A DNA stretch of 64,000 nt, taken from positions 2,914,001 to 2,978,000 of the forward strand of contig OY294047.1 in the NCBI GenBank assembly GCA_958510825.1, read 5' to 3'. The number at the start of each line of letters is the position of its first letter. Position 1 is the stretch's first letter. Below are positions 1 to 64,000 of this stretch, in pieces. Made by a program: the position numbers and the translations under genes. The notes under the pieces are model-generated. The model was given only the letters and a program-made list of their open reading frames with translations. It was not told the origin of the DNA and ran no database searches. The DNA comes from Brachypterus glaber (Eukaryota > Arthropoda > Insecta > Coleoptera > Kateretidae).

Positions 1-1266
1 ACTCTTCTAATATTAAATTTAGGTGTTTCGGTGAAGAATACTTTTTTGCTTAGTTTTAAATGAAGGATGACCCTGCAAAATTAAAATTTTATTGGTGCTT
101 TTTTTGTCCCTCATTTAATATGTCCATCTTGGAAGGGCTGTAGATCCCTTAGGGCTCATATCAGGACCAGCCTTTATAGAAACTTTTTCTCATATTTTTG
201 GACTTTTAAATTTTGGCATGCCAGTTTGATAATTAAAAAAATTATTAAATTTTATATTTGCTTTTTAATGCATAAAATGATTGAAATAACTGCTTATATT
301 ATGTAATAATCATTGAAACATAAAAAAATAATTCATGTGATTCAAGTATTGTTTAAAACCTTGGAAGTCACATGGTGTTATCTCAGGTGGTCACGGTTAC
401 ACCCACCTGTATTTTGTTCATATTTTTATTCCTGAGCCCAAAAACGATGTATAACACAATTTAAATCATTCATAAAAATGTACATTAAAACTAGTTAGTT
501 GGTAATTATAATTAGTTATCAAACTACTAGTTAATTATAGTGGAGTTTATCGCATTTTTAGTAATAAAACATCAAAATAAATAATTTAGATATGTTCTCA
601 TGAAATCAAAAACAAATGAAATTTGACGTTGGCCTTTTAAGTTTTAAATGCTTTTATTAAATATTTTAGAGTCTGTTTCACACTGACAGAAAATCGTTAA
701 GTATAATCCAAACCGGCTAATTATCAACAATACTTTAATAATTAAGGGTTTACAGCATTTCCTCAAGGGTAGGTAAAATATGTATTCATAAAAAGTCGAA
801 AAAATCATTACATATTAAATATATTTTAGTGATTTGTTTAATAGGGAAAAACCCGTATAAAATAAAACAAAACACAATCAATGTACCACGAATCATCGGG
901 TGGGTCTCTGACAAGCATGTGACTGGTATTTAAGTGGGTCATTTAAACCTTAATTAATGAATAAAGGTTATAATATTTTGAGATTTATTACCAAATAAAA
1001 ATGTATAAATTATGTTTTAGCAGTGTAAAGGAAAAATATGTGTAATCTTGGCATATACTGCTACACAATTATACGCCCCTGACAGCGAATATTCTACGCT
1101 GAAATCAAAGATAACTAGATTTTGGCTCAAAATCAGAGGCTGCTATCGTAATAAAACGATCCAACGGGTTAATCCAGTTAGGTTTATACGATATTAGGGT
1201 GTTTTTCGGGTGGTAAGAAATAAAATCAATAATCTAGCGGCAAGAGGGTAGATAAAATGTACTTAC
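1..1266. other. Vha16 intron 1 (partial), no exon seen
   Basis: AT-rich sequence downstream of the Vha16 first coding exon on the minus strand. I looked for the next subunit c exon, which should encode a glycine-rich membrane helix followed by GTAKSGTGIAA-like residues, and found none. The rest of the gene is therefore probably off the left edge. No repeat family seen elsewhere in the window was recognised here. Confidence 0.5.
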
Positions 1267-1345
1267 AACTGAAAACGATTGCTGAGGCGGCTCCCATGAC
1301 TCCAAAGAAGGGTCCATAGACAGGGTTAGTTTCCGGTAAAGACAT
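1267..1345 (-). CDS. Vha16: V-ATPase 16 kDa proteolipid subunit c, first coding exon (partial gene)
   Basis: Minus-strand exon of 79 bp encoding MSLPETNPVYGPFFGVMGAA and then SAIVFS. The YGPFFGVMGAASAI run is the highly conserved amino end of the V-ATPase c subunit, the proteolipid that forms the rotor ring of the proton pump in endosome, lysosome and plasma membranes. The exon ends in phase 1 at a consensus donor (gtaagt, reading down from 1266). The remaining exons, with the other membrane helices and the proton-carrying glutamate, are not in the window. The ATG at 1343-1345 is the first in frame before the conserved run. Identification is strong despite the short length. Confidence 0.85.
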
Positions 1346-2630
1346 GTTGAATGTATTTGAGGAGTATTTACAGGTCAAAAAGGACTAAATGTGCACAACA
1401 CTCTACGGAACCAGCGAACCCACTGACAAAAATGGCTTACACGACTGCGAGCAGCAAGAATGGGTCATATGACGATAAGATTTTTCAGGTAGAGTATGGG
1501 TATTTCCAATCACGTGATTGGTCGGATTTGAGTTTAAGGCTAAATTTCGACCAATCGACGAGCTGTTCCGATGATAATTCTGTGATGTCACTTTCACTTC
1601 GTGTCTCGGGACGAGTTATGAACACAGAAACCTTTCTTAATCATAATATATTTAATTTTACTAATATTCCAAAAAATATAACGTATTTTTTTATAAAAAA
1701 TAAACCTAAAATTTATCACAAACTGTTATCCCCGAAAGAATCGTTGATTGTCATGGCGCATGTGATTTCCGCTTTACGAAGCAGGCGCCGATGCCCCGAA
1801 ATTCAAATGTTTCGCCCGGCAAATTGTCAAACTTTTAAGTTGGCTAAGAAATTAAAAATATATTATATTTATAAATATACTAGAATAATTTTATAAAATT
1901 TCATTTGTTTATACAAATATTTATTTTAATTTGTTTGTTTTACATTAATTTTCTACGTCAGCTGTTTTCGGTATTACTTAACACCTCGCTTATAACACCC
2001 AAATTATAATTTGCTATTTTTATTAAATTCGTTTGTTTATAACAGCAATAACTGCTATTTTTAATAATAAAATTGAGTATGGCTTTTACTAATTTAAAAA
2101 ATATATATAAACCTATATAGGAGAATTTTCAACATTTTTCGTTCTTTTTTGCATTTTCTAAAAAAAATTGAATTTATTTTTTGAAAAAACGAAAAAAATT
2201 TTTTTTATTTTTTAACATCCTTACTTTATCTCGATTTTTGCCAAAAACAATCCCAGCCGAGATCTGGAGAAGGTACCATGGTCATATTGCAATATGGTCC
2301 AAGTTTGATGTCTTTTGATCAAAGCGTACTTGAGTTATCGATCGATTTAAACATAAAAAAATCACTTTTTGTACAAATGCTGGATTTCCTATATTCTTGA
2401 ATTAAGAAAAAAAATGTAAGAAAGCCCTAGCGCCGCAGGCGAAGTTTTTACATTCTATGGTCTTTTTAAATTTTAAACCAGTCTTTTACTTTACAATTAG
2501 TTAGATATAAAATTTTCAATAATACAAGGAATTCTAGCGCCGCAGGCGGCGAAATTTTTTCTACAAATTTTGCAATTATTTTATCCTGTTTGATCTTGAC
2601 AAGTGCTATTAGGCACCTTCACCAAAATAA
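1346..2630. other. Vha16 upstream region, no further gene recognised
   Basis: The first ~500 bp is less AT-rich and contains CCAAT boxes and CG-containing stretches (about 1750-1820), as expected for a housekeeping promoter. From 1850 it becomes very AT-rich. Two short motifs, ctagcgccgcaggcg, recur near 2428 and 2531. A 181-codon frame across the promoter (1351-1896) resembles nothing known and is not called. Confidence 0.4.
1506..1521. promoter_or_regulatory. CLEAR/M-box-like palindrome upstream of Vha16
   Basis: A perfect 16-bp palindrome, ccaatcacgtgattgg, contains the E-box CACGTG in the TCACGTGA context preferred by MITF/TFEB-family factors, flanked by CCAAT on both sides. It lies about 165 bp upstream of the Vha16 start codon. 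MITF/TFEB factors are known to activate V-ATPase genes in flies and mammals. Binding here is inferred only. Confidence 0.5.
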
Positions 2631-2639
2631 TTATACTTG

Positions 2640-3065
2640 CACTTAAGGGTGAATTTTTTAGTGATCAACTTTTTTGGCAGGGGTAAAATAATTTTTTTTT
2701 TGGGGGGTGAGGACCTTTTGTTGTTGTCATCAAAATTTTTGACAGGAGTAACGTGACGAGGACCCTTTTTTTAAAGATAGTGAGAAAAATCCAACCCCCC
2801 CTCTTGGGGGCCACCCTGGTGATTTTTTTTAGTGATCAAAATTTTTGGCAGGTGTAAAATATTTTTTTTTTTGGGGGGTGAGGACTCTTTTTTTACTCGT
2901 CAAATTTTTTGGCAGGTGTAAAAATTTTTTTTCAGGAGGATTTTTTTTTTGACATCAAATTTTTGGGTAAGTAAAAATTTTTATCGGTGGTGCACCGGTG
3001 AGGACCTTTTTTTTAGTCATCAAAATTCAGGGGTATCATCAACCTATAGGGGCCACCAAGCAAGG
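2640..3065. repeat. T/G-rich degenerate tandem repeat
   Basis: Several imperfect units combine the motif atcaaaatttttggcagg(g/t)gtaaaa with a G-run and gtgaggac. Related sequence occurs near 40,960-41,180 and, inverted, near 54,540-54,920, so this is a dispersed low-complexity family. No coding potential. Confidence 0.6.
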
Positions 3066-3344
3066 GCGGATTTGGGGGGGGGGGGCTATATTAGCATAGA
3101 AATACATTCAAAATTATATTTTTGGTGACTGCAATTTTTTTTCTTCTTATGGATGCCCCCCCCCCCCTTAAAATGAAATAAATCCGCCCCTGCCACCAAG
3201 CCCGAGGCTAGTGAGATTTTTTAACTATTATAGGTGAAACAAACAGGCGCGTAGACATGGGGGGTAGAGGGGGTATCCCCCCCCCCAAGAATCTTTATTT
3301 GTAAATTTTTTAATTTTAAATAAAAAATTAAAATATCAGCGGGT

Positions 3345-3560
3345 GTTTGGGTAGGAGCGCCAATTTTTGTAGAAACGATCAGGGACAAAGCTTTTTTTTT
3401 TCGGAGGGTGGGTATTATTTTGTTTTGGTAGGGGCGCCAAATTTTGTAGAAACGCTTAGGGACAAAGATTTTGTTTTTGTTTTAGGAAGGTGTTTTTTTT
3501 GTTTTGGCTCAGGGACAAAGCTTTTTTTTTTTCATTTTCGGAAGGTAAAAATTTAGTTTT
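3345..3560. repeat. Short tandem repeat, about 85-bp unit
   Basis: Two and a half imperfect units, each with ggtagg(a/g)gcgccaa, then tttgtagaaacg and agggacaaag, followed by a T-run. Short open frames across it are a by-product of the repeat. Confidence 0.6.
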
Positions 3561-3630
3561 GTTTTTAGTCAGTTTCGTAAAAAGTTCTGGTAATCGGCAA
3601 ATTTTCAAAGGTGATGATCTTTTTTTAGTT

Positions 3631-3819
3631 ATAGGTCGTCGCCGAGGTATTGATTCTAGTATACGGGTTTGAGGAGCCCGCTCCGTGTGCAGTCCAGTCG
3701 ACTAGACGCGCAAATACGTTGCTGAAGTAACGTATTTGTGGCATCTAGTTGACTGGTGCTCTGCACGCAGCGGGGTTTCACGCCCGTATGCTGAAATCAA
3801 TACCTTGGCGACGGCCTAT
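3631..3819. mobile_element. Foldback (MITE-like) element, ~190 bp
   Basis: Nearly the whole segment is an imperfect palindrome. The ends ataggtcgtcgccgaggta and taccttggcgacggcctat pair, and the centre pairs caaatacgtt with aacgtatttg around a short loop. This is the structure of a terminal-inverted-repeat element or long-hairpin locus. Superfamily not assignable; candidate target duplications (AGTT or AGTTAT) are ambiguous. Confidence 0.7.
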
Positions 3820-4197
3820 AGTTATCACTGCAGTGATTATTATGATGACTCATCATCATGCTGACTCACCAGTTTCTTTCAGGTATTGAAACGAATTTTT
3901 GGTAGTCGTAAATCTTTAGGAATGTCGAAAATTCTCAGTCATCAATTTTTTTAGTTTCTGGGGGGACAACATTTTTATTTGGCAGATGGCAAATTTTGTC
4001 AAAAACAAAAACCTCGGAACGCCCCTGGGTGGAATGTCTTGAAAAAAAGATAAAAAATAATCCTTCTTTATTTATTACTATGCAAATTTAAAAAAAAAAT
4101 AATAAAATTTTCTAAAATTATTTATAATACAAATATATTACATAAATAGTTTGTACAGACAGGAATGATAACCTTAAATACACACATATTTTAAAAA

Positions 4198-4299
4198 TTA
4201 GTGTTTTTCCAAAGCCTTAACTAATAAATCGTTCATTGAAGTCAGAAGGATTCTTGGATCGTCCACTAGTCCAGCGCCTACCATAGAATTTGCAAAAAG
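4198..4299 (-). CDS. Trap1: TRAP1 exon 13 (stop)
   Basis: Encodes [20 protein letters not shown] and [13 protein letters not shown], stop at 4198-4200. The ending matches other TRAP1 proteins. Possible poly(A) signals on this strand occur about 70-135 bp downstream (tttatt on the plus strand near 4066-4135). Confidence 0.92.
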
Positions 4300-7200
4300 C
4301 TGAAAATAATTATAATTAATATAAATTACATCGACACTCCCATCCAACAAGGATGTAACTCAAGTTAGGCCCATTTTGAGTTATGCTCATAGGTAAACGC
4401 CTTATAAAAAGATACACATGGTGGTACTACTCAGATTTTTCTACAGGCCATTTTAACCAAAAGTTTACCTAAAAAGGCTAAAGTAAGAAATTCTAAACTT
4501 GAATTTTATCAGAAACAAACAATAAATAAAGGATAAATACTTATACAGTTAAATAAAGAATTTTATAAGCTTTCAAATGATGTATCACTTGGCTACCTTT
4601 TCCACTTCAATTATTTGCCCACTCTTAAATAAAAAATATATATTTTAGAAATTTAGCTGTCGTGAAGAATGACAATATATGAGTTACGGCTTTGTTGCTT
4701 GGGGGTATCGTCATCCGCACTTGATATTATAGTTTGACGCACGAATCTGTGGCTACGGGAAATATGTTTGGAATGTGTGTGCAAGTGGGAGGCCTATTGT
4801 ATGCACGCATGCCTTATAACGTTCTTGACGGAAAGGAGAGAGCGCGAATGACTCCTCCCCCTTTCGTCGGAGACTTTCTTTCATGCGGAGAACTATACTA
4901 AGAGAGTCTATGTATTGAAATCTTCGCCGAAAAGTCAAAATCTTTGACCATGTTTTTTCACATTTCTCGACGTTTTAGACCTTCCCGAGTCGAAATCAGT
5001 AAAAAAAAATTTGCGTCCGTCTGTCTGGGTGTAAACTCGCTAACTCCATTTCTAAAACTAGATGAAATGTTGCAAGCACCCTGTCAAAACATCGGCATTA
5101 TTGTACACTAGAGCCATCTAGTTTGCAAATAGGTGTTTTGTTTGATTTTAAATTCTGTATCTTTAAAACATTATATTCTAGCAAAAAACTGTATATAACC
5201 TTTTTTTATAGGGCTTAAAAAGAGCTTTTATTTAAAATAATTAAAAACCTTTTACTGCTTTAAACGCCAATATCTCGAAAACAATGTGTTTTAGGAAAAC
5301 GTTGTTTATAACATTTTTTGACCAATTTAAAATTATCTTTTATATATGTGCTAAATTAACCAAATACAATAATAATTGCCTTAATTATAAACAAAAAAAG
5401 CTAAAAATAGGAGTTTTACCCTATTTTTACCCCCTTACCCCCAATCGTTTACCCCCAAAATCTAATCAGCTCTTCGGAATACGATAAGAAACAATATGCA
5501 AAAACCGCAAGTCGATATCTCATGTAGAAATGGAGTTAGAGAGTTTACACCCAGATAGACAGACAGACAGACGGACGGACGGACGCAAACATTTTTTTTA
5601 CTGATTTTGGGTCAGAATGGTCTAAAACGTCGAGAAATGTGAAAAACGTGGACAAAGATTTTGACTTTTCGGCGAAGATTGCAATACATCGGCACTCTTA
5701 GTAGCACTAAGTGCCGATGTAAAAGATATCGACAAGCGGTTTTTTTGAATATTGTTTCTTATCATATTTCGAAGAGCTGATTAGATTTTGTGGGTAAACG
5801 ATTGGGGGTAAGGGGGTAAGAATGGAGTAAACTCCCATTTTTAGCGTTTATAATTAAGGCAATTATTATTGTATTTGGTTAATTTAGCACTTATATAAAA
5901 GATTTTTTAAATTGCTCAAAAAATGTTATTATAACTATTGTTTCCTAAAATACATTAATTTCGGGATATTAGCGTTTTATTTAGCATAACTCATTTTAAA
6001 AATATACATTTCAAATTAAAGCTCTTTTTAAGCCCTACATATACAGTTTTTGCTAGAATATAATGTTTTGGAGGTACAGACTTTCAAATTTTAATAAATT
6101 ATGCAATACGCATTAATGGCTGCCTATTCACACAACTTCCTATTTCATAACGTTTCAAATTAGTGCCTAGTGCCGATGTTTTGACAAGGTGCTTGCAACT
6201 GTTCAGCTGGTTTGTATCTAGTTATGCAATAACTAGTAAAAATTTAACGTTATTTAATAGTTATTTATGGTACTAGTGGGTAAAGTAAGATATTGCCCAT
6301 GAGAAAATTAACCTGAGAGGCGTCTACCAAGCAGGTTAATTTTCGAAAGGGCAATTTCGGTTTACCCATGAGTGACATACAAGGTTTTATCCAATAAATA
6401 GCTTACTAATTCATATTTTTATTAAAAATTTTAATGACATTTACAAGAAAATAATTTGACAAGAGACAGTTGAGTGGGAAAAAAATAAATAATTATCCAC
6501 TCAATAAAGTAAGATCCACGCGGGGGTTATTATTGAGTTTATCTATTTAAAATAAAGCTGGTAATTGTCTTATTATCTGTATGTATTGGATAAATACGTT
6601 TTTAATGTATAAATCTCCAGATTTCTAACCTTAAAATTATTTGTATATTATTATTAAGGGGTCGACCATAAAATACGTCACGTAAATTGACCAAAATTCA
6701 TACACTTCATACCCCGTTTGTCGCGTTATAAAGGGATATAGAGATTTCATATTTTGGCTATCCCCCAATAGGGGGAACATCTCTAGAGCCTTTAATAACG
6801 CGAGAAACGGGTATGAAGTGTATGAATTTTGGTCAGTTTGTGTGACGCATTTTATGGATGTTCATTATACAGAAAAAATCCCTAGTTTAGGAGGATTAAC
6901 ACGGGACCAGTCCGCCTCTAGAACCAGAACCTGTCAAATAGGTATAATAAAATAAAAATATAATAAAATAACAAAAAAATAAAATCCATCTTTTAAAAAC
7001 TACATACTCAAAAAACTCTAATCAGATGGTTCAAATCTTATCAAGTACATGTTTTAAATGAACAGATAAGAATTAATATCTATCATTATAATAACATTTT
7101 TAAAAACCATACCATTTATGTCACTTTGTATAAAAATCTAATTCTTGTCCCAAGCTGGAAAAAAATTATAATAAGTTTTTTGTGTAGTTTCATTTAACGG

Positions 7201-10200
7201 TTTACGTGTTTTTTAAATTTTTCTTCCATAAAGTCCAAATCAAGTAAACCTAGCCAAAAATGCCTAAAAATTAATTTTTTACTTACTTGGTTGGCCAAAA
7301 GTTCTGCTAATTCCGGATCAGTAGCCATTAATTTGTGCAACTTCTTAATGATAGGATGTCTAAAATAAGATAAAAACCAATCACAAATTTTTCTTCAAAA
7401 AGTCCAAGAGGTGGCGTCGAAAATGTGCAAGAGTTTTCTAAAGGGTAATATTTTCAGATAAGGTTACATTTTAGTGATGGAAAGTTCCTGTAGAGTCAGC
7501 ACTAAAATATAACCTAATCTTAACATATTAGCCTTCAGAAAAATCTTGCATATTTTCGACGCCAGCTCTCCGACTAAAATATTTATCATCAATATTTTAC
7601 ATCGGCACTTAGTGCTACTAAGAGTGCCGATGTATTGAAATCTTCGCCGAAAAGTCAAAATCTTTGACCACGTTTTTTTCACATTTCTCGACGTTTTAGA
7701 CCATTCTAAGTCGAAATCAGTAAAAAAAAAATTTGCGTCCGTCTGTCTGTCTGGGTGTAAACTCTAACTCCATTTCTACATGAGATATCGACTTGCGGTT
7801 TTTTGCATATTGTTTCTTATCGTATGCCGAAGAACTGATTAGATTTTGGGGGTAAACGATTGGGGGTAAGGGGGTAAAAATAGGGTAAAACTCCTATTTT
7901 TAGCGTTTTTTGTTTATAATTAAGGCAATTATTATTGTATTTGGTTAATTTTGCACTTATATGAAAGATAATTTTAAATTGGTCAAAAAATGTTATAAAC
8001 AACGTTTTCCTAAAACGCATTGTTTTCGAGATATTGGCGTTTAAAGTAGTAAAAGGTTTTTTTAGCAAATCTCACATATTTATAACCCGATTTCAAAAAA
8101 TTATTTTTTAAATAAAAGCTGTTTTAAGCCCTATAAAAAATGTTATATACAGTTTTTTGCTAGAGTATAATGTTTTAAAGATACAGAATTTAAAATCAAA
8201 CAAAACACCTAGTTTGAAATTTGCAAACTAGATGGCTCTAGTGTACAATAGTGCTGATGTTTTGACAGGGTGCGTGCAACGTTTCATCTAGTTAATTTTT
8301 TTGAATCCGAAATTTTTTATTGGGTAGACAATCAAGCTATTCTATAAGGGTTTGGTTGGAGCGGAAGGTGTTAAACTTACCTTGGGTTCAATTCGAATTG
8401 CGGTTGCAAAATGGCGTATCTGCGGTCTTCCGGCAGTTGGTGACTTTGCGTTCTTATAAAGTGTCTGGCGGCGGCCATTTCTTCCACAGTTATGACGCAG
8501 GGGTGGCTTTCCAGTCGACTGGTGGCGTTAACTTGAGCCACTTTGCCGTTTAGTTTGTTTTTGAGCCACGAAGAAAGGTCGTTAATTTCGCTACGTTTTA
8601 AACTGTCTTCACCTAAAAAAATAAACGAAAATAAACTTTAAACTCGAAAGTATTGTAAAAACAAGCCGTGAAGATATATGTAATGCCACGCATTCCATTA
8701 TATATTATTCACAGTAAATAGTATAATGCATTTTCCCAAATATTAAAAAAACGATTATCAAAAAAAAAAATTAAAAAAAAGTTTTACCCTCATTACCTCC
8801 CCGTGGATCTGCCCCTGTTGACAATGAATTTTTGTCCTCAAAACGTGAAATTTCACCTTCAAATTAATTTTTCTCGAAAACGGTTAATCCTACTGTATTA
8901 CAGTGTAATACAACAAGAGTACATTTTTTATGTATTTTGACCTGAGGAATCCAGTTCCAATAATAAAATTACAAAAAAGGTACACAGAAAAAAGTTTGGG
9001 ACAAAAAACTGATAAGGCCCCCCGTTTCGCACACCCCTGGTTAAAATAATAAAAATTTAAAAAAATAAAATAAGTACATGAAAATAACACGAAGATGGGC
9101 CTTATTAAAATTAGTTCACATGCAAAACCTCGTTAATATATCCCAAAGGGTCCCTGAGTTAATAAATAAAAACCGATTTTTCAACGGTTTAGCTCCCTTA
9201 CGACGCATTTTTAGACATATGTTCATAGGAACTTTTTGTCATATTTTATTATGTAGAATCACCGCTTAAAATTATTGACCCTATTTCAAATACACCGTGT
9301 ATAAATCTGGGGGTTTTAAGGGTTCATTTTTTAAATTTTTATTTATTTGTTTAAAAAAAATAAAAATTTTTAAAAGAAATTCGTCTAACCGATCTGAGAC
9401 AGATATTTTATAAGGACAATAACCAAATTTTATTATCTTAACTATAACATACTAGTATGGTTTGGAGAGTGTTGTTTAAATGACGTCATAGTTAATTGGT
9501 AAAGTAAAAGAAATATCTTTTCCGAGGTTAAAAAGTTGATTGAGTTGTTTATTTTGCGATATTTGAAATTGAGAACCTAAAATGAGGTCTACAAGGAAAA
9601 AATAAGGCTTGTCCTAACTTTGCAAGAATATTTTTGCATAAAGTTTACTAAGTTACTTTTATTTAACTCGCTTATCGTATCTATATTATCCACGAATGAT
9701 ATCTGACGATTGTTTAAAATAATATCAATAGAATCCATTCTTGCCGAGATTCTTGCAAAAGTGGTAAAACAATCTTGTACATAAGTCCGACTTCCACAAA
9801 AACACTAACCTCTTCTTCGTCGAAAAAATATGATTCGGAAAGGACATAAATATGATAGAAAAGGATAGAAATACTTACTATGCGAGCAAACCACCTAGGG
9901 GTACATGGTTACTAAGAATACTAAGTGTGACGTCATTGTTTGTTGTAGTTAACTAATAAAATGTGTGTAGTATGCTGTTCTTCATACTAGTATGTTATAG
10001 TTTCGATAATAAAATTTGGTTAATGTCATCTTACCCAAGTTTGTGAGATCATTTGCAGCCTTATCATCTCTCATATCTTTTTCCACAGACACCAATTTAT
10101 ATCCTTGAAATTGTTGTAGTTGCATCAGTACCAGTTCATCATAGGGTTCATAACAGAACAATACTTCTTGTTGTTTTCTCTTCAGCGATTCATAATATGG

Positions 10201-13200
10201 CGAAGATTCAGCCAAAGTTCGACTGCAAAAAATATTTATAGTCCAGTGTATGACGGTTTTCTACTCAGAATTATTTCGGATAAGACCGACTGAAAAAGTC
10301 TCTTCTTGTCCGCCGAAAACTGAAGTCGAAGCATTCAACGTTAAATAACAGGAAAACGAAAAAATTTTCGGGGACAATGTAAAGAAACTTTTTAAAGTAC
10401 TTAAAAAGACCTTGCAAATTTATAAAAGTTTCTAGCATAAAAACTAAGGGAGTTATAATGAAAATAAAATGGGTTGCTCGCTTTTTTGAAGAAAAAGTCG
10501 GCAATAAAACCAACGGCTTTACCACAAGAATTGAAACTTGTCGTAATTCTTGTATAATTTACTTTATTTACGTACTAATAATATGTTTCAGAAGTTTGAC
10601 CGGTTTGGAATGCGTATTTTTGAAATAAAGTTTGATTGAAAAACAAAAAAGATACCTAAAAAATGCTTGAGTAAAAACAAAGCTACCTTTTTACTCTAGC
10701 ATTTTTTTAGTGTTTTTCACAAAAAAAAAAGATTTTTTTTGTAAAAATTATAAAAATTTTATTACCTTGGAGCAGCTAAATAGAAAATAGTCCTATTGTC
10801 TTTGGCACGTGAAATATAATCATTCAAAGTTACTTTTTTACCGGAATCCATATGAGATGACTCAAACAACAATAATTTAGCAGCATCTTCCTGAAAAAAA
10901 AAATATACTACATAAACATTGAATATATTCGTATCGTATACGAGTTGTGGAGATTATAATCTCTCTAACTCGAACTAATCTCGCGGTCCTTGAGTTTCGA
11001 GTTATAGAGGTTTCACTGTACTAAATAAAAGAAAGATTTTTTTGTTAAAAAAAGAAAATGTTTTTGGAAATTTGGAACATAGAAGTTTCTTATGTTTACT
11101 TATCCAGAGTTCTCGACAGGGATTGTTTTTGGTAAAATTAAGGGGGTTAAGGGCCACTTGCACCAACTTTTGGTCTGGGATTATCTCAGCTAAACCGAGT
11201 TTAAGTTAAAAATACTGAGTTCTGATTGGTCGGCCGTCAATTTAATCCAAGTTTAAAGTTAAACCATCATTGGTGCAAGTAGCCCTAAAAGGGATAAAAA
11301 CTATTTTTAAAAATTTAATCTTATATAATCTATTTTTTGATTTTTTCTTTTAATTCTTTTATTTTTATTTTTTTAATTTCCAAATTGAAAGGAATTCTTT
11401 TGTTAGCAGGAGTATTTTTAACGCGCCGCTTTAAGCTTAATCGGAGTTGCGACAAATATTACTCACTCCGTCCCTGTTCGATTTTCAAATTTGAAATTAC
11501 AGTTTCCTGTTTTAGTTGATGTCAAAACTGACCGCGAAATATGTTAAATTTGTATTGTTATGTTATTTTAAGAGATTTTTCATCTTTAATTCCTAATTTT
11601 TTGATGTCTATGTGCAACTATTTATCAATCTGTACCGTTTAGTGCTTAATCTTTGCTAATAATTAATTTAATTTTGAAAATATCGTTGATTTTAAAATCC
11701 TAACCTAAAAATGGATTTAATGGACATTGAAAACAATGAACTACATGATATTCTGCTAAAAACTGGTATTATTTTATCATCTAACGATGAACCACATTGC
11801 AAAAGTCAAGAACAGGCATTGGTTCTTCGAAATTTATCGAAACTATTTGATAAAGAAGATTCCAACGAGACAACAAGCTTTTTGAATGAACTACGCAGAG
11901 AATGTAAGAATGAAGAATTTCTGAAAATGTCGTTAGTATCTATGCCTCTGAAAAAAGACGATTCTGATGCATCTATGACATGTATACAAGGACACCAAGA
12001 TAGCTTGCTAAGGTAAAAATAAATTTAAGAAATTTATTATTGATCTTGCCAAGGTTTTTACAAAGACGAGCTTAAAAATACCTCAATGACAATGGATTTT
12101 ACTTATTTTTGAAGATATGTTTTCTCAAAAAAGATTATCTTTCTGCTTGCACTTAAAAAAACTCCAAGATCAAAAAGCAATTTCATTGGCTGCCATTCTA
12201 TGACAGAAAAATTTGTAACTATGGGAACGTTCAAGTATTCCGTAACGAAAATTTTGATCTTTTTGGAGCAACACCCCCCCCCTCCGTAACGCTATTTTCC
12301 TATACCATTAACATATGCGTAACACTCCAAAATGCCCCCCCCCCCTAGGAGTGTTACATAATACTTGAACGTTCCCTATGTTGTCCTACAAGTTTTTACA
12401 AAGGCTATTTTATCCTTGTAAAAAATTTAATAAACTACAAAAATAAACTTATTCTTTAATATTTCAAAGTTGCTTAGTTAACACAAAGTCTCATCAAAGT
12501 AAAATTAATAAAATAAAACATTCAGATATGCCTGCAGCGCTGCAGATTAAGAATATTGTAACACAGTTACAAGCACTGGCGCTATCTTTTCAAAATCCCA
12601 GGGGGGTGCAAAATTTTTGAAGTAGAAGAAGTTTTTATATGAAGCTACAGTTTGCAGCGTTTTTTTGGATCGAAAATTCAGTAGTATATTAAAGCACTTT
12701 ATCACGTTCTTAGCGCACTATAGTAGTTTAGAAAACAAGCCGCTTGCGGATTGTACTCGTGCGCTAAAAACGTATGTTATGAAACTAGTACTTTACTATA
12801 CTATTTGAATTTTCGTTGCAAACTTCAACTTCATGTTTTTATTAAATACTAAACATATATTTTAAAATTGTGAAGCTTTTTAAATTTTTAAATTTTTAAT
12901 ATTTTTAATATTTTTAAATTTTTAAATTTTTAAATTTTTAATATTTGAAAGTATAGACAATATTTTAAGGAGGACCTGGCCGCTCTGTTATAAGTCAAGG
13001 GGGACCATGGCCCCCGGGCCCCCCGGAGTCGGCGCTTATGGTTACAAACTATTTTTTTTATAAAATAATTTGCTTATAAAAGGTTTTTGGAAAATGATTT
13101 ATATAAATTTTCACCTGCAGCACATAAATAGCAATAATCTAATCACAGATTCGCAGTTACGTGCAGCTTGCTTGGGCCAAGAATTTTTTTTATAAAATAA

Positions 13201-16200
13201 TTTTCTTTTTAAATCCTGAGCCGTTTGGAAAATACGTACCCTTGAAATTTCTAAAAAAACTCCTTTATAAAAATTTCCCTCATAATTCGGCAAAATTATT
13301 CCGTAAGCCTATGTTTCTATGTTTATTTTCAACGTTGATGAGTCATAACTGAGGAGTTAACGCCGACTACTGTTTATGAGTAGTACAATCTTACGCAGGT
13401 TACGCTAAAATCGCCCTTTGGCTTATAAATTCGTAAAACTTTCGTATTTTTTATAAAATTGTTTTAATTATAAATTGATTTACCCAAATTTGTTACAGGC
13501 TGCTCTTAAAAGTAAACACTTTACAAAATGATATAATCGATCTAATCCTGGACGAAATTACCAAGATAGCATCAGATGAGTGTGAAGATACATCATGGCT
13601 TCGTCAACTTATAAACCCGTTACGATATCTGCCGTATATTCACGAACCAAGCTGCTTAACCACAAAATTGTTGGATATATTGGAAATATCCACACTGCCT
13701 GTTCAGCTGGAGATATTGGATTCGATTCCAGAAATTATCCCGGATAGCCAGTACAGCCAAACTGCTAAACAGTTGGGAAGTCTTATTGATGACAATGATG
13801 ACCTTTGCGGAGCTATTATCGACTGCTTAAACGCCTTAAACATCGAGTCAGACATAAGACTTGGAGTTCAAGATAAAATTTTAGCAAAACTCATGGGCGG
13901 AACGTCATTAAAAATATTTCCAATACTTCTAGAATTCCTGATGACTGACAGTAAATCTCAAAACATAGTTCAAACGTTCCTAAAAATTCGAAATGCTTTA
14001 GATTCACTGATGTTTTCATGTGAATCTAGCTCAGACAAAGAATCGAGTAAAATACTCATTTTTAATAAGCTACAGACATTTTCTAGAACACCAAAATCAA
14101 ATTCCGATGCGTGGTTAAACATGATTATAAGCATTAAAAATAGCTCTGATCATAAACCTATAGACTTGTTAATGCTCTTTATGCTACATTCTTGTATCAA
14201 ACACAAAAAACGCATTATCGAAGGACTGATTAAAAAGAAAATAGCTGCTGGATTTTTTAAAATAAACATGTTGGAAAAATTGTTTGATGGTTATATTCCT
14301 CAACAATTATTTAGAGATTATTTTCAATCTATGATTGAGATCGGTTCGTCTCTGATCCGAGTTAGTCAAGACCAAGCAATTTCAGAATTCGTAACGACAC
14401 TATTTCGAATCCTGTTTAAAAATAAGTATACCGAAGCCATATATCGAAAAGAAATTCTAGACAGCCTTATTTTACTAACGGGAACTACTAACCAACAAAC
14501 AATCAGTTTAATCCTCAACATAATCCAGCATTTCTTAGCAGACAGTGATAAATTACGTCATCATACTATAATACTTATGCGTCTTTTAGAAAAACTAGAC
14601 ACATTTGACTTGAATGACATCAAAAACGTATTTGAAGTTATATGCGCATTAACTTGCGGTGAAAAAGCAGACGATGCGATGTCAGGTTTAAAGGATGAGA
14701 TACACATTATAGTTAGAAAACAATTGAGCAGTTCACAGCGTTCTATTAAACACAGAGGGATAATTGCATCCGTTGTAATGGCTAAACATATCGTAGAAAC
14801 TTCCAACGATGAAAGCGAGATAGAAAGTAATGGTGATATTTTAAGTATTGCCCAACTACCGGCTGGGCTGGCAAGAGATGCAGGTTGTCTATTGGAATTA
14901 ACCAGTGCTTCTACTTCTGGAGTTCCGGAACTAATGGGCTTATACTACGACCAACTGGCTTCAATGTTAATGACAAATAAACATTTGAATAAATATTTCT
15001 TGACTTGGCTGAATGACACTATAACAAATGACTTCGAAAAGGATTATATTACTGATGATATGCCGGATAACGTTGGTGATTTAGAATTTAGCATGCAATA
15101 TGTGTTAAACAGTACTCTTGAAATGAAGGATCCAGATAAACCAATAGGTATTAATATAGCTGGACTAACTATTGGTAAACAAACAAATGAATCGATTGTT
15201 TTACTAGCGCCACATTTTAGATTGTTGCGGCTATTACATTACAGGCAACATGACGGAAATCTTTCCTCGATCGAGGCAACACTGGGTTGCGGGGTAATAC
15301 TTCCCAAATACAGTGATATAACAGATCTTGATTCAGACGATGTGAAAAAAATGGCGGACTGTTTATTCCACTGTGCAAATTGGTTTAGGGAAATATTAAG
15401 TGGTTTTGTTACTCAAAAAGAAATACAAATGAGGGCAAAAATATTGGAGAGGCTAAACAATCTAATAACTATAGAAAAGCAGTTAGATTTATGCATGGAA
15501 ATTGTTCCAGAATATAAGTTACCTGTTAGTTATTTTGACTCGTTATCACAAATTAGTAAACAAACGGCTTCATCTCATAAAGAAAAAACGAAAAATCCCA
15601 AAAAGAGGTTCAAATCTTCAGACACTGCACGTCCTACAACGCAAGATCCTAATGATACAACACTGGTTTCACTACCCGCTCAAAGTCAAAAAAATAAAGC
15701 CTCTAAGAAAGTTACGGCTGTTGAGAGTAGTATTATATTTAGAGAAGTAGACACTGATTTAATAATCTTATTGAAATATCCTCTTGACTTGGGAAACGAA
15801 AATGTAACACAGTCGCTTAAAATAAGTTTGGATCAGTTCAAATTTATCATCAAAGATTATGTAGCCAAATTAGAAATATTAATGAAAGGGCAAAAGAAAG
15901 GTTTATCACATTTGAATGTTGTCGAACCTTTAAGTATGATAAAAGACTGTGTTTACAATCTACCAAATATTGATAAACACTTAAAGGTTATAATAACAAA
16001 AATAAATGAATTACTAGAAAAAACAGATGGGCGTCATGATTTGCCTGCAATGTTTACAGAAGAAGCTATAGAAATGAAAGAATGTTTTGGACTTATACTG
16101 AGAAGCTATTACCTGATATTCAGTTGGACCGGGTTCCAGCATTCAAAGAATTTGGACTTGCTGAGGACTATTTTAAGGTCTCTACGACCCGAACAATCAC

Positions 16201-19200
16201 AAACTCTAAACTCTGCAAATAGATTAATAGTGGAATTTATTAACAGACTTGCTACCTATGTTGATAACTGTTTGGTAATATCTCACGCTGTATCGTTGGT
16301 TAAAATAATGGAGGCACTGTATTCCACTACCGTACCTACTGCTGATATGCAAAAAAAGATAGTATCTGTTAGCTCGAAGTTTTTAAGTAAGAGATGGTAT
16401 AACATAAAAGGAAATATCGACTCAGGGAAAGCATCTAACGCTAATATTGATATTTTAATCAAGTCTTACTTAACTGGAGCGAGCATTCAGGCAATATGTG
16501 GAATTGTGGGAACTTTGCAAGAAGAAGCAGCGTTATTGAAAACAAGGGAAGATTGTCTGCATATGTTGGCCAGCGTAGACAAACAGAACTTTCACATTTT
16601 TTACGCTGATATATGCTCTGCTTTACACGATCGAGTTAAGACAGAGATACAGGCTCTTACCAACAAAAATCATCTTGTGTTATGGAAAACAACCGCATTA
16701 ACTATGGAAGGATTGTTGGCTGTGGCTAAAATCCACGAAAATAAAACGAACTTGACCAGTTTCCTTAAGAAGTCGATCATGATTTTAAGAATATTTTTAT
16801 CACAGGGCGTTCCAATGATGGAACTTATGCTAAAATCGAGTCCTGATGAAGTAGTTAAAATCTTAAAATCCATACAGACTAGTACAAGATTCTTACATCA
16901 CTTATGTTGTGCCTCCAAGTTGGCCAAAAATACTGCTATTATGGCTTACGTACCGCAATTCAGACTGATTCTTGAAACTTTAGTGTATAGAGTTAAAGCT
17001 GCTTTGGTGGCCAATAATTGCTCTGAAGCTTTCTGGATGGGAAATTTGAAAAACCGAGATCTGCACGGAGAAGATATTTTGACCCAAAGCACTGTGGTAA
17101 CCGAATCGTTGGAGGGAGAAGAAAGCGACAGAGAGCTTCCTGATGATGATAGTGACATTGAATTGACGGGGTCTGACGTTGTAAACAACAAATCCGACAG
17201 CGAAGTTTATGATTAATGGTATCCATACAGTATGTATACCATTACTATGTAACTATGCCAACGAATTAATAACTCTTCTTTCTAGAATACGCATACCATT
17301 AAAATAAAGTATCAGCAACATCTCGGTTTGTTTGTAAACAAATAGTAGGTATATTCAGGCCTGAACAATAACATTTACCAGTAACTGGTATTGTTGTCTC
17401 TGTTAGAACAAAGATGTGCGAGTAAGACAGACGAATGTTTATGTTGCCGACGTTTTTGTTACTTTTAACGAATAAAATGCCTATTCTAGAGAGAAGAGTT
17501 ATTAGTTCGTTGAACTATGTCCGCCACAAAGAAGTGGGACAAGAAGTTAGCAACGAACGCTACATATTTTTGATATTTTAACAATTTAAATCAAACTCTT
17601 AAAACCTCAAACCTAATGGACCAGCCTCCATGATTAGTTTATAATTAGGTTTAGTGTTATTTATATACTTTTGTTTGTTAATGTTCTTAATCTTTGTTTC
17701 ATATTTAATTTACCGTATTTGTAAGTTGTATATATTAATTAAATCTTTTTTATTTTCTTTTAAGTATTTTTGTTTTATTTAATAATAATTAAATCAAAAT
17801 CAGTTCAACTACATGCAATATTAAGAAACCGATTCTATTGATCCAAGATAAAAGTAATCAATTCAATGACATTTACATTTTAGGTACTTCATTTTAACTG
17901 ATTATGGTAATTCTAATTAAAAATTTCCTATTTTTGTATTTTAGTTTTTTAATTGGTCATAAATTATCTATAATAGATTAAATTGGTAAATATTTATATG
18001 TAAACATTTTAGAATGAATCTACACTTCAAAATCTAAGTCAATTTTAAAGGATTATTTATTACAATACGTATTATAATTTAATTTTTAAAATAACAAAAA
18101 AGTATACAGGGTGTTAATGAATACGTGTGCCAAAAGTATAGGGCCTGTAGGAAATGTAAATATAGGCAGAATAGTCCCCATAAACATATGTCCTAAAACG
18201 ACTCGTAAGGGGGCTACGCTCCTTCAAAAGGGGTTCTAAATATTCGATTTTTGTTTAATAACTTAGAAACCCTTTGTGTTAAAGCAACGAAGCTTTGCAT
18301 GTGAACTATTCTTAATAGGGCTCATCTTCGCATGTTATTGTCATGTACCTATTTTAACCAGGGGCGTGCGAAACGGGAGGCCTTATCAGTTTTTTGTCCC
18401 AATCATTTTTCTGTGTAACTTTTTTGTGATATTATTTTTGGAATATGATCCCTCAGGCCAAAATACATAAAAAGGTACTCTTGTTGTAATACTGTAGGAT
18501 TAACCGTTTTCGAGAAAAGTTCATTTGAAGGTGATATTTCACGGTTTAAGGACGAAAAATTAAATACTAAAATGGTAAAAAACAAAATTTCAATGATGCA
18601 GGGTTATTCTGTATCAAAAACTAAGAAAAAAGTTTCTATACACGTAGGTCGAAAAATAGTGTGTAAAGCTACTACTATGGCCCCTTTAAAAATGGTGCAT
18701 TTTTGGGGGACCATAGCTCCCCTAGGATTGATTTTTGGAAAGGCCTGTATATGAGGTTTTTTCTTAGTTTTGATCATCATTGAAATTTTGGTTTTCAATA
18801 TTTTATTATTTTATTTTTGGTTCTCGAAACGTAAAATTTCACCTTTAAATGAACTTTTCTCGAAAACGGTTAATCCTACAGTATTACAACAAGAGTACAT
18901 TTTTTATGCATTTTGACCTGAGGAATCATATCCCAAAAATAATATCACAAAAAAGTTACACAGAAAAACGTTTGGGACAAAAAACTGATAAGGCCTCCCG
19001 TTTCGCACGCCCCTGGTTAAAATAGGTATTAATTAATTATTATTAATTAACTAAAAAAGGCAAATCGGCGCCAGTGAGAATCGAACTCACGCTAGCTTGG
19101 CTAGTTGGCTTGTCATGTAGACGCAGTAGCCAACTGAGCCAAATCCTCCCAGATGGACTTTTTCAAAGTTTCTTATCTTTTCATGAAACTATATACCAAG

Positions 19201-22200
19201 ATTTTTTTTTATCGAGGATGTTTTTTGGCTGTTTTGGGAAATTTGAAACTACCGTATAATACTATTCTAGCGCAGGCGCTATGAGTAGTATAATAAGAAA
19301 CATTCAAAGGGCACAGATGAAAAAGGATTTTGCAGGTTTGCCAGTTCCCTATATTTTAAATTATGTCTTCACTCTTATTCTTGGCAGAAAACGTCAAATT
19401 AAGGCAGCTAGCGCTACTCGCTGTGAATAGGCCAAATCTATAAAATTGTACATTTCCCATTTATTTTGCACAAAATCACATTTTTTCAACTTACCTTTTC
19501 ACCTTGGTTGTGGTTGGTAATAATTCCTTCCTTTATGAATAGTCCATAATCTACATAAAACTTTTCAAATTCCGGTTGATTCTTTTTCAAATGTTCTTGC
19601 AAAAACTTCAATATTCTTGTTGTCAAAACATCTCTCAGTTTCCTAAAATAATTATAAGAAAATTTAAAAATAAACACAAGATTTTATAAGAATTGAGTTA
19701 AGTACTTATGTAACTATTGCCGATTTTTTGTGGGGCAGCGGTTACTAACCAAGTTAGGGGAATATCTTTTTAACTCATCAATCAAACAGAGAAAGAGTAA
19801 CATACTGGTTAACCGGCGTTACCACAAAAAATTGAATTATGTTATGAAAGTGTAACCAAAAAAGTAAAAGTTACTGTTAAATAAATAACACAGCTGGAAA
19901 CCCTAGTAACAATTTTTGTCAAGTCTTAAGCAAGTCTGGCTCAAGATTCTTGATCAAGTAACTGCATTCAGATTTTGACAATTCTGGCGCAAGATACTGG
20001 CGACAGATTCTTGTTCAAGAATTGCTACAGATACTTCGTCAAGATTCTTGGACAAGTCTTGAGCAAGAATGTAGCAGGAAAAATTGACAAGAAATCGAAA
20101 AGCGATCTCTATCATGATCAGATCGTACTTGTTAGAGTAGGTCAAGATTCTTGACCAAGAATCTTGTCAAATTGCTTGCTACAGACTTGACGAACAGACT
20201 TGACAAAGTATTACTAAACGCTCTGCATCCAGATTTTGACAATTCTGGCGCAAGATACTGTCGACAGATTCTTGCTCAAGAAGTGTCAAAGAATTGCTAC
20301 AGATGACTGTGACAAGATTCTTGGACAAGCCTTGAGAAAGACTGTAGCAAAAAAAATTGACAAGAAATCGAAAAGCGATCTCTATCATGATCAGATTGTA
20401 CTTGTTAGAGTAGGTCCAGATTCTTGAGCAAGAATCTTGTCAAATTGCTTGCTACAGACTTGACGAACAGACTTGACAAAGTATTACTAAACGCTCTGCA
20501 TCCAGATTTTGACAATTCTGGCGCAAGATACTGTCGTCAGATTCTTGATCAAGAAGTGTCAAAGAATTGCTACAGATGACTTTGTCAAGATTCTTGGACA
20601 AGCCTTGAGAAAGACTGTAGCAAAAAAAATTGACAAGAAATCGAAAAGCGATCTCTATCATGATCAGATTGTACTTGTTAGAGTAGGCCCAGATTCTTGA
20701 GCAAGAATCTTGTCAAATTGCTTGCTACAGACTTGACGAACAGACTTGACAAAGTATTACTAAACGCTCTGCATCCAGATTTTGACAATTCTGGCGCAAG
20801 ATACTGTCGACAGATTCTTGCTCAAGAAGTGTCAAAGAATTGCTACAGATGACTGTGACAAGATTCTTGGACAAGCCTTGAGAAAGACTGTAGCAAAAAA
20901 AATTGACAAGAAATCGAAAAGCGATCTCTATCATGATCAGATTGTACTTGTTAGAGTAGGTCCAGATTCTTGAGCAAGAATCTTGTCAAATTGCTTGCTA
21001 CAGACTTGACGAACAGACTTGACAAAGTATTACTAAACGCTCTGCATCCAGATTTTGACAATTCTGGCGCAAGATACTGTCGACAGATTCTTGCTCAAGA
21101 AGTGTCAAAGAATTGCTACAGATGACTTTGTCAAGATTCTTGGACAAGCCTTGAGAAAGACTGTAGCAAAAAAAATTGACAAGAAATCGAAAAGCGATCT
21201 CTATCATGATCAGATTGTACTTGTTAGAGTAGACCCAGATTCTTGAGCAAGAATCTTGTCAAATTGCTTGCTACAGACTTGACGAACAGACTTGACAAAG
21301 TATTACTAAACGCTCTGCTTTGCTCATCAATTTAAATGTTTTTTTTTTGTAATTTTAGAGCAAAATAGAAAAAAATTGTATAAAGCACTCGTTTCATAAC
21401 ATGTTTATAGCCCACTAGTACTTCGGAAAATTCGCTCGTTTTCTAAACTTGTACTCGTGCGCTTAAAACGTATGTTATGAAACTAGTACTTTAATATACT
21501 ATTATTTTGTAGGACTGTGTTGTTTGAAGTTGCGTTGATGACATTTTATTCAAATTTTTGCAGCAAAAACCCTGGAAATCAGCCTTATTATAGAAACTGA
21601 CCTTATTAACTGACTGTTTTGCAAAAGTTCTCTACTCAAGTTCAAAGGAATATCTTCAGAGTCTACGACTCCCTTGATGAATCTTAACCATTTTGGCAAA
21701 ATATTGTCAGTCCTACTTTTAATTAAAACTTTCTTGGTATACAACGCTACTCCGGATTCAGTCTCTCTTGACATTTCAAAGAGCCCTAAAATTCATGTAA
21801 ATTTAAGAATTTTAAAAATATATGCCATATACTGTAAGGATAAATGAAGATAAGAAAATTTTGGAACATACGGAGGTTAAGGGTTAAACCTTAAAGCAAA
21901 ATTTCCTTTCAATTTCTATAGTTAAAAAAAATGTTATGTAACAAATGGGGGGGGGGGGCTTCAAAATGTTACGCCGCGTTACATGGCGGGTGGGCGTCTA
22001 AAATGGCCATATTTTGCGTTACGAAATACTAGACCCTGGTAGAAAAGTACATAAATCTAACTTAATATTAGATTAGTGACATTTTTATGTTTAGTCTCAA
22101 ACGTTATACAAACTAACGTTAGTTTCCTAACTAAATTCTAACCTTCTAACTTTATTTTTTTTTAAATTTCCATTATTAATACGTAAGCTATAGTAGAAAA

Positions 22201-25200
22201 TACTCATTTCAGACAGCATTGTGCTTAGGTTTGATAATTATTTATTATTTCTGTAAGTTTAAAAAAATATCCCCCAAAAGTCAAAATTATAGTAAGTCTG
22301 ACAACGCTGTACTAGAATTGGAACAATATTTTAAGATTATGAATGTATAAATAAATATTAACTAACTAAATATAAAGTTTTTCTGAGAGGTAAACGTGTT
22401 TATCGAAGTATAACAGGATATTACACGCAAAAATATTTAGGGCCACCTAAAAAGATGGCTATTTTACAAATAAATGTAACGAAATGATGTTTAAAAATAT
22501 TATGATTACTAAAATATATTAAGATTTATTTATATAAATAAATTTGTCTCCAGCTGCCATTTTATGATGCAGGTAGAAATTTCCTAGTTCGCCACGCCCC
22601 CTCCGAAAGTTAGAAATTAAACGTACTTATAACGTATTTCTAACTTAAAAAGCCAACGTTAGATTAAGGTTTGTAACTAACGTTTGATTCCAACGTTAAA
22701 AAGCGGGACAATGCACATATTTTATAACGTTCTTTTAAACAATTTTCTAACATTAGAAAAACGTTATTCTAACGTTAAATTTCTTACAGGGGAACGTTTC
22801 CCTATGACGTTTTAGTCTATACCTGGTTTTCCTTCAGGGAAATACAACAAAGCTCTAATGGAAAGTGGTGCATCCGTTTTGTAATGTAAAGTATATCTAG
22901 GCGTGTCATAACTTCCACTTATAAACCTATAGAAATCGTTGTGCTGTTGTGGAGTTATACTTTTGGCATCGGACAGCCAAAGTGGTTGCACGATGTTGGC
23001 CTTTTTTCCGTTCAGGTACAGAGGACAACCGACGAAATTGCTGTATTTGTTGATTATATTTTTGACAGTGTCGTCGTCGGAGAATTCTCTGCAGTCGGAC
23101 TTTAGATGGATCACGATTTTGGTTCCGTATTGAACGCCATCTGCAGGTTGAATTTCGTAAGTGCCAGTGCTAAAAAATAAACAAGCCGTGAAGATATGTA
23201 ATGCTACGCATTCCATTATACATTATTCATAGTAAATGGTATCATACATTTCCCAAAATAAAAAATAACAAAAAAATACATTTTTTTTTAAAAAGACTTT
23301 TTTTAAAAACGAAAAATTATTGAAAAAAAAAATCAAAAACAAGTTTTTTTTATTATTTTTTTTTGCGAGAACGAAAAATTAAAAAAAAAAGATAAAAAAA
23401 AACTTTTTGGTCTTTTCAAAATTTTTGAATTTTTTTCATTTGTAGAATTGATCCTTTATTTCAACATAATTAAAACGCATTGAAAAATAAAATTTTACCC
23501 ATCTGAACTCCATTTGTATCCTTCATCTTCCATAAGTGATGATCTGGAAAATACTTCAACTTTATCAGCCACCATAAAGGCACTATAAAACCCCACACCG
23601 AACTGACCAATAATATTATTGTCTCCTGTTACTTCTTTGGTTTTCATTTGTTCAATGAATGCCTAAAATAGATTAAATTTATTTTAATAATAATAATAAT
23701 AATACTTTATTACATCCAAGAAACAGTTAAAATACACATTATTAATTTTTTTAAATTCAAGTACCTAAGGCATGATTGTTACTAACTAAAAAAATACAAT
23801 TATGATACAATTTACATTGCTAAGGACCTGAGTAAGAACCCATTTGTAAGTTTACAAGAGATCATCACAAATAAACAGTTATTGAGATTAAAAGTGTTTT
23901 TTTTATGGTTTTTAAGTTTAAGTTTTCATAAATAGCAATTAAATCATTATATATATTTACTCCCTTATATAAGATAGATGATTGACCATATCTAGATGTG
24001 ACGGGTGGGATTTCCAGATGGTGTAAGGCGACAAGGAGTGAATATGGTGGAAGGTGGTCAAAATCACCCAAAATAACCATTTATGATTTTTTACCTTTGA
24101 TCCAGATTTTGCTATAACTCCTAAATTATTTTGTAGATCCGTTTTGGACATGCCAACTCCAGTATCCTGAAAAATATAAAAATTTTTAATGTCAATTTCC
24201 GTAAATTTTATTTTATACCTATATATACTGTATTTAAAATACAACTAACCTGTATTGTTATGGTGCGATTTTGTTTATCTGTAGAGACATGTATTTCTAA
24301 AGCACGATCAACCTCTTTAAGTTTTTTGGATTCTTCTCCACCAGACACATTGATATATCTAAATTTTTCCAACGCATCACTTGCATTAGAAATCAATTCT
24401 CTAATAAATACTTCCTTTTCCGAATATAGAGATCTTGCAACTATATCTAATAACATCCGTGTCTCTGCTTGAAATTCATGTTTTGTGCTTTCTCCTAAAA
24501 AGATAAAATTAATTTATTTTCAATTATATTTAGTTTTGATATGAGCCACGTGTGCAGGAGATGTGGGGAAGGGGACGAGGAGCCCTACCACCTCATATGT
24601 GAATGTCCATCCCTAATAGGCCTAAGATAGAGGTACTTTGGAAACGATTTGATGGAACCAAACGAGATCATGAACATTTCCCTGAAACCGTACCTGGACT
24701 TTATAAAAGAAACAGGGATGATATGAGGAGAACTGTGCGGTTAAGACAAAGGTCCCTAGGGACCAGGTGTTGAGGGCTGTGAACCCCGCACTGAACTAAA
24801 CTAAACTAACTAAAATAGTTTTGATAAATAATTTAGAAAAAAGGCTATTTTAAAAAATTTTAGAACATGCTTTGCTTTAATGCAGCATGTTCTCATTTTG
24901 TACATTTTCCTTAAAAAAAAAAAAAACAAGAATAGGAAAAAGCGGCACATGAGATTTTTTTTACATACATATATATTTACTTATTTTTTTCACTGTATGT
25001 TTATAATATGGGAAAACCTAATAAATATGGAAATTCTATGGACATAAATTTTATTACAGACAAAGCACCAAAAATACAGACAGTCTAAACTAAACACAGA
25101 TGGATGGCAAGCCCCAAGTTGGCGGCCCTCTATCTCAGCCGCCTACTGCGTTTGATAATAATAATAATAATAAACTAGATGAAACGTTGCAAGCACCCTG

Positions 25201-26257
25201 TCAAAACATCGGCACTATTGTACACTAGAGCCATCTAGTTTGCAAATTTCAAACTAGATGTTTAGTTTGATTTTAAATTCTGTATCTTTAAAACGTTATA
25301 TTCTAGCAAAAAACTGTATATAACATTTTTTATAGGGCTTAAAAAGAGCTTTTATTTAAAATATAATTTTTTGAAATCGGGTTATAAATATGTGAGATAT
25401 GCTAAAAAAACGTTTTACTGCTTTAAACGCCAATATCTCGAAAACAATGCGTTTTAGGAAAACGTTGTTTATAACATTTTTTGACCAATTTAAAATTATC
25501 TTTTATATAAGTGCTAAATTAACCAAATACAATAATAATTGCCTTAATTATAGACAAAAAACGCTAAAAATAGGAGTTTTACCCCATTTTTACCCCCAAT
25601 TGTTTACCCCCAAAATCTAATCAGCTCTTCGGAATACGATAAGAAACAATATGCAAAAAACCGCAAGTCGATATCTCATGTAGAAATGCAAGAAATTTTT
25701 TTACTGATTTCGACTCAGAATGGTATAAAACGTCGAGAAATGTGAAAAAAACGAGGTCAAAGATTTTAACTTTTCGGCGAAGATTTCAATACATCAGCAC
25801 TCTTAGTAGCACTAAGTGCCGATGAAAAAAAAAACATTTTAATCTTTATTCTGTGGGACATTAAAAGTAGATTGTGTCTTACCTATTGGTTTTTCAGTAT
25901 TTTTAATTATTGTATGAAAGTCTTCATCCTTTTCTTTGACAGCTTCTGTATTTAGCAGCCTAACAAAATTAAGCGAACCTGAAAAAGATATAAACTATGA
26001 AAACATATTAACTTATTGGGTCTATCACTTTTGTAACTTGAACAATAAATAAAACCTAAACAGTTTAATGAAAATTAGTGACTAACAAAAAGTTTTAGCA
26101 ACAATATATTGTATAAAATGTTTTTGAAATTCCACTTACAACAGTTTTGTGGAATTTTCTGTGAAATTCCATTATTTACACATTTCCAACATTTACTATA
26201 TTTAAGGGCACAATTTCTTAGGGAATATACACGACTTAATCTCGATAAAGTTGCCAT
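4198..26257 (-). CDS. Trap1: TRAP1, mitochondrial Hsp90 chaperone (13 exons, complete)
   Basis: Exons on the minus strand: 26140-26257, 25883-25978, 24250-24494, 24095-24166, 23499-23662, 22823-23169, 21602-21785, 19495-19642, 10766-10890, 10035-10222, 8381-8612, 7287-7359 and 4198-4299. Together they make 2094 bp, 697 codons plus stop, with GT-AG introns and matching phases at all twelve junctions; human TRAP1 is about 704 residues. The product is the mitochondrial-matrix Hsp90, an ATP-driven dimeric chaperone. Visible are a basic serine-rich presequence (about residues 1-40), GHKL ATPase motifs ([12 protein letters not shown] with Glu104 and Asn108; DTGVGM at 154; GQFGVGF at 196), the middle domain with SRELLQ, and the C-terminal dimerisation region ending in LVKALEKH. 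It lacks a charged linker and MEEVD tail, which excludes cytosolic Hsp90. Intron 8 contains FANCD2 on the opposite strand. Insertions fill most introns but spare all exons. Confidence 0.95.
5061..5720 (+). repeat. Family A repeat, plus copy (part of a head-to-head pair)
   Basis: Starts with actagatgaaatgttgcaag, continues through a hairpin near cactagagccatctagt, contains a (CAGA)n/(CGGA)n microsatellite near 5555-5585, and approaches the terminal cactaagtgccgatgt around 5705-5723. A partial minus-oriented copy of the 3' half (about 4895-5040) precedes it and a full inverted copy follows. Classification unknown; the microsatellite and near-terminal hairpin recall Helitron-derived elements, but no TC...CTRR ends are evident. 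Confidence 0.7.
5721..6230 (-). repeat. Family A repeat, minus copy
   Basis: Reverse-complement copy joined to the preceding plus copy at the shared gtgccgatg end, making a ~1.1-kb foldback. Ends near 6215 with the family's 5' sequence (gacaaggtgcttgcaac). It lacks the microsatellite portion. Confidence 0.65.
6256..6600 (+). repeat. Dispersed repeat G (copy 1)
   Basis: The segment from ggtactagtgggtaaagtaa to tatctgtatgtattggataa is matched by the reverse complement at 47,208-47,490. Includes the landmark cgcgggggttattattgag. No coding capacity. Confidence 0.65.
6662..6864. mobile_element. Foldback element with ~70-bp arms
   Basis: Left end gaccataaaatacgtcac and right end gtgacgcattttatgg pair, continuing through ttcatacacttcatacc / gggtatgaagtgtatgaa. 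Arms are about 70 bp around a ~60-bp centre. MITE-like, in TRAP1 intron 12. Confidence 0.75.
7287..7359 (-). CDS. Trap1: TRAP1 exon 12
   Basis: Encodes [20 protein letters not shown] and LLANQ. Ends on a codon boundary at gtaagt. Confidence 0.9.
7590..8298 (-). repeat. Family A repeat, minus copy in TRAP1 intron 11
   Basis: Runs from the terminal hairpin catcggcac...gtgccgatg (about 7601-7632) to the 5' end aactagatgaaacgttgc (about 8295). Contains a (TGTC)n stretch. Similarity to the copies at 25.2, 43.7 and 49 kb is very high, suggesting recent spread. Confidence 0.75.
8381..8612 (-). CDS. Trap1: TRAP1 exon 11 (C-terminal domain)
   Basis: Encodes [20 protein letters not shown], then [20 protein letters not shown] and QPQFELNP, matching the C-terminal dimerisation region. 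Phase 2 end, donor gtaagt. Confidence 0.92.
8660..8742 (+). repeat. Dispersed repeat B (copy near TRAP1 exon 11)
   Basis: Contains acaagccgtgaagatat and cgcattccattatatatt. Related copies are at 23,181-23,256, 63,763-63,837 (minus) and a diverged one at 48,640-48,720. Confidence 0.6.
8805..9300. repeat. Dispersed repeat C, single arm plus downstream segment
   Basis: Positions 8805-9058 match either arm of the foldback at 18,347-19,027, including ctcgaaaacggttaatcct and tttgggacaaaaaactgata. Positions 9095-9300 resemble 37,070-37,280 (catgcaaaacct and a TA-rich tail ending in a caccgtgtata-like motif). Non-coding. Confidence 0.6.
9421..10022. mobile_element. Terminal-inverted-repeat element in TRAP1 intron 10
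   Basis: Left end aaccaaattttattatc and right end gataataaaatttggtt are perfect complements, and the arms continue with aactataacatactagtatg. Element length about 600 bp. Its right end is about 10 bp from the donor site of TRAP1 exon 10. No transposase frame inside, so non-autonomous. Confidence 0.75.
10035..10222 (-). CDS. Trap1: TRAP1 exon 10
   Basis: Encodes [20 protein letters not shown] and [17 protein letters not shown]. Donor gtaaga lies only about 10 bp from the end of a terminal-inverted-repeat element in the intron. Phase 1 end. Confidence 0.92.
10766..10890 (-). CDS. Trap1: TRAP1 exon 9
   Basis: Encodes [20 protein letters not shown] followed by [21 protein letters not shown], late middle domain. 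Phase 2 end with donor gtaata. Confidence 0.92.
11151..11285. mobile_element. PIF/Harbinger-like MITE, 135 bp
   Basis: Terminal inverted repeats gggccacttgcaccaa and ttggtgcaagtagccc (16 bp, one mismatch), flanked by TAA at 11,148-11,150 and 11,286-11,288. A 3-bp TWA target duplication is characteristic of PIF/Harbinger. It lies ~420 bp upstream of the FANCD2 start codon. Confidence 0.75.
11711..12012 (+). CDS. Fancd2: FANCD2 exon 1
   Basis: Encodes [20 protein letters not shown] through HQDSLLR, ending in phase 2 at donor gtaaaa. The amino end is acidic with little conservation, as in other FANCD2 proteins. Confidence 0.85.
11711..17216 (+). CDS. Fancd2: FANCD2, Fanconi anaemia core effector (2 exons, complete)
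   Basis: Exon 1 is 11,711-12,012 and exon 2 is 13,499-17,216: 4020 bp, 1339 residues plus stop, against about 1450 in human. FANCD2 pairs with FANCI in a DNA clamp that is monoubiquitinated during interstrand-crosslink repair in the nucleus. The exon junction reads [13 protein letters not shown], matching the family's QDS-x-x-RLLL region; exon 2 continues with the alpha-helical solenoid. The segment IIVRKQLSS...[13 protein letters not shown] corresponds to the vertebrate ubiquitination site, with the target lysine at residue 518 (codon 14,748-14,750). The tail is acidic ([18 protein letters not shown]). The frame stays open upstream of 13,668, so the start is exon 1's ATG. Poly(A) signals AATAAA are at 17,303 and 17,471. 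The whole gene lies within TRAP1 intron 8 on the opposite strand. Confidence 0.93.
12223..12376. mobile_element. MITE in FANCD2 intron, 154 bp
   Basis: Ends gggaacgttcaagtatt and aatacttgaacgttccc are perfect inverted repeats, flanked by TAT on both sides (12,220-12,222 and 12,377-12,379). A related terminus, gtaatacttgaacgttccc, occurs alone near 30,926-30,952. Confidence 0.75.
12690..12830 (+). repeat. Dispersed repeat D (partial copy)
   Basis: Contains gtactcgtgcgctaaaaacg and tatgttatgaaactagtact, shared with 21,325-21,505 and, interrupted, 26,955-27,575. Confidence 0.6.
12872..12950. repeat. AT-rich microsatellite
   Basis: Tandem taaattttt/taatatttt units with slight variation, in the FANCD2 intron. 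Confidence 0.7.
13499..17216 (+). CDS. Fancd2: FANCD2 exon 2 (3.7 kb, rest of protein)
   Basis: Acceptor tgttacag at 13,491-13,498. A single uninterrupted 3718-bp exon carries residues 101-1339. Most animal FANCD2 genes have tens of exons, so this lineage has lost most introns, or an ancestral retrocopy later gained one; the sequence does not decide. Confidence 0.92.
17215..17512. repeat. Nested palindromes at the FANCD2 3' end
   Basis: A near-palindrome (aatggtatccatac...gtataccatt) overlaps the stop codon and is followed by arms acgaattaataactcttct (17,261) and agaagagttattagttcgt (17,492-17,510), with further pairing inward (atgttgc near 17,441). It looks like a MITE-like hairpin that now supplies the gene's 3' UTR and poly(A) signals. 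Confidence 0.6.
18347..19027. mobile_element. Foldback of repeat C, ~220-bp arms
   Basis: Outer ends tacctattttaaccagggg and cccctggttaaaataggta pair, and the arms continue through cgaaacgggaggcc, tttgggac and ttctcgaaaacgg. A ~260-bp centre separates them. Single-arm relatives sit at 8805-9058 and 36,855-37,060. Confidence 0.75.
19065..19150 (-). other. tRNA-like sequence (SINE head or tRNA pseudogene)
   Basis: On the minus strand an A-box-like tggctcagttgg and a B-box-like gagttcgattctc lie at roughly tRNA spacing, the T arm pairs perfectly (gtgag/ctcac), and a T-run follows about 15 bp downstream. The expected acceptor-stem pairing is absent, so it is not called as a functional tRNA. Confidence 0.5.
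19495..19642 (-). CDS. Trap1: TRAP1 exon 8
   Basis: Encodes [20 protein letters not shown] and [19 protein letters not shown]. Ends on a codon boundary with donor gtaagt. The next intron contains the antisense FANCD2 gene. Confidence 0.93.
19719..19834. mobile_element. Short TIR element (copy 1)
   Basis: Ends ccgattttttgtgg... and ...ccacaaaaaattg are inverted, and the arms continue with gttactaacca / tggttaac. A close copy is at 41,278-41,405. Confidence 0.7.
19918..21317. repeat. 273-bp tandem satellite array in TRAP1 intron 7
   Basis: Four nearly identical 273-bp units begin at 20,218, 20,491, 20,764 and 21,037 (landmark acgctctgcatccagatttt), preceded by a diverged shorter unit from about 19,961. 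Units 1 and 3 share gatgactgtgacaag; units 2 and 4 share gatgactttgtcaag, so variants alternate. Internally the unit is built from short variants of caagattcttg and gacttgac. Both strands are open over 63-69 codons in each unit, a by-product of composition. Confidence 0.9.
21325..21505 (+). repeat. Dispersed repeat D (uninterrupted copy)
   Basis: From tcatcaatttaaatg to tatgaaactagtactttaat. It serves as the empty-site reference for the interrupted copy at 26,955-27,575. Confidence 0.65.
21602..21785 (-). CDS. Trap1: TRAP1 exon 7 (middle domain)
   Basis: Encodes [20 protein letters not shown] through [13 protein letters not shown] sequence (here [10 protein letters not shown]), [18 protein letters not shown] and QLI. 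The SRELLQ segment holds the middle-domain arginine expected near the ATP gamma-phosphate. Ends in phase 2. Confidence 0.94.
22823..23169 (-). CDS. Trap1: TRAP1 exon 6 (end of ATPase, start of middle domain)
   Basis: Starts after ttttttag with TGTYEIQ. Includes [12 protein letters not shown] and [18 protein letters not shown], conserved around the end of the ATPase domain, then the middle-domain entry. Ends at ...GKPG in phase 1. A dispersed repeat copy stops 5-10 bp upstream of the acceptor. Confidence 0.93.
23181..23256 (+). repeat. Dispersed repeat B (copy near TRAP1 exon 6)
   Basis: acaagccgtgaagatatgta through cattccattatacattattc. In TRAP1 sense it stops just before the exon 6 acceptor. 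Confidence 0.6.
23499..23662 (-). CDS. Trap1: TRAP1 exon 5 (G-box)
   Basis: Contains [20 protein letters not shown], the third ATP-binding motif and following helix of Hsp90-type ATPases. Ends in phase 2. Confidence 0.93.
23690..24065 (-). mobile_element. Non-LTR retrotransposon 3' fragment in TRAP1 intron 4
   Basis: Minus-strand translation gives [20 protein letters not shown] and then [12 protein letters not shown] before a stop, the usual end of an insect non-LTR reverse transcriptase ORF. The segment ends in GTAATAAAGTA(TTA)n on the minus strand. 5' truncated. Confidence 0.7.
24095..24166 (-). CDS. Trap1: TRAP1 exon 4 (DTGVGM motif)
   Basis: Exactly 24 codons, phase 0 to phase 0, starting [19 protein letters not shown], the second nucleotide-binding motif of the family. 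Confidence 0.93.
24250..24494 (-). CDS. Trap1: TRAP1 exon 3 (first part of GHKL ATPase domain)
   Basis: Begins [20 protein letters not shown]. Contains [12 protein letters not shown] with the ATP/Mg-binding Glu104 and Asn108. Ends exactly on a codon boundary at donor gttagt. Confidence 0.93.
24540..24805 (+). mobile_element. Non-LTR retrotransposon 3' fragment (zinc-knuckle end)
   Basis: Encodes [20 protein letters not shown] and then CPSL, the Cys/His motif at the carboxyl end of many APE-type non-LTR ORF2 proteins, then degenerates. Ends in a ctaaactaaactaac tail. In TRAP1 intron 2. Confidence 0.65.
25060..25168 (+). mobile_element. Non-LTR 3' end with (TAA)n tail
   Basis: Non-coding end ggcaagccccaagttggcgg... 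finishing in (ATA)n at 25,155-25,168, directly before a family A copy. Probably a 3' UTR remnant. Confidence 0.4.
25169..25826 (+). repeat. Family A repeat, plus copy in TRAP1 intron 2
   Basis: Begins aaactagatgaaacgttgca and ends with the hairpin catcagcactcttagtagcactaagtgccgatg (split here: catcagcac / gtgccgatg). The CAGA/CGGA microsatellite is deleted (about 25,690). Confidence 0.75.
25883..25978 (-). CDS. Trap1: TRAP1 exon 2
   Basis: Acceptor tttttcag and donor gtaagac. Encodes [20 protein letters not shown] and then [12 protein letters not shown], the link between presequence and ATPase domain. No stop in the joined frame. Confidence 0.9.
26140..26257 (-). CDS. Trap1: TRAP1 exon 1 (mitochondrial targeting sequence)
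   Basis: ATG at 26255-26257. The 39 codons begin [20 protein letters not shown], basic and serine-rich without acidic residues, typical of a mitochondrial presequence. Donor gtaagtgg follows; ends in phase 1. Confidence 0.9.
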
Positions 26258-26954
26258 TGCTTAAATTACTTTAATGTTAATAAATTTATGAATATTGAGG
26301 AGAACTTGGAAATATTTTTGAGGTTAGATGTGGTGGAAAATTTTAGAAGTTTTCTTCTAACATGTAGCGACATCTATTTATAATTGCGCCATCTATGTAA
26401 AAGTAGATGAAACTAGTAAGATCAACAACAGATTTCTTTATGAAGAGCTAACATCTATTTAAAGGTATAGGAAACAACTTAGATTAATTAAAGATTTCTG
26501 TACTGAAAATAGCGACATCTCATGGAGCATTCCAAACGAGTAAACTGTTAAAAAAATAGCGTTCTTCGTCTTCTGCTGCTGCCATCTTGATAGTGGTGGG
26601 TAGGTGTCGGTACGTAAATCAAATCTTATTCGGTTAACTCAAAGCTTTTATAAGTTATTTTAAATTCAAAAACTTTGTTGTTGTTGTTGTGTAAATATCT
26701 CAAACAAAAAGAACTTTAAAATTAAGTTGTGCCTAGGCTGAGAACTTTCAAGTGTTCAACTGTTTTGTATTCTTCAAGCAGACTCCATTGGTAAGATAAC
26801 TCCATAACTTTTTTCTATTTTGCGACTCTTATAAGCTCATAATCACACGCATTTTGCGTGCTCTTATAGGCCCATAAGAGATCTGCACTTTTTTTCTTTT
26901 AGGTTGTCCACAGCAAAAACCCTATCGCTTAGGTTTTCCGTGCTATCAGTCATC

Positions 26955-27575
26955 AATTTAAATGTTTTTTTAAATTTTAGAGCAAAATAGAAAAAATTGT
27001 ATAAAGCACTCGTTTCATAACACGGTTTTAGCGCTTACGGCGAGTTCTCTAAAGTACTAAAAACGTATCTTATGAACACGGGTCGGATTGAAGTAGCCAT
27101 TACCGGGGGCATGCAAAAATTAGAATAAAAAAAACTTTTTTCAAGTAAATAGACACTTTAAACTATTGTTCACCAAGCGGAATGTCATGTCGACGCTGTT
27201 AATACTTAGTGAGTCACTTGGTCATGGTCCATGACTCATGGAGGACTTAATTTTTTTTTGAAAATTGTTTCTCTTTTCAAAAAACGGATAGTTAATACAC
27301 AAATATTGTTTTTTTTTTATTAATTATTCGTTTTTTCTTAAAGGGAAACAATTTAAAAAAAAAGAAAAGTCTTTCCCTATGAGTCATGGACCATGACCAA
27401 GTGACTCACTGAGTATTAACAGCGTCGACATGACATTCCGCTTGGTGAACAATGGTTTAAAGTGTCTATTTACTTGAAAAGAGAGTTTTTTAAAATTCTA
27501 ATTTTTGCATACCCCCGGTAATGGCTAATTCGATCCAACCCGTGGTTATGAAACTAGTACTTTAATATATCATAT
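26955..27575 (+). repeat. Dispersed repeat D split by a later insertion
   Basis: The left part (26,955-27,076) and right part (27,546-27,575) match the continuous copy at 21,325-21,505 once the intervening element and one copy of ttatgaa are removed. Confidence 0.7.
27077..27545. mobile_element. 469-bp TIR element with 7-bp target duplication
   Basis: Ends cacgggtcggattgaa and ttcgatccaacccgtgg are inverted. Arms of about 180 bp continue through gccattaccggggg, cttggtgaacaat and gacttggtcatggtccatga-type sequence. It is flanked by ttatgaa at 27,070-27,076 and 27,546-27,552. Length and duplication suit a hAT- or P-like non-autonomous element; there is no transposase. Confidence 0.85.
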
Positions 27576-28239
27576 TAACAAGCATGCTGAAATATGATAA
27601 ACGTTATGTTGTAAAAACTTTTTTTTGTTAATTTATTTTAAAAATGTTTAAATTTCTTCACTGTCAATTGATTTTCTTATTGAAAAATTATAAAAATAAG
27701 ATTTATTTGATGAAATATAAAAGTACATTTTATTTTAACTCCGCTCGTAGGAAAAATATTGTTCCTAACGCATGCGTAAAGAGGCTTTTCCGCACTTGTT
27801 AGGAAAATAACTATTCTATAATTTCGTGCTAAAAATTTTACCACATCCAAACCAATCAAATAAAAAACGATCTTAACCGTTCAGTCGGCGCCGGGTCTCA
27901 CAGATTTGGCGTGCTGTTAACGAGGTAGAACTCAAGAATGCTTCGAGCTAAAGACTTTTTGGACCACAGCTTAATTATTTAAAGTTTTAGAATTTAAAAT
28001 TTTAAAATTGGGGTGGGTTAAAATGGGGTAAAAACAATTTTTCAAAAAAAAATCACTTATTTTTCATTTTATGAAAAAATGAACTTTTTTGAAAAAATGT
28101 TGATTTTTTTTTTATTTTTTTGATTTTTTTTTAGTCGTCAAAATGTGTAGTTTAATACTTTCTTTCACAATATCAACAATCTTGAACAATCCTTGACAAT
28201 CTTCCACAATCCTTGATTCTTACAATTCTTACATATAGC

Positions 28240-28600
28240 ACACAATATCCCCTGGATATCCTCTCATTGTCCTTTTAATGTCGCGTGTCCCGGGACATTA
28301 GTCGTATATCCCAAGGATATCCCGAAAGGTATGTCCTGAGAATATACTGCCCATATATCCCAAGGATATACGGTATATCCTTCGTACATCCCAGGGACGC
28401 CCGAGGGGATCTCCCGTGGATGTCATTTCGGGATATCCCTGGAATATACGGGCAGTATGTCCCCGGGAATTACTCCTCAGGACGTCCCTGTGACACACGA
28501 AGGACATTTGGGAGGTACGAGGTATACCCATGGGATATACGGGTTCAGAAGTCGCTCGACTTCCTGTTTAGTAACCAAAGTATATCCTGGGAATATCCAT
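28240..28600. repeat. Array of short quasi-palindromic ggatatcc motifs
   Basis: At least seven variants of tatatccc(n)(n)ggatat occur within ~340 bp, for example tatatcccaaggatatccc, gggatatccctggaatatac and tacccatgggatatacggg. The segment is richer in G+C than its surroundings. Spacing is irregular, so this is not a simple tandem repeat. Confidence 0.6.
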
Positions 28601-29619
28601 AGTAAAACGTGTGCTATATGGGTTGTACATAAATATTCCATCAATCTATTTTCTAATCATCGTACAGAGTGATATTGGTAGACCGCAGTGTGTACATATT
28701 TTTTTAAATAAATAAACCCCTTGTGAAAAAAGTCCTTTCTTTTTTCTCCTGTATTGAATTTTGTTGAAAGTGTTAAATCTCTGCTATTTCAATAACAAAA
28801 TAGTAAAACATTTTTGTTAAAACCATTCGAACCGTGTTTACTTTTGAAAACTTTATTCACAATAAACCCATGAAGAAGGAACATAACTGTAATGGGTCCT
28901 AACACCTTCAAAGAAAGGGTTCACCGATTTTTATTGATTTTGCTGGTGGGATTATCTTCCAAATAATTTTAATCAAGCAGAAATCTAGCACCTTTTACAA
29001 AAGGTGCTTATAAATAAGACTTTATGCCCATGATCATGCATGAGCTTCCTTAAAGTAGGAGCCGTAAAGATTTGTAATGCTTTCATTGTGGATACCCAAA
29101 AAATATTTCTTCAGATGCGTTTAAAAATTTCAGCTATCATTATCAAAAGTCCTAGCTAAATTTTTAATTTCTCTACACCCTACATCCTAGTAATTTGTGA
29201 GCACTATTCCATTTTAGGCATGCCTAGTTAAATATCTCATATTTAAGATATGTATTTATGCCTAATAAGCTCTCATCTACATATCTATAGTATATTACAT
29301 AACTAGTGTGGAAAGTGACATATTTCACGCGAGTGGGAAGGTTTACGAACGAGCCGCTAGGTGAGCGAGCGATCCCGAAAAAATATGAAGTTTCTTATTT
29401 TAAAATTTTCTAATTTTTATTAATTTTTAAGAAAAACAAAGCACAAAATAATTATAAAGAGCATACAAATTTATATAGGTAGGTATGTCAAACAGAAAAT
29501 ATGATTTTCATTTAGCTTTTGATATCTTGGTTTTATATTTAATACAATACATAGCTGTTTAATGGGTTGCCTATTCCTAAATAAATGCAAACTTTTTACT
29601 TATTAAATTATATTTCTGT

Positions 29620-30070
29620 GGTTATGCTGCCATATAAGACAGTAAAATTGTACTGTTTTTCATTTCATAAGAAAAATACTGTGTATTTTGATTTTTTTAT
29701 GTAATGTAAGGTAACTAAATAAAAAATTAAGTAATTTTTATAACATCTAGACTGCCTAGACTAGACAGTAATGGTCAGAATAGTAACGTTATAACTATAG
29801 TTTTTTTACATGAAAAACAGAAATATTTGGATTAAAACACTTAAAAGATATAAAAGGCTGTGGTAAAAGGTGGAAAATGGGTTAAAAACAATGTGAATAA
29901 AATTCGTAGAATCTACGAGGTAAATATCTAAATAAATTTAGGCAAACCTCCATACATAAATATCACACGACTCTGACATAAAAATATCAAACTAGTGCGA
30001 TATGATTCGTTTTCTAAAGAACAAAAGAGTGTGCTAAATGTCATTTTCATACAGGATCGTAGGAAAAATA
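29620..30070 (+). repeat. Dispersed repeat H (copy 1)
   Basis: Shares aaattgtactgt, gtaaggtaactaaat, acagaaatatttggattaaa and gaacaaaagagtgtgctaaa in order with 61,310-61,720. Confidence 0.65.
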
Positions 30071-31517
30071 TTTAGTCTCATCATGCGACTCTTATGTACA
30101 ATGGTCGGATAGAAGTATTCATTTACCCCTAATAGCACAAAGGTTCTAAGAATATTCTTAGATATTTCTAAGAATATTCTTTCCTTCTTAGAATATTCTT
30201 AGAAACAAAATGTGTTATTAGGGACCGGGGCACAGTGGTTCCAGAGAAAAAAAAAGTGACAAAAGTCTGCTTTTTTGCATAGCACCGCTGATTACAAAAA
30301 AAATAGTGAAAAAAAAAATCGCGACATTAGGCCGGTCCAAATTTTCCAAAAAAAGTCTGATTTAGGTCGCTTTGTCGGTTTTTGATTTGTTTTGGGTTTC
30401 TTTTTGTGCGACTATTTTTTTTTTCTTTAACGAATCCTCGTTTACCATTAATTTTTGCACAAAACAACTGGGAATAAACATTCGAACCCATTTCTGGATA
30501 ATAGATAAAATATTTATGTAGATATGGTTTGTTGAATGAGAGGGTGGCATAAGAGCAGATGCGGGATCACAACCCGGATGCGTTGAAAACATTTTAAAAA
30601 TGTTCAAATATACAGTTTTAATGCTCAAAGGTGGCTTGATTATAATTAATATCTGTTTCGATTATTTAATTTTCGTAGACCCATATGGGATCTCCAAAAA
30701 TTTATGGGGTTGTTGATGTTATTAAATATTGGTCAATTTTATTTTTGAATTGTGACAGGGCCAACATTTAATGTAGAAAGGATCATGATACAAATGAGGG
30801 GTGTAATGTCCACTCATGTGAATTTTACACCAGAAGCAAAAAACGAATTAAAACACACTCGGTCGGCAAATTTGTATTGTTTTGTATACTTTGATATTCT
30901 TTCAAAATGATCAAAATTTGCATTACGTAATACTTGAACGTTCCCTTATGAAAATTTTCTTATTTTGCGTAATGCGTGTTATTTTGTTTGGACTTTTGTG
31001 AATTGCGAATAAAATAGTGTACAAACCTCGGCGAAAAATTTAATTTTTCCTTCTGGAATTATCTGACCGCCCCTTGGTCAGCTAACCTTCCCTCAGGAAA
31101 TGAAACATTTTTCACCTCAGTATGTATTATTTCAATTAACTGTACATACGACTTGAAATAAACGAATTTTCGTTGAAAACAGCCAAAATCAATCTACCCT
31201 TTCCAGGTATCTGCAAAATAAAGAATATGTTTGTAACAATACGTATTTCTTTTCAAAAGAACGAAATCTTAGAAATATAATTTTGCGTAAGGGCTTACGG
31301 ATCTACCAATTTTTGTTTTCAGTGATTTTAAATAACAAGAATATCGGCTTTCGTGCACCCACGATGTAAAAATATCTTGTTAGATATATTGATTGATAGC
31401 TACCGGTTGTTGGGCTTCTTTCAAGATATTTTGGACAATGTCCATGTTTTTAGAAAATTCATGTTATTTGATGGAATATCTTATTATACTATTCGCAACT
31501 CTTACTAGAAAAGTAGC

Positions 31518-32386
31518 ATCCCAGTCCGCACATATATGGATGCAACATGGTAAAGAAAGATTTTTTAGGTAACAAGTGCCATATTACATGAGACATAACA
31601 TACATATGTATGCTACATAACATGCCCTATAACAGAAAGATTTTTTACGTTGCATGTGCCATATTACATAAGATGTAACATACCTATGTATGATACATAA
31701 CATGCAATATTGCATGTTATGTATCATATACATGGTACGAGAACATACACGATACATAAAATGTTATGAATTCAATACTAAATATGGCGTCTATATTATT
31801 TTAATTTTTATAGGTTAGAATCACTAATATTCTTAAAATTGTTGTTAATAATAAAAGTTTTACCCTTAAGTAGTAGAAACGCATGTATTTTTAGACAACT
31901 AAACTGATTTTAGATAATTTTAGACAAAAAATTAAAATATATATATTTTTTTTAAATGATTATTTGCTATTTTTTTTTCTAAAAATTGGCTTTTTATGTG
32001 GCCCATGATTTTTAAGCCTGGTAGAAAGTTTGCTTTCACAGTAAAAATGCACATCGTATAAGAATTTTGCCTGATGGATGCTACATATAAAGATATTTAT
32101 ATACTTTAATTATTAGGTTTATCAAAAAGACGTAAAAATGTTCACCATGTCTAAATCTATGATGCACTCCATAACAAGCAAAATTCGGAAACGCCTACTT
32201 TTATTGTTATGTACCTAGTATGTATCTGATATGTAGCATGTTATGTAGCTGATACATAACTTGAGGCGGAATTGTTAAAGTCCAAGGACTATACATGGGC
32301 TATAAAAATTACATGTCTGCAACATCACATAGAACAGTGGTTATGTACCTGCTATGTTCCTGCCATGTATTTGTGTTGACTGGGAT
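31518..32386. mobile_element. Putative TIR element, 869 bp, with internal repeats
   Basis: Ends atcccagtccgcac and gtgttgactgggat are inverted over 14 bp with two mismatches. Inside are two ~80-bp units starting agaaagattttttа-like at 31,554 and 31,634, a perfect 40-bp palindrome (31,689-31,728) and many catgttatgta motifs. No transposase frame. Confidence 0.5.
31689..31728. repeat. Perfect 40-bp palindrome
   Basis: Each half reads tatgatacataacatgcaat outward from its end. Part of the 31.5-32.4 kb element. Confidence 0.85.
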
Positions 32387-32539
32387 CTTACGATGATTCT
32401 CATTCGCTTTTCAATTTTTTCAACTGTCAAAAATTACAGTAACGGTTATCGGGTCAAAATTTATTTACAGGCAACTTTCGTCGAAAAAAAAAATCAAAAG
32501 TAATATATTATATAAATACCTACTAATTTCCAAAAAACT

Positions 32540-33190
32540 TTTTTTCTTCAATAGAGTTTCAAGCTGTTTGTCTCTCAATTACAGAATTAAGGTTTTTAAT
32601 GCTATCATCCAACCTCATTTTGATTACTGCGCTAGTATTCTGTACTTGATGGACAAAAATAGCACTGATCAGCTGCAGATACTGCACAATAGGGGAATGC
32701 GCACTATTTTACGTGTTAATAGATACACACCTATTAAAGAAATGCAGGAAACACTTCAGTGTCAAATAGATTAACTTTTCTTACAATGGTTTTTATTTTT
32801 AAACTTAAAAAAGGATTGCTTCCCTCATATTTTGATGAGTTTGCCATACTTAATAATGAGGTGCATGGGTATCCCACAAGGTCTAATGGTAAATTTCATA
32901 TTGAAGTTGTAAAATCAGCTGGTGCATCAAAATCTTTATTTGTAAAGGGTTTGATCTTTTTTAATAGGTTGCCTCCTCATTTAATAAATGCTGAAAGTAT
33001 TGGGGGGTTTAAATCTAAACTTAAACTTTTCTTAAGGCATAATGAAACATAAATTTATTTATTTTAATTTTATCTTGTGATACTAATCTTAAGTTTTTTT
33101 TAATGTGATTTAATGTATGTACTTAAATTCTGTATGTTTTATTAGGATTCTTCCTACTCAATAAAGTGATTATTATTATTATTATAATTT
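32540..33190 (+). mobile_element. 5'-truncated non-LTR retrotransposon (RT C-terminus)
   Basis: Two frames (32,568-32,774 and 32,759-33,052) encode IKVFNAIIQPHFDYCASILY, LQILHNRGMRTILR and then FNRLPPHLINAESIGGFKSK: the thumb and C-terminal part of an APE-type non-LTR reverse transcriptase, broken by a frameshift near 32,765. It ends with AATAAAGTG followed by (ATT)n. Inactive. Confidence 0.8.
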
Positions 33191-34077
33191 GTGTTTGTGC
33201 ATGTATCTACTTACCAATTTTATAAATGTCCGCGCTAAATAAAAGCATGTCTAATTTGCATGCAAATTTGTGTATGCAAATTTCAAATTTGTGACCGGCG
33301 TTACTGTGACCGGCGTTACATTAAGTAATGTTTTTAAATTTCCCAACTAAGCCTAACACATTTAATATTTTTTAAGGTTTAAAATGCTCAAGATTCTCTT
33401 CCGGCACTATGGCATGAAGTTTTTAGGTTAATTATTCTACTAATTAAGTAAGTACACCCTGTGACCGGTGTTACAAGACAAAAACATACGCTAGGAAGGT
33501 TTTCGTAATGTTTTACTTAATTTTAACACAAATAAGTTAAAAACTTACCTTGGCCATAAAAAACACCACAACAACCATTGGCACAGTTCGGTGTATGAGC
33601 AAAACTGATAAAACCGCCCCTACCGTCATTTTTAAAGCGAATTTAGACCTGTTTAGACCTAAAGTCGAGTCCGTCGGAGATCCAAATTTTTATTTTTGTG
33701 TGGCTGTGTTATCTGTGCATCTAAAAGTCAGATCAAAAAAAGTTTTTTACACAAGGTTTTATTTTTTTGAGAAGAATTAAATAGCAGTAAAAAAATATGT
33801 TTCTATTTAAAAAGCAAGGTTTACCTTGAAATGACCTTGAAAACGTAAATATCCGTAATAAATAAATACGCCATTTTGTTTCCCTAATTAAAATAAACAA
33901 CTTTTGCCCTACATGTTTTTTCTAAAATGCATAGTATTCAAGATATTTGAATGTTTCAGGTTAAAAAAAAACCCTGTATGATAAACTATTATTTGACCTT
34001 ACATATTTTATTTGGATTTGGAAATGGTTGAGGGGGGGGGGAACAGGAGGAAGAGGAGGACAATTGGAAACAATCAG
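33191..34077. other. No gene recognised
   Basis: AT-rich. Contains three copies of gtgaccgg(c/t)gttac (33,291, 33,308 and 33,460) and a poly-G run at 34,031-34,041. Short open frames here match nothing familiar. Confidence 0.4.
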
Positions 34078-34511
34078 ACAGTATCATATCGGTACCTCAC
34101 TTCTGAACGGTTACATCTCAAAAAATGCGAAAATGAGGTTGGACCATTCAGTAATTAAGGATTGTATCTACTCTCATATGCACAAAAAAAATCCAAAAAA
34201 TTCACTCTAAACACATTTTTGCTTTTTACAGTTTGTTAAAATATGAACTTTTTTCAGTTCTAAACTATTGCGTCTCTCAACTGTCCCTATTTATCTATTT
34301 TATAAATATATAAAAACATATAGTGATTTGTTTTCATGATAAACTTATAGTCCGATAAATAATTAAACAATATTTCTAAAAAATTTCAAACGTTTTTTTT
34401 TATATTTGTGTTATAATTAAACAAATCTTAAAAAGTTTAAAATCGCTTTTTCTCAAAACTTACTTTCCAGAGATGTAACAGTTCAGAACTGAGGTACCGA
34501 TATGAACTGTG
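34078..34511. mobile_element. TIR element, ~434 bp
   Basis: Left end acagtatcatatcggtacc and right end ggtaccgatatgaactgt are inverted, with arms of about 40 bp continuing through ttctgaac and gttacatctc. Non-autonomous. Confidence 0.7.
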
Positions 34512-34904
34512 CCCTGTGCAGGGTATACGATATAATTTGAAGCATTGTGAATTTCCACGGCTTGTTTTGTGTCATGTTTCTTATTTTCTTATTCCTTTAA
34601 GGCAAATAGTACACACGTGGCTCCAAAGAAATTTTGATATTATTTGTGTTGAATGTGAATTTTATGTAACCCTTCTTACTGACATCCATTTACGTCCATT
34701 ATAGTATTTATAAATAAATACGAATCCATTTATCATATTTCCGTTTGCGATGCTTTATGTCGTATAGGTATAAGAAAGCATTTGCCTTTTTTCATTTTCG
34801 TTTTCGTACTTTTTCTGTATTTGAGCGATTCTCACAATACAGACATGTGTAATTTTCAGTATGGACAAGTTAAAGAAAAAATGTAAACATTCTTTCGTTA
34901 TTCT

Positions 34905-35165
34905 TTTACTTTATAATCGGACCTAAAATTGTGCTCTGTGGTACTCTCATAGAAACATTAGAATACTGGCCGAGAAAATTTTAAATTTTTACTTTTTGTG
35001 TTCTTTTATTGTTGTACCCTCTAAAAATTTAGTTTTTCATTCTTCTAGTTCATAGTTGGCAAAATCGGACCTAAACCTGTACCCTGTGGTACTCTCATAG
35101 CAACCTTAGAAGACGGACTGAGAATATTTTATATTTTCACTTTTTATTTTCTTTTACTGATACGC
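34905..35165 (-). mobile_element. Duplicated reverse-transcriptase scrap
   Basis: Two direct repeats (about 34,905-35,015 and 35,055-35,160) each encode, on the minus strand, MRVPQ(G/S)T-x-LGP-like residues, the motif B (PQGTxLGP) of non-LTR reverse transcriptases. Flanking sequence has decayed. Confidence 0.5.
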
Positions 35166-35929
35166 TTTAAATATTCGTAGCCGAACCTACTAACTTAATT
35201 TTTGCTAGTTTGCATATATTCGCCAGAACCTCTGGTCCAAAGATTAAACAATTCAAAAAGATGAGCCATACTTTTTAAAATTCAAAAAGACCTTAGCGCC
35301 AAATTCCAAAAATGTAACATGACAAGCTTTAGTCACATTGTAAAAAAATGCATTTGTATAGATTCGATTTCACACTTCTTTTTTATCTGGGCTACAATCA
35401 CACAAAAATAGGCATTATGGACAGAAAATAAAAGGATTTTGTGTCAATTTTTTTGACAAGGTTTTGACTGATATTTATTCGCTTGACTTGCACCGAAAGG
35501 ATAAATTTCCTAACCATAGTAGGCGTTTGCACCGAAAGGATTACGGATATAATGTTAATAACAACATATTTCGTACAAAGGGGTATTGTTATGCTTTTAC
35601 CACTTTTCCTTTGGTTGCTTACCGCACGGTTATCAGGTGTGTAAACGTACAGAAACCGATCACTTTACACGGATAATATTGTGCTATATTTTGGGTGATT
35701 ATCATTTAATACATTCTATTGCGTTCATAACTGGAAAGCTCTGTTTTATAAATTTGTTACCACGATCTTCATAAATATTAAAAAGAGTTAAAGACTTCAA
35801 AGAAACTTTGTCAAAAATACATATACGTACATTCGAGTTCGGTTAATTTGGCTGGGTTATTGCTTTTCCATTTTGAAAATTTTCGAAATTTCGGAGTCTT
35901 GTATTAGTGCAAAAATGTTAATTATTTTT

Positions 35930-36670
35930 TTTGTGTATTTTGCGTTTTATTACGTTTTATGTGGATATAAATCAATTTCGAGCAAAAAAAAATTGTCGAT
36001 CGGTCTGTCCGGGAAATGTTGTGGGCACGATAATTTAAGAGCGCTTTAAGCTAGAGACTTGAAATTTGGCATTTAGGTATGTTACCAAAAGTTCTCGGAT
36101 TGTTTTTGGTGAACATTGGGGTGCGGCAACGGGGGCAAATGGGGAAAATACATTTATTTTACAAAAATTTGTGAATATAGGGGTTTTTAAGGTTGCTGAA
36201 ATTGAATCTGATAATAAAATTATTTTAACTATACCCCTTCGGGGGTGAGAGGGTAAATATTTTTAAATGTTTTCAATATTTTCGTCAAAATTGGTATATA
36301 GGGGTTTTTGGGGTCGACGAAACTGAATCTGATAATAATTTTTTTCTTATTCCACCCCCTGAGGGGCGGGGGTAATTTTCGTGAAAATTGGTATATTGGG
36401 GTTTTTGTAGTTGCTGAAAGTAAATCTGATAATACAAAAATTCTAACTCCATCCCCTGAGGGGCCCGGGGTAGTTTTCTTGAAAATTTATATATAGGGGT
36501 TTTTGAGGTCGCTAAAACTGAATCTTAAAATACATTTTTTCCGAATCCACCCCCTGCGTGACGGGGGTAGTTTTCATTTGGACTTTTCGTATATTGAGGT
36601 TTTTAAGGTTGCTGAAAGTGAATCTCATAATAAAAAAACCATTTCACGCGCAGAGGTGAAAAATGGAAAA
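35930..36670 (+). repeat. Repeat F with ~100-bp internal units (copy 1)
   Basis: Starts with ttttgtgtattttgcg and gatcggtctgtccgggaaatg. It then has four or five units containing gtgaaaattggtatatnggg, ggtttttgaggtngctgaaa, gaatctgataata and a C/G-rich cacccctgaggg. An inverted copy lies at 50,170-50,900. Confidence 0.75.
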
Positions 36671-36854
36671 GCTCTTTTACCGGGCAGTGTATTTTATTTT
36701 GTAGTACTTTTTAAGGTGATCAAAATCGCTAATTAAAAGCCTTAACACTGCAGGGCGATTCCACATTGAAAAATAGGGAAAAAAGTTTGTTACCCCCTAG
36801 CACAAAAATAAATATTAAGTGAGTTATGGACTCTAAATAGTAACAATGTCCTGT

Positions 36855-37285
36855 AGATTTTTTTTAATGAATTTTTCTCGAAAACCGTTGCTTTTACACT
36901 AAAAGAATATTTTTCATGAATTTTAAGTCAAAGAATCCATAATTTGTAAAAAGAATGCAAAAACTTAAACTGAAAAAGTTTTGGGCGAAAATGTGGTAAG
37001 TCACAGCCATTTCGCACGCCTAGCTAGGCGCGCCTTGGGTAAAACAGACTAAAATAGTTGACCATAATAAAACTAAACTACATGCAAAACCTTGTCCCTC
37101 TAGCTCAAAGGGCTCCAGAGATATAATTCAACTAATTTTTAGTATCCTCTTTAATGGGTCATAACTCCCCCCTAGGGCCGATTTTCGGGTCTACGTTTAT
37201 ATAAACTTTTTTAATATTTTTTGATGTAGTCTATGTACCTTCAAGGATGGTCTCGAGGTTTGGGACAACCTGTATATTATTTTAA
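36855..37285 (-). repeat. Dispersed repeat C relative and downstream segment
   Basis: 36,855-37,060 resembles the repeat C arm (ttctcgaaaaccgttg, catttcgcacgcc). 37,070-37,285 resembles 9095-9300. Diverged copy. Confidence 0.5.
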
Positions 37286-37400
37286 TATCGTCAGATTTTC
37301 TATAAAAAGCTGGTTTGATTTTTTTTTAATGATAAACACCCATAAACCCCGATTACTTCTCAGTGAGAACTTCTCACTGATAATATTGTGTTGGAATCGG

Positions 37401-38235
37401 TAGGGGAAGGTGGTCCACCATGAGACTTAAAAATTAAACCCTAATTATTTCAGTTGTTATTAACAATATATCAGTTAAATAATTTTTGAATAATTATTTT
37501 ACCTTAAATTAACAATAAATAAAGTGCTTAAGTCCAATATCTCTTTCGGCAACAAAAATATATCCAAAAATAGTTTTCGGTATCGTGTCTCGTGGTGGCC
37601 TAGAGACCGTGGCACCATGAGACAACAAACAACAACAAACAAACAAAGGTAGAAAGATTATTAGAACAAGAAAATAGGATCGTATATAAAAAAAGCTATT
37701 AGAGCAATGTCGCATGGTGGCCCAAATCGAAACCAGTAGAACATTAAAAAAGCAATATTACTGTTAGACATCTAAAACAACACCATATTTATTAAAAAAA
37801 CTTCTAAAACAAATTAATTTTTAATAATTTGAATAAGAAAGTTAAACTGTCCACCATCACACAGTCTCATGGTGGTCCATAACGAAATGTCTCATGGTGG
37901 CAAAATGCACACTTACAAAAAAAAATTATATATATTTTTTTAAGAATATATTTTCATTATTTATATATAATTCATAAGGGCATTAGTTGTCTTTTAAATT
38001 AATATAAAAAGCTTCTCTTGAAAGTTGCAGCTATTGCGCAGAGTATTGGTGCAAAAAAATCTACGCTCAAAACCACCACTCACAGGTACTACTCATTTGA
38101 GGCTAAGCGGGCCGTGAACAAAAATATATTTGAATGTGCGGATGGGAGGGGAGGTAACTGTTATATGACCAATGGGGTTCTCTTCCTTTCCTGTTAAAAA
38201 TATTCAAATTCTCATGGTGGCCCATGTCTCCCCTA
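37401..38235. mobile_element. TIR element with repeated ctcatggtgg motifs, ~835 bp
   Basis: Left end taggggaaggtggtccacc and right end (inverted) taggggagacatgggccacc align over ~27 bp. The terminal motif ccaccatgagac recurs inside in both orientations (about 37,585, 37,612, 37,716, 37,865 and 37,889). No transposase. Confidence 0.6.
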
Positions 38236-38479
38236 TTTACATTTTGTGTTTGGGCAAAAATACGCAAAAGGATTACTAGATGAAAGGAATTGTGTGTTGA
38301 ATATTATGCAGAATTATCTATGCTTACACGAACAAAACAAATGATAATCTAAATAATCTGTAATATTCTGTATTTTGTGAAATTGCCCTATTCAGAAAAT
38401 TTGGTACAAAATTGCATTGCTGAATTGAAAGAATAAGAAAATCCCTGTAGTCCAAACTATATTCTATACATAAACATAT

Positions 38480-38636
38480 AATATTCAAACCTGTTGTAAA
38501 AATATTCACTGTGCGATTTTTAATTTACTATCTTGCTTGAAAAAACAGACCATAGTGACTATGGTCTGTTTCATCAAGCAAGAGAGTAAATTAAAAATCG
38601 CACAGTGAATATTTTCAAAACAGATTCGAATATTGG
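38480..38636. repeat. Long hairpin, 77-bp arms, no loop
   Basis: Near-perfect palindrome centred at 38,557, reading aatattcactgtgcgatttt then ttaatttact and cttgcttga inward on the left. Its arms match the terminal repeats of the element at 39,246-40,221. Confidence 0.85.
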
Positions 38637-39245
38637 ATGTGCGAATATACATTTTATAAAACATAACTATATTCTATACACAAACCAAAGAACTCTTACC
38701 TCAAGAAGTAATTTCAGACCAATGTTTATGAAGGTGTCATTTTTTTCTTTGTTTATTTACTAACAGAAACGCGATATAGCTTTGTGGTGTAAAATGTAGA
38801 TGTCGCTAGTCGACTTTCACGCTACCTAGTAGCGATGTTGCGTAGTTTCCACCTTATCATGAATTCAAGTCATTATACTCAAATTAAAAATGTAAAAAAC
38901 TTTATTGTGTATACTATAATTATGTTTAATAATATAGTATGTTGAAATCTATTAAAATTAAACTACTAGTTCATATAAAACTCATACAGAACTAATGTGT
39001 CTTAAAATTTACAATAAAATATCCAAAGTATATGTTTCCAATCGGCAACACTGTACCCCTGTCAGTCATTTTACATTATACTGTGAGTTTACACATTCTT
39101 TCTCTCTCTTTACGCGTACTAAGTGTAAACAATAGTCACTCCCCACCAGCCCCTCACCGTAGTTGGTTCACGCTTCAAACAAAGCATACGGTATATTTCA
39201 TCATGTTCCTTCTTGAGGTAAAAGTTCTTTGACACAAACATATAC

Positions 39246-40221
39246 TATTCAAACCTGTTGTAAAAATATTCACTGTGCGATTTTTAATTTACTCTCTTGC
39301 TTGATGAAACAGACCACAGATCATTAATAAGTGTTATTATTTTGCGAAAGGTGCACCTAATATGGATAAGGCACTTAAGTCAGTATTGAGAGTTGGCATG
39401 CTGCTGTATCTCGAAAAATTTAATATATCTTCCAAAATGACATATTGAGATAATTAACAATATAATTATCAGCATCTTTTAAGTGAAAAATACAATAAAA
39501 TACACCATAAAATATCATTACACTAGATATCATTAATAAGTGTCATACACGGTACTTAAACGACAAAAAGTAACACCATTAACAGGAAAATTTAAAGAAA
39601 TTTACCTAAATGTACGTATAACTGATTCTATCATTATCCTTCCTTTTAAAAATAGGCCACTGGTCAAAAGGTAAAAACTTTGTGTCTTTAAACTCAGCTG
39701 GACAATTTACTTATTCATTTAGAAGTTTCAAATGAAAACCTGCTTTTTTAAGTAACACCATTAATACAAGTGCTTTTTTCAGTTTCGCATAAATCAGTAG
39801 GTATATTTACTAAAAAAAATTAATTTGGTGTAAAAGCGAGTTAGGAAACGAGCTACGAAATGCATCTAACAAGCATTTTTTTCTTCAAACATGAAATTGT
39901 TGATATAGTAAACATTTTCTCCGAACCAAGTCACGTGACCATATCAGATTGTCCAAATGTCTTTCCCACTTTGCCGGTAATAATCATAGAGTGGGAGAGA
40001 GCGCACGACAGTATCGTGACTTGGTTGCGAGAAAATGTTCACTATAGGACGTGAGTTTTGAGTAGTGGCCAGATATTTGGTATTCATTTACCGGGGATCA
40101 TAAAATTTACAACTTTTAAACATAAATGATAAATGCTACGGAAGAGTATGGTCTGTTTCGTCAAGCAAGATAGTGAATAAAAAATCGCACAGTAAATATT
40201 TTCAAAACAGATTCAAATATT
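39246..40221. mobile_element. TIR element, ~976 bp, 70-bp termini
   Basis: Left terminus 39,246-39,316 and right terminus about 40,149-40,221 are inverted (attcaaacctgttgtaaaaa / ttttcaaaacagattcaaat). The same termini fused back to back form the hairpin at 38,480-38,636. It contains another small inverted-repeat element (39,904-40,046). Confidence 0.75.
39904..40046. mobile_element. 143-bp inverted-repeat element nested in the 39-40 kb element
   Basis: tatagtaaacattttctccg and cgagaaaatgttcactata pair, continuing through aaccaagtcacg / cgtgacttggtt (32-bp arms). Confidence 0.65.
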
Positions 40222-41277
40222 GGATGTGCGAATATACTGCGTAGTTATTTTATAAAACATAACTATATTCTATACGCAAACATACCATAATGCAAATTAC
40301 AAAAAAATGTATTCAAGTATATTGTCCGGTTGAGGTTACAGCTACGATACCTTTATGCTTTTCTGGCCTAGATGATCATCAGATGTCATTAAAGGGGTTA
40401 TAAATGATCCCAAAAACGTAAAAACGACATAAATTTGAGAGCGAAAGCAAAAAATAACTGACAATAGATCAGTAGCCCGAGAATTAGTGGACAATGGCCG
40501 GTCATAAATGTCTTGGTTAAAGAATTATTTAACCCCATGGCATAGAATTTGCACATGGTCTGTACAAGATACAGATTGTGTCCTAGATTTATGTGTTTTT
40601 ATGTCACCCTGTGTTATGTGATACGAATGGGTCGTTTTGTATTTAGGTAGCCAATATTTTAAATGTTAAAAATGTAGAGAATAATGATACTCTTTCAAAG
40701 AATCCCTTTTAAACTATAGAAGAGTTATTACTACTAGATGATCAATCTCATATATTATTGAAAAAAACATAAACCTACTGGGGGTTCCAAGAACATTTGT
40801 AAATTTTAAGAAAGGTTTGTGTCCTTATTAGGGATTTTTGCACTGGCCAATTTCATAATATTTTTTTTGGTAACAGTTCTAGTTTCCATGGTAATTAGCA
40901 CTGTCAGACTGGGCAGGTGATAGTGAGAAAAATCTTACGGCGTCCCCCTGTTCTGGGTGCCCCTCATACATTGGGGGCCCCCTCCTCAGAAGAGTTGGCC
41001 TTTTTTTAGAGTCATAATTAAAATTTTCTACCAGGGGTAAAGCGTTTTTTTTATTTCAGAGGTGAGGACCTTTTTTTCTTTTTTTTAGTCATCTAGTCAT
41101 CAACATTTGAGGAGGATATTTTTTACTTGGGGGCCCTTCACGTGTTAAAAATTCTCAGGGGCCTCAGGTTCTCCAGTCCGACACTGGTAATTAGGACTGT
41201 TACCATAAAAACAAGCATTAAATTGTACAGAACTTATGTAATTTTTTTTTCACTACTATCTTTAGAACGTACCATTT
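40222..41277. other. No gene recognised
   Basis: Contains the G/T-rich low-complexity family (40,960-41,180) also seen at 2.6-3.0 kb. The rest is AT-rich without recognised coding signal. Confidence 0.4.
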
Positions 41278-41405
41278 GCCGATTTTTTGTGGAGCAGCCG
41301 TTACTAACCAAGTTAGGGGAATGTGTATTTCTCTCTCTTTTTAACTCATCAATTAAACAGAGAAAGAGTAACATACTGGTTAACCAGCGTTACCACAAAA
41401 AATTG
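41278..41405. mobile_element. Short TIR element (copy 2)
   Basis: Close copy of 19,719-19,834: same ends gccgattttttgtgg and ccacaaaaaattg, with gttactaaccaagttagggg shared. Confidence 0.75.
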
Positions 41406-41491
41406 ACTATTATTTATCATGTTTTAATCTGAGAAATTAAATCTCTGCACCTAGAGCAAATAGTAGTTTTCGTAACGAGTAAGCGACTTTA

Positions 41492-41570
41492 GTCCTTAGT
41501 GCACGAGAATGAAGTTTTTTTGACTTCGCTTCGCGTCGTCAAAAAAACTTCATTCTCGTGCACTAAGGAC
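41492..41570. repeat. Perfect 33-bp stem hairpin
   Basis: Arms 41,492-41,524 and 41,538-41,570 are exact complements around a 13-bp loop (ttcgcttcgcgtc). Either a tiny foldback or a small-RNA precursor-like structure. Confidence 0.85.
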
Positions 41571-42483
41571 ACTTGTCGCAAACGAGTTGCGAACAACATT
41601 TTTCGTTCGATCTACAGTCTAGACTCTTTAAATGTATATTTTAAAGAATTACCTGTGTTTAATTTTGACATTTGAAAATATTATAAACGTCAAATGACTT
41701 TTGTCAAAATGAATGCTACGTGTAATCGTTTGGATAAATGAGTGTGCATAGTTGTCATTTCATTCAAATATGCACTATGTACTCGTGGGATAGAAAAATA
41801 TCCAAACGAGGATATATAGTGAACATGCATTTTTCTTTATTTCGTGTACACTAGGTCGTACGAAAAATCATTATTTCTCTCCTAGTAGGAGTTAATTTTA
41901 TAAGCAATTGGTAACTGTCACTTGATTTTCCTGGAATTTTATTTGCAACTGTTTTTATTTAAAAATAAAGTACTAATTTTTTTGAAGCCTAGATGTTTGA
42001 ATTCAAATGAAGAAAATAATACTATAATACTTTGTTTTTTAGTTCTTTTTATATTTACCACAAATCATTTTTCCTGCATTTTACAAGAAAAGCACAATCA
42101 TATAAAACTGAAGTATCACATACGCGTAATCCAAAAAAAACTATCACAAAAAACATTTGTTGATAGCTAACAAGACACCGTTTATAACATTTATTATCCT
42201 TCTTAGTCTCAAAAGTAAAAAACATTGACTAAAACTGTACATTTAAGTTTAAAAAAATGTATTAGATTATATTCGTGATTATCATGACAACCGCAGTTCA
42301 GCCATCTTGCTTAATTAGTGGCGCCATCTAGCGGAAATTGATGATTTAAATGCAGACCAGTAATAATTAGGTTACTGGTCTTTATTTCTCATTACAGGTC
42401 AGGTCCATTCGTGGAAAACAGTGCGACAAGAAATAACGTATTTCCCAAACTTTATTAATACATGTAATGTATGTATTACATAT

Positions 42484-43085
42484 CGTCGGCTTACAAGTAA
42501 AGAGCACTAAGTCCAAAAACATGGTTTTGAGATATTGACAAATTTAACTTTCATTGTTGTTTTTTAATTTTTGTAGTAGTTGTTTTTGGAAAAAAACTAC
42601 CGCAAATTGCAATGACATGTTTGGACATAATAATGTCCCATTTGCAGTTAAATAAAGAAAAATTAAAGTAGTTTAATTCAACTAAATTTTAAAAAAGACA
42701 AGGACTTAGTGCCTTTTACTTGTAGGCCCACGACGTCGGCTTACAAGTAAAGAGCACTAAGTCAATAAAATAACATAAAAAACAACTATTTAAAATTAAA
42801 ACCCTTCTATTAATTAAACTTAATGTATAACTATAAAGTAGAAAACAAGATGTTTACATAAATTTTCAAAAACTACATTTTTAAAAGAAGGGTTTCGACT
42901 TTTTGATTGTTTAAAGAACGTTTCCAAAATTAATAATAATAATTAATTAGTATTAATTATATGAAACTGCTTACTATGCCAGAACTAAGACAGTTTTCAG
43001 AGGCCATCGGCTGTGCCGGCAAAGAAGCATCTAATGTCAATAATATAAACGCACTAAGTGCACTAAGTAACTTAGTGCCTATTGC
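42484..43085. mobile_element. Two tandem TIR elements sharing a terminus
   Basis: cgtcggcttacaagtaaaga at 42,484 and again at 42,735. The inverted partner ggacttagtgccttttactt at 42,705 closes the first (~253 bp). A shorter inverted partner acttagtgcctattgcc near 43,072 may close the second. Confidence 0.6.
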
Positions 43086-43692
43086 CAGATAAAATTTTAT
43101 TCAAAATCAAACTGGTGCGTTTTGTATAGTGGGTAACTCCATCGGCAGTCCTCCTAGAAGTTAATTCGGTTTACCTATACATAGATCACCAAAAATTAAT
43201 TACAGTGCCATTAAAATCCAATTTTTGCAAAAAAGTTGCGAATAAAATAATTTTACTAAAATTAGCTTAATCAAATCAAATTCTCCAGCAAATTCTTTTG
43301 TAGTTTAATACAGCGGTATTTTTAGTTGTTGGTGCAACAATCGGTTAATTGGAATGTGTGTTAAGACATTAGTGCATAACACTGTCAATTTATGGGCTTA
43401 TTTTCAATAATCTCAAGCTGGGTTAGAAAATAACGAATGAGTATAATTTATATTAAAAACAACCAATAAGGGTAATTATATACGGTCAGTCGGCTACTAT
43501 TAAAGTTTTAACGATATTTTGTGAGGTCCTTTTAAATTTTTCACAGGCTGGCTTTGAAACACGCCCTTGCAAAATTAGAGTAATTCCATCCTTTCCAAGA
43601 ATTTTCATCCTTTGTAATAAATCTTGTTTTGCATAAGGCATTCTGAACATTAGTCAACATAGTTCCTAAATTTAAGACTTTCTTTAAGATTT
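43086..43692. other. No gene recognised
   Basis: AT-rich sequence between repeats. No coding signal or named family seen. Confidence 0.4.
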
Positions 43693-44341
43693 AAGATATA
43701 ACTAGATGAAACGTTGCAAGCACCCTGTCAAAACATCGGCACTATTGTACATTAGAGCCATCTAGTTTGCAAATTTCAAACTAGGTGTTTTGTTTGATTT
43801 TAAATTCTGTATCTTTAAAACATTATATTCTAGCAAAAAACTGTATATAAAGATATAAAGATATAAAAAGAGCTTTTATTTAAAATATAATTTTTTGAAA
43901 TCGGGTATAAATATGTGAGATATGCTAAAAAAACCTTTTACTGCTTTAAACGCCAATATCTCGAAAACAATGCGTTTTAGGAAAACGTTGCTTATAACAT
44001 TTTTTGACCAATTTAAAATTATCTTTTATATAAGTGCTAAATTAACCAAATACAATAATAATTAATTATAAACAAAAAGCTAAAAATAAGAGTTTTACCC
44101 TATTTTTACCCCCTTACCCCCAATCGTTTACCCCCAAAATCTAATCAGCTCTTCGGAATACGATAAGAAACAATATGCAAAAAACCGCAAGTCGATATCT
44201 CATGTAGAAATGGAGTTAGAGAGTTTACACCCAGACAGAGGGACGCAAAAATTCTTTTTACTGATTTCGACTCAGATTTTGACTTTTCGGCGAAGATTTC
44301 AATACATCGGCACTCTTAGTAGCACTAAGTGCCGATGTAAT
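43693..44341 (+). repeat. Family A repeat, plus copy
   Basis: From actagatgaaacgttgcaag to the terminal gcactaagtgccgatgta. Carries ataaagatataaagatataa as a local expansion near 43,850. Its 3' end abuts a retrotransposon fragment. Confidence 0.75.
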
Positions 44342-44342
44342 T

Positions 44343-45139
44343 GACAAGTTAGAATTGGGCATCACTTGAATAAATAAAACAGGCTCACCCACAACATCGC
44401 TGATGAACGAGATCATCTTCCCGTCTTCTGATGTGAAGTATTTAGGCATTGTTTTGGACCAGAAACTGAATTTCAACCTCCATTCCAAAAACATTAAAAA
44501 CGCAACCATCAGCAGAGCGAGCCACTTCCGAAGCCTCACCTATAAAGACTGTGGCATTAGCACATACACCGCCAGTAAAATCTACAAAGCTATCTGCAGA
44601 CCACTCCTGGAATACGGACATCCACTCTTCTTAAATGCTAACAATCCTGCAAAAGAAAATATCCGTGTGGCAGAGACTTCCGCTCTTCGAAGGATAACCA
44701 AAATTAGACACCCAACCAATCCCCTGCATAATCCTTCCAACATTCGCCTTCTTCAGTTAACATCTACTACTCCTATTACCTCCCGCCTACAAATTCTCTC
44801 ACATAAGTTTGCTAAATCAGAGTTCAACCAGTCACTGCTCGACCGATTCTGTATAAAGCGCAACAACAGACCTGCCAAAGCCAAATATCCAGAAAAGACT
44901 CTATGGGAACTACTACAAGATCTGAACGAATAAATGTTTTACATATATGTACAATTTTTTTTTTCTTTTTTTGCTGCAAAACAATAAGTTATTTATTTTT
45001 TTTTTTCATAAAGTTTATTTTTGTTATTTACAGTCATACTGTTACTATTACTATTTATATTGAATACTGGCTGAAGGACCTCGGTCAATGGCCTTTTGTA
45101 TAACTTTTGTTGTCAATAAACTACTTTAAATTAAAAAAA
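44343..45139 (+). mobile_element. 5'-truncated non-LTR retrotransposon
   Basis: The open frame 44,403-44,933 encodes VKYLGIVLDQKLNFNLHSKN, then YKAICRPLLEYGHPLF and LRRITKIRHP: the post-catalytic region of an APE-type non-LTR reverse transcriptase (I/R1/Jockey-like). The FxDD catalytic region is missing. The 3' part ends caataaactac and an A-rich run. Confidence 0.8.
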
Positions 45140-45430
45140 TAAAACAGGCCCTCAAAATGGCTACAGCCATATCACTGATAAAAATAGCAAACAAGAATGG
45201 TGCACAATAAGAACCTTGTGGTGCTTCTTATAAAACCTCATTTAAAAAGGATAAAACATAAATAAATAAATACGGTTTACACTGCGGCGAAAATAAAGAG
45301 CTACAAAAACGTTTTAAATATTTATCATTATATCCAAAAGTAGCCAACCTTCATGAATTTTAATATCCACAGTGTCAAACGCCTTTGAGAAATCTGCCCC
45401 ATTCATTAGCGTATGAAAGAATTAATGAAT
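45140..45430 (-). mobile_element. Decayed reverse-transcriptase fragment
   Basis: On the minus strand, GADFSKAFDTVD (motif A, about 45,369-45,404) and EAPQGSYCAPFLFAIFISDM (motif B, about 45,168-45,228) are legible in separate frames. Multiple frameshifts; inactive. Confidence 0.6.
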
Positions 45431-45534
45431 AGTTAATTTAACTTTACATTAACTTGAATGGCGATTTCTCCCGTTAGATTAGACAGGGACAAAAGTTCTA
45501 CCCAAAAAGGATAGAAGACTTTTACATACACTCC

Positions 45535-45804
45535 CACTTTCATCCAACCAAACAAATTCTGTATTTGTTCTTTGTTGAACAAATACAATATTTACTTGGC
45601 CGGGCGAAAAGTGTAACTATATTATTTTTATTAAAGAAATTACTGGCGCTATCTAAATTTTAGTAGAATTATTCTACAGATTCACATTAGCTATGTTCGT
45701 TCGTGCCGCTCAGTGCTACACTTTCCGGCCAACCAAATAAATACTGTATTTGTTGTATGAAAAACAAATACAGTATTTATTTGGTTGGCTGGAAAGTGTA
45801 GCAC
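45535..45804. repeat. Pair of related hairpins
   Basis: 45,713-45,804 is a near-perfect hairpin (gtgctacactttccggccaa / ttggctggaaagtgtagcac). 45,535-45,620 is a diverged relative with the same core (aaatactgtatttgtt-like). They may be the fused ends of one TIR family, as at 38.5 kb. Confidence 0.7.
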
Positions 45805-45890
45805 AAATGAGATACAGATAGGGTAGACGTCTTTTGTTTCATAATTCTAGTTGTAAAGAGCTCCATTAAGGCTATATTTCTCTGCGTTTA

Positions 45891-46019
45891 GGGGCTGTCA
45901 ATAAGTTACGTAATTTTTCGAAATTTTTTCTAGACCCCCTCCCTCCCTGTCACAATCTTTCGCATTTTCAGTGACCCCTTCCCCCCCATAGGCGCGTTAC
46001 GTAATATATGGACATCCCC
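45891..46019. mobile_element. PIF/Harbinger-like MITE, 129 bp
   Basis: Ends ggggctgtcaataagttacg and cgtaatatatggacatcccc are inverted (about 24 bp, imperfect), flanked by TTA at 45,888-45,890 and 46,020-46,022. Confidence 0.7.
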
Positions 46020-46022
46020 TTA

Positions 46023-47020
46023 TCTAAAATTCATAGTTGGAATGCTACCGTTGCAACGCGTTGGGTACCCAAACCACTTTCCTCATCAATAACACATGTG
46101 GGTGGTGTCTAGTTTCAATTGACCTAGGTCATAATAGGATATGACGTCATTGTGTTTATTTATAAAAAGCGCAACCTTTTCTCGGCTTCTAGGAAACGTC
46201 AAAAATGTTCACATCATCTTCCTTTTTATCTATTCAATATGTTATTTTTGTCCCCTACAAATTATTGTATACCTGTTCGGGACTTTTTTGCAATTTATAG
46301 ATTTTTTGACAATATCAAAAGTATAAATAAAGATTTATTTATATAAATACTAAATCGGTCCTAATGGTTGTCCTTTCAAATATAAAAAATATAATTGTAA
46401 GGTGTCGTAAGGATTATGGTTATTTTTTAACCTGATTTTCGGATTAGCTTTCGCTATAAAAAAGAGTTCTATTTGAGGCCAGCACCTACATTTTTTAGTT
46501 TTAATTAAAAAAAAGTCTGTTGTGGCCGCCACAATACTTTCCCGTCTTTGCAACGCGTTGGGCCCTGATTTTATTTTCTTGAGAACGCTTTAACTTTAAG
46601 TTTTTCAAATTTTTCATTTTTTTAAATTCATATTCGATCATAATACTTTTGGGGCCGGGAAATTAAGATACAGCGGGTGCTTTGCCAAAGGTGAATCATT
46701 CTTTTTTGGGGTAACCATCATTTAGTTATATTTAAAACAAAGAAATTGAAAAACGGGCGACGTTAGGCACTCAAGCGACTCTTAACACATTGGTGAAAAC
46801 CCCATATAGATATATTTATTATTAAAACTTTCTAGTTTTTTTTTTATTTAAAGAGGCCCTTAAGACATGTTAATCAGTTATTCATATTTCGAGGAAAAAC
46901 AGACCTGTAGAAAACTAAAAAACCTGACTATCTAATTTTTTGACCCATAAGCATCAATGCATTACATAAAAGGTGCCGTAGTAGTAAAGAAAATAAATCC
47001 TTGTTTGTAATAGTCTAAGA
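46023..47020. other. No gene recognised
   Basis: AT-rich. The phrase gttgcaacgcgttggg recurs in part at 46,046 and 46,549. Overlapping short frames at 46,141-46,346 look non-coding. Confidence 0.4.
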
Positions 47021-48237
47021 CCCGGTGACCATTTTTATGTCATTATTTTCTCCCGGCGGTATTTTATATATGTCTTAAAGTACATTTAAATTAAGCTATT
47101 TGCAAATCGCCAGGTCCTGGATCGGGTTCCTTTGGATGCTAGAAGCTCCGAAAAGGTGGTAAAATGGGGTCCCCGAAAAAAATATTTTTAACTTAGATTC
47201 AAACAAATTACATTTATCCAATACATACAGATAATAAGACAATTACCAGCTTTATTTTAAATAGATAAACTCAATAATAACCCCCGCGTGGCTTTTACTT
47301 TATTGAGTGGATAATTATTTATTTTACCCACTCAACTGTCACTTGTCAAATTATTTTATTGTAAATGTCATTAAAATTTTTAATAATAATATGAATTTCT
47401 AAGCTATTTATTGGATAAAACCTTGTATGGCACTCATGGGTAAACCGATATTTCCTTACTTTACCCACTAGTACCATAAATAACTATTATCACATTTAGA
47501 TTAGTCTATTTTCACAGTTTTACACAATTATTCAGTAGGTCAAGGAGTAAAAAAGGCTTTAAAAAGTTTATTTCACATATGTCAACATTAAAAAGTCAAA
47601 GAATGTTCATTTAATCAAAATATAATTTCATAAATTCTCGTTTTTTTCCGTCAATTTACAAAGTACATAATTTTCATTTATGTTTGGATCCTCAACGGCT
47701 TCTTCGGACTCTATGATTCCGCGATAGAAAATTAAATCCTTGTTGGTTCGCCACTGCTGTCCTTAATGACAAACGAGTAATTTGTAATTTGATACTGAAT
47801 CGCATATTTTAACCCTATATTATACCCTTACATTGCTAGTTTAGATCCGACGTTTATAACGTTGGATAGAGCGGAAAAAAACTGATTTGAACACCATCTC
47901 TAACTCAATTTGAGAAAAATGTGGACATGCACCATTTGATTCTGTACCCCTCAAATGTCAAAGGCACTTTTTAAAGACTGTTCTTACCCCTTGGCTCCAG
48001 AATTATTGTTTATAACTATGGAAATAGCTTAATCTAAATGTAATAAATGTAATGCATATGACTCGGCAAGTTTCAAACAGATTTTTTGGTATTTCATTGC
48101 ACAGCTTTTGGAGCTTCTAGCACCCAAAGGAACCGGATCCGGAACCTGGAAATTTGAAAATAGCTTAATTTGAATGTACGTTAAAACATATATAAAATAC
48201 AGGCGGGAGAAAATAATGACATAAAAATGGTCACCCC
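47021..48237. mobile_element. TIR element, ~1.2 kb with ~128-bp termini
   Basis: 47,022-47,149 and 48,108-48,236 are inverted copies (gtgaccatttttatgtcatt / aatgacataaaaatggtcac) running inward to ggttcctttgg and agaagctc. The interior includes an inverted copy of repeat G (47,208-47,490). No transposase. Confidence 0.75.
47208..47490 (-). repeat. Dispersed repeat G (copy 2)
   Basis: Reverse complement of 6256-6600, nested in the 47-48.2 kb element. Confidence 0.7.
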
Positions 48238-49040
48238 CAACTATAACGAATAAATATTTTTTATTACACGGTTACAAATATTTTTTATTGCACGAATCAT
48301 AAAGTTGCATATTTTAAACTGGAGTAAACATAACCTTTTAGACTAATCCAGCATTTCCAGAAACTGTTTAAGAGGACAATAAAAATAAAAGCTCAATTGT
48401 TAAACTCAAACCATATTTTAGGTGCCGATCTACAGTGGGGCACTTTGCAATTGTGCAATTTTTGACAAGGGCTGTAAATAATCCAAAATTTGTGTTTGAT
48501 CCTTTAAAATTTGCATAGCCTATAGATGTTTTTATTTTATTGCACTTTTTGGCAAATAAATTGCACAATGAGGTAAGGATTTGTTTAGCCTTCTTGTCGT
48601 AAACACAAATTATATGGTCTAAAATGGCAATATAAAATAAAACAAGCCGCGAAGATTTGTGATGCTTCCTATTACATAAATATGTAATAATAACACAGTC
48701 CTGCAAGGAATATATGATGTTGGATAATTCGACTTTTCTGATGCTGTATTCCAACACGTCAGGATTTTGCGCAATTAAAAAAACAAACGTTTAAAATGAA
48801 TAAAAAATAGGTATTTATATACCAAGGGACTTTTAGTCCCGCTGCATTAGTGTTTCCTGAGCGAGCGTAGCGAACTGCACAAACTAACTTGTATAATATT
48901 TATATTAAACTTTAGCTTTTCTTGTACGCTTAATATATAATTAAAATTAATAATAAAAATATGTTTTTACTTGGATGCAAGTTGAACTTATTAATTACAA
49001 TTTTTGATTGATTTTAAAAACAAATGAATGGAAGCTTAAA
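48238..49040. other. No gene recognised
   Basis: A 129-codon minus frame (48,368-48,757) overlaps a diverged repeat B copy (48,640-48,720) and has no recognisable domain. Confidence 0.4.
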
Positions 49041-49661
49041 ATTTGTACACTAGAGCCATCTAGTTTGCAAATTTCAAACTAGGTGTTTTGTTTGATTTTA
49101 AATTCTGTATCTTTAAAGCATTATATTCTAGCAAAAAACTGCATATAACATTTTTTAAAGGGCTTAAAAAGAGCTTTTATTTAAAATATAATTTTTTGAA
49201 ATCGGGTTATAAATATGTGAGACATGCTAAAAAAACCTTTTACTGCTTTAAACGCCAATATCTCGAAAACAATGCGTTTTAGGAAAACGTTGTTTATAAC
49301 ATTTTTTGACCAATTTAAAATTATCTTTTATATAAGTGCTAAATTAACCAAATACATTAATAATTGCCTTAATTATAAACAAAAAACGCTAAAAATAGAA
49401 GTTTTACCCCCAAAATCTAATCAGCTCTTCGGAATACGATAAGAAACAATATGCAAAAAACCGCAAGTCGATATATCATGTAGAAATGGAGTTAGAGAGT
49501 TTACACCCAGACAGACGGACAGACAGACAGACAGTCGCAATTTTTTTTTTACTGATTTCGACTCAGAATGGTCGAGAAATGTGAAAAAAAACGTGGTCAA
49601 AGATTTTGACTTTTCGGCGAAGATTTCAATACATCTCTTAGTAGCACTAAGTGCCGATGTA
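49041..49661 (+). repeat. Family A repeat, 5'-shortened plus copy
   Basis: Begins internally at tgtacactagagccatctag and ends at gtgccgatgta. Retains the (CAGA)n microsatellite at 49,508-49,535. Confidence 0.75.
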
Positions 49662-50169
49662 AACATTTTGAAACTGTATTAGAATAGCAGCTCAAAATTT
49701 GTCGCTGAAGACATCAGTTTGAAGTGGAGGCATTCAAAGACAGGCCGACAAATCGGAAATGATCTCTATAAATTAAAATGAAGAGCTGAAGTCAAGTGTA
49801 TAAACGGACCATATTGCAAACATATTGACGACATTTGTCGATATATGAGTCGAGTTTAGTTAATAATTGGGGGTAGTTTTACGCTTGTTTATCATACACA
49901 ATGAAAAAATACATAAACCCTTTCCACCCCTTCGATTAAGTCTGGTGGTATTTGACCGGTTCACCCTTTATAATAATAATTGCGGTAAAAAGGTTAAGTA
50001 CCATGGTTAAATAGATATAGGCAATGTTAGCTACCATACAGAGTTAAGGGATGTTATAGAGGAAATGATTAACATTTTAATTGCCTTAGAATTAGAAAAA
50101 AAAACTAATTCGTAGACTTTAAGGTTTAAAAACTGAATAAAATTTCTGCATACGGCTAATTTTGATACC

Positions 50170-50900
50170 GCTGATTTCGAATAAAATATCGAAAACACTG
50201 CCTAGTAAACGAGCTTTCCCATTTTTCACCTCCGCCCGTAAAATGAATTTTTTATTATCAGATTCACTTTCAGCAACCATAAAAACCTTAATATACCAAT
50301 TTTCACGAAAACTACCCTCTGCCCCTTTAGGGGTAAAGTTATAATTTTTTTATAATCAGGTTCACTTTCAACAACCTCAAAAACCCCAATATAACAATTT
50401 TTACGAAAACTACCCCCCAATTCTCAGGGGGTGGATTTAGATTTTTATTATCAGATTTACTTTCAGCAACCTTAACAAGCCCAATACACCAGTTTTCACG
50501 AAAACTACCCCCACCTTTCAGGAGGTGAAATTAAAAAAAAAGTATTATCAGATTCATATTCGTCGACCCCAAAAACCCCTATATACCAATTTTGAAGAAA
50601 ATAATATTGAAAAATATTTACCTCCGCCCCCTCGGGGGTGGAAAAAACAATCCCGAGCGAGAACTTTTGGTAACATACCTGTATACCGAATTTCAAGTCT
50701 CTAGCTTAAAGCTTTCTTAAGTTATCGTGCCCACAAGATTTCCCGGACAGACCGACCGATCGATCTACCGAGCGCCAATTTTTTTTTTGCTCGAAATTGA
50801 TTTATATCGACATAAAACGTCATAAAACGCAAAAATACACATAAAAAAAATTTGAAAATTTTTGCACGAATACAAGGCTTTCCGAAATTTTGAAAATTTT
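50170..50900 (-). repeat. Repeat F with ~100-bp internal units (copy 2)
   Basis: Reverse-complement relative of 35,930-36,670, with four internal units and the same edge sequence (cccggacagaccgaccgatc near 50,742). Confidence 0.75.
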
Positions 50901-51086
50901 CAAAATGGGAAAGCAAAATACGTATTTAAAAAACTTTATTATTTTTCTCCGTGATTAGCAAAAATCCACTTTTTTTCAAAGAAAAATCACCATTATCGGT
51001 CGATTTTAATAACGGGTGTTTCCACCCGTAAATAATAATTATTATAATTGTAGGTAAATACCATATAGGTTGCCAAACTTTGAATG

Positions 51087-51920
51087 TAATTTTCTGGTTT
51101 GTAAAAAAAAAACTCGGATTTTTTGGCAGGTTTTAATGCGTCACTTTATTATATGGCTAACGTTTCTCCCCTCTTTGGGGGCTTTATCAAAGCTGAAAGA
51201 TAACAACTATTGTTAATAACAATAATAATGATAATATATAACAAAAATATTTTTTGCCTGTATTGAATCCCATTTTCAGGTAAAATATGCAAATTTTCTT
51301 ACCTAAAAATTATGTGAGCGTAGTTATATATATTATAAACTTGAACATTATGGAAAAGGAACCTTTTACAACATAAAAATAAATAAATATTACATTACAA
51401 TATAAAAATTGGTTTTGACACCATGTCGAAAAATTTTGTAGGTTAAAAGCGTCGTTCGCAGTAAAAAACATGTAACATTTTTGTGGGTCGAACCACAGAG
51501 AATTGACTAATGCTGGGTTCGACCCAAAAAATGTAACATGTTTTTTACTGCGAACGACGCTTTTAACCTACAAAATTTTTCGACATGGTGTCAAAACCAA
51601 TTTTTATATTGTAATGTAATATTTATTTATTTTTATGTTGTAAAAGGTTCCTTTTCCATAATGTTCAAGTTTATAATATATATAACTACGCTCACATAAT
51701 TTTTAGGTAAGAAAATTTACATATTTTACCTGAAAATGGGATTCAATACAGGCAAAAAATATTTTTGTTATATATTATCATTATTATTGTTATTAACAAT
51801 AGTTGTTATCTTTCAGCTTTGATAAAGCCCCCAAAGAGGGGAGAAACGTTAGCCATATAATAAAGTGACGCATTAAAACCTGCCAAAAAATCCGAGTTTT
51901 TTTTACAAACCAGAAAATTA
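51087..51920. repeat. 834-bp near-perfect palindrome
   Basis: Arms 51,087-51,494 and 51,515-51,920 (about 407 bp each) are almost exact reverse complements around a 20-bp loop. The few mismatches seen (for example tgcaaat versus tacatat) suggest recent formation or conversion between arms. Each arm contains a hairpin-plus-gaaacg motif (51,820-51,855 on plus). No coding frame. Confidence 0.93.
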
Positions 51921-52524
51921 AATTATTATAATTGATAAATTCCCAGGAAATTCAAATAGGAAGACCAGAAGATTGACATTTGGGAAAATATTTTGGAAAG
52001 CATCTTGATTCAGTCTTGTTTATCAAACCCCAATTAAATTTTGTAAAAACGAGGAAAAGAATCGACGGTTTTTCTGTTCAAAAAAGCCTTTTTATGTAGA
52101 AAATCTAACACAATAGAGCCACCCCGACACAATGTGACCCGGTAACGTCCCCAGAAAGTGAATTTCGAACGAGAATTTGTGACGATGCTTCGTATTCCAT
52201 ACTAATATCTGTGTTATTTTTAGAAAATGACGCCCCGATGTTATTTTCTAATGTTTTTTCGTTATTTTTTGTACATCCTTACATCGATCACTTTTTCCCG
52301 AAATCTCTACTCTACTCTATATGTCTGCTCCCACATATCTCTACTGTCACACAACTTTAACTTTTTTTATTTTTTAATACATTGAAAACAAGCGCGGAGT
52401 TGAGTTTCGTGAAACCGTCAAAATGTCTGCGGCGTGATTTATAATTCGTTTAACGGCGTTGAGTCCCAGTCTGACTATTTTATGTTAAAATGTGTTTTTA
52501 AGAAAATATTAATTACATATTATC

Positions 52525-52643
52525 TTACACCAAGTCTTGGTTTAAGATAATATAATCTTGAATGAAGAGAATTATAATCTTGATTTAAGATTATGATTCT
52601 CTTGATTCAAGATCATATTATCTTAAACCAAGGCTTGGTGTAA
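52525..52643. repeat. Hairpin with ~48-bp arms
   Basis: ttacaccaagtcttggttta and taaaccaaggcttggtgtaa pair, followed by agataatataatcttgaat-type pairing. Related agataatctt motifs recur at 53,140-53,350. Confidence 0.8.
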
Positions 52644-52883
52644 TATAAAAACCCCACAGTCAGGTTCCAGGGTTAATAGAATGGTAAATATTTTGAAAAA
52701 ATTTCCCACACATGTATAATATTATTTCGCACACCTATGAAATATGATACTTTCTTACTCTGTTAATCGTGTAAAATTTGGTTTCATAGGTGGTCGTAGA
52801 AAAAAGTTGTTTTTAAAGAAAAACTTGTTGCAACGCCATTGCAAAATGTCGCTTATAGGTATAAATTATTTAAAGCTACTTAC

Positions 52884-52944
52884 CCGTGAATTTTTTAAGT
52901 AAATTTGAAAATCCCCATCGTTTGAGGGTAACAGATTCGTCCAT
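52884..52944 (-). CDS. Possible isolated first coding exon (unidentified)
   Basis: Minus strand: an ATG followed by MDESVTLKRWGFSNLLKKFT and a consensus donor gtaagtag in phase 1. The amino end resembles short SAM-like domains at the start of some insect proteins (a tryptophan-glycine-hydrophobic helix), but 20 residues cannot prove this. No matching second exon was found downstream; it could be a pseudogene or transposon remnant. Confidence 0.3.
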
Positions 52945-53819
52945 TTTAAAGTAGATAAAAACAATACACCTTTAAAGACAACTAACGGCAAAAAAAAACA
53001 AACCTAACTTCTCTCCCGCGCATATCTTGAACTACTGCGAAAATTGTCTGCCAGCCAACAATAACAACGGGCGAGTCTACCGTATATCTACGTGGGGTGA
53101 GGCCGGAAAACCCTTTACCGTAAGACAACAGGAGCTTTGAGTCAAGATAATAACTCTTGATTCTCTGTTACTATTTTAAATGTCATGCATTTAAGGAAAA
53201 AATCCTTGACAATACCAAGAGAATAATTAAAGGAAACCAAAGTCACAGATAATCTTAAACGGAGGATACATGATCTTAAAAGAAGATTATTACCTCGATT
53301 AAAGATAATATAAATCCAAGATAATTTATTATCTTCTGCCAAGATAACCCTTTTTTTCTGTGGACAATGTTGCTCGAAATTTTGGAACCTAAATACTCTT
53401 CTAGCTGTACGACTTCAAAGAGAACAACAAGGGGTATTTTTATCCGCAGTGGCCGGGCTGATTTGAATGCAATTTGTATAATGTTATATATTTTAGAAAT
53501 TTAAGGGTTTCTTTTTATTATTCAGAATTCTATATTTTTCTCGATGCAGCTGTCGATTGTTATTTTGATTTTGTATTTGCATTTTATTCATTAATATAAA
53601 AACGTCAATAAAAATTTACCTATTCTACTGGTCAACTACGTTTGGGGTTTAATGTTGTTTAAAACCCCTTATTTTTAACGAGAATTTAAAAATGTTTTAT
53701 TATATTTGACAAATAGTTTTATATTGGTGTATGGTTTAGTTACTGTTACAGTACCTGCTGCAGTTGCAGTACAGTACTGAAAGTGGGGGCGACAGTCTAA
53801 AACAATATACAAAATTGTC

Positions 53820-54305
53820 TGTGCTGGGGTTGAGACCTACCTATTCTTATGTATTTTGGGATGTTGAACACGAATCTGTCATAAAAAAGGCACTTCATTG
53901 GCTCAGTATTTTGCTACACTGAAATTGCAGATAATAATTTGAGATCTTTACCATTTTAGACAGTTTTTTCATTGTAGCAGAAAAATGAGCCAATGAGTTG
54001 CCTTTTTAATGACAGATTCGTGTTCAGTATCCCAAAATACATAAAATTTGTCTGTGCTGGGGTTGAGACCCACCTATTCTTATGCATTTTGGCATGCTGA
54101 ACACGTATCTGTCACAAAAAGGGCACTTCAGTGGCTCATTTTCTTGCTACACTGAAATTGCATACTAATAATATAAGATTTTCACCATTTTATACAGTTT
54201 TTTCAGTGTAGCAAAAAAATGAGCCCATGAGTTGCCTTTTTATGGCAAATTCATGTTCAGCATACCAAAATATATAAAAATAGGTGGGTCTTAACCAGCA
54301 GGGAA
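53820..54305. repeat. Tandem pair of palindromic ~240-bp units
   Basis: Each unit starts gtgctggggttgagacc and folds on itself (tgctacactgaaa / tttcagtgtagca; gaatctgtca / gacagattcg). The two units are diverged copies, indicating duplication of a foldback element. Confidence 0.65.
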
Positions 54306-54309
54306 AGCT

Positions 54310-55170
54310 TTTTTGTGGGTCTGTGTTATTCATTTCATAAGATTAAATGATGTATAACTTTTAAGGTTATATTCTTGCACAAAGTTTTGAAAGTCTTTTA
54401 AAAATCTCGAAGATCTCGGTAACTTTTGACGAGATTTTTCAGTATCTGATGAAAAAGATTAAAAAGCTTTCTTTTTTTTTTGAATATCCAGGTAGTCATA
54501 GAAAAATCTCGTAATACCGCAGAGCAAATATTTCCCAACTAAAAATTTAAAAATTGAGAAATTTTCCAAATCAGAAAAACAGCTTTACCCCTGACCCTGA
54601 AATTTTGCTGACTGAAAAATTCCCAACTGAAAAAAAAAAATTACTACCCCCGACCGTAAAATTTTAAAGACTTAAAAAAGGTCCTCACCTCTGAAAAATT
54701 CCCAACCTTTCCAAATTTTCCCAAGTAAACAATTTACTGACCAGTTTCCCTTTACCCCTCAATTTTTCCAACATACATTTTACAAAATCTGCCACTCAAT
54801 TTTACCAACTGGACTGGAGCACCCCCTGTGGTGGTGCTCAGAGCTTATTTCCTCAGGGGGTATGCAAAATCATGCCAGGGGGTGCTAAGCACCCCTAGCA
54901 CCCCCCCCCCCAGTTACGGACCTGCTTAAGATATTCCTGGAAATATTAATTAATATTTTTTATCAAACAAATAAAAGAAATTTGAGTCCTTTGATATATT
55001 CTAAAATACATGTACTTATTTTTTTGAGTTTAATTACTTTTTATCGAAAATTAGTATCTCATTTATTACGTAAATTACGAAAAAGTCCATTAATAAAGCA
55101 TCAAGAATATCGTAAACGTAAAGAGAAAATGTTTACTCTCGTCATAGGCGATTTTTTATGTTGGGTAACC
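54310..55170. other. Low-complexity region, no gene
   Basis: Contains an inverted copy of the G/T-rich family (54,540-54,920) and a C-run at 54,901-54,911, ending in (AAAT)n around 55,170-55,195. Confidence 0.45.
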
Positions 55171-55179
55171 ATAAATAAT

Positions 55180-56215
55180 AAATAAATAAATAAATACCAA
55201 GTTTATTTCGAGAAAACGTCTTTAGATACAGGGTAAATAAATACATTTAATGAAATTTTGTCATAAAAACATAAATAATTTAAAATTAAAACCTAGAGGT
55301 AGGTACATCTGACAAACATTTAAGTAAATTAAATAAATTAACACAAAATAAGGAATATATAGAGTCAGCATGTCAATGAGTTGAACACGCTGTATAAAAC
55401 TCCTCCAGTGAATACGGTTCTATATTACAAATATATTGAAATAACTGGTTTTTGAAGCCAATCTTATTCTTATTTTGTTTTAAACTTGTAGGCAATTTGT
55501 TATGAAATTGCACACATGTGTAGTATGTTCCTTTTTCAAATGTAGATAGTCTGTGTTTAGGTACATTGTAATCTATTATTCGATCTGAGTTTGGTTCTAG
55601 ATCTTTAAATAGATGTTTGTTTTTTAATAAAAAGAAAATGGCTTCATATATATACAAACCTATAACCGTTAGGATGTTATTTGATTTAAAAATATTTCTG
55701 CACGAAGCTCTATAAGGTAGTCCTAGAATTGTTCGTAAGACTCTTTTCTGACATTTTAAAACAGATTCAATCTCTTTAGATTTCCCCCAAAATATAATGC
55801 CGTATCTTAGTAGACTTTGAAAGTTTGAAAAATAGACCACCTTAAGAGTGTTGAAATCTAAATATCTCCTTAACACAAGCAACGAATAATTTACTGCATT
55901 AAGTTTAGTTCGTAAATGACCTATATGTGAGCTCCAGTTTAAATTCTCATCTATATAGATGCCTAAAAATTTAACATTTTGCTCAAGTTCTTTAGAATCA
56001 TTTTCAATTTTTATACATTTTTGTTGTTGATTCGTTAATTTAAACTTTATAAAATTTGTTTTACTTTCATTAAGTATTAGTTTATTTTTTATTAACCAGT
56101 TTTTTATGGATAAAAATAATGTTTCTGCCTCTAATACAAGAGAATCTTCCGAGCCTGATTTTACCAAAAAATTTGAGTCGTCAGCAAAACTTACTAACGT
56201 CTGATCTTGTAACTA
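55180..56215 (-). mobile_element. 5'-truncated non-LTR retrotransposon with long open frame
   Basis: Minus strand: the frame 55,373-56,167 (264 codons) extends upstream through QTLVSFADDSNFLVKS, so the FADD catalytic box is just included. Then VKFLGIYIDENLNWSSHIGH, RYGIIFWGKS and FHNKLPTSLKQ follow, the C-terminal half of a Jockey/CR1-like reverse transcriptase. Ends with (TTTA)n. The intact frame suggests recent insertion. It sits immediately downstream of the USP-like coding sequence. Confidence 0.85.
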
Positions 56216-56402
56216 AATATTCAGTTAGAAATGGATAGGAAGTTATGATCTTATACAAATGTACTTTAATTTTTGTTAAAAAAAAAGCAAACTTTGTAGT
56301 TTTATTATTCTTTCAATAAGTAACATATAATATAAAATATAAACATATAACATTTAAAAATAAAATAAAATAAAAGCAAATACAAAATAAAACCGTGGCT
56401 CT
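56216..56402 (-). other. 3' untranslated region of the USP-like sequence
   Basis: AT-rich. Carries AATAATAAAAC on the minus strand near 56,300. Ends where the truncated retrotransposon begins at about 56,215. Confidence 0.45.
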
Positions 56403-57095
56403 TCAAAGATGTTCGTAAAATAATATGTAGGCATCTGCTGTTACGATTGAATTTTTTGAAACAGAAGAGACCCTATAGTCGTCGTATATATGCCACCTGT
56501 GACTATACGGATGCTTACAAAAGGCGGTATAGTGTCCGCTATACATGTTACCATTATGATTGGAAATGGCGTACAAGTTATAACTGCAGGGTGCGTCGGA
56601 CTCTGCGGCATAACTGCTCATATCTAAACCTTCTAGAGGGAAGTCTACCATAACGCTGAGTTTTCTTTGAAACTGTTCCGTCGAGGAGAAGCGTTTGAGG
56701 TGGATTACTAGAATTTTCGGGAATTTTTGAATTGTAAAGGATATTGTGCATTTTCGGCGATCTTTGCATTTTGAACATGTAGGTTTTTCATCATCGTCCA
56801 ACGTTTCTTCCCGCATTGAAACTTCCAAACATTGCGACAACCTTAATTGACCGGTCCGTTGTGGAAGTGAAAGAGAAAGATCCCAGAACGGGTCAAAGGA
56901 GACGGAACAATGACCGCAATGAGTGCACTTGACAGTGGTTTTCAGTTGGCCGACGAAGAGGTCCAAAATGCGAGAGTCGTCCATCCGGAGGTAACTGGAC
57001 CATGAAGCTGCAGATTTTTCGTTATCATTTAATTTTTCGACTATCTCGGCCAAAGTAGGTTTAGATTTTTCCGTGACCCTGTTGACGTCTTCGTG
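56403..57095 (-). pseudogene. USP2-like deubiquitinase domain, C-terminal part (shifted frame)
   Basis: Continues the USP domain begun in the upstream frame, from HEDVNRV to the stop at 56,403. Encodes EDSRI-like MDDSRILDLFVGQLKTTVKC, a CxxC pair (CTHC), a second pair (CSKCK), FPKILVIHLKRFS, the His box SGHYTAF (His codon 56,533-56,535) and IYDDYRVSS with an acidic residue at the third catalytic position. It most resembles USP2/USP21-type ubiquitin proteases, which cleave ubiquitin from substrates. No intron interrupts it. The join at about 57,096 is off by one frame (a net two-base loss relative to the expected GLHE). It is either a pseudogene, a programmed or sequencing frameshift, or part of a chimera. 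A poly(A) signal AATAAA on this strand lies near 56,300. Confidence 0.8.
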
Positions 57096-60000
57096 GTCCC
57101 TCCAAAAGATACCGCAAAAATTCTTGTGCGTCCTGTTGTGCGTATCCCATAAATCGGGGGGCGAAATGCTGGATTTGGTTCTTTAGGGAAATCGTGTTCA
57201 CTATCCGGTCAGACGAATCTTCCGACCACAGCTCTTTTATCACCTCGGAAAACGCCTTAATTAAAGCTCCACGCATAGTAGAAATATTAGTATTGATGTC
57301 CCGAACATAAATGTCCTTCTTCAGGTATTCCATCAAAAGTTTTGTGTTTGAAAGGCATTGAATCACCGAGTTCATAAAGCAGGTATTCCCGATATTTTTT
57401 AAACCGTTAAGACCCAGGGATGTGACTGGACATCCGACCACCCGCTTATTGTTCGTAATAAAGTTTTTCTCGCTCAGGTTATCCTCATCATCCCCGTAAT
57501 TAAAATGGTTGTTGGTGGACTTTTTTGAGGACCTGCACGATATGTTATTGGCCAACCCTAAATTTCCAGAATTTGAAGGAGATACGGTCGAATGGTGGTT
57601 CAACTTTGAAGAAGATAAGGAAATTTCATTAATTTGATTGTTTTTTTCCACGTCTAAATTATGATCTAAATTATTGCTATCATTTAAAATAGAACCAGTA
57701 CCAGTTTCGAAACTGTTTTCATCATTTTTGTAGTCATTTGTCGGTATATTCGATGTAAAATTATTGACACTTGAAGTTTTCCAATAATTATTTTTACAGT
57801 TCGCCTTTATATTTGAAACAGATGTATGCGGATTAAAATCATCAGCTATGTCTTTACCAGTCAAAGTTCCCAAAACACTAATTCCATTGCCTCGTTGTAT
57901 TGCTATGCTTATCCTTTGTAAAAAGAAAATACCTTCTAATGGATTACCGGTAGTTTCAACCAATTGTTTGCAGATTTCTTTAAAGAAGCTTTTAGCCATT
58001 GGCCCGTAAGAGCCAAATGTTTCTATAGCAATTGGCATAAATATATAGTCTTTTGATAGAGATTTATAATTCTTTATTTTATTTAATTCTGCTTTCTCGG
58101 CAGCGGCACCATCGTTTTTGGCATTAATCGTCAAGTAAGAAGGAGCAACTGAATCTATACAGGTAAAGTCCCATACAAGACATTTACCATACTTATATGG
58201 TACTAGGGTCATACCATCAGGTCTCTTACCATCTAATCTTGCGTTTAAACCGGGAGGTTCAAGAATTGCGTGAAATCCAATTGTTGTTAGGGCTTTTTTA
58301 ATAATGTTATTAACCTCCCTATGTCGAGAATGGCGACCTTTGCAAAATCTACAGGAAAGTCCGTGAGTCCCTGATGAATCAACACAGACTCCACAAAAAC
58401 AAATGTGAGGGCTTACTGTTCTATTTGAGCCAATTCTTAAATTAATGCATATTCTTAAAAAATGTTTATTTAAAAGTAGTCCTAAACTTGATACTGGAAG
58501 AACGTTTAACCAATAACCTGCTTCTTTTTGAGTAATAGCATTTAGGCGGGATTTATCCTTTAAAGAGTTGGCTTTTTGTTTTAAAAGGTTTGATGCCATC
58601 TCAATAATAGGTTTATCCCAATCACGTTGTTTATATGAAGAAGGAGGATTAGATTTTGTCAAAGCTTCCCATTGATCCACTGCTTCTTCGATTCCATATA
58701 ATTCTATTTGATCAAATTTAATTAATATTAAACTGACAAGGTCAGAATTTGCCTTGCAAGATGAAATAAAACTTGGGAGAGCAATATCCATTGAACGACG
58801 AAGTCCCAAACCACCATATTTGACAGGGAGAGACGTTTGTAACCATTGAACATCTGATAAATAAATATTAGTTACAGCACAGAAAATGTTACGGAGAGCT
58901 TCATCAAAAGTATTTAATAAAATTTTCTGTTTGTATAAAGGAGATGTTCTTAATAAATATTGTAATCGGGGCATTGAAATGCAATTTTTTAAAAGGTAAA
59001 AAGCTTGGTGTGGTTCTAATAAAAGAATTCTATTTCCCAAAGTTCCTAATGTATTGGTTTTCTTATGAAGAATCCTAATTTCAGCATCTTTGCCAAGAGG
59101 AGAACCAAGTAACTCTAAACAACCTTGCTTGATAACCTTCATTTGACTAAATTGATCAACATTTAAATTTTTACAATTCAAATTGTAAATTTCACATTTT
59201 TCTTTATTTAAGAAAAGCCCATATTTAGGACCTTCTTTTATAATAAAATTTAAATCCTCTAAAACAGTTTCCATAGTTCCAGCAAGTGAACCATCATCAA
59301 GGAACCATACGTTAAAAGGTGATTTTAAACCAGCAAACAGAGGCATAGCCGTATGGCAAAATAAAAAAGGACCAAGGGGATCACCTTGCTGTACGCCCTC
59401 TTCAGATTTAATGATAGTGTTTCCGTATAAAAGATTTGAAGGTTCTCCATAGCTTGCGTAAATATATTGATAAATCTCTGGAAATTCTTCGTAAATAGAA
59501 TTTAAAAGAACGTCACGACGAACAAGATTAAAAGCGTTCATGAAGTCCACTTTTAAAATAATTTGATTTTCAGAAGATTTTTCATAATTCATAAGGGAAC
59601 GTAGTCCATGAACAGCAGCTTCAGCACCTCCGGATATTCCAAAACCAAGTTGTGTCGGAGAAAAATTTTTAACTGCTCGGTCTCGAATTTCTTTTACAAC
59701 ACATTTTGATGATAATCGGCGTAGAGTTAAACCAATAGCGATGGGCCTTAATCCACCATCTTTTTTTTTAAGGGAACAGAGATAAGCTCCAAAAAAAGTG
59801 GATTTTATAAAATAAGGTATTTCACCTCTTAAAATTTTATTGACTAAATTCGTCAACCCAACCAGTAACTTCTGAGCAATGTCTCCATTACGAGAATCTG
59901 TTAAATCCTGTAAATGACAAGGACGAAGACCATCGATCCCTGCACTTGAGCTTTTTGAAAAACTTGAAATGGCAGCTTTAACATCAACTACATTAACTTG

Positions 60001-60837
60001 CAATTGTTTACGATCAATTTCAGTTGGTGGGTTACTAGAATCAATATTTTTCGGTGGGTGTTTCTCTTGCATAATGGCTGTATTATCTTCATTAGCTGGA
60101 ACAACAATGTCGTCAGAGCATGCCAACTTCAGAGCCCCTCTCACATCTCCCTCAGAGAGTTTTAAGGACACCCGATGAGCCATCTTAAGTTCTAGTTTAT
60201 TTTGACATAAAAAATCGTCTTCATCTTTAGCCTTTCTCAAATTTGTTTTATTGGGGACGTAAGAACAAAACTCTTCGTCGTTTAAAATTGTACAGGAAGG
60301 ATAATCTCTTAATAATTTATTAATTTTGGTAGATAATGAAGTTTTGTTACTTTTATCATTTTTATGAGAAATTTTGAAACAGGAATGAGAAAAACAGAAA
60401 AGTTTCTTCCAAGATTTTTTAGAATTTTCAACACATACTTCATTAATGCAGTCTAATAATTTTTCACCGGCTAAAATTCTTGACGCTTTAGGTATTTTTG
60501 ATATGATTCGTCCACGCGAACGTAGTTTTAAGAGGGAAGATAATATATCGTCAGAAGGATCTTCAATATATTTTGAGGAGTTACTAGAATTTTCAGGAGT
60601 TGGTTCAGAAGATTTAGTATTATTAGATTTCATTGTATGACTCCGGGTGGAATGTGATTTGAGGCCTCTATTTGTTTTAAAAAATTTAGGACACAGTAAA
60701 CATTGAAAGCATTTGTTAACCTGTGAAGAGTCATTTTTATTCAAATCCACTTTGGTTAAAGATTTTTCTCGACAATCAAATAATGACACTGACATAATCA
60801 GAACTTTAAAATTAACTTTTTCACCAAAAAACGGCAC
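57061..60837 (-). CDS. RLE-type non-LTR retrotransposon ORF fused to USP2-like N-terminal domain
   Basis: One 1258-codon open frame (first ATG at 60,793-60,795; the frame is also open upstream through GTG at 60,837). Residues 43-67: C2H2 finger (CFQC...HSTRSH). About 280-560: reverse transcriptase with motif A DFMNAF (Asp431), motif B QQGDPLGP (484) and motif C FLDDG (Asp514-Asp515). 813-832: CCHC cluster (CFCGVC...HGLSC). 872-892: restriction-like endonuclease RPDG...LVWDFT (Asp874, Asp890). The retroelement part ends near IAIQRGNGISVLGTL (~991). Then comes an Asn/Ser-rich linker (~995-1140) and the USP Cys box GLNGLKNIGNTCFMNSVIQC (Cys1153, codon 57,379-57,381) with GYAQQDAQEFLRYLLEG before the frameshift. 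All RT and endonuclease catalytic residues are present, so the element looks recently active. It resembles R2/NeSL/CRE-group elements; exact clade uncertain. The USP portion has visibly higher G+C than the RT portion. Confidence 0.88.
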   Translation of the reverse strand: MPFFGEKVNFKVLIMSVSLFDCREKSLTKVDLNKNDSSQVNKCFQCLLCPKFFKTNRGLKSHSTRSHTMKSNNTKSSEPTPENSSNSSKYIEDPSDDILSSLLKLRSRGRIISKIPKASRILAGEKLLDCINEVCVENSKKSWKKLFCFSHSCFKISHKNDKSNKTSLSTKINKLLRDYPSCTILNDEEFCSYVPNKTNLRKAKDEDDFLCQNKLELKMAHRVSLKLSEGDVRGALKLACSDDIVVPANEDNTAIMQEKHPPKNIDSSNPPTEIDRKQLQVNVVDVKAAISSFSKSSSAGIDGLRPCHLQDLTDSRNGDIAQKLLVGLTNLVNKILRGEIPYFIKSTFFGAYLCSLKKKDGGLRPIAIGLTLRRLSSKCVVKEIRDRAVKNFSPTQLGFGISGGAEAAVHGLRSLMNYEKSSENQIILKVDFMNAFNLVRRDVLLNSIYEEFPEIYQYIYASYGEPSNLLYGNTIIKSEEGVQQGDPLGPFLFCHTAMPLFAGLKSPFNVWFLDDGSLAGTMETVLEDLNFIIKEGPKYGLFLNKEKCEIYNLNCKNLNVDQFSQMKVIKQGCLELLGSPLGKDAEIRILHKKTNTLGTLGNRILLLEPHQAFYLLKNCISMPRLQYLLRTSPLYKQKILLNTFDEALRNIFCAVTNIYLSDVQWLQTSLPVKYGGLGLRRSMDIALPSFISSCKANSDLVSLILIKFDQIELYGIEEAVDQWEALTKSNPPSSYKQRDWDKPIIEMASNLLKQKANSLKDKSRLNAITQKEAGYWLNVLPVSSLGLLLNKHFLRICINLRIGSNRTVSPHICFCGVCVDSSGTHGLSCRFCKGRHSRHREVNNIIKKALTTIGFHAILEPPGLNARLDGKRPDGMTLVPYKYGKCLVWDFTCIDSVAPSYLTINAKNDGAAAEKAELNKIKNYKSLSKDYIFMPIAIETFGSYGPMAKSFFKEICKQLVETTGNPLEGIFFLQRISIAIQRGNGISVLGTLTGKDIADDFNPHTSVSNIKANCKNNYWKTSSVNNFTSNIPTNDYKNDENSFETGTGSILNDSNNLDHNLDVEKNNQINEISLSSSKLNHHSTVSPSNSGNLGLANNISCRSSKKSTNNHFNYGDDEDNLSEKNFITNNKRVVGCPVTSLGLNGLKNIGNTCFMNSVIQCLSNTKLLMEYLKKDIYVRDINTNISTMRGALIKAFSEVIKELWSEDSSDRIVNTISLKNQIQHFAPRFMGYAQQDAQEFLRYLLEGPRRRQQGHGKI

Positions 60838-61002
60838 TTTCCATGAATTCTTTCTTTCTTCAATAAAAATTAGTGTATAAATAAAATATTAAAATAAGTT
60901 TCTTCAAATAAATTCTTGTTTTTCCTCAAAAAACTGATAAAAAATATAAATATAAAATAAATGACTTTGACTTCAGGTTAATTAGTTGTTAAAAACACTA
61001 TA
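60838..61002. other. Region upstream of the chimeric ORF
   Basis: AT-rich, with an out-of-frame ATG at 60,842-60,844 (minus strand). Could be the retrotransposon 5' UTR; no boundary or target duplication could be identified. Confidence 0.35.
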
Positions 61003-61382
61003 GTTCTAAAGTCACGTACTTTAATATATGGGGGGGGAGGTAATACTCATAGCCGGCCTTTCGGTACCCTGAAGCAGCCTTGACAGTTTGCTAATTAAAT
61101 TAGATTTATGTGGATAAAAAAGTAAAATTGTACTGTGTATTTTGATGTTTTTTATAAAATGTAAGGTAACTAAATCAAAAATTAAGTAAGTTCTAAAGTC
61201 ACGTACTTTAATATATGGGGGGGGGGGGGGGGGTAATACTCATAGCCGGCCTTTCGGTACCCTGAAGCAGCCTTGACAGTTTGCTAATTAAATTAGATTT
61301 ATGTGGATAAAAAAGTAAAATTGTACTGTGTATTTTGATGTTTTTTATAAAATGTAAGGTAACTAAATCAAAAATTAAGTAA
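61003..61382. repeat. 187-bp tandem duplication with unequal G-runs
   Basis: Units start at 61,003 and 61,190 with gttctaaagtcacgtacttt and otherwise look identical, except that the first has G8-A-G2 and the second G17. The second unit continues into repeat H. Confidence 0.9.
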
Positions 61383-61720
61383 GTTTTATAACATCTAGAC
61401 ACAAATAAAACATCCCAAGTTATATCTTGGTAAAACTAGTAAGGTTATAACTATAGTTTATATTTTTGGCATGAAACACAGAAATATTTGGATTAAAAAA
61501 TATAAAAGATATCAAAAAAGGCTGTGATGAAAGGTGGGAAATGGCTTATAAAATAAGGTGAATAAAATTCGTAGAATCTGCGAAGTAAACATCTAAATTA
61601 AATTAGGCTAACCTCCATACATAGGGTGATATAAAAATATCAAACTAGTGTGGTATAAGGCGTTTTCTAAAGAACAAAAGAGTGTGCTAAATGTCATTTT
61701 AATAGGGGATCGTAGGAAAA
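61310..61720 (+). repeat. Dispersed repeat H (copy 2)
   Basis: Ordered matches to 29,620-30,070 (see that entry), including cctccatacata and gaacaaaagagtgtgctaaa. Confidence 0.65.
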
Positions 61721-62110
61721 GGTCCTTTTCCGCGAAAGTACACAAATTCGTATCGCAAGGGGGTGACAAACCTGAAAAAGCAATATAAGGATAAATAATT
61801 AATTTCGCCGTCGCCATGATGGAAACATTGATCAATCTGCTGGTGAGGGAGTTCGCAATTATTCCTTATCTTACCCCAAGTAAATGAGGGTTAAAATTGT
61901 TTTTCTTCTAAAAGTAATATAAATTACTACATTAAACTTTTTTCTGAATACGTTAATTAAATTTTAAAATCGGGAAATAAATTATACCAGGTTTTCTACA
62001 CACAGCGGAAGATTTTCGTTAAACACATTTACTTTAAATAAGACGATATTTTTTTAGGTATTCACTTTTAAAAAATCGAAAACAGCTAAAAAAAAATTTG
62101 ATTAACGTAA

Positions 62111-63410
62111 CACCCCGGTCTGGAAACGATTTTTAGCTCAACTTTCATATAACCCAAGTTTTTTTTATAATTTTATTATTCAGAGCTTTGGCATCTTTTT
62201 AAGACCAAATTTAAGAAAATCTATCGATGCGTTTTTGAGAAAAACGATTTTCATTTGTTTTAACAAAAAAAAAATGAAATTTTTTTTGGATATTCAGATT
62301 TTACGTCAAAAATCGAGACAAAAAGTTTCTATGAACGTTTGTGCTTCTTAGGGAAAAAGTCCAAACCTAGAAGACGTTTAATGGATATTTTTAGAATATT
62401 TTTCACTTTATAAAAAGATGCCAAAGCTCCAAATAATTAAAATATGAAAAAAAAAACTTTGGTTATAGAGGAAAGTCGCCTTATTTCGGATACCATTTAC
62501 AATGTATTCAATATTTAATACTCGGTATTACTTTTTGATATTTTTTTTATATAACCAGATACAACTTATTATAGCGAACCATGATTTATTATAAAAGCAA
62601 TTTTATTACAGTTTATTTTTTCCAAAAAACACGGTTAAAAAAAATCAGCGCATTTTTGTGCATTTGAAAAAGGGCTCCTAATTTCGGACATATCCGAAAA
62701 TTTTTTTTCAAGAGTAGATCTAGATCCCATTGCTTATGTTTCTTGTTATTCCTTCACATTTAAGACGTAATTTAATCATTAAGCGATTTTCTACGAAATA
62801 CTATAGGAACTATAATTTTAGATTCCCAATTTCGAATATCTTAGTATCTTAGGTAATTTTCGTTTTTTCAAAATTGTTTATCTTAGTTTGTTGTATCATT
62901 ATACAAATAATAATTAATGGTTGGTTATCCTGAATAATAATTACCTTGCGGATATCCGAAATTGGGAATCAAATGCACAAAAATGGTCTATCCGAAATTA
63001 GGCAACTTTCTGCTTTTTAGATTAGAAATTTGTAGAATGTTTACGTTTTCAAATTGCTTAATTATGAATAGTGGATCAACTTAAATAACATCATAACTTA
63101 CCCAAGACAGAATCACGAACTTTTATAACGATTATTTATAAAATAAACAAGCATAATAATGCAACTGAGCACAAAACTGCCATTTGCAATATAAACGATT
63201 TGTGCTGCCATTTAAAGGGGAGAAGCTCTACCGTTATTATATTACAGGACGGATTTAGTTTGACTTTTGGCTTCACATAAAAGTAGGTTTCTGTTTGGAC
63301 CTTTGCAGACAGTATCTTAAATACACTACTATCCGAAATTTGGAAACCATCCGAAATTAGGCGCATTTCCTCTATGAAAGCTGGCTAAAAATGGCGTCCT
63401 GACCGGGGTG
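62111..63410. mobile_element. Foldback element, CACC...GGTG ends, split by a nested element
   Basis: Ends caccccggtctgg and cctgaccggggtg are inverted, flanked by GTAA on both sides (62,107-62,110 and 63,411-63,414). Arms pair through tttcatataac and gagctttggcatcttttt once the nested element is removed, leaving a ~395-bp palindromic element. CAC termini and a 4-bp duplication suggest a Chapaev-like (CACTA) MITE. Confidence 0.7.
62468..63372. mobile_element. Tc1/mariner-like non-autonomous element, 905 bp, TA duplication
   Basis: Terminal repeats gaggaaagtcgcc...tttcggat and its inverted partner differ at 3 of 24 positions. It is flanked by TA (62,466-62,467 and 63,373-63,374). Removing it and one TA restores ggttatatgaaag, exactly complementary to the host element's other arm. 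The subterminal motif tatccgaaatt(a/g)gg recurs several times inside. No transposase frame. Confidence 0.85.
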
Positions 63411-64000
63411 GTAAATTTTTCAGGAAAAATTTCTTTTATTATAAAGATGAATTCTACCAATTTTGAAAGTAATCCCCCCGACAAAAAAAAGTTATGGAGG
63501 TTAAACTTAAAAAAAAAAACAAAAAAAACTATCATTAAAAATTTTTTTTTCGTTTTTTTTTGCAAAAAGAAAACAAAGAAAAGTGTTTTTTTGAAAAAAA
63601 TTGGATTTGAAATTTTTTAGTTTTTTCAAAAAAAGATCTAATTAAAAAAAAATGTTAATCTTTTTTTTTTTTTTTTTGAAAAAATATATATTTTTTTCGC
63701 AAAAAAGGAAATAAAAAAAAATTGTTAAAAAATGTTTTTTTAAATTTTTTTTCTGTTTAGTAAAATGCAATATACCATTTACTGTGAATAATATATAATG
63801 GAATGCGTAGCATTACATATCTTCCCGGCTTGTTTAAAGTTTTGCAGGCATTTGTTGTTTTCAAGTTTACTGTAAACTGTTTACCCAATAAATTAATGAT
63901 GATTTTTACAGAAACATCGTAAATTTTAAAGTCACAACACTCGATATTTGTGGACCCCGCCAGAAAAGGGCCTATATTGTCGCTTACAGTTTACGAGATA
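63411..64000. other. Low-complexity A/T tract and repeat B copy, no gene
   Basis: 63,480-63,760 consists of long A- and T-runs. A minus copy of repeat B is at 63,763-63,837, followed by ordinary AT-rich sequence to the edge. Confidence 0.5.

Follow-up and report, generated by a model that had tools for sequence, protein, structure and literature searches.

In Brachypterus glaber, the host gene Usp2 has very probably supplied the C-terminal part, a ubiquitin-specific protease (USP) with its catalytic Cys and His kept, of the only protein encoded by a young, multicopy non-LTR retrotransposon that also has a restriction-like endonuclease. The copy described here lies in a window of 64,000 nucleotides, the whole stretch of DNA that was analysed.

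Organization of the window copy

A sequence-only reading of the window had described, at 56403..60837, a single frame running from a C2H2 finger through reverse transcriptase (RT) and endonuclease into the USP Cys box, with the rest of the USP domain following after one frameshift. This architecture was borne out by the frame at 60888-57061 and, for RT and USP, by Pfam. The locus was likewise correct, but its limits were not, as the element spans 56301-60984 and the first ATG lies at 60795. The features of the copy are as follows.

56301..60984, reverse strand: whole retrotransposon copy, ~4.69 kb, with ends shared with other genomic copies
60796..60984, reverse strand: 5' untranslated region, starting with TAATTAACCTGAAGTC
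57061..60888, reverse strand: open frame, 1275 codons long here and 1495 in intact copies at other loci, with its first ATG at 60795
60637..60711, reverse strand: N-terminal C2H2 finger, motif read by eye
59164..59769, reverse strand: reverse transcriptase core, RVT_1 (Pfam), with an FLDDG motif at 59290-59304
58351..58401, reverse strand: putative zinc knuckle ahead of the endonuclease (motif; Cys/His columns mostly invariant in A3, an alignment of nine rows)
58066..58224, reverse strand: putative restriction-like endonuclease core RPDG...WDFT...K..Y (motif; core columns invariant in A3)
57835..57894, reverse strand: natural C-terminal end of the RT-endonuclease protein, from the stop position in nearer relatives
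57793..57834, reverse strand: junction, 14 codons assigned to neither parent
57418..57792, reverse strand: Usp2 N-terminal region from the host gene, unbroken across host introns
57098..57417, reverse strand: USP catalytic domain, first part (Pfam, PDB match), predicted catalytic Cys codon at 57379-57381
57095..57097, reverse strand: frameshift specific to the window copy, two bases missing relative to copy L009
56403..57095, reverse strand: USP catalytic domain, second part, in another frame, predicted catalytic His codon at 56532-56534
56301..56402, reverse strand: 3' untranslated region (UTR) behind the USP, ending with GAAAGAATAATAAA
60986..60995, unstranded: candidate target-site duplication, 5' copy, 10 bases, AT-rich and weak by itself
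56273..56282, unstranded: candidate target-site duplication, 3' copy, 10 bases, 18 bases beyond the element end

Pfam placed RVT_1 at residues 374-575 of the window ORF (E 5.8e-18), and a PDB match of the window protein to the R2 protein was weak and spanned the RT only. The C2H2 finger of the window ORF found no match in a Pfam search. In the related family L031, zf-C2H2_6 was matched with a score below Pfam's cut-off. The putative zinc knuckle and restriction-like endonuclease were recognised by their motifs; no Pfam model matched the endonuclease region of the window ORF.

Most of the nearer relatives terminate ~23 residues past the RGN motif, and we therefore place the natural end of the RT-endonuclease protein near residue 1018-1021, and not near residue 991 as first read. 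What had been described as a ~145-residue linker proved to be mostly the N-terminal region of Usp2 itself, as host Usp2 sequence begins at about residue 1033 of the window ORF. The stretch 57,420-57,790 was rejected as an element linker, since beetle Usp2 queries and a host exon match there.

The UCH/USP domain begins at residues 1162-1264 of the window ORF (E 4.1e-24, Pfam) and its remainder follows in the next frame, down to 56403 (E 1.1e-40, Pfam). As the sequence-only reading had noted, the USP part is intronless and richer in G+C (0.42-0.45, compared with 0.32-0.36 elsewhere in the element; 500-base bins, 57501-60500). At the third triad position, the window copy encodes Asp (56481-56483) and host Usp2 encodes Asn. 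The window copy differs from L009 by 12 mismatches and the two bases missing at 57095, and because six other copies read through at 57095, the frameshift is peculiar to the window copy. This copy is a broken member of a family that contains intact frames.

Genomic copies and the host donor

A search of the same genome (648 Mb, 842 contigs) for further copies of the junction had been set as a test beforehand. Using a 200-residue junction query, we found at least 20 places, the window included, that match in full at 98-100% identity; 150 of 662 candidates were scored, so that 20 is a lower bound. Seventeen of these places are on contigs longer than 26 Mb, and the three on small contigs could be alternative haplotypes. 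We compared the window with 19 other copies (L009-L027) and one older copy (L028). Identity is 98.9-99.9%, and an unbroken frame of 1495 codons is present in six of the 19. Ten start at a common 5' end (window 60984, within a few bases), including L012 with an internal deletion, and nine are 5'-shortened, among them L020, which adjoins a run of N. At the other end, 18 of the 19 have their last base in one 19-base stretch (window 56301 region), and this shared 3' end follows the USP and a 3' UTR of ~100 bases. The 5' flanks (40 bases compared) are unlike except for short endings, and the copies therefore arose by independent insertion. The window copy, L012, L019 and L021 are accompanied by candidate target-site duplications of 10-13 bases, in AT-rich flanks that make them weak alone; in the other 16 of 20 copies they are shorter, an A-run or none. 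The RT-endonuclease-USP unit repeats as one element, which upholds the earlier proposal of a USP borne by the element, as a parallel to the ULP protease of NeSL elements.

The same proposal had come with two alternatives. According to the first, the join is a meaningless one-off chimera, made by 3' transduction of a Usp2 transcript or by a processed Usp2 lying behind a retrotransposon. Copies L009, L011 and L016 have 60-61 bases of 3' flank in common before they diverge, with unmatched 5' flanks, as would be expected of read-through copies from one source, and read-through therefore seems to occur in the family, in favour of this alternative. However, the number of junction places and their spread over large contigs, the common 3' end behind the USP, the 5'-shortened copies with unlike flanks, the six open 1495-codon frames and a dN/dS of 0.18 (see below) leave a one-off event highly improbable. 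Nor is the window the only Usp2 locus with a single junction, the case named as refuting an element-borne USP: in addition to the repeated junctions, the genome holds a Usp2 gene on contig C18.

Beetle Usp2 proteins were the best matches to residues 1000-1275 of the window ORF, among the best 120 of 451 database matches. In tblastn searches with six beetle Usp2 queries, similarity in the window begins at ~57,774 for four and at 57,900-57,948 for two, and other parts of Usp2 gave two weak matches only in the window (E 0.05-0.07 and 0.7). Residues 1-299 of Leptinotarsa Usp2, which are absent from the element, matched a single genomic place in four pieces, C18:24998366-25004120. The authentic Usp2 gene located on this contig, which we assembled without its far N-terminus over 634 residues and which is open throughout, divides the captured part among eight exons, separated by seven introns. 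All seven introns are GT-AG, with lengths of 359-9091 bases, and none is present in the element. The element matches a host exon from about NNY...SSVNNF onward and runs unbroken across the position of the host's 9-kb intron. Because the seven host introns are missing from the element, its source was spliced Usp2 mRNA. Introns in the USP domain had first been implied by isoform P0042 and were later seen in the host gene itself.

This gene bears directly on the second alternative, that the element inserted into host Usp2 at an intronless last exon. The polyA-signal-like 3' end and host-like G+C of the USP part would suit such an event, but the authentic gene is a multi-exon locus elsewhere, open over its assembled length, and the rest of Usp2 in the window amounts to the two weak tblastn matches. 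We consider this alternative less credible even than the chimera, and close to negligible.

In the USP domain, the element families share 84-86% identity with the host protein. In a maximum-likelihood tree of 21 rows, 15 of them Usp2 proteins of other insects, the five element-type USPs form one clade (98/96) that is sister to the Usp2 of the same genome (99/97); in an earlier tree of 27 rows, the element clade had 100/97 and its grouping with its own host Usp2 100/98. The USP derives from spliced Usp2 mRNA of the same beetle lineage.

Probable module exchange and a second deubiquitinase

A search of the genome with Leptinotarsa Usp2 returned 57 matches (57 of 914 candidates scored), all of which cover the USP domain without introns, four with one internal stop. 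In at least 44 of the 57, an endonuclease match lies immediately ahead of the USP in the same orientation, a lower bound that drew on 79 of the 150 scored junction-search rows. Three of the 13 without such a match were read: L039 and L040 are 5'-shortened copies, and L032 is an ankyrin-repeat protein (Ank by Pfam), presumably TRPA-channel-like, fused to the USP.

Some of these loci belong to families other than that of the window. L029 and L030 carry the Usp2 module with a junction unlike that of the window family, and L029 has a PHD-like finger with a score below Pfam's cut-off. L031 represents a C2H2 family that carries the same Usp2 module with a junction of its own, in a frame broken between endonuclease and USP; its RT frame gave no RVT_1 match at E 0.05, and its RT aligns at 58-59% with those of the other two Usp2 families. 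In nucleotide comparisons of the families, identity jumps from 64-66% in the RT to 81-84% in the USP and 3' UTR, and pS falls from 0.71-0.77, near saturation, in the RT to 0.34-0.37 in the USP. Blastn matches between families extend into the 3' UTR behind the USP, in an AT-rich stretch. The block of USP and 3' UTR sits on three RT families whose RTs split much earlier. Since the module is younger than the split of these families, which the RT tree leaves in no order among themselves, it moved between them, unless one unsampled donor served all.

We considered whether each RT family had instead captured Usp2 from the host gene separately, with no later swaps. The matches do start at different Usp2 positions in different families, and the existence of families with unlike deubiquitinases shows that capture recurs. 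Yet the element USPs cluster together, away from the host gene (98/96), and in AU tests the grouping of host Usp2 with each of three lineages is rejected, namely L031 (p 0.0016), L010/L035 (p 0.015) and L029/L032 (p 0.025), although these groupings were named only after the earlier 27-row tree was known. The matches that continue between families into the 3' UTR, though AT-rich, also speak against separate captures, which we regard as unlikely. A lost or unsampled Usp2 retrogene that served as common donor of all would look the same as one capture followed by swaps.

Template switching in the course of target-primed reverse transcription probably produced both the capture and the later swaps. 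The RT would start on the RNA of Usp2, or of an element bearing Usp2, and would then jump to another RNA, with the jump probably falling near the end of the endonuclease coding region. Such switching would account for both the sharp step in identity and the ankyrin fusion.

L036 and L037 make up a fourth family, in which the endonuclease is followed by a CAP-Gly domain and a USP. In L036, CAP-Gly was found at 2e-6, with a PDB match to CYLD (3.2e-13), and the best PDB match of the USP is USP35 (5.8e-60). A genome search (91 of 266 candidates scored) found at least eight places that cover the entire 465-residue query at 97-100%, together with further partial matches. The RT of this family groups with that of L041 (99/94), which is without any deubiquitinase and whose 1012-codon frame stops at the natural end. 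Because the USP of the fourth family is unlike Usp2, elements of this genome acquired a deubiquitinase on at least two occasions.

Among 87 database relatives of the RT (7991 candidates scored), seven have a UCH domain following the endonuclease (P0137, P0149, P0153, P0161, P0179, P0187 and P0188), the first four of them with the first part of the USP only, and one, P0146, carries an N-terminal OTU domain. We take the USPs of these relatives to be USP35/38-like and USP37-like. Twelve relatives, counted without the distant rows P0196-P0207, extend more than 120 residues past RGN; UCH is present in seven of them and none is recorded in five. In a FastTree analysis of 75 rows, without P0195 and P0196-P0207, the window element and P0121, a protein without a deubiquitinase, form a pair, and the seven UCH carriers fall in a different clade. 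A later protein search with a nine-row RT-USP profile (65 proteins, 7981 candidates scored) returned no new RT-USP protein: RT together with UCH appeared in P0153, P0179 and P0149 only, all already found. It added P0243 and P0245, which combine RT and OTU, and its RT relatives include proteins named from a sea spider, a springtail and a hairworm. Alignment A2 (RT-USP), run once against viral contigs, gave 133 pattern matches and no relative.

Together, these results make it reasonably probable that host deubiquitinases are captured recurrently and that blocks of deubiquitinase and 3' UTR (Usp2, CAP-Gly with a USP35-like domain, other USPs, and OTU at the other protein end in relatives) swap between RT families as cassettes by template switching, selected for the removal of ubiquitin from the machinery or the target site.

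Selection, function and known systems

Comparison of L010 with the old copy L035 gave a dN/dS of 0.176 for the USP domain (95% bootstrap 0.11-0.26) and 0.38 for the host-derived linker (0.18-0.88). Between L010 and L038, dN/dS is 0.17 over part of the USP and 0.12-0.18 in the endonuclease region; between the old copies L035 and L038, whose frames are broken outside the stretches compared, it is 0.68 with a very wide interval (0.20-3.3). The USP values between families are 0.22-0.26. The USP is under purifying selection, given the dN/dS of 0.18 inside the window family. For L010 and L038, dS is higher in the USP (0.35) than in the endonuclease (0.14-0.19), a difference that would not be expected if both parts had simply descended together. 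It could stem from exchange of the module within the family, or from drift away from a host-like G+C. Host Usp2 has a GC3 of 0.51, the element USPs 0.43-0.48 and the RT part 0.22, and AT-ward drift may therefore inflate dS.

In L010, Pfam detected UCH at 1.5e-69. The NTCFMNS and SGHYTA boxes, with Cys and His, are kept in the element USP, and the third triad residue is Asp in the window family and Asn in L029, L031 and host Usp2; both Asn and Asp are functional at this position of USPs. The roles of the Cys, His and third triad residues in the element USP are assumed from the enzyme family. A structure predicted for the L010 USP domain (346 residues, pLDDT 83) has human USP2 as its best PDB match (TM 0.89).

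These observations also bear on whether the USP is a passenger that rides with an RT-recognised 3' end and brings the element no benefit. The fusion of the ankyrin-repeat gene L032 to the same USP and 3' end suggests that the 3' block may work as a handle for priming, to which any 5' partner can be joined. However, the coding region of a passenger would drift, yet dN/dS is 0.18-0.26 and the Cys/His boxes are kept, and another family carries an unlike USP at the same place. We hold the passenger explanation to be improbable.

If the captured USP is indeed of use to the element, it may act in cis, removing ubiquitin from the element's own protein or ribonucleoprotein and so sparing it from proteasomal turnover. 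Cis protection would be the best fit because the USP is fused to the RT in a frame that is open in six 1495-codon copies, and we put it first, tentatively and by analogy. That the USP acts where the target DNA is nicked, on chromatin or repair factors bearing ubiquitin, ranks next, also by analogy, as a distinctly weaker possibility. That ubiquitin removal helps such elements spread is suggested by related elements with the same or a different deubiquitinase, and ubiquitination may be a real barrier to retrotransposition in insects. Here a LINE-type element has kept, under selection, a regulatory enzyme of its host that can be named and whose donor gene persists alongside it, which makes the question of why mobile elements repeatedly carry ubiquitin-type proteases directly testable. 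It also points to 3' modules being exchanged cassette-like between retrotransposon families.

Ulp1-like, OTU, VTD and C19 proteases on mobile elements are already known, as described in excerpts of earlier papers (PMC4640811, PMC2836005, PMC9741609). What is apparently new is a USP on a non-LTR retrotransposon, with the host donor traced and exchange between families, for which no report appeared among the literature matches listed, a body of text that lies outside most subscription papers and bioRxiv preprints.

A close parallel is with the NeSL/Utopia non-LTR retrotransposons, which, in the excerpts consulted (PMC4640811), likewise combine zinc fingers, RT and restriction-like endonuclease in one protein and, in some families, add a cysteine protease of the kind specific for ubiquitin-like proteins. 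Their protease is Ulp1-like and N-terminal, whereas that of the window element is a C-terminal USP with an identified host donor and is swapped between families. Pfam found no ULP domain in the window ORF or in L010; the wider NeSL clade is still a possible placement, because some Utopia elements are without a protease (PMC4640811). P0146, P0243 and P0245 also join an RT of the wider group to a deubiquitinase-type protease in one ORF, but theirs is an OTU domain and N-terminal.

Deubiquitinases also occur on DNA transposons. From the parts of the Ginger paper available (PMC2836005), Ginger1 elements carry OTU or Ulp1, and a Trichomonas protein joins a transposase to a peptidase C19. The likeness lies in a transposon protein with a C-terminal OTU or Ulp1 and, once, C19 (USP) domain; the difference is that these are DNA transposons with no reverse transcriptase, for which the same excerpts trace no donor gene. 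A link of the protease to DNA repair was proposed there. Helitrons are likewise mobile elements with deubiquitinases, and an excerpted paper (PMC9741609) proposes that transposition proteins are shielded from the proteasome; they differ in being rolling-circle DNA transposons with VTD or OTU domains. Among LINEs, TRAS and Jockey elements with a captured viral RNA helicase (PMC6338049, PMC5563155) resemble the window element in that a LINE protein is extended by a captured foreign domain, which comes from RNA viruses in their case (PMC6338049) and is a host deubiquitinase here.

Sequence around the window element and its intact relatives

Two features adjoin the window element:
55373-56212, reverse strand: 5'-truncated piece of another reverse transcriptase (RVT_1, E 3.4e-5, below Pfam's cut-off)
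61002-61385: tandem pair of 193-base copies, 96% alike

The reverse transcriptase piece lies directly behind the element's end and is followed by a TTTA-type repeat near 55190, and the tandem pair, accompanied by a poly-C stretch, immediately precedes the element on its 5' side. Among the other genomic copies of this family, we found that L009, L011, and L016 encode identical proteins of 1495 codons each. Their 3' flanks are common for 60-61 bases and divergent beyond, a sign of read-through 3' transduction in the family.

FancD2 and tandem repeats

Two further features were found in the window:
13479-17216, forward strand: FancD2 match in a 1245-codon open frame (E 9e-157, most of the model covered)
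20017-21318: tandem repeat, 273-base period (a multiple of three), 4.8 copies, 97% alike

The FancD2 frame, a host DNA-repair gene, is intronless and open throughout this stretch. Elsewhere in this genome, G000:C5:308629-312591 holds three consecutive endonuclease matches, spaced 1761 bases apart. Their frames are 455-484 codons long, and the 3' part of a related element may be repeated there in tandem.

Ankyrin-Usp2 fusion

One locus of the same genome, L032, carries the Usp2 module found in the retrotransposon families:
G000:C10:17372800-17378000, positions 1108-4965, forward strand: ankyrin-repeat/Usp2 fusion (Pfam Ank)

Here the module is joined in frame to an ankyrin-repeat coding region, with 1286 codons open; a further 352-codon stretch lies upstream in the same frame, separated from it by one stop. 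The locus looks like a chimeric retrocopy produced by template switching, and its ankyrin-repeat region is one that we take to be TRPA-channel-like.
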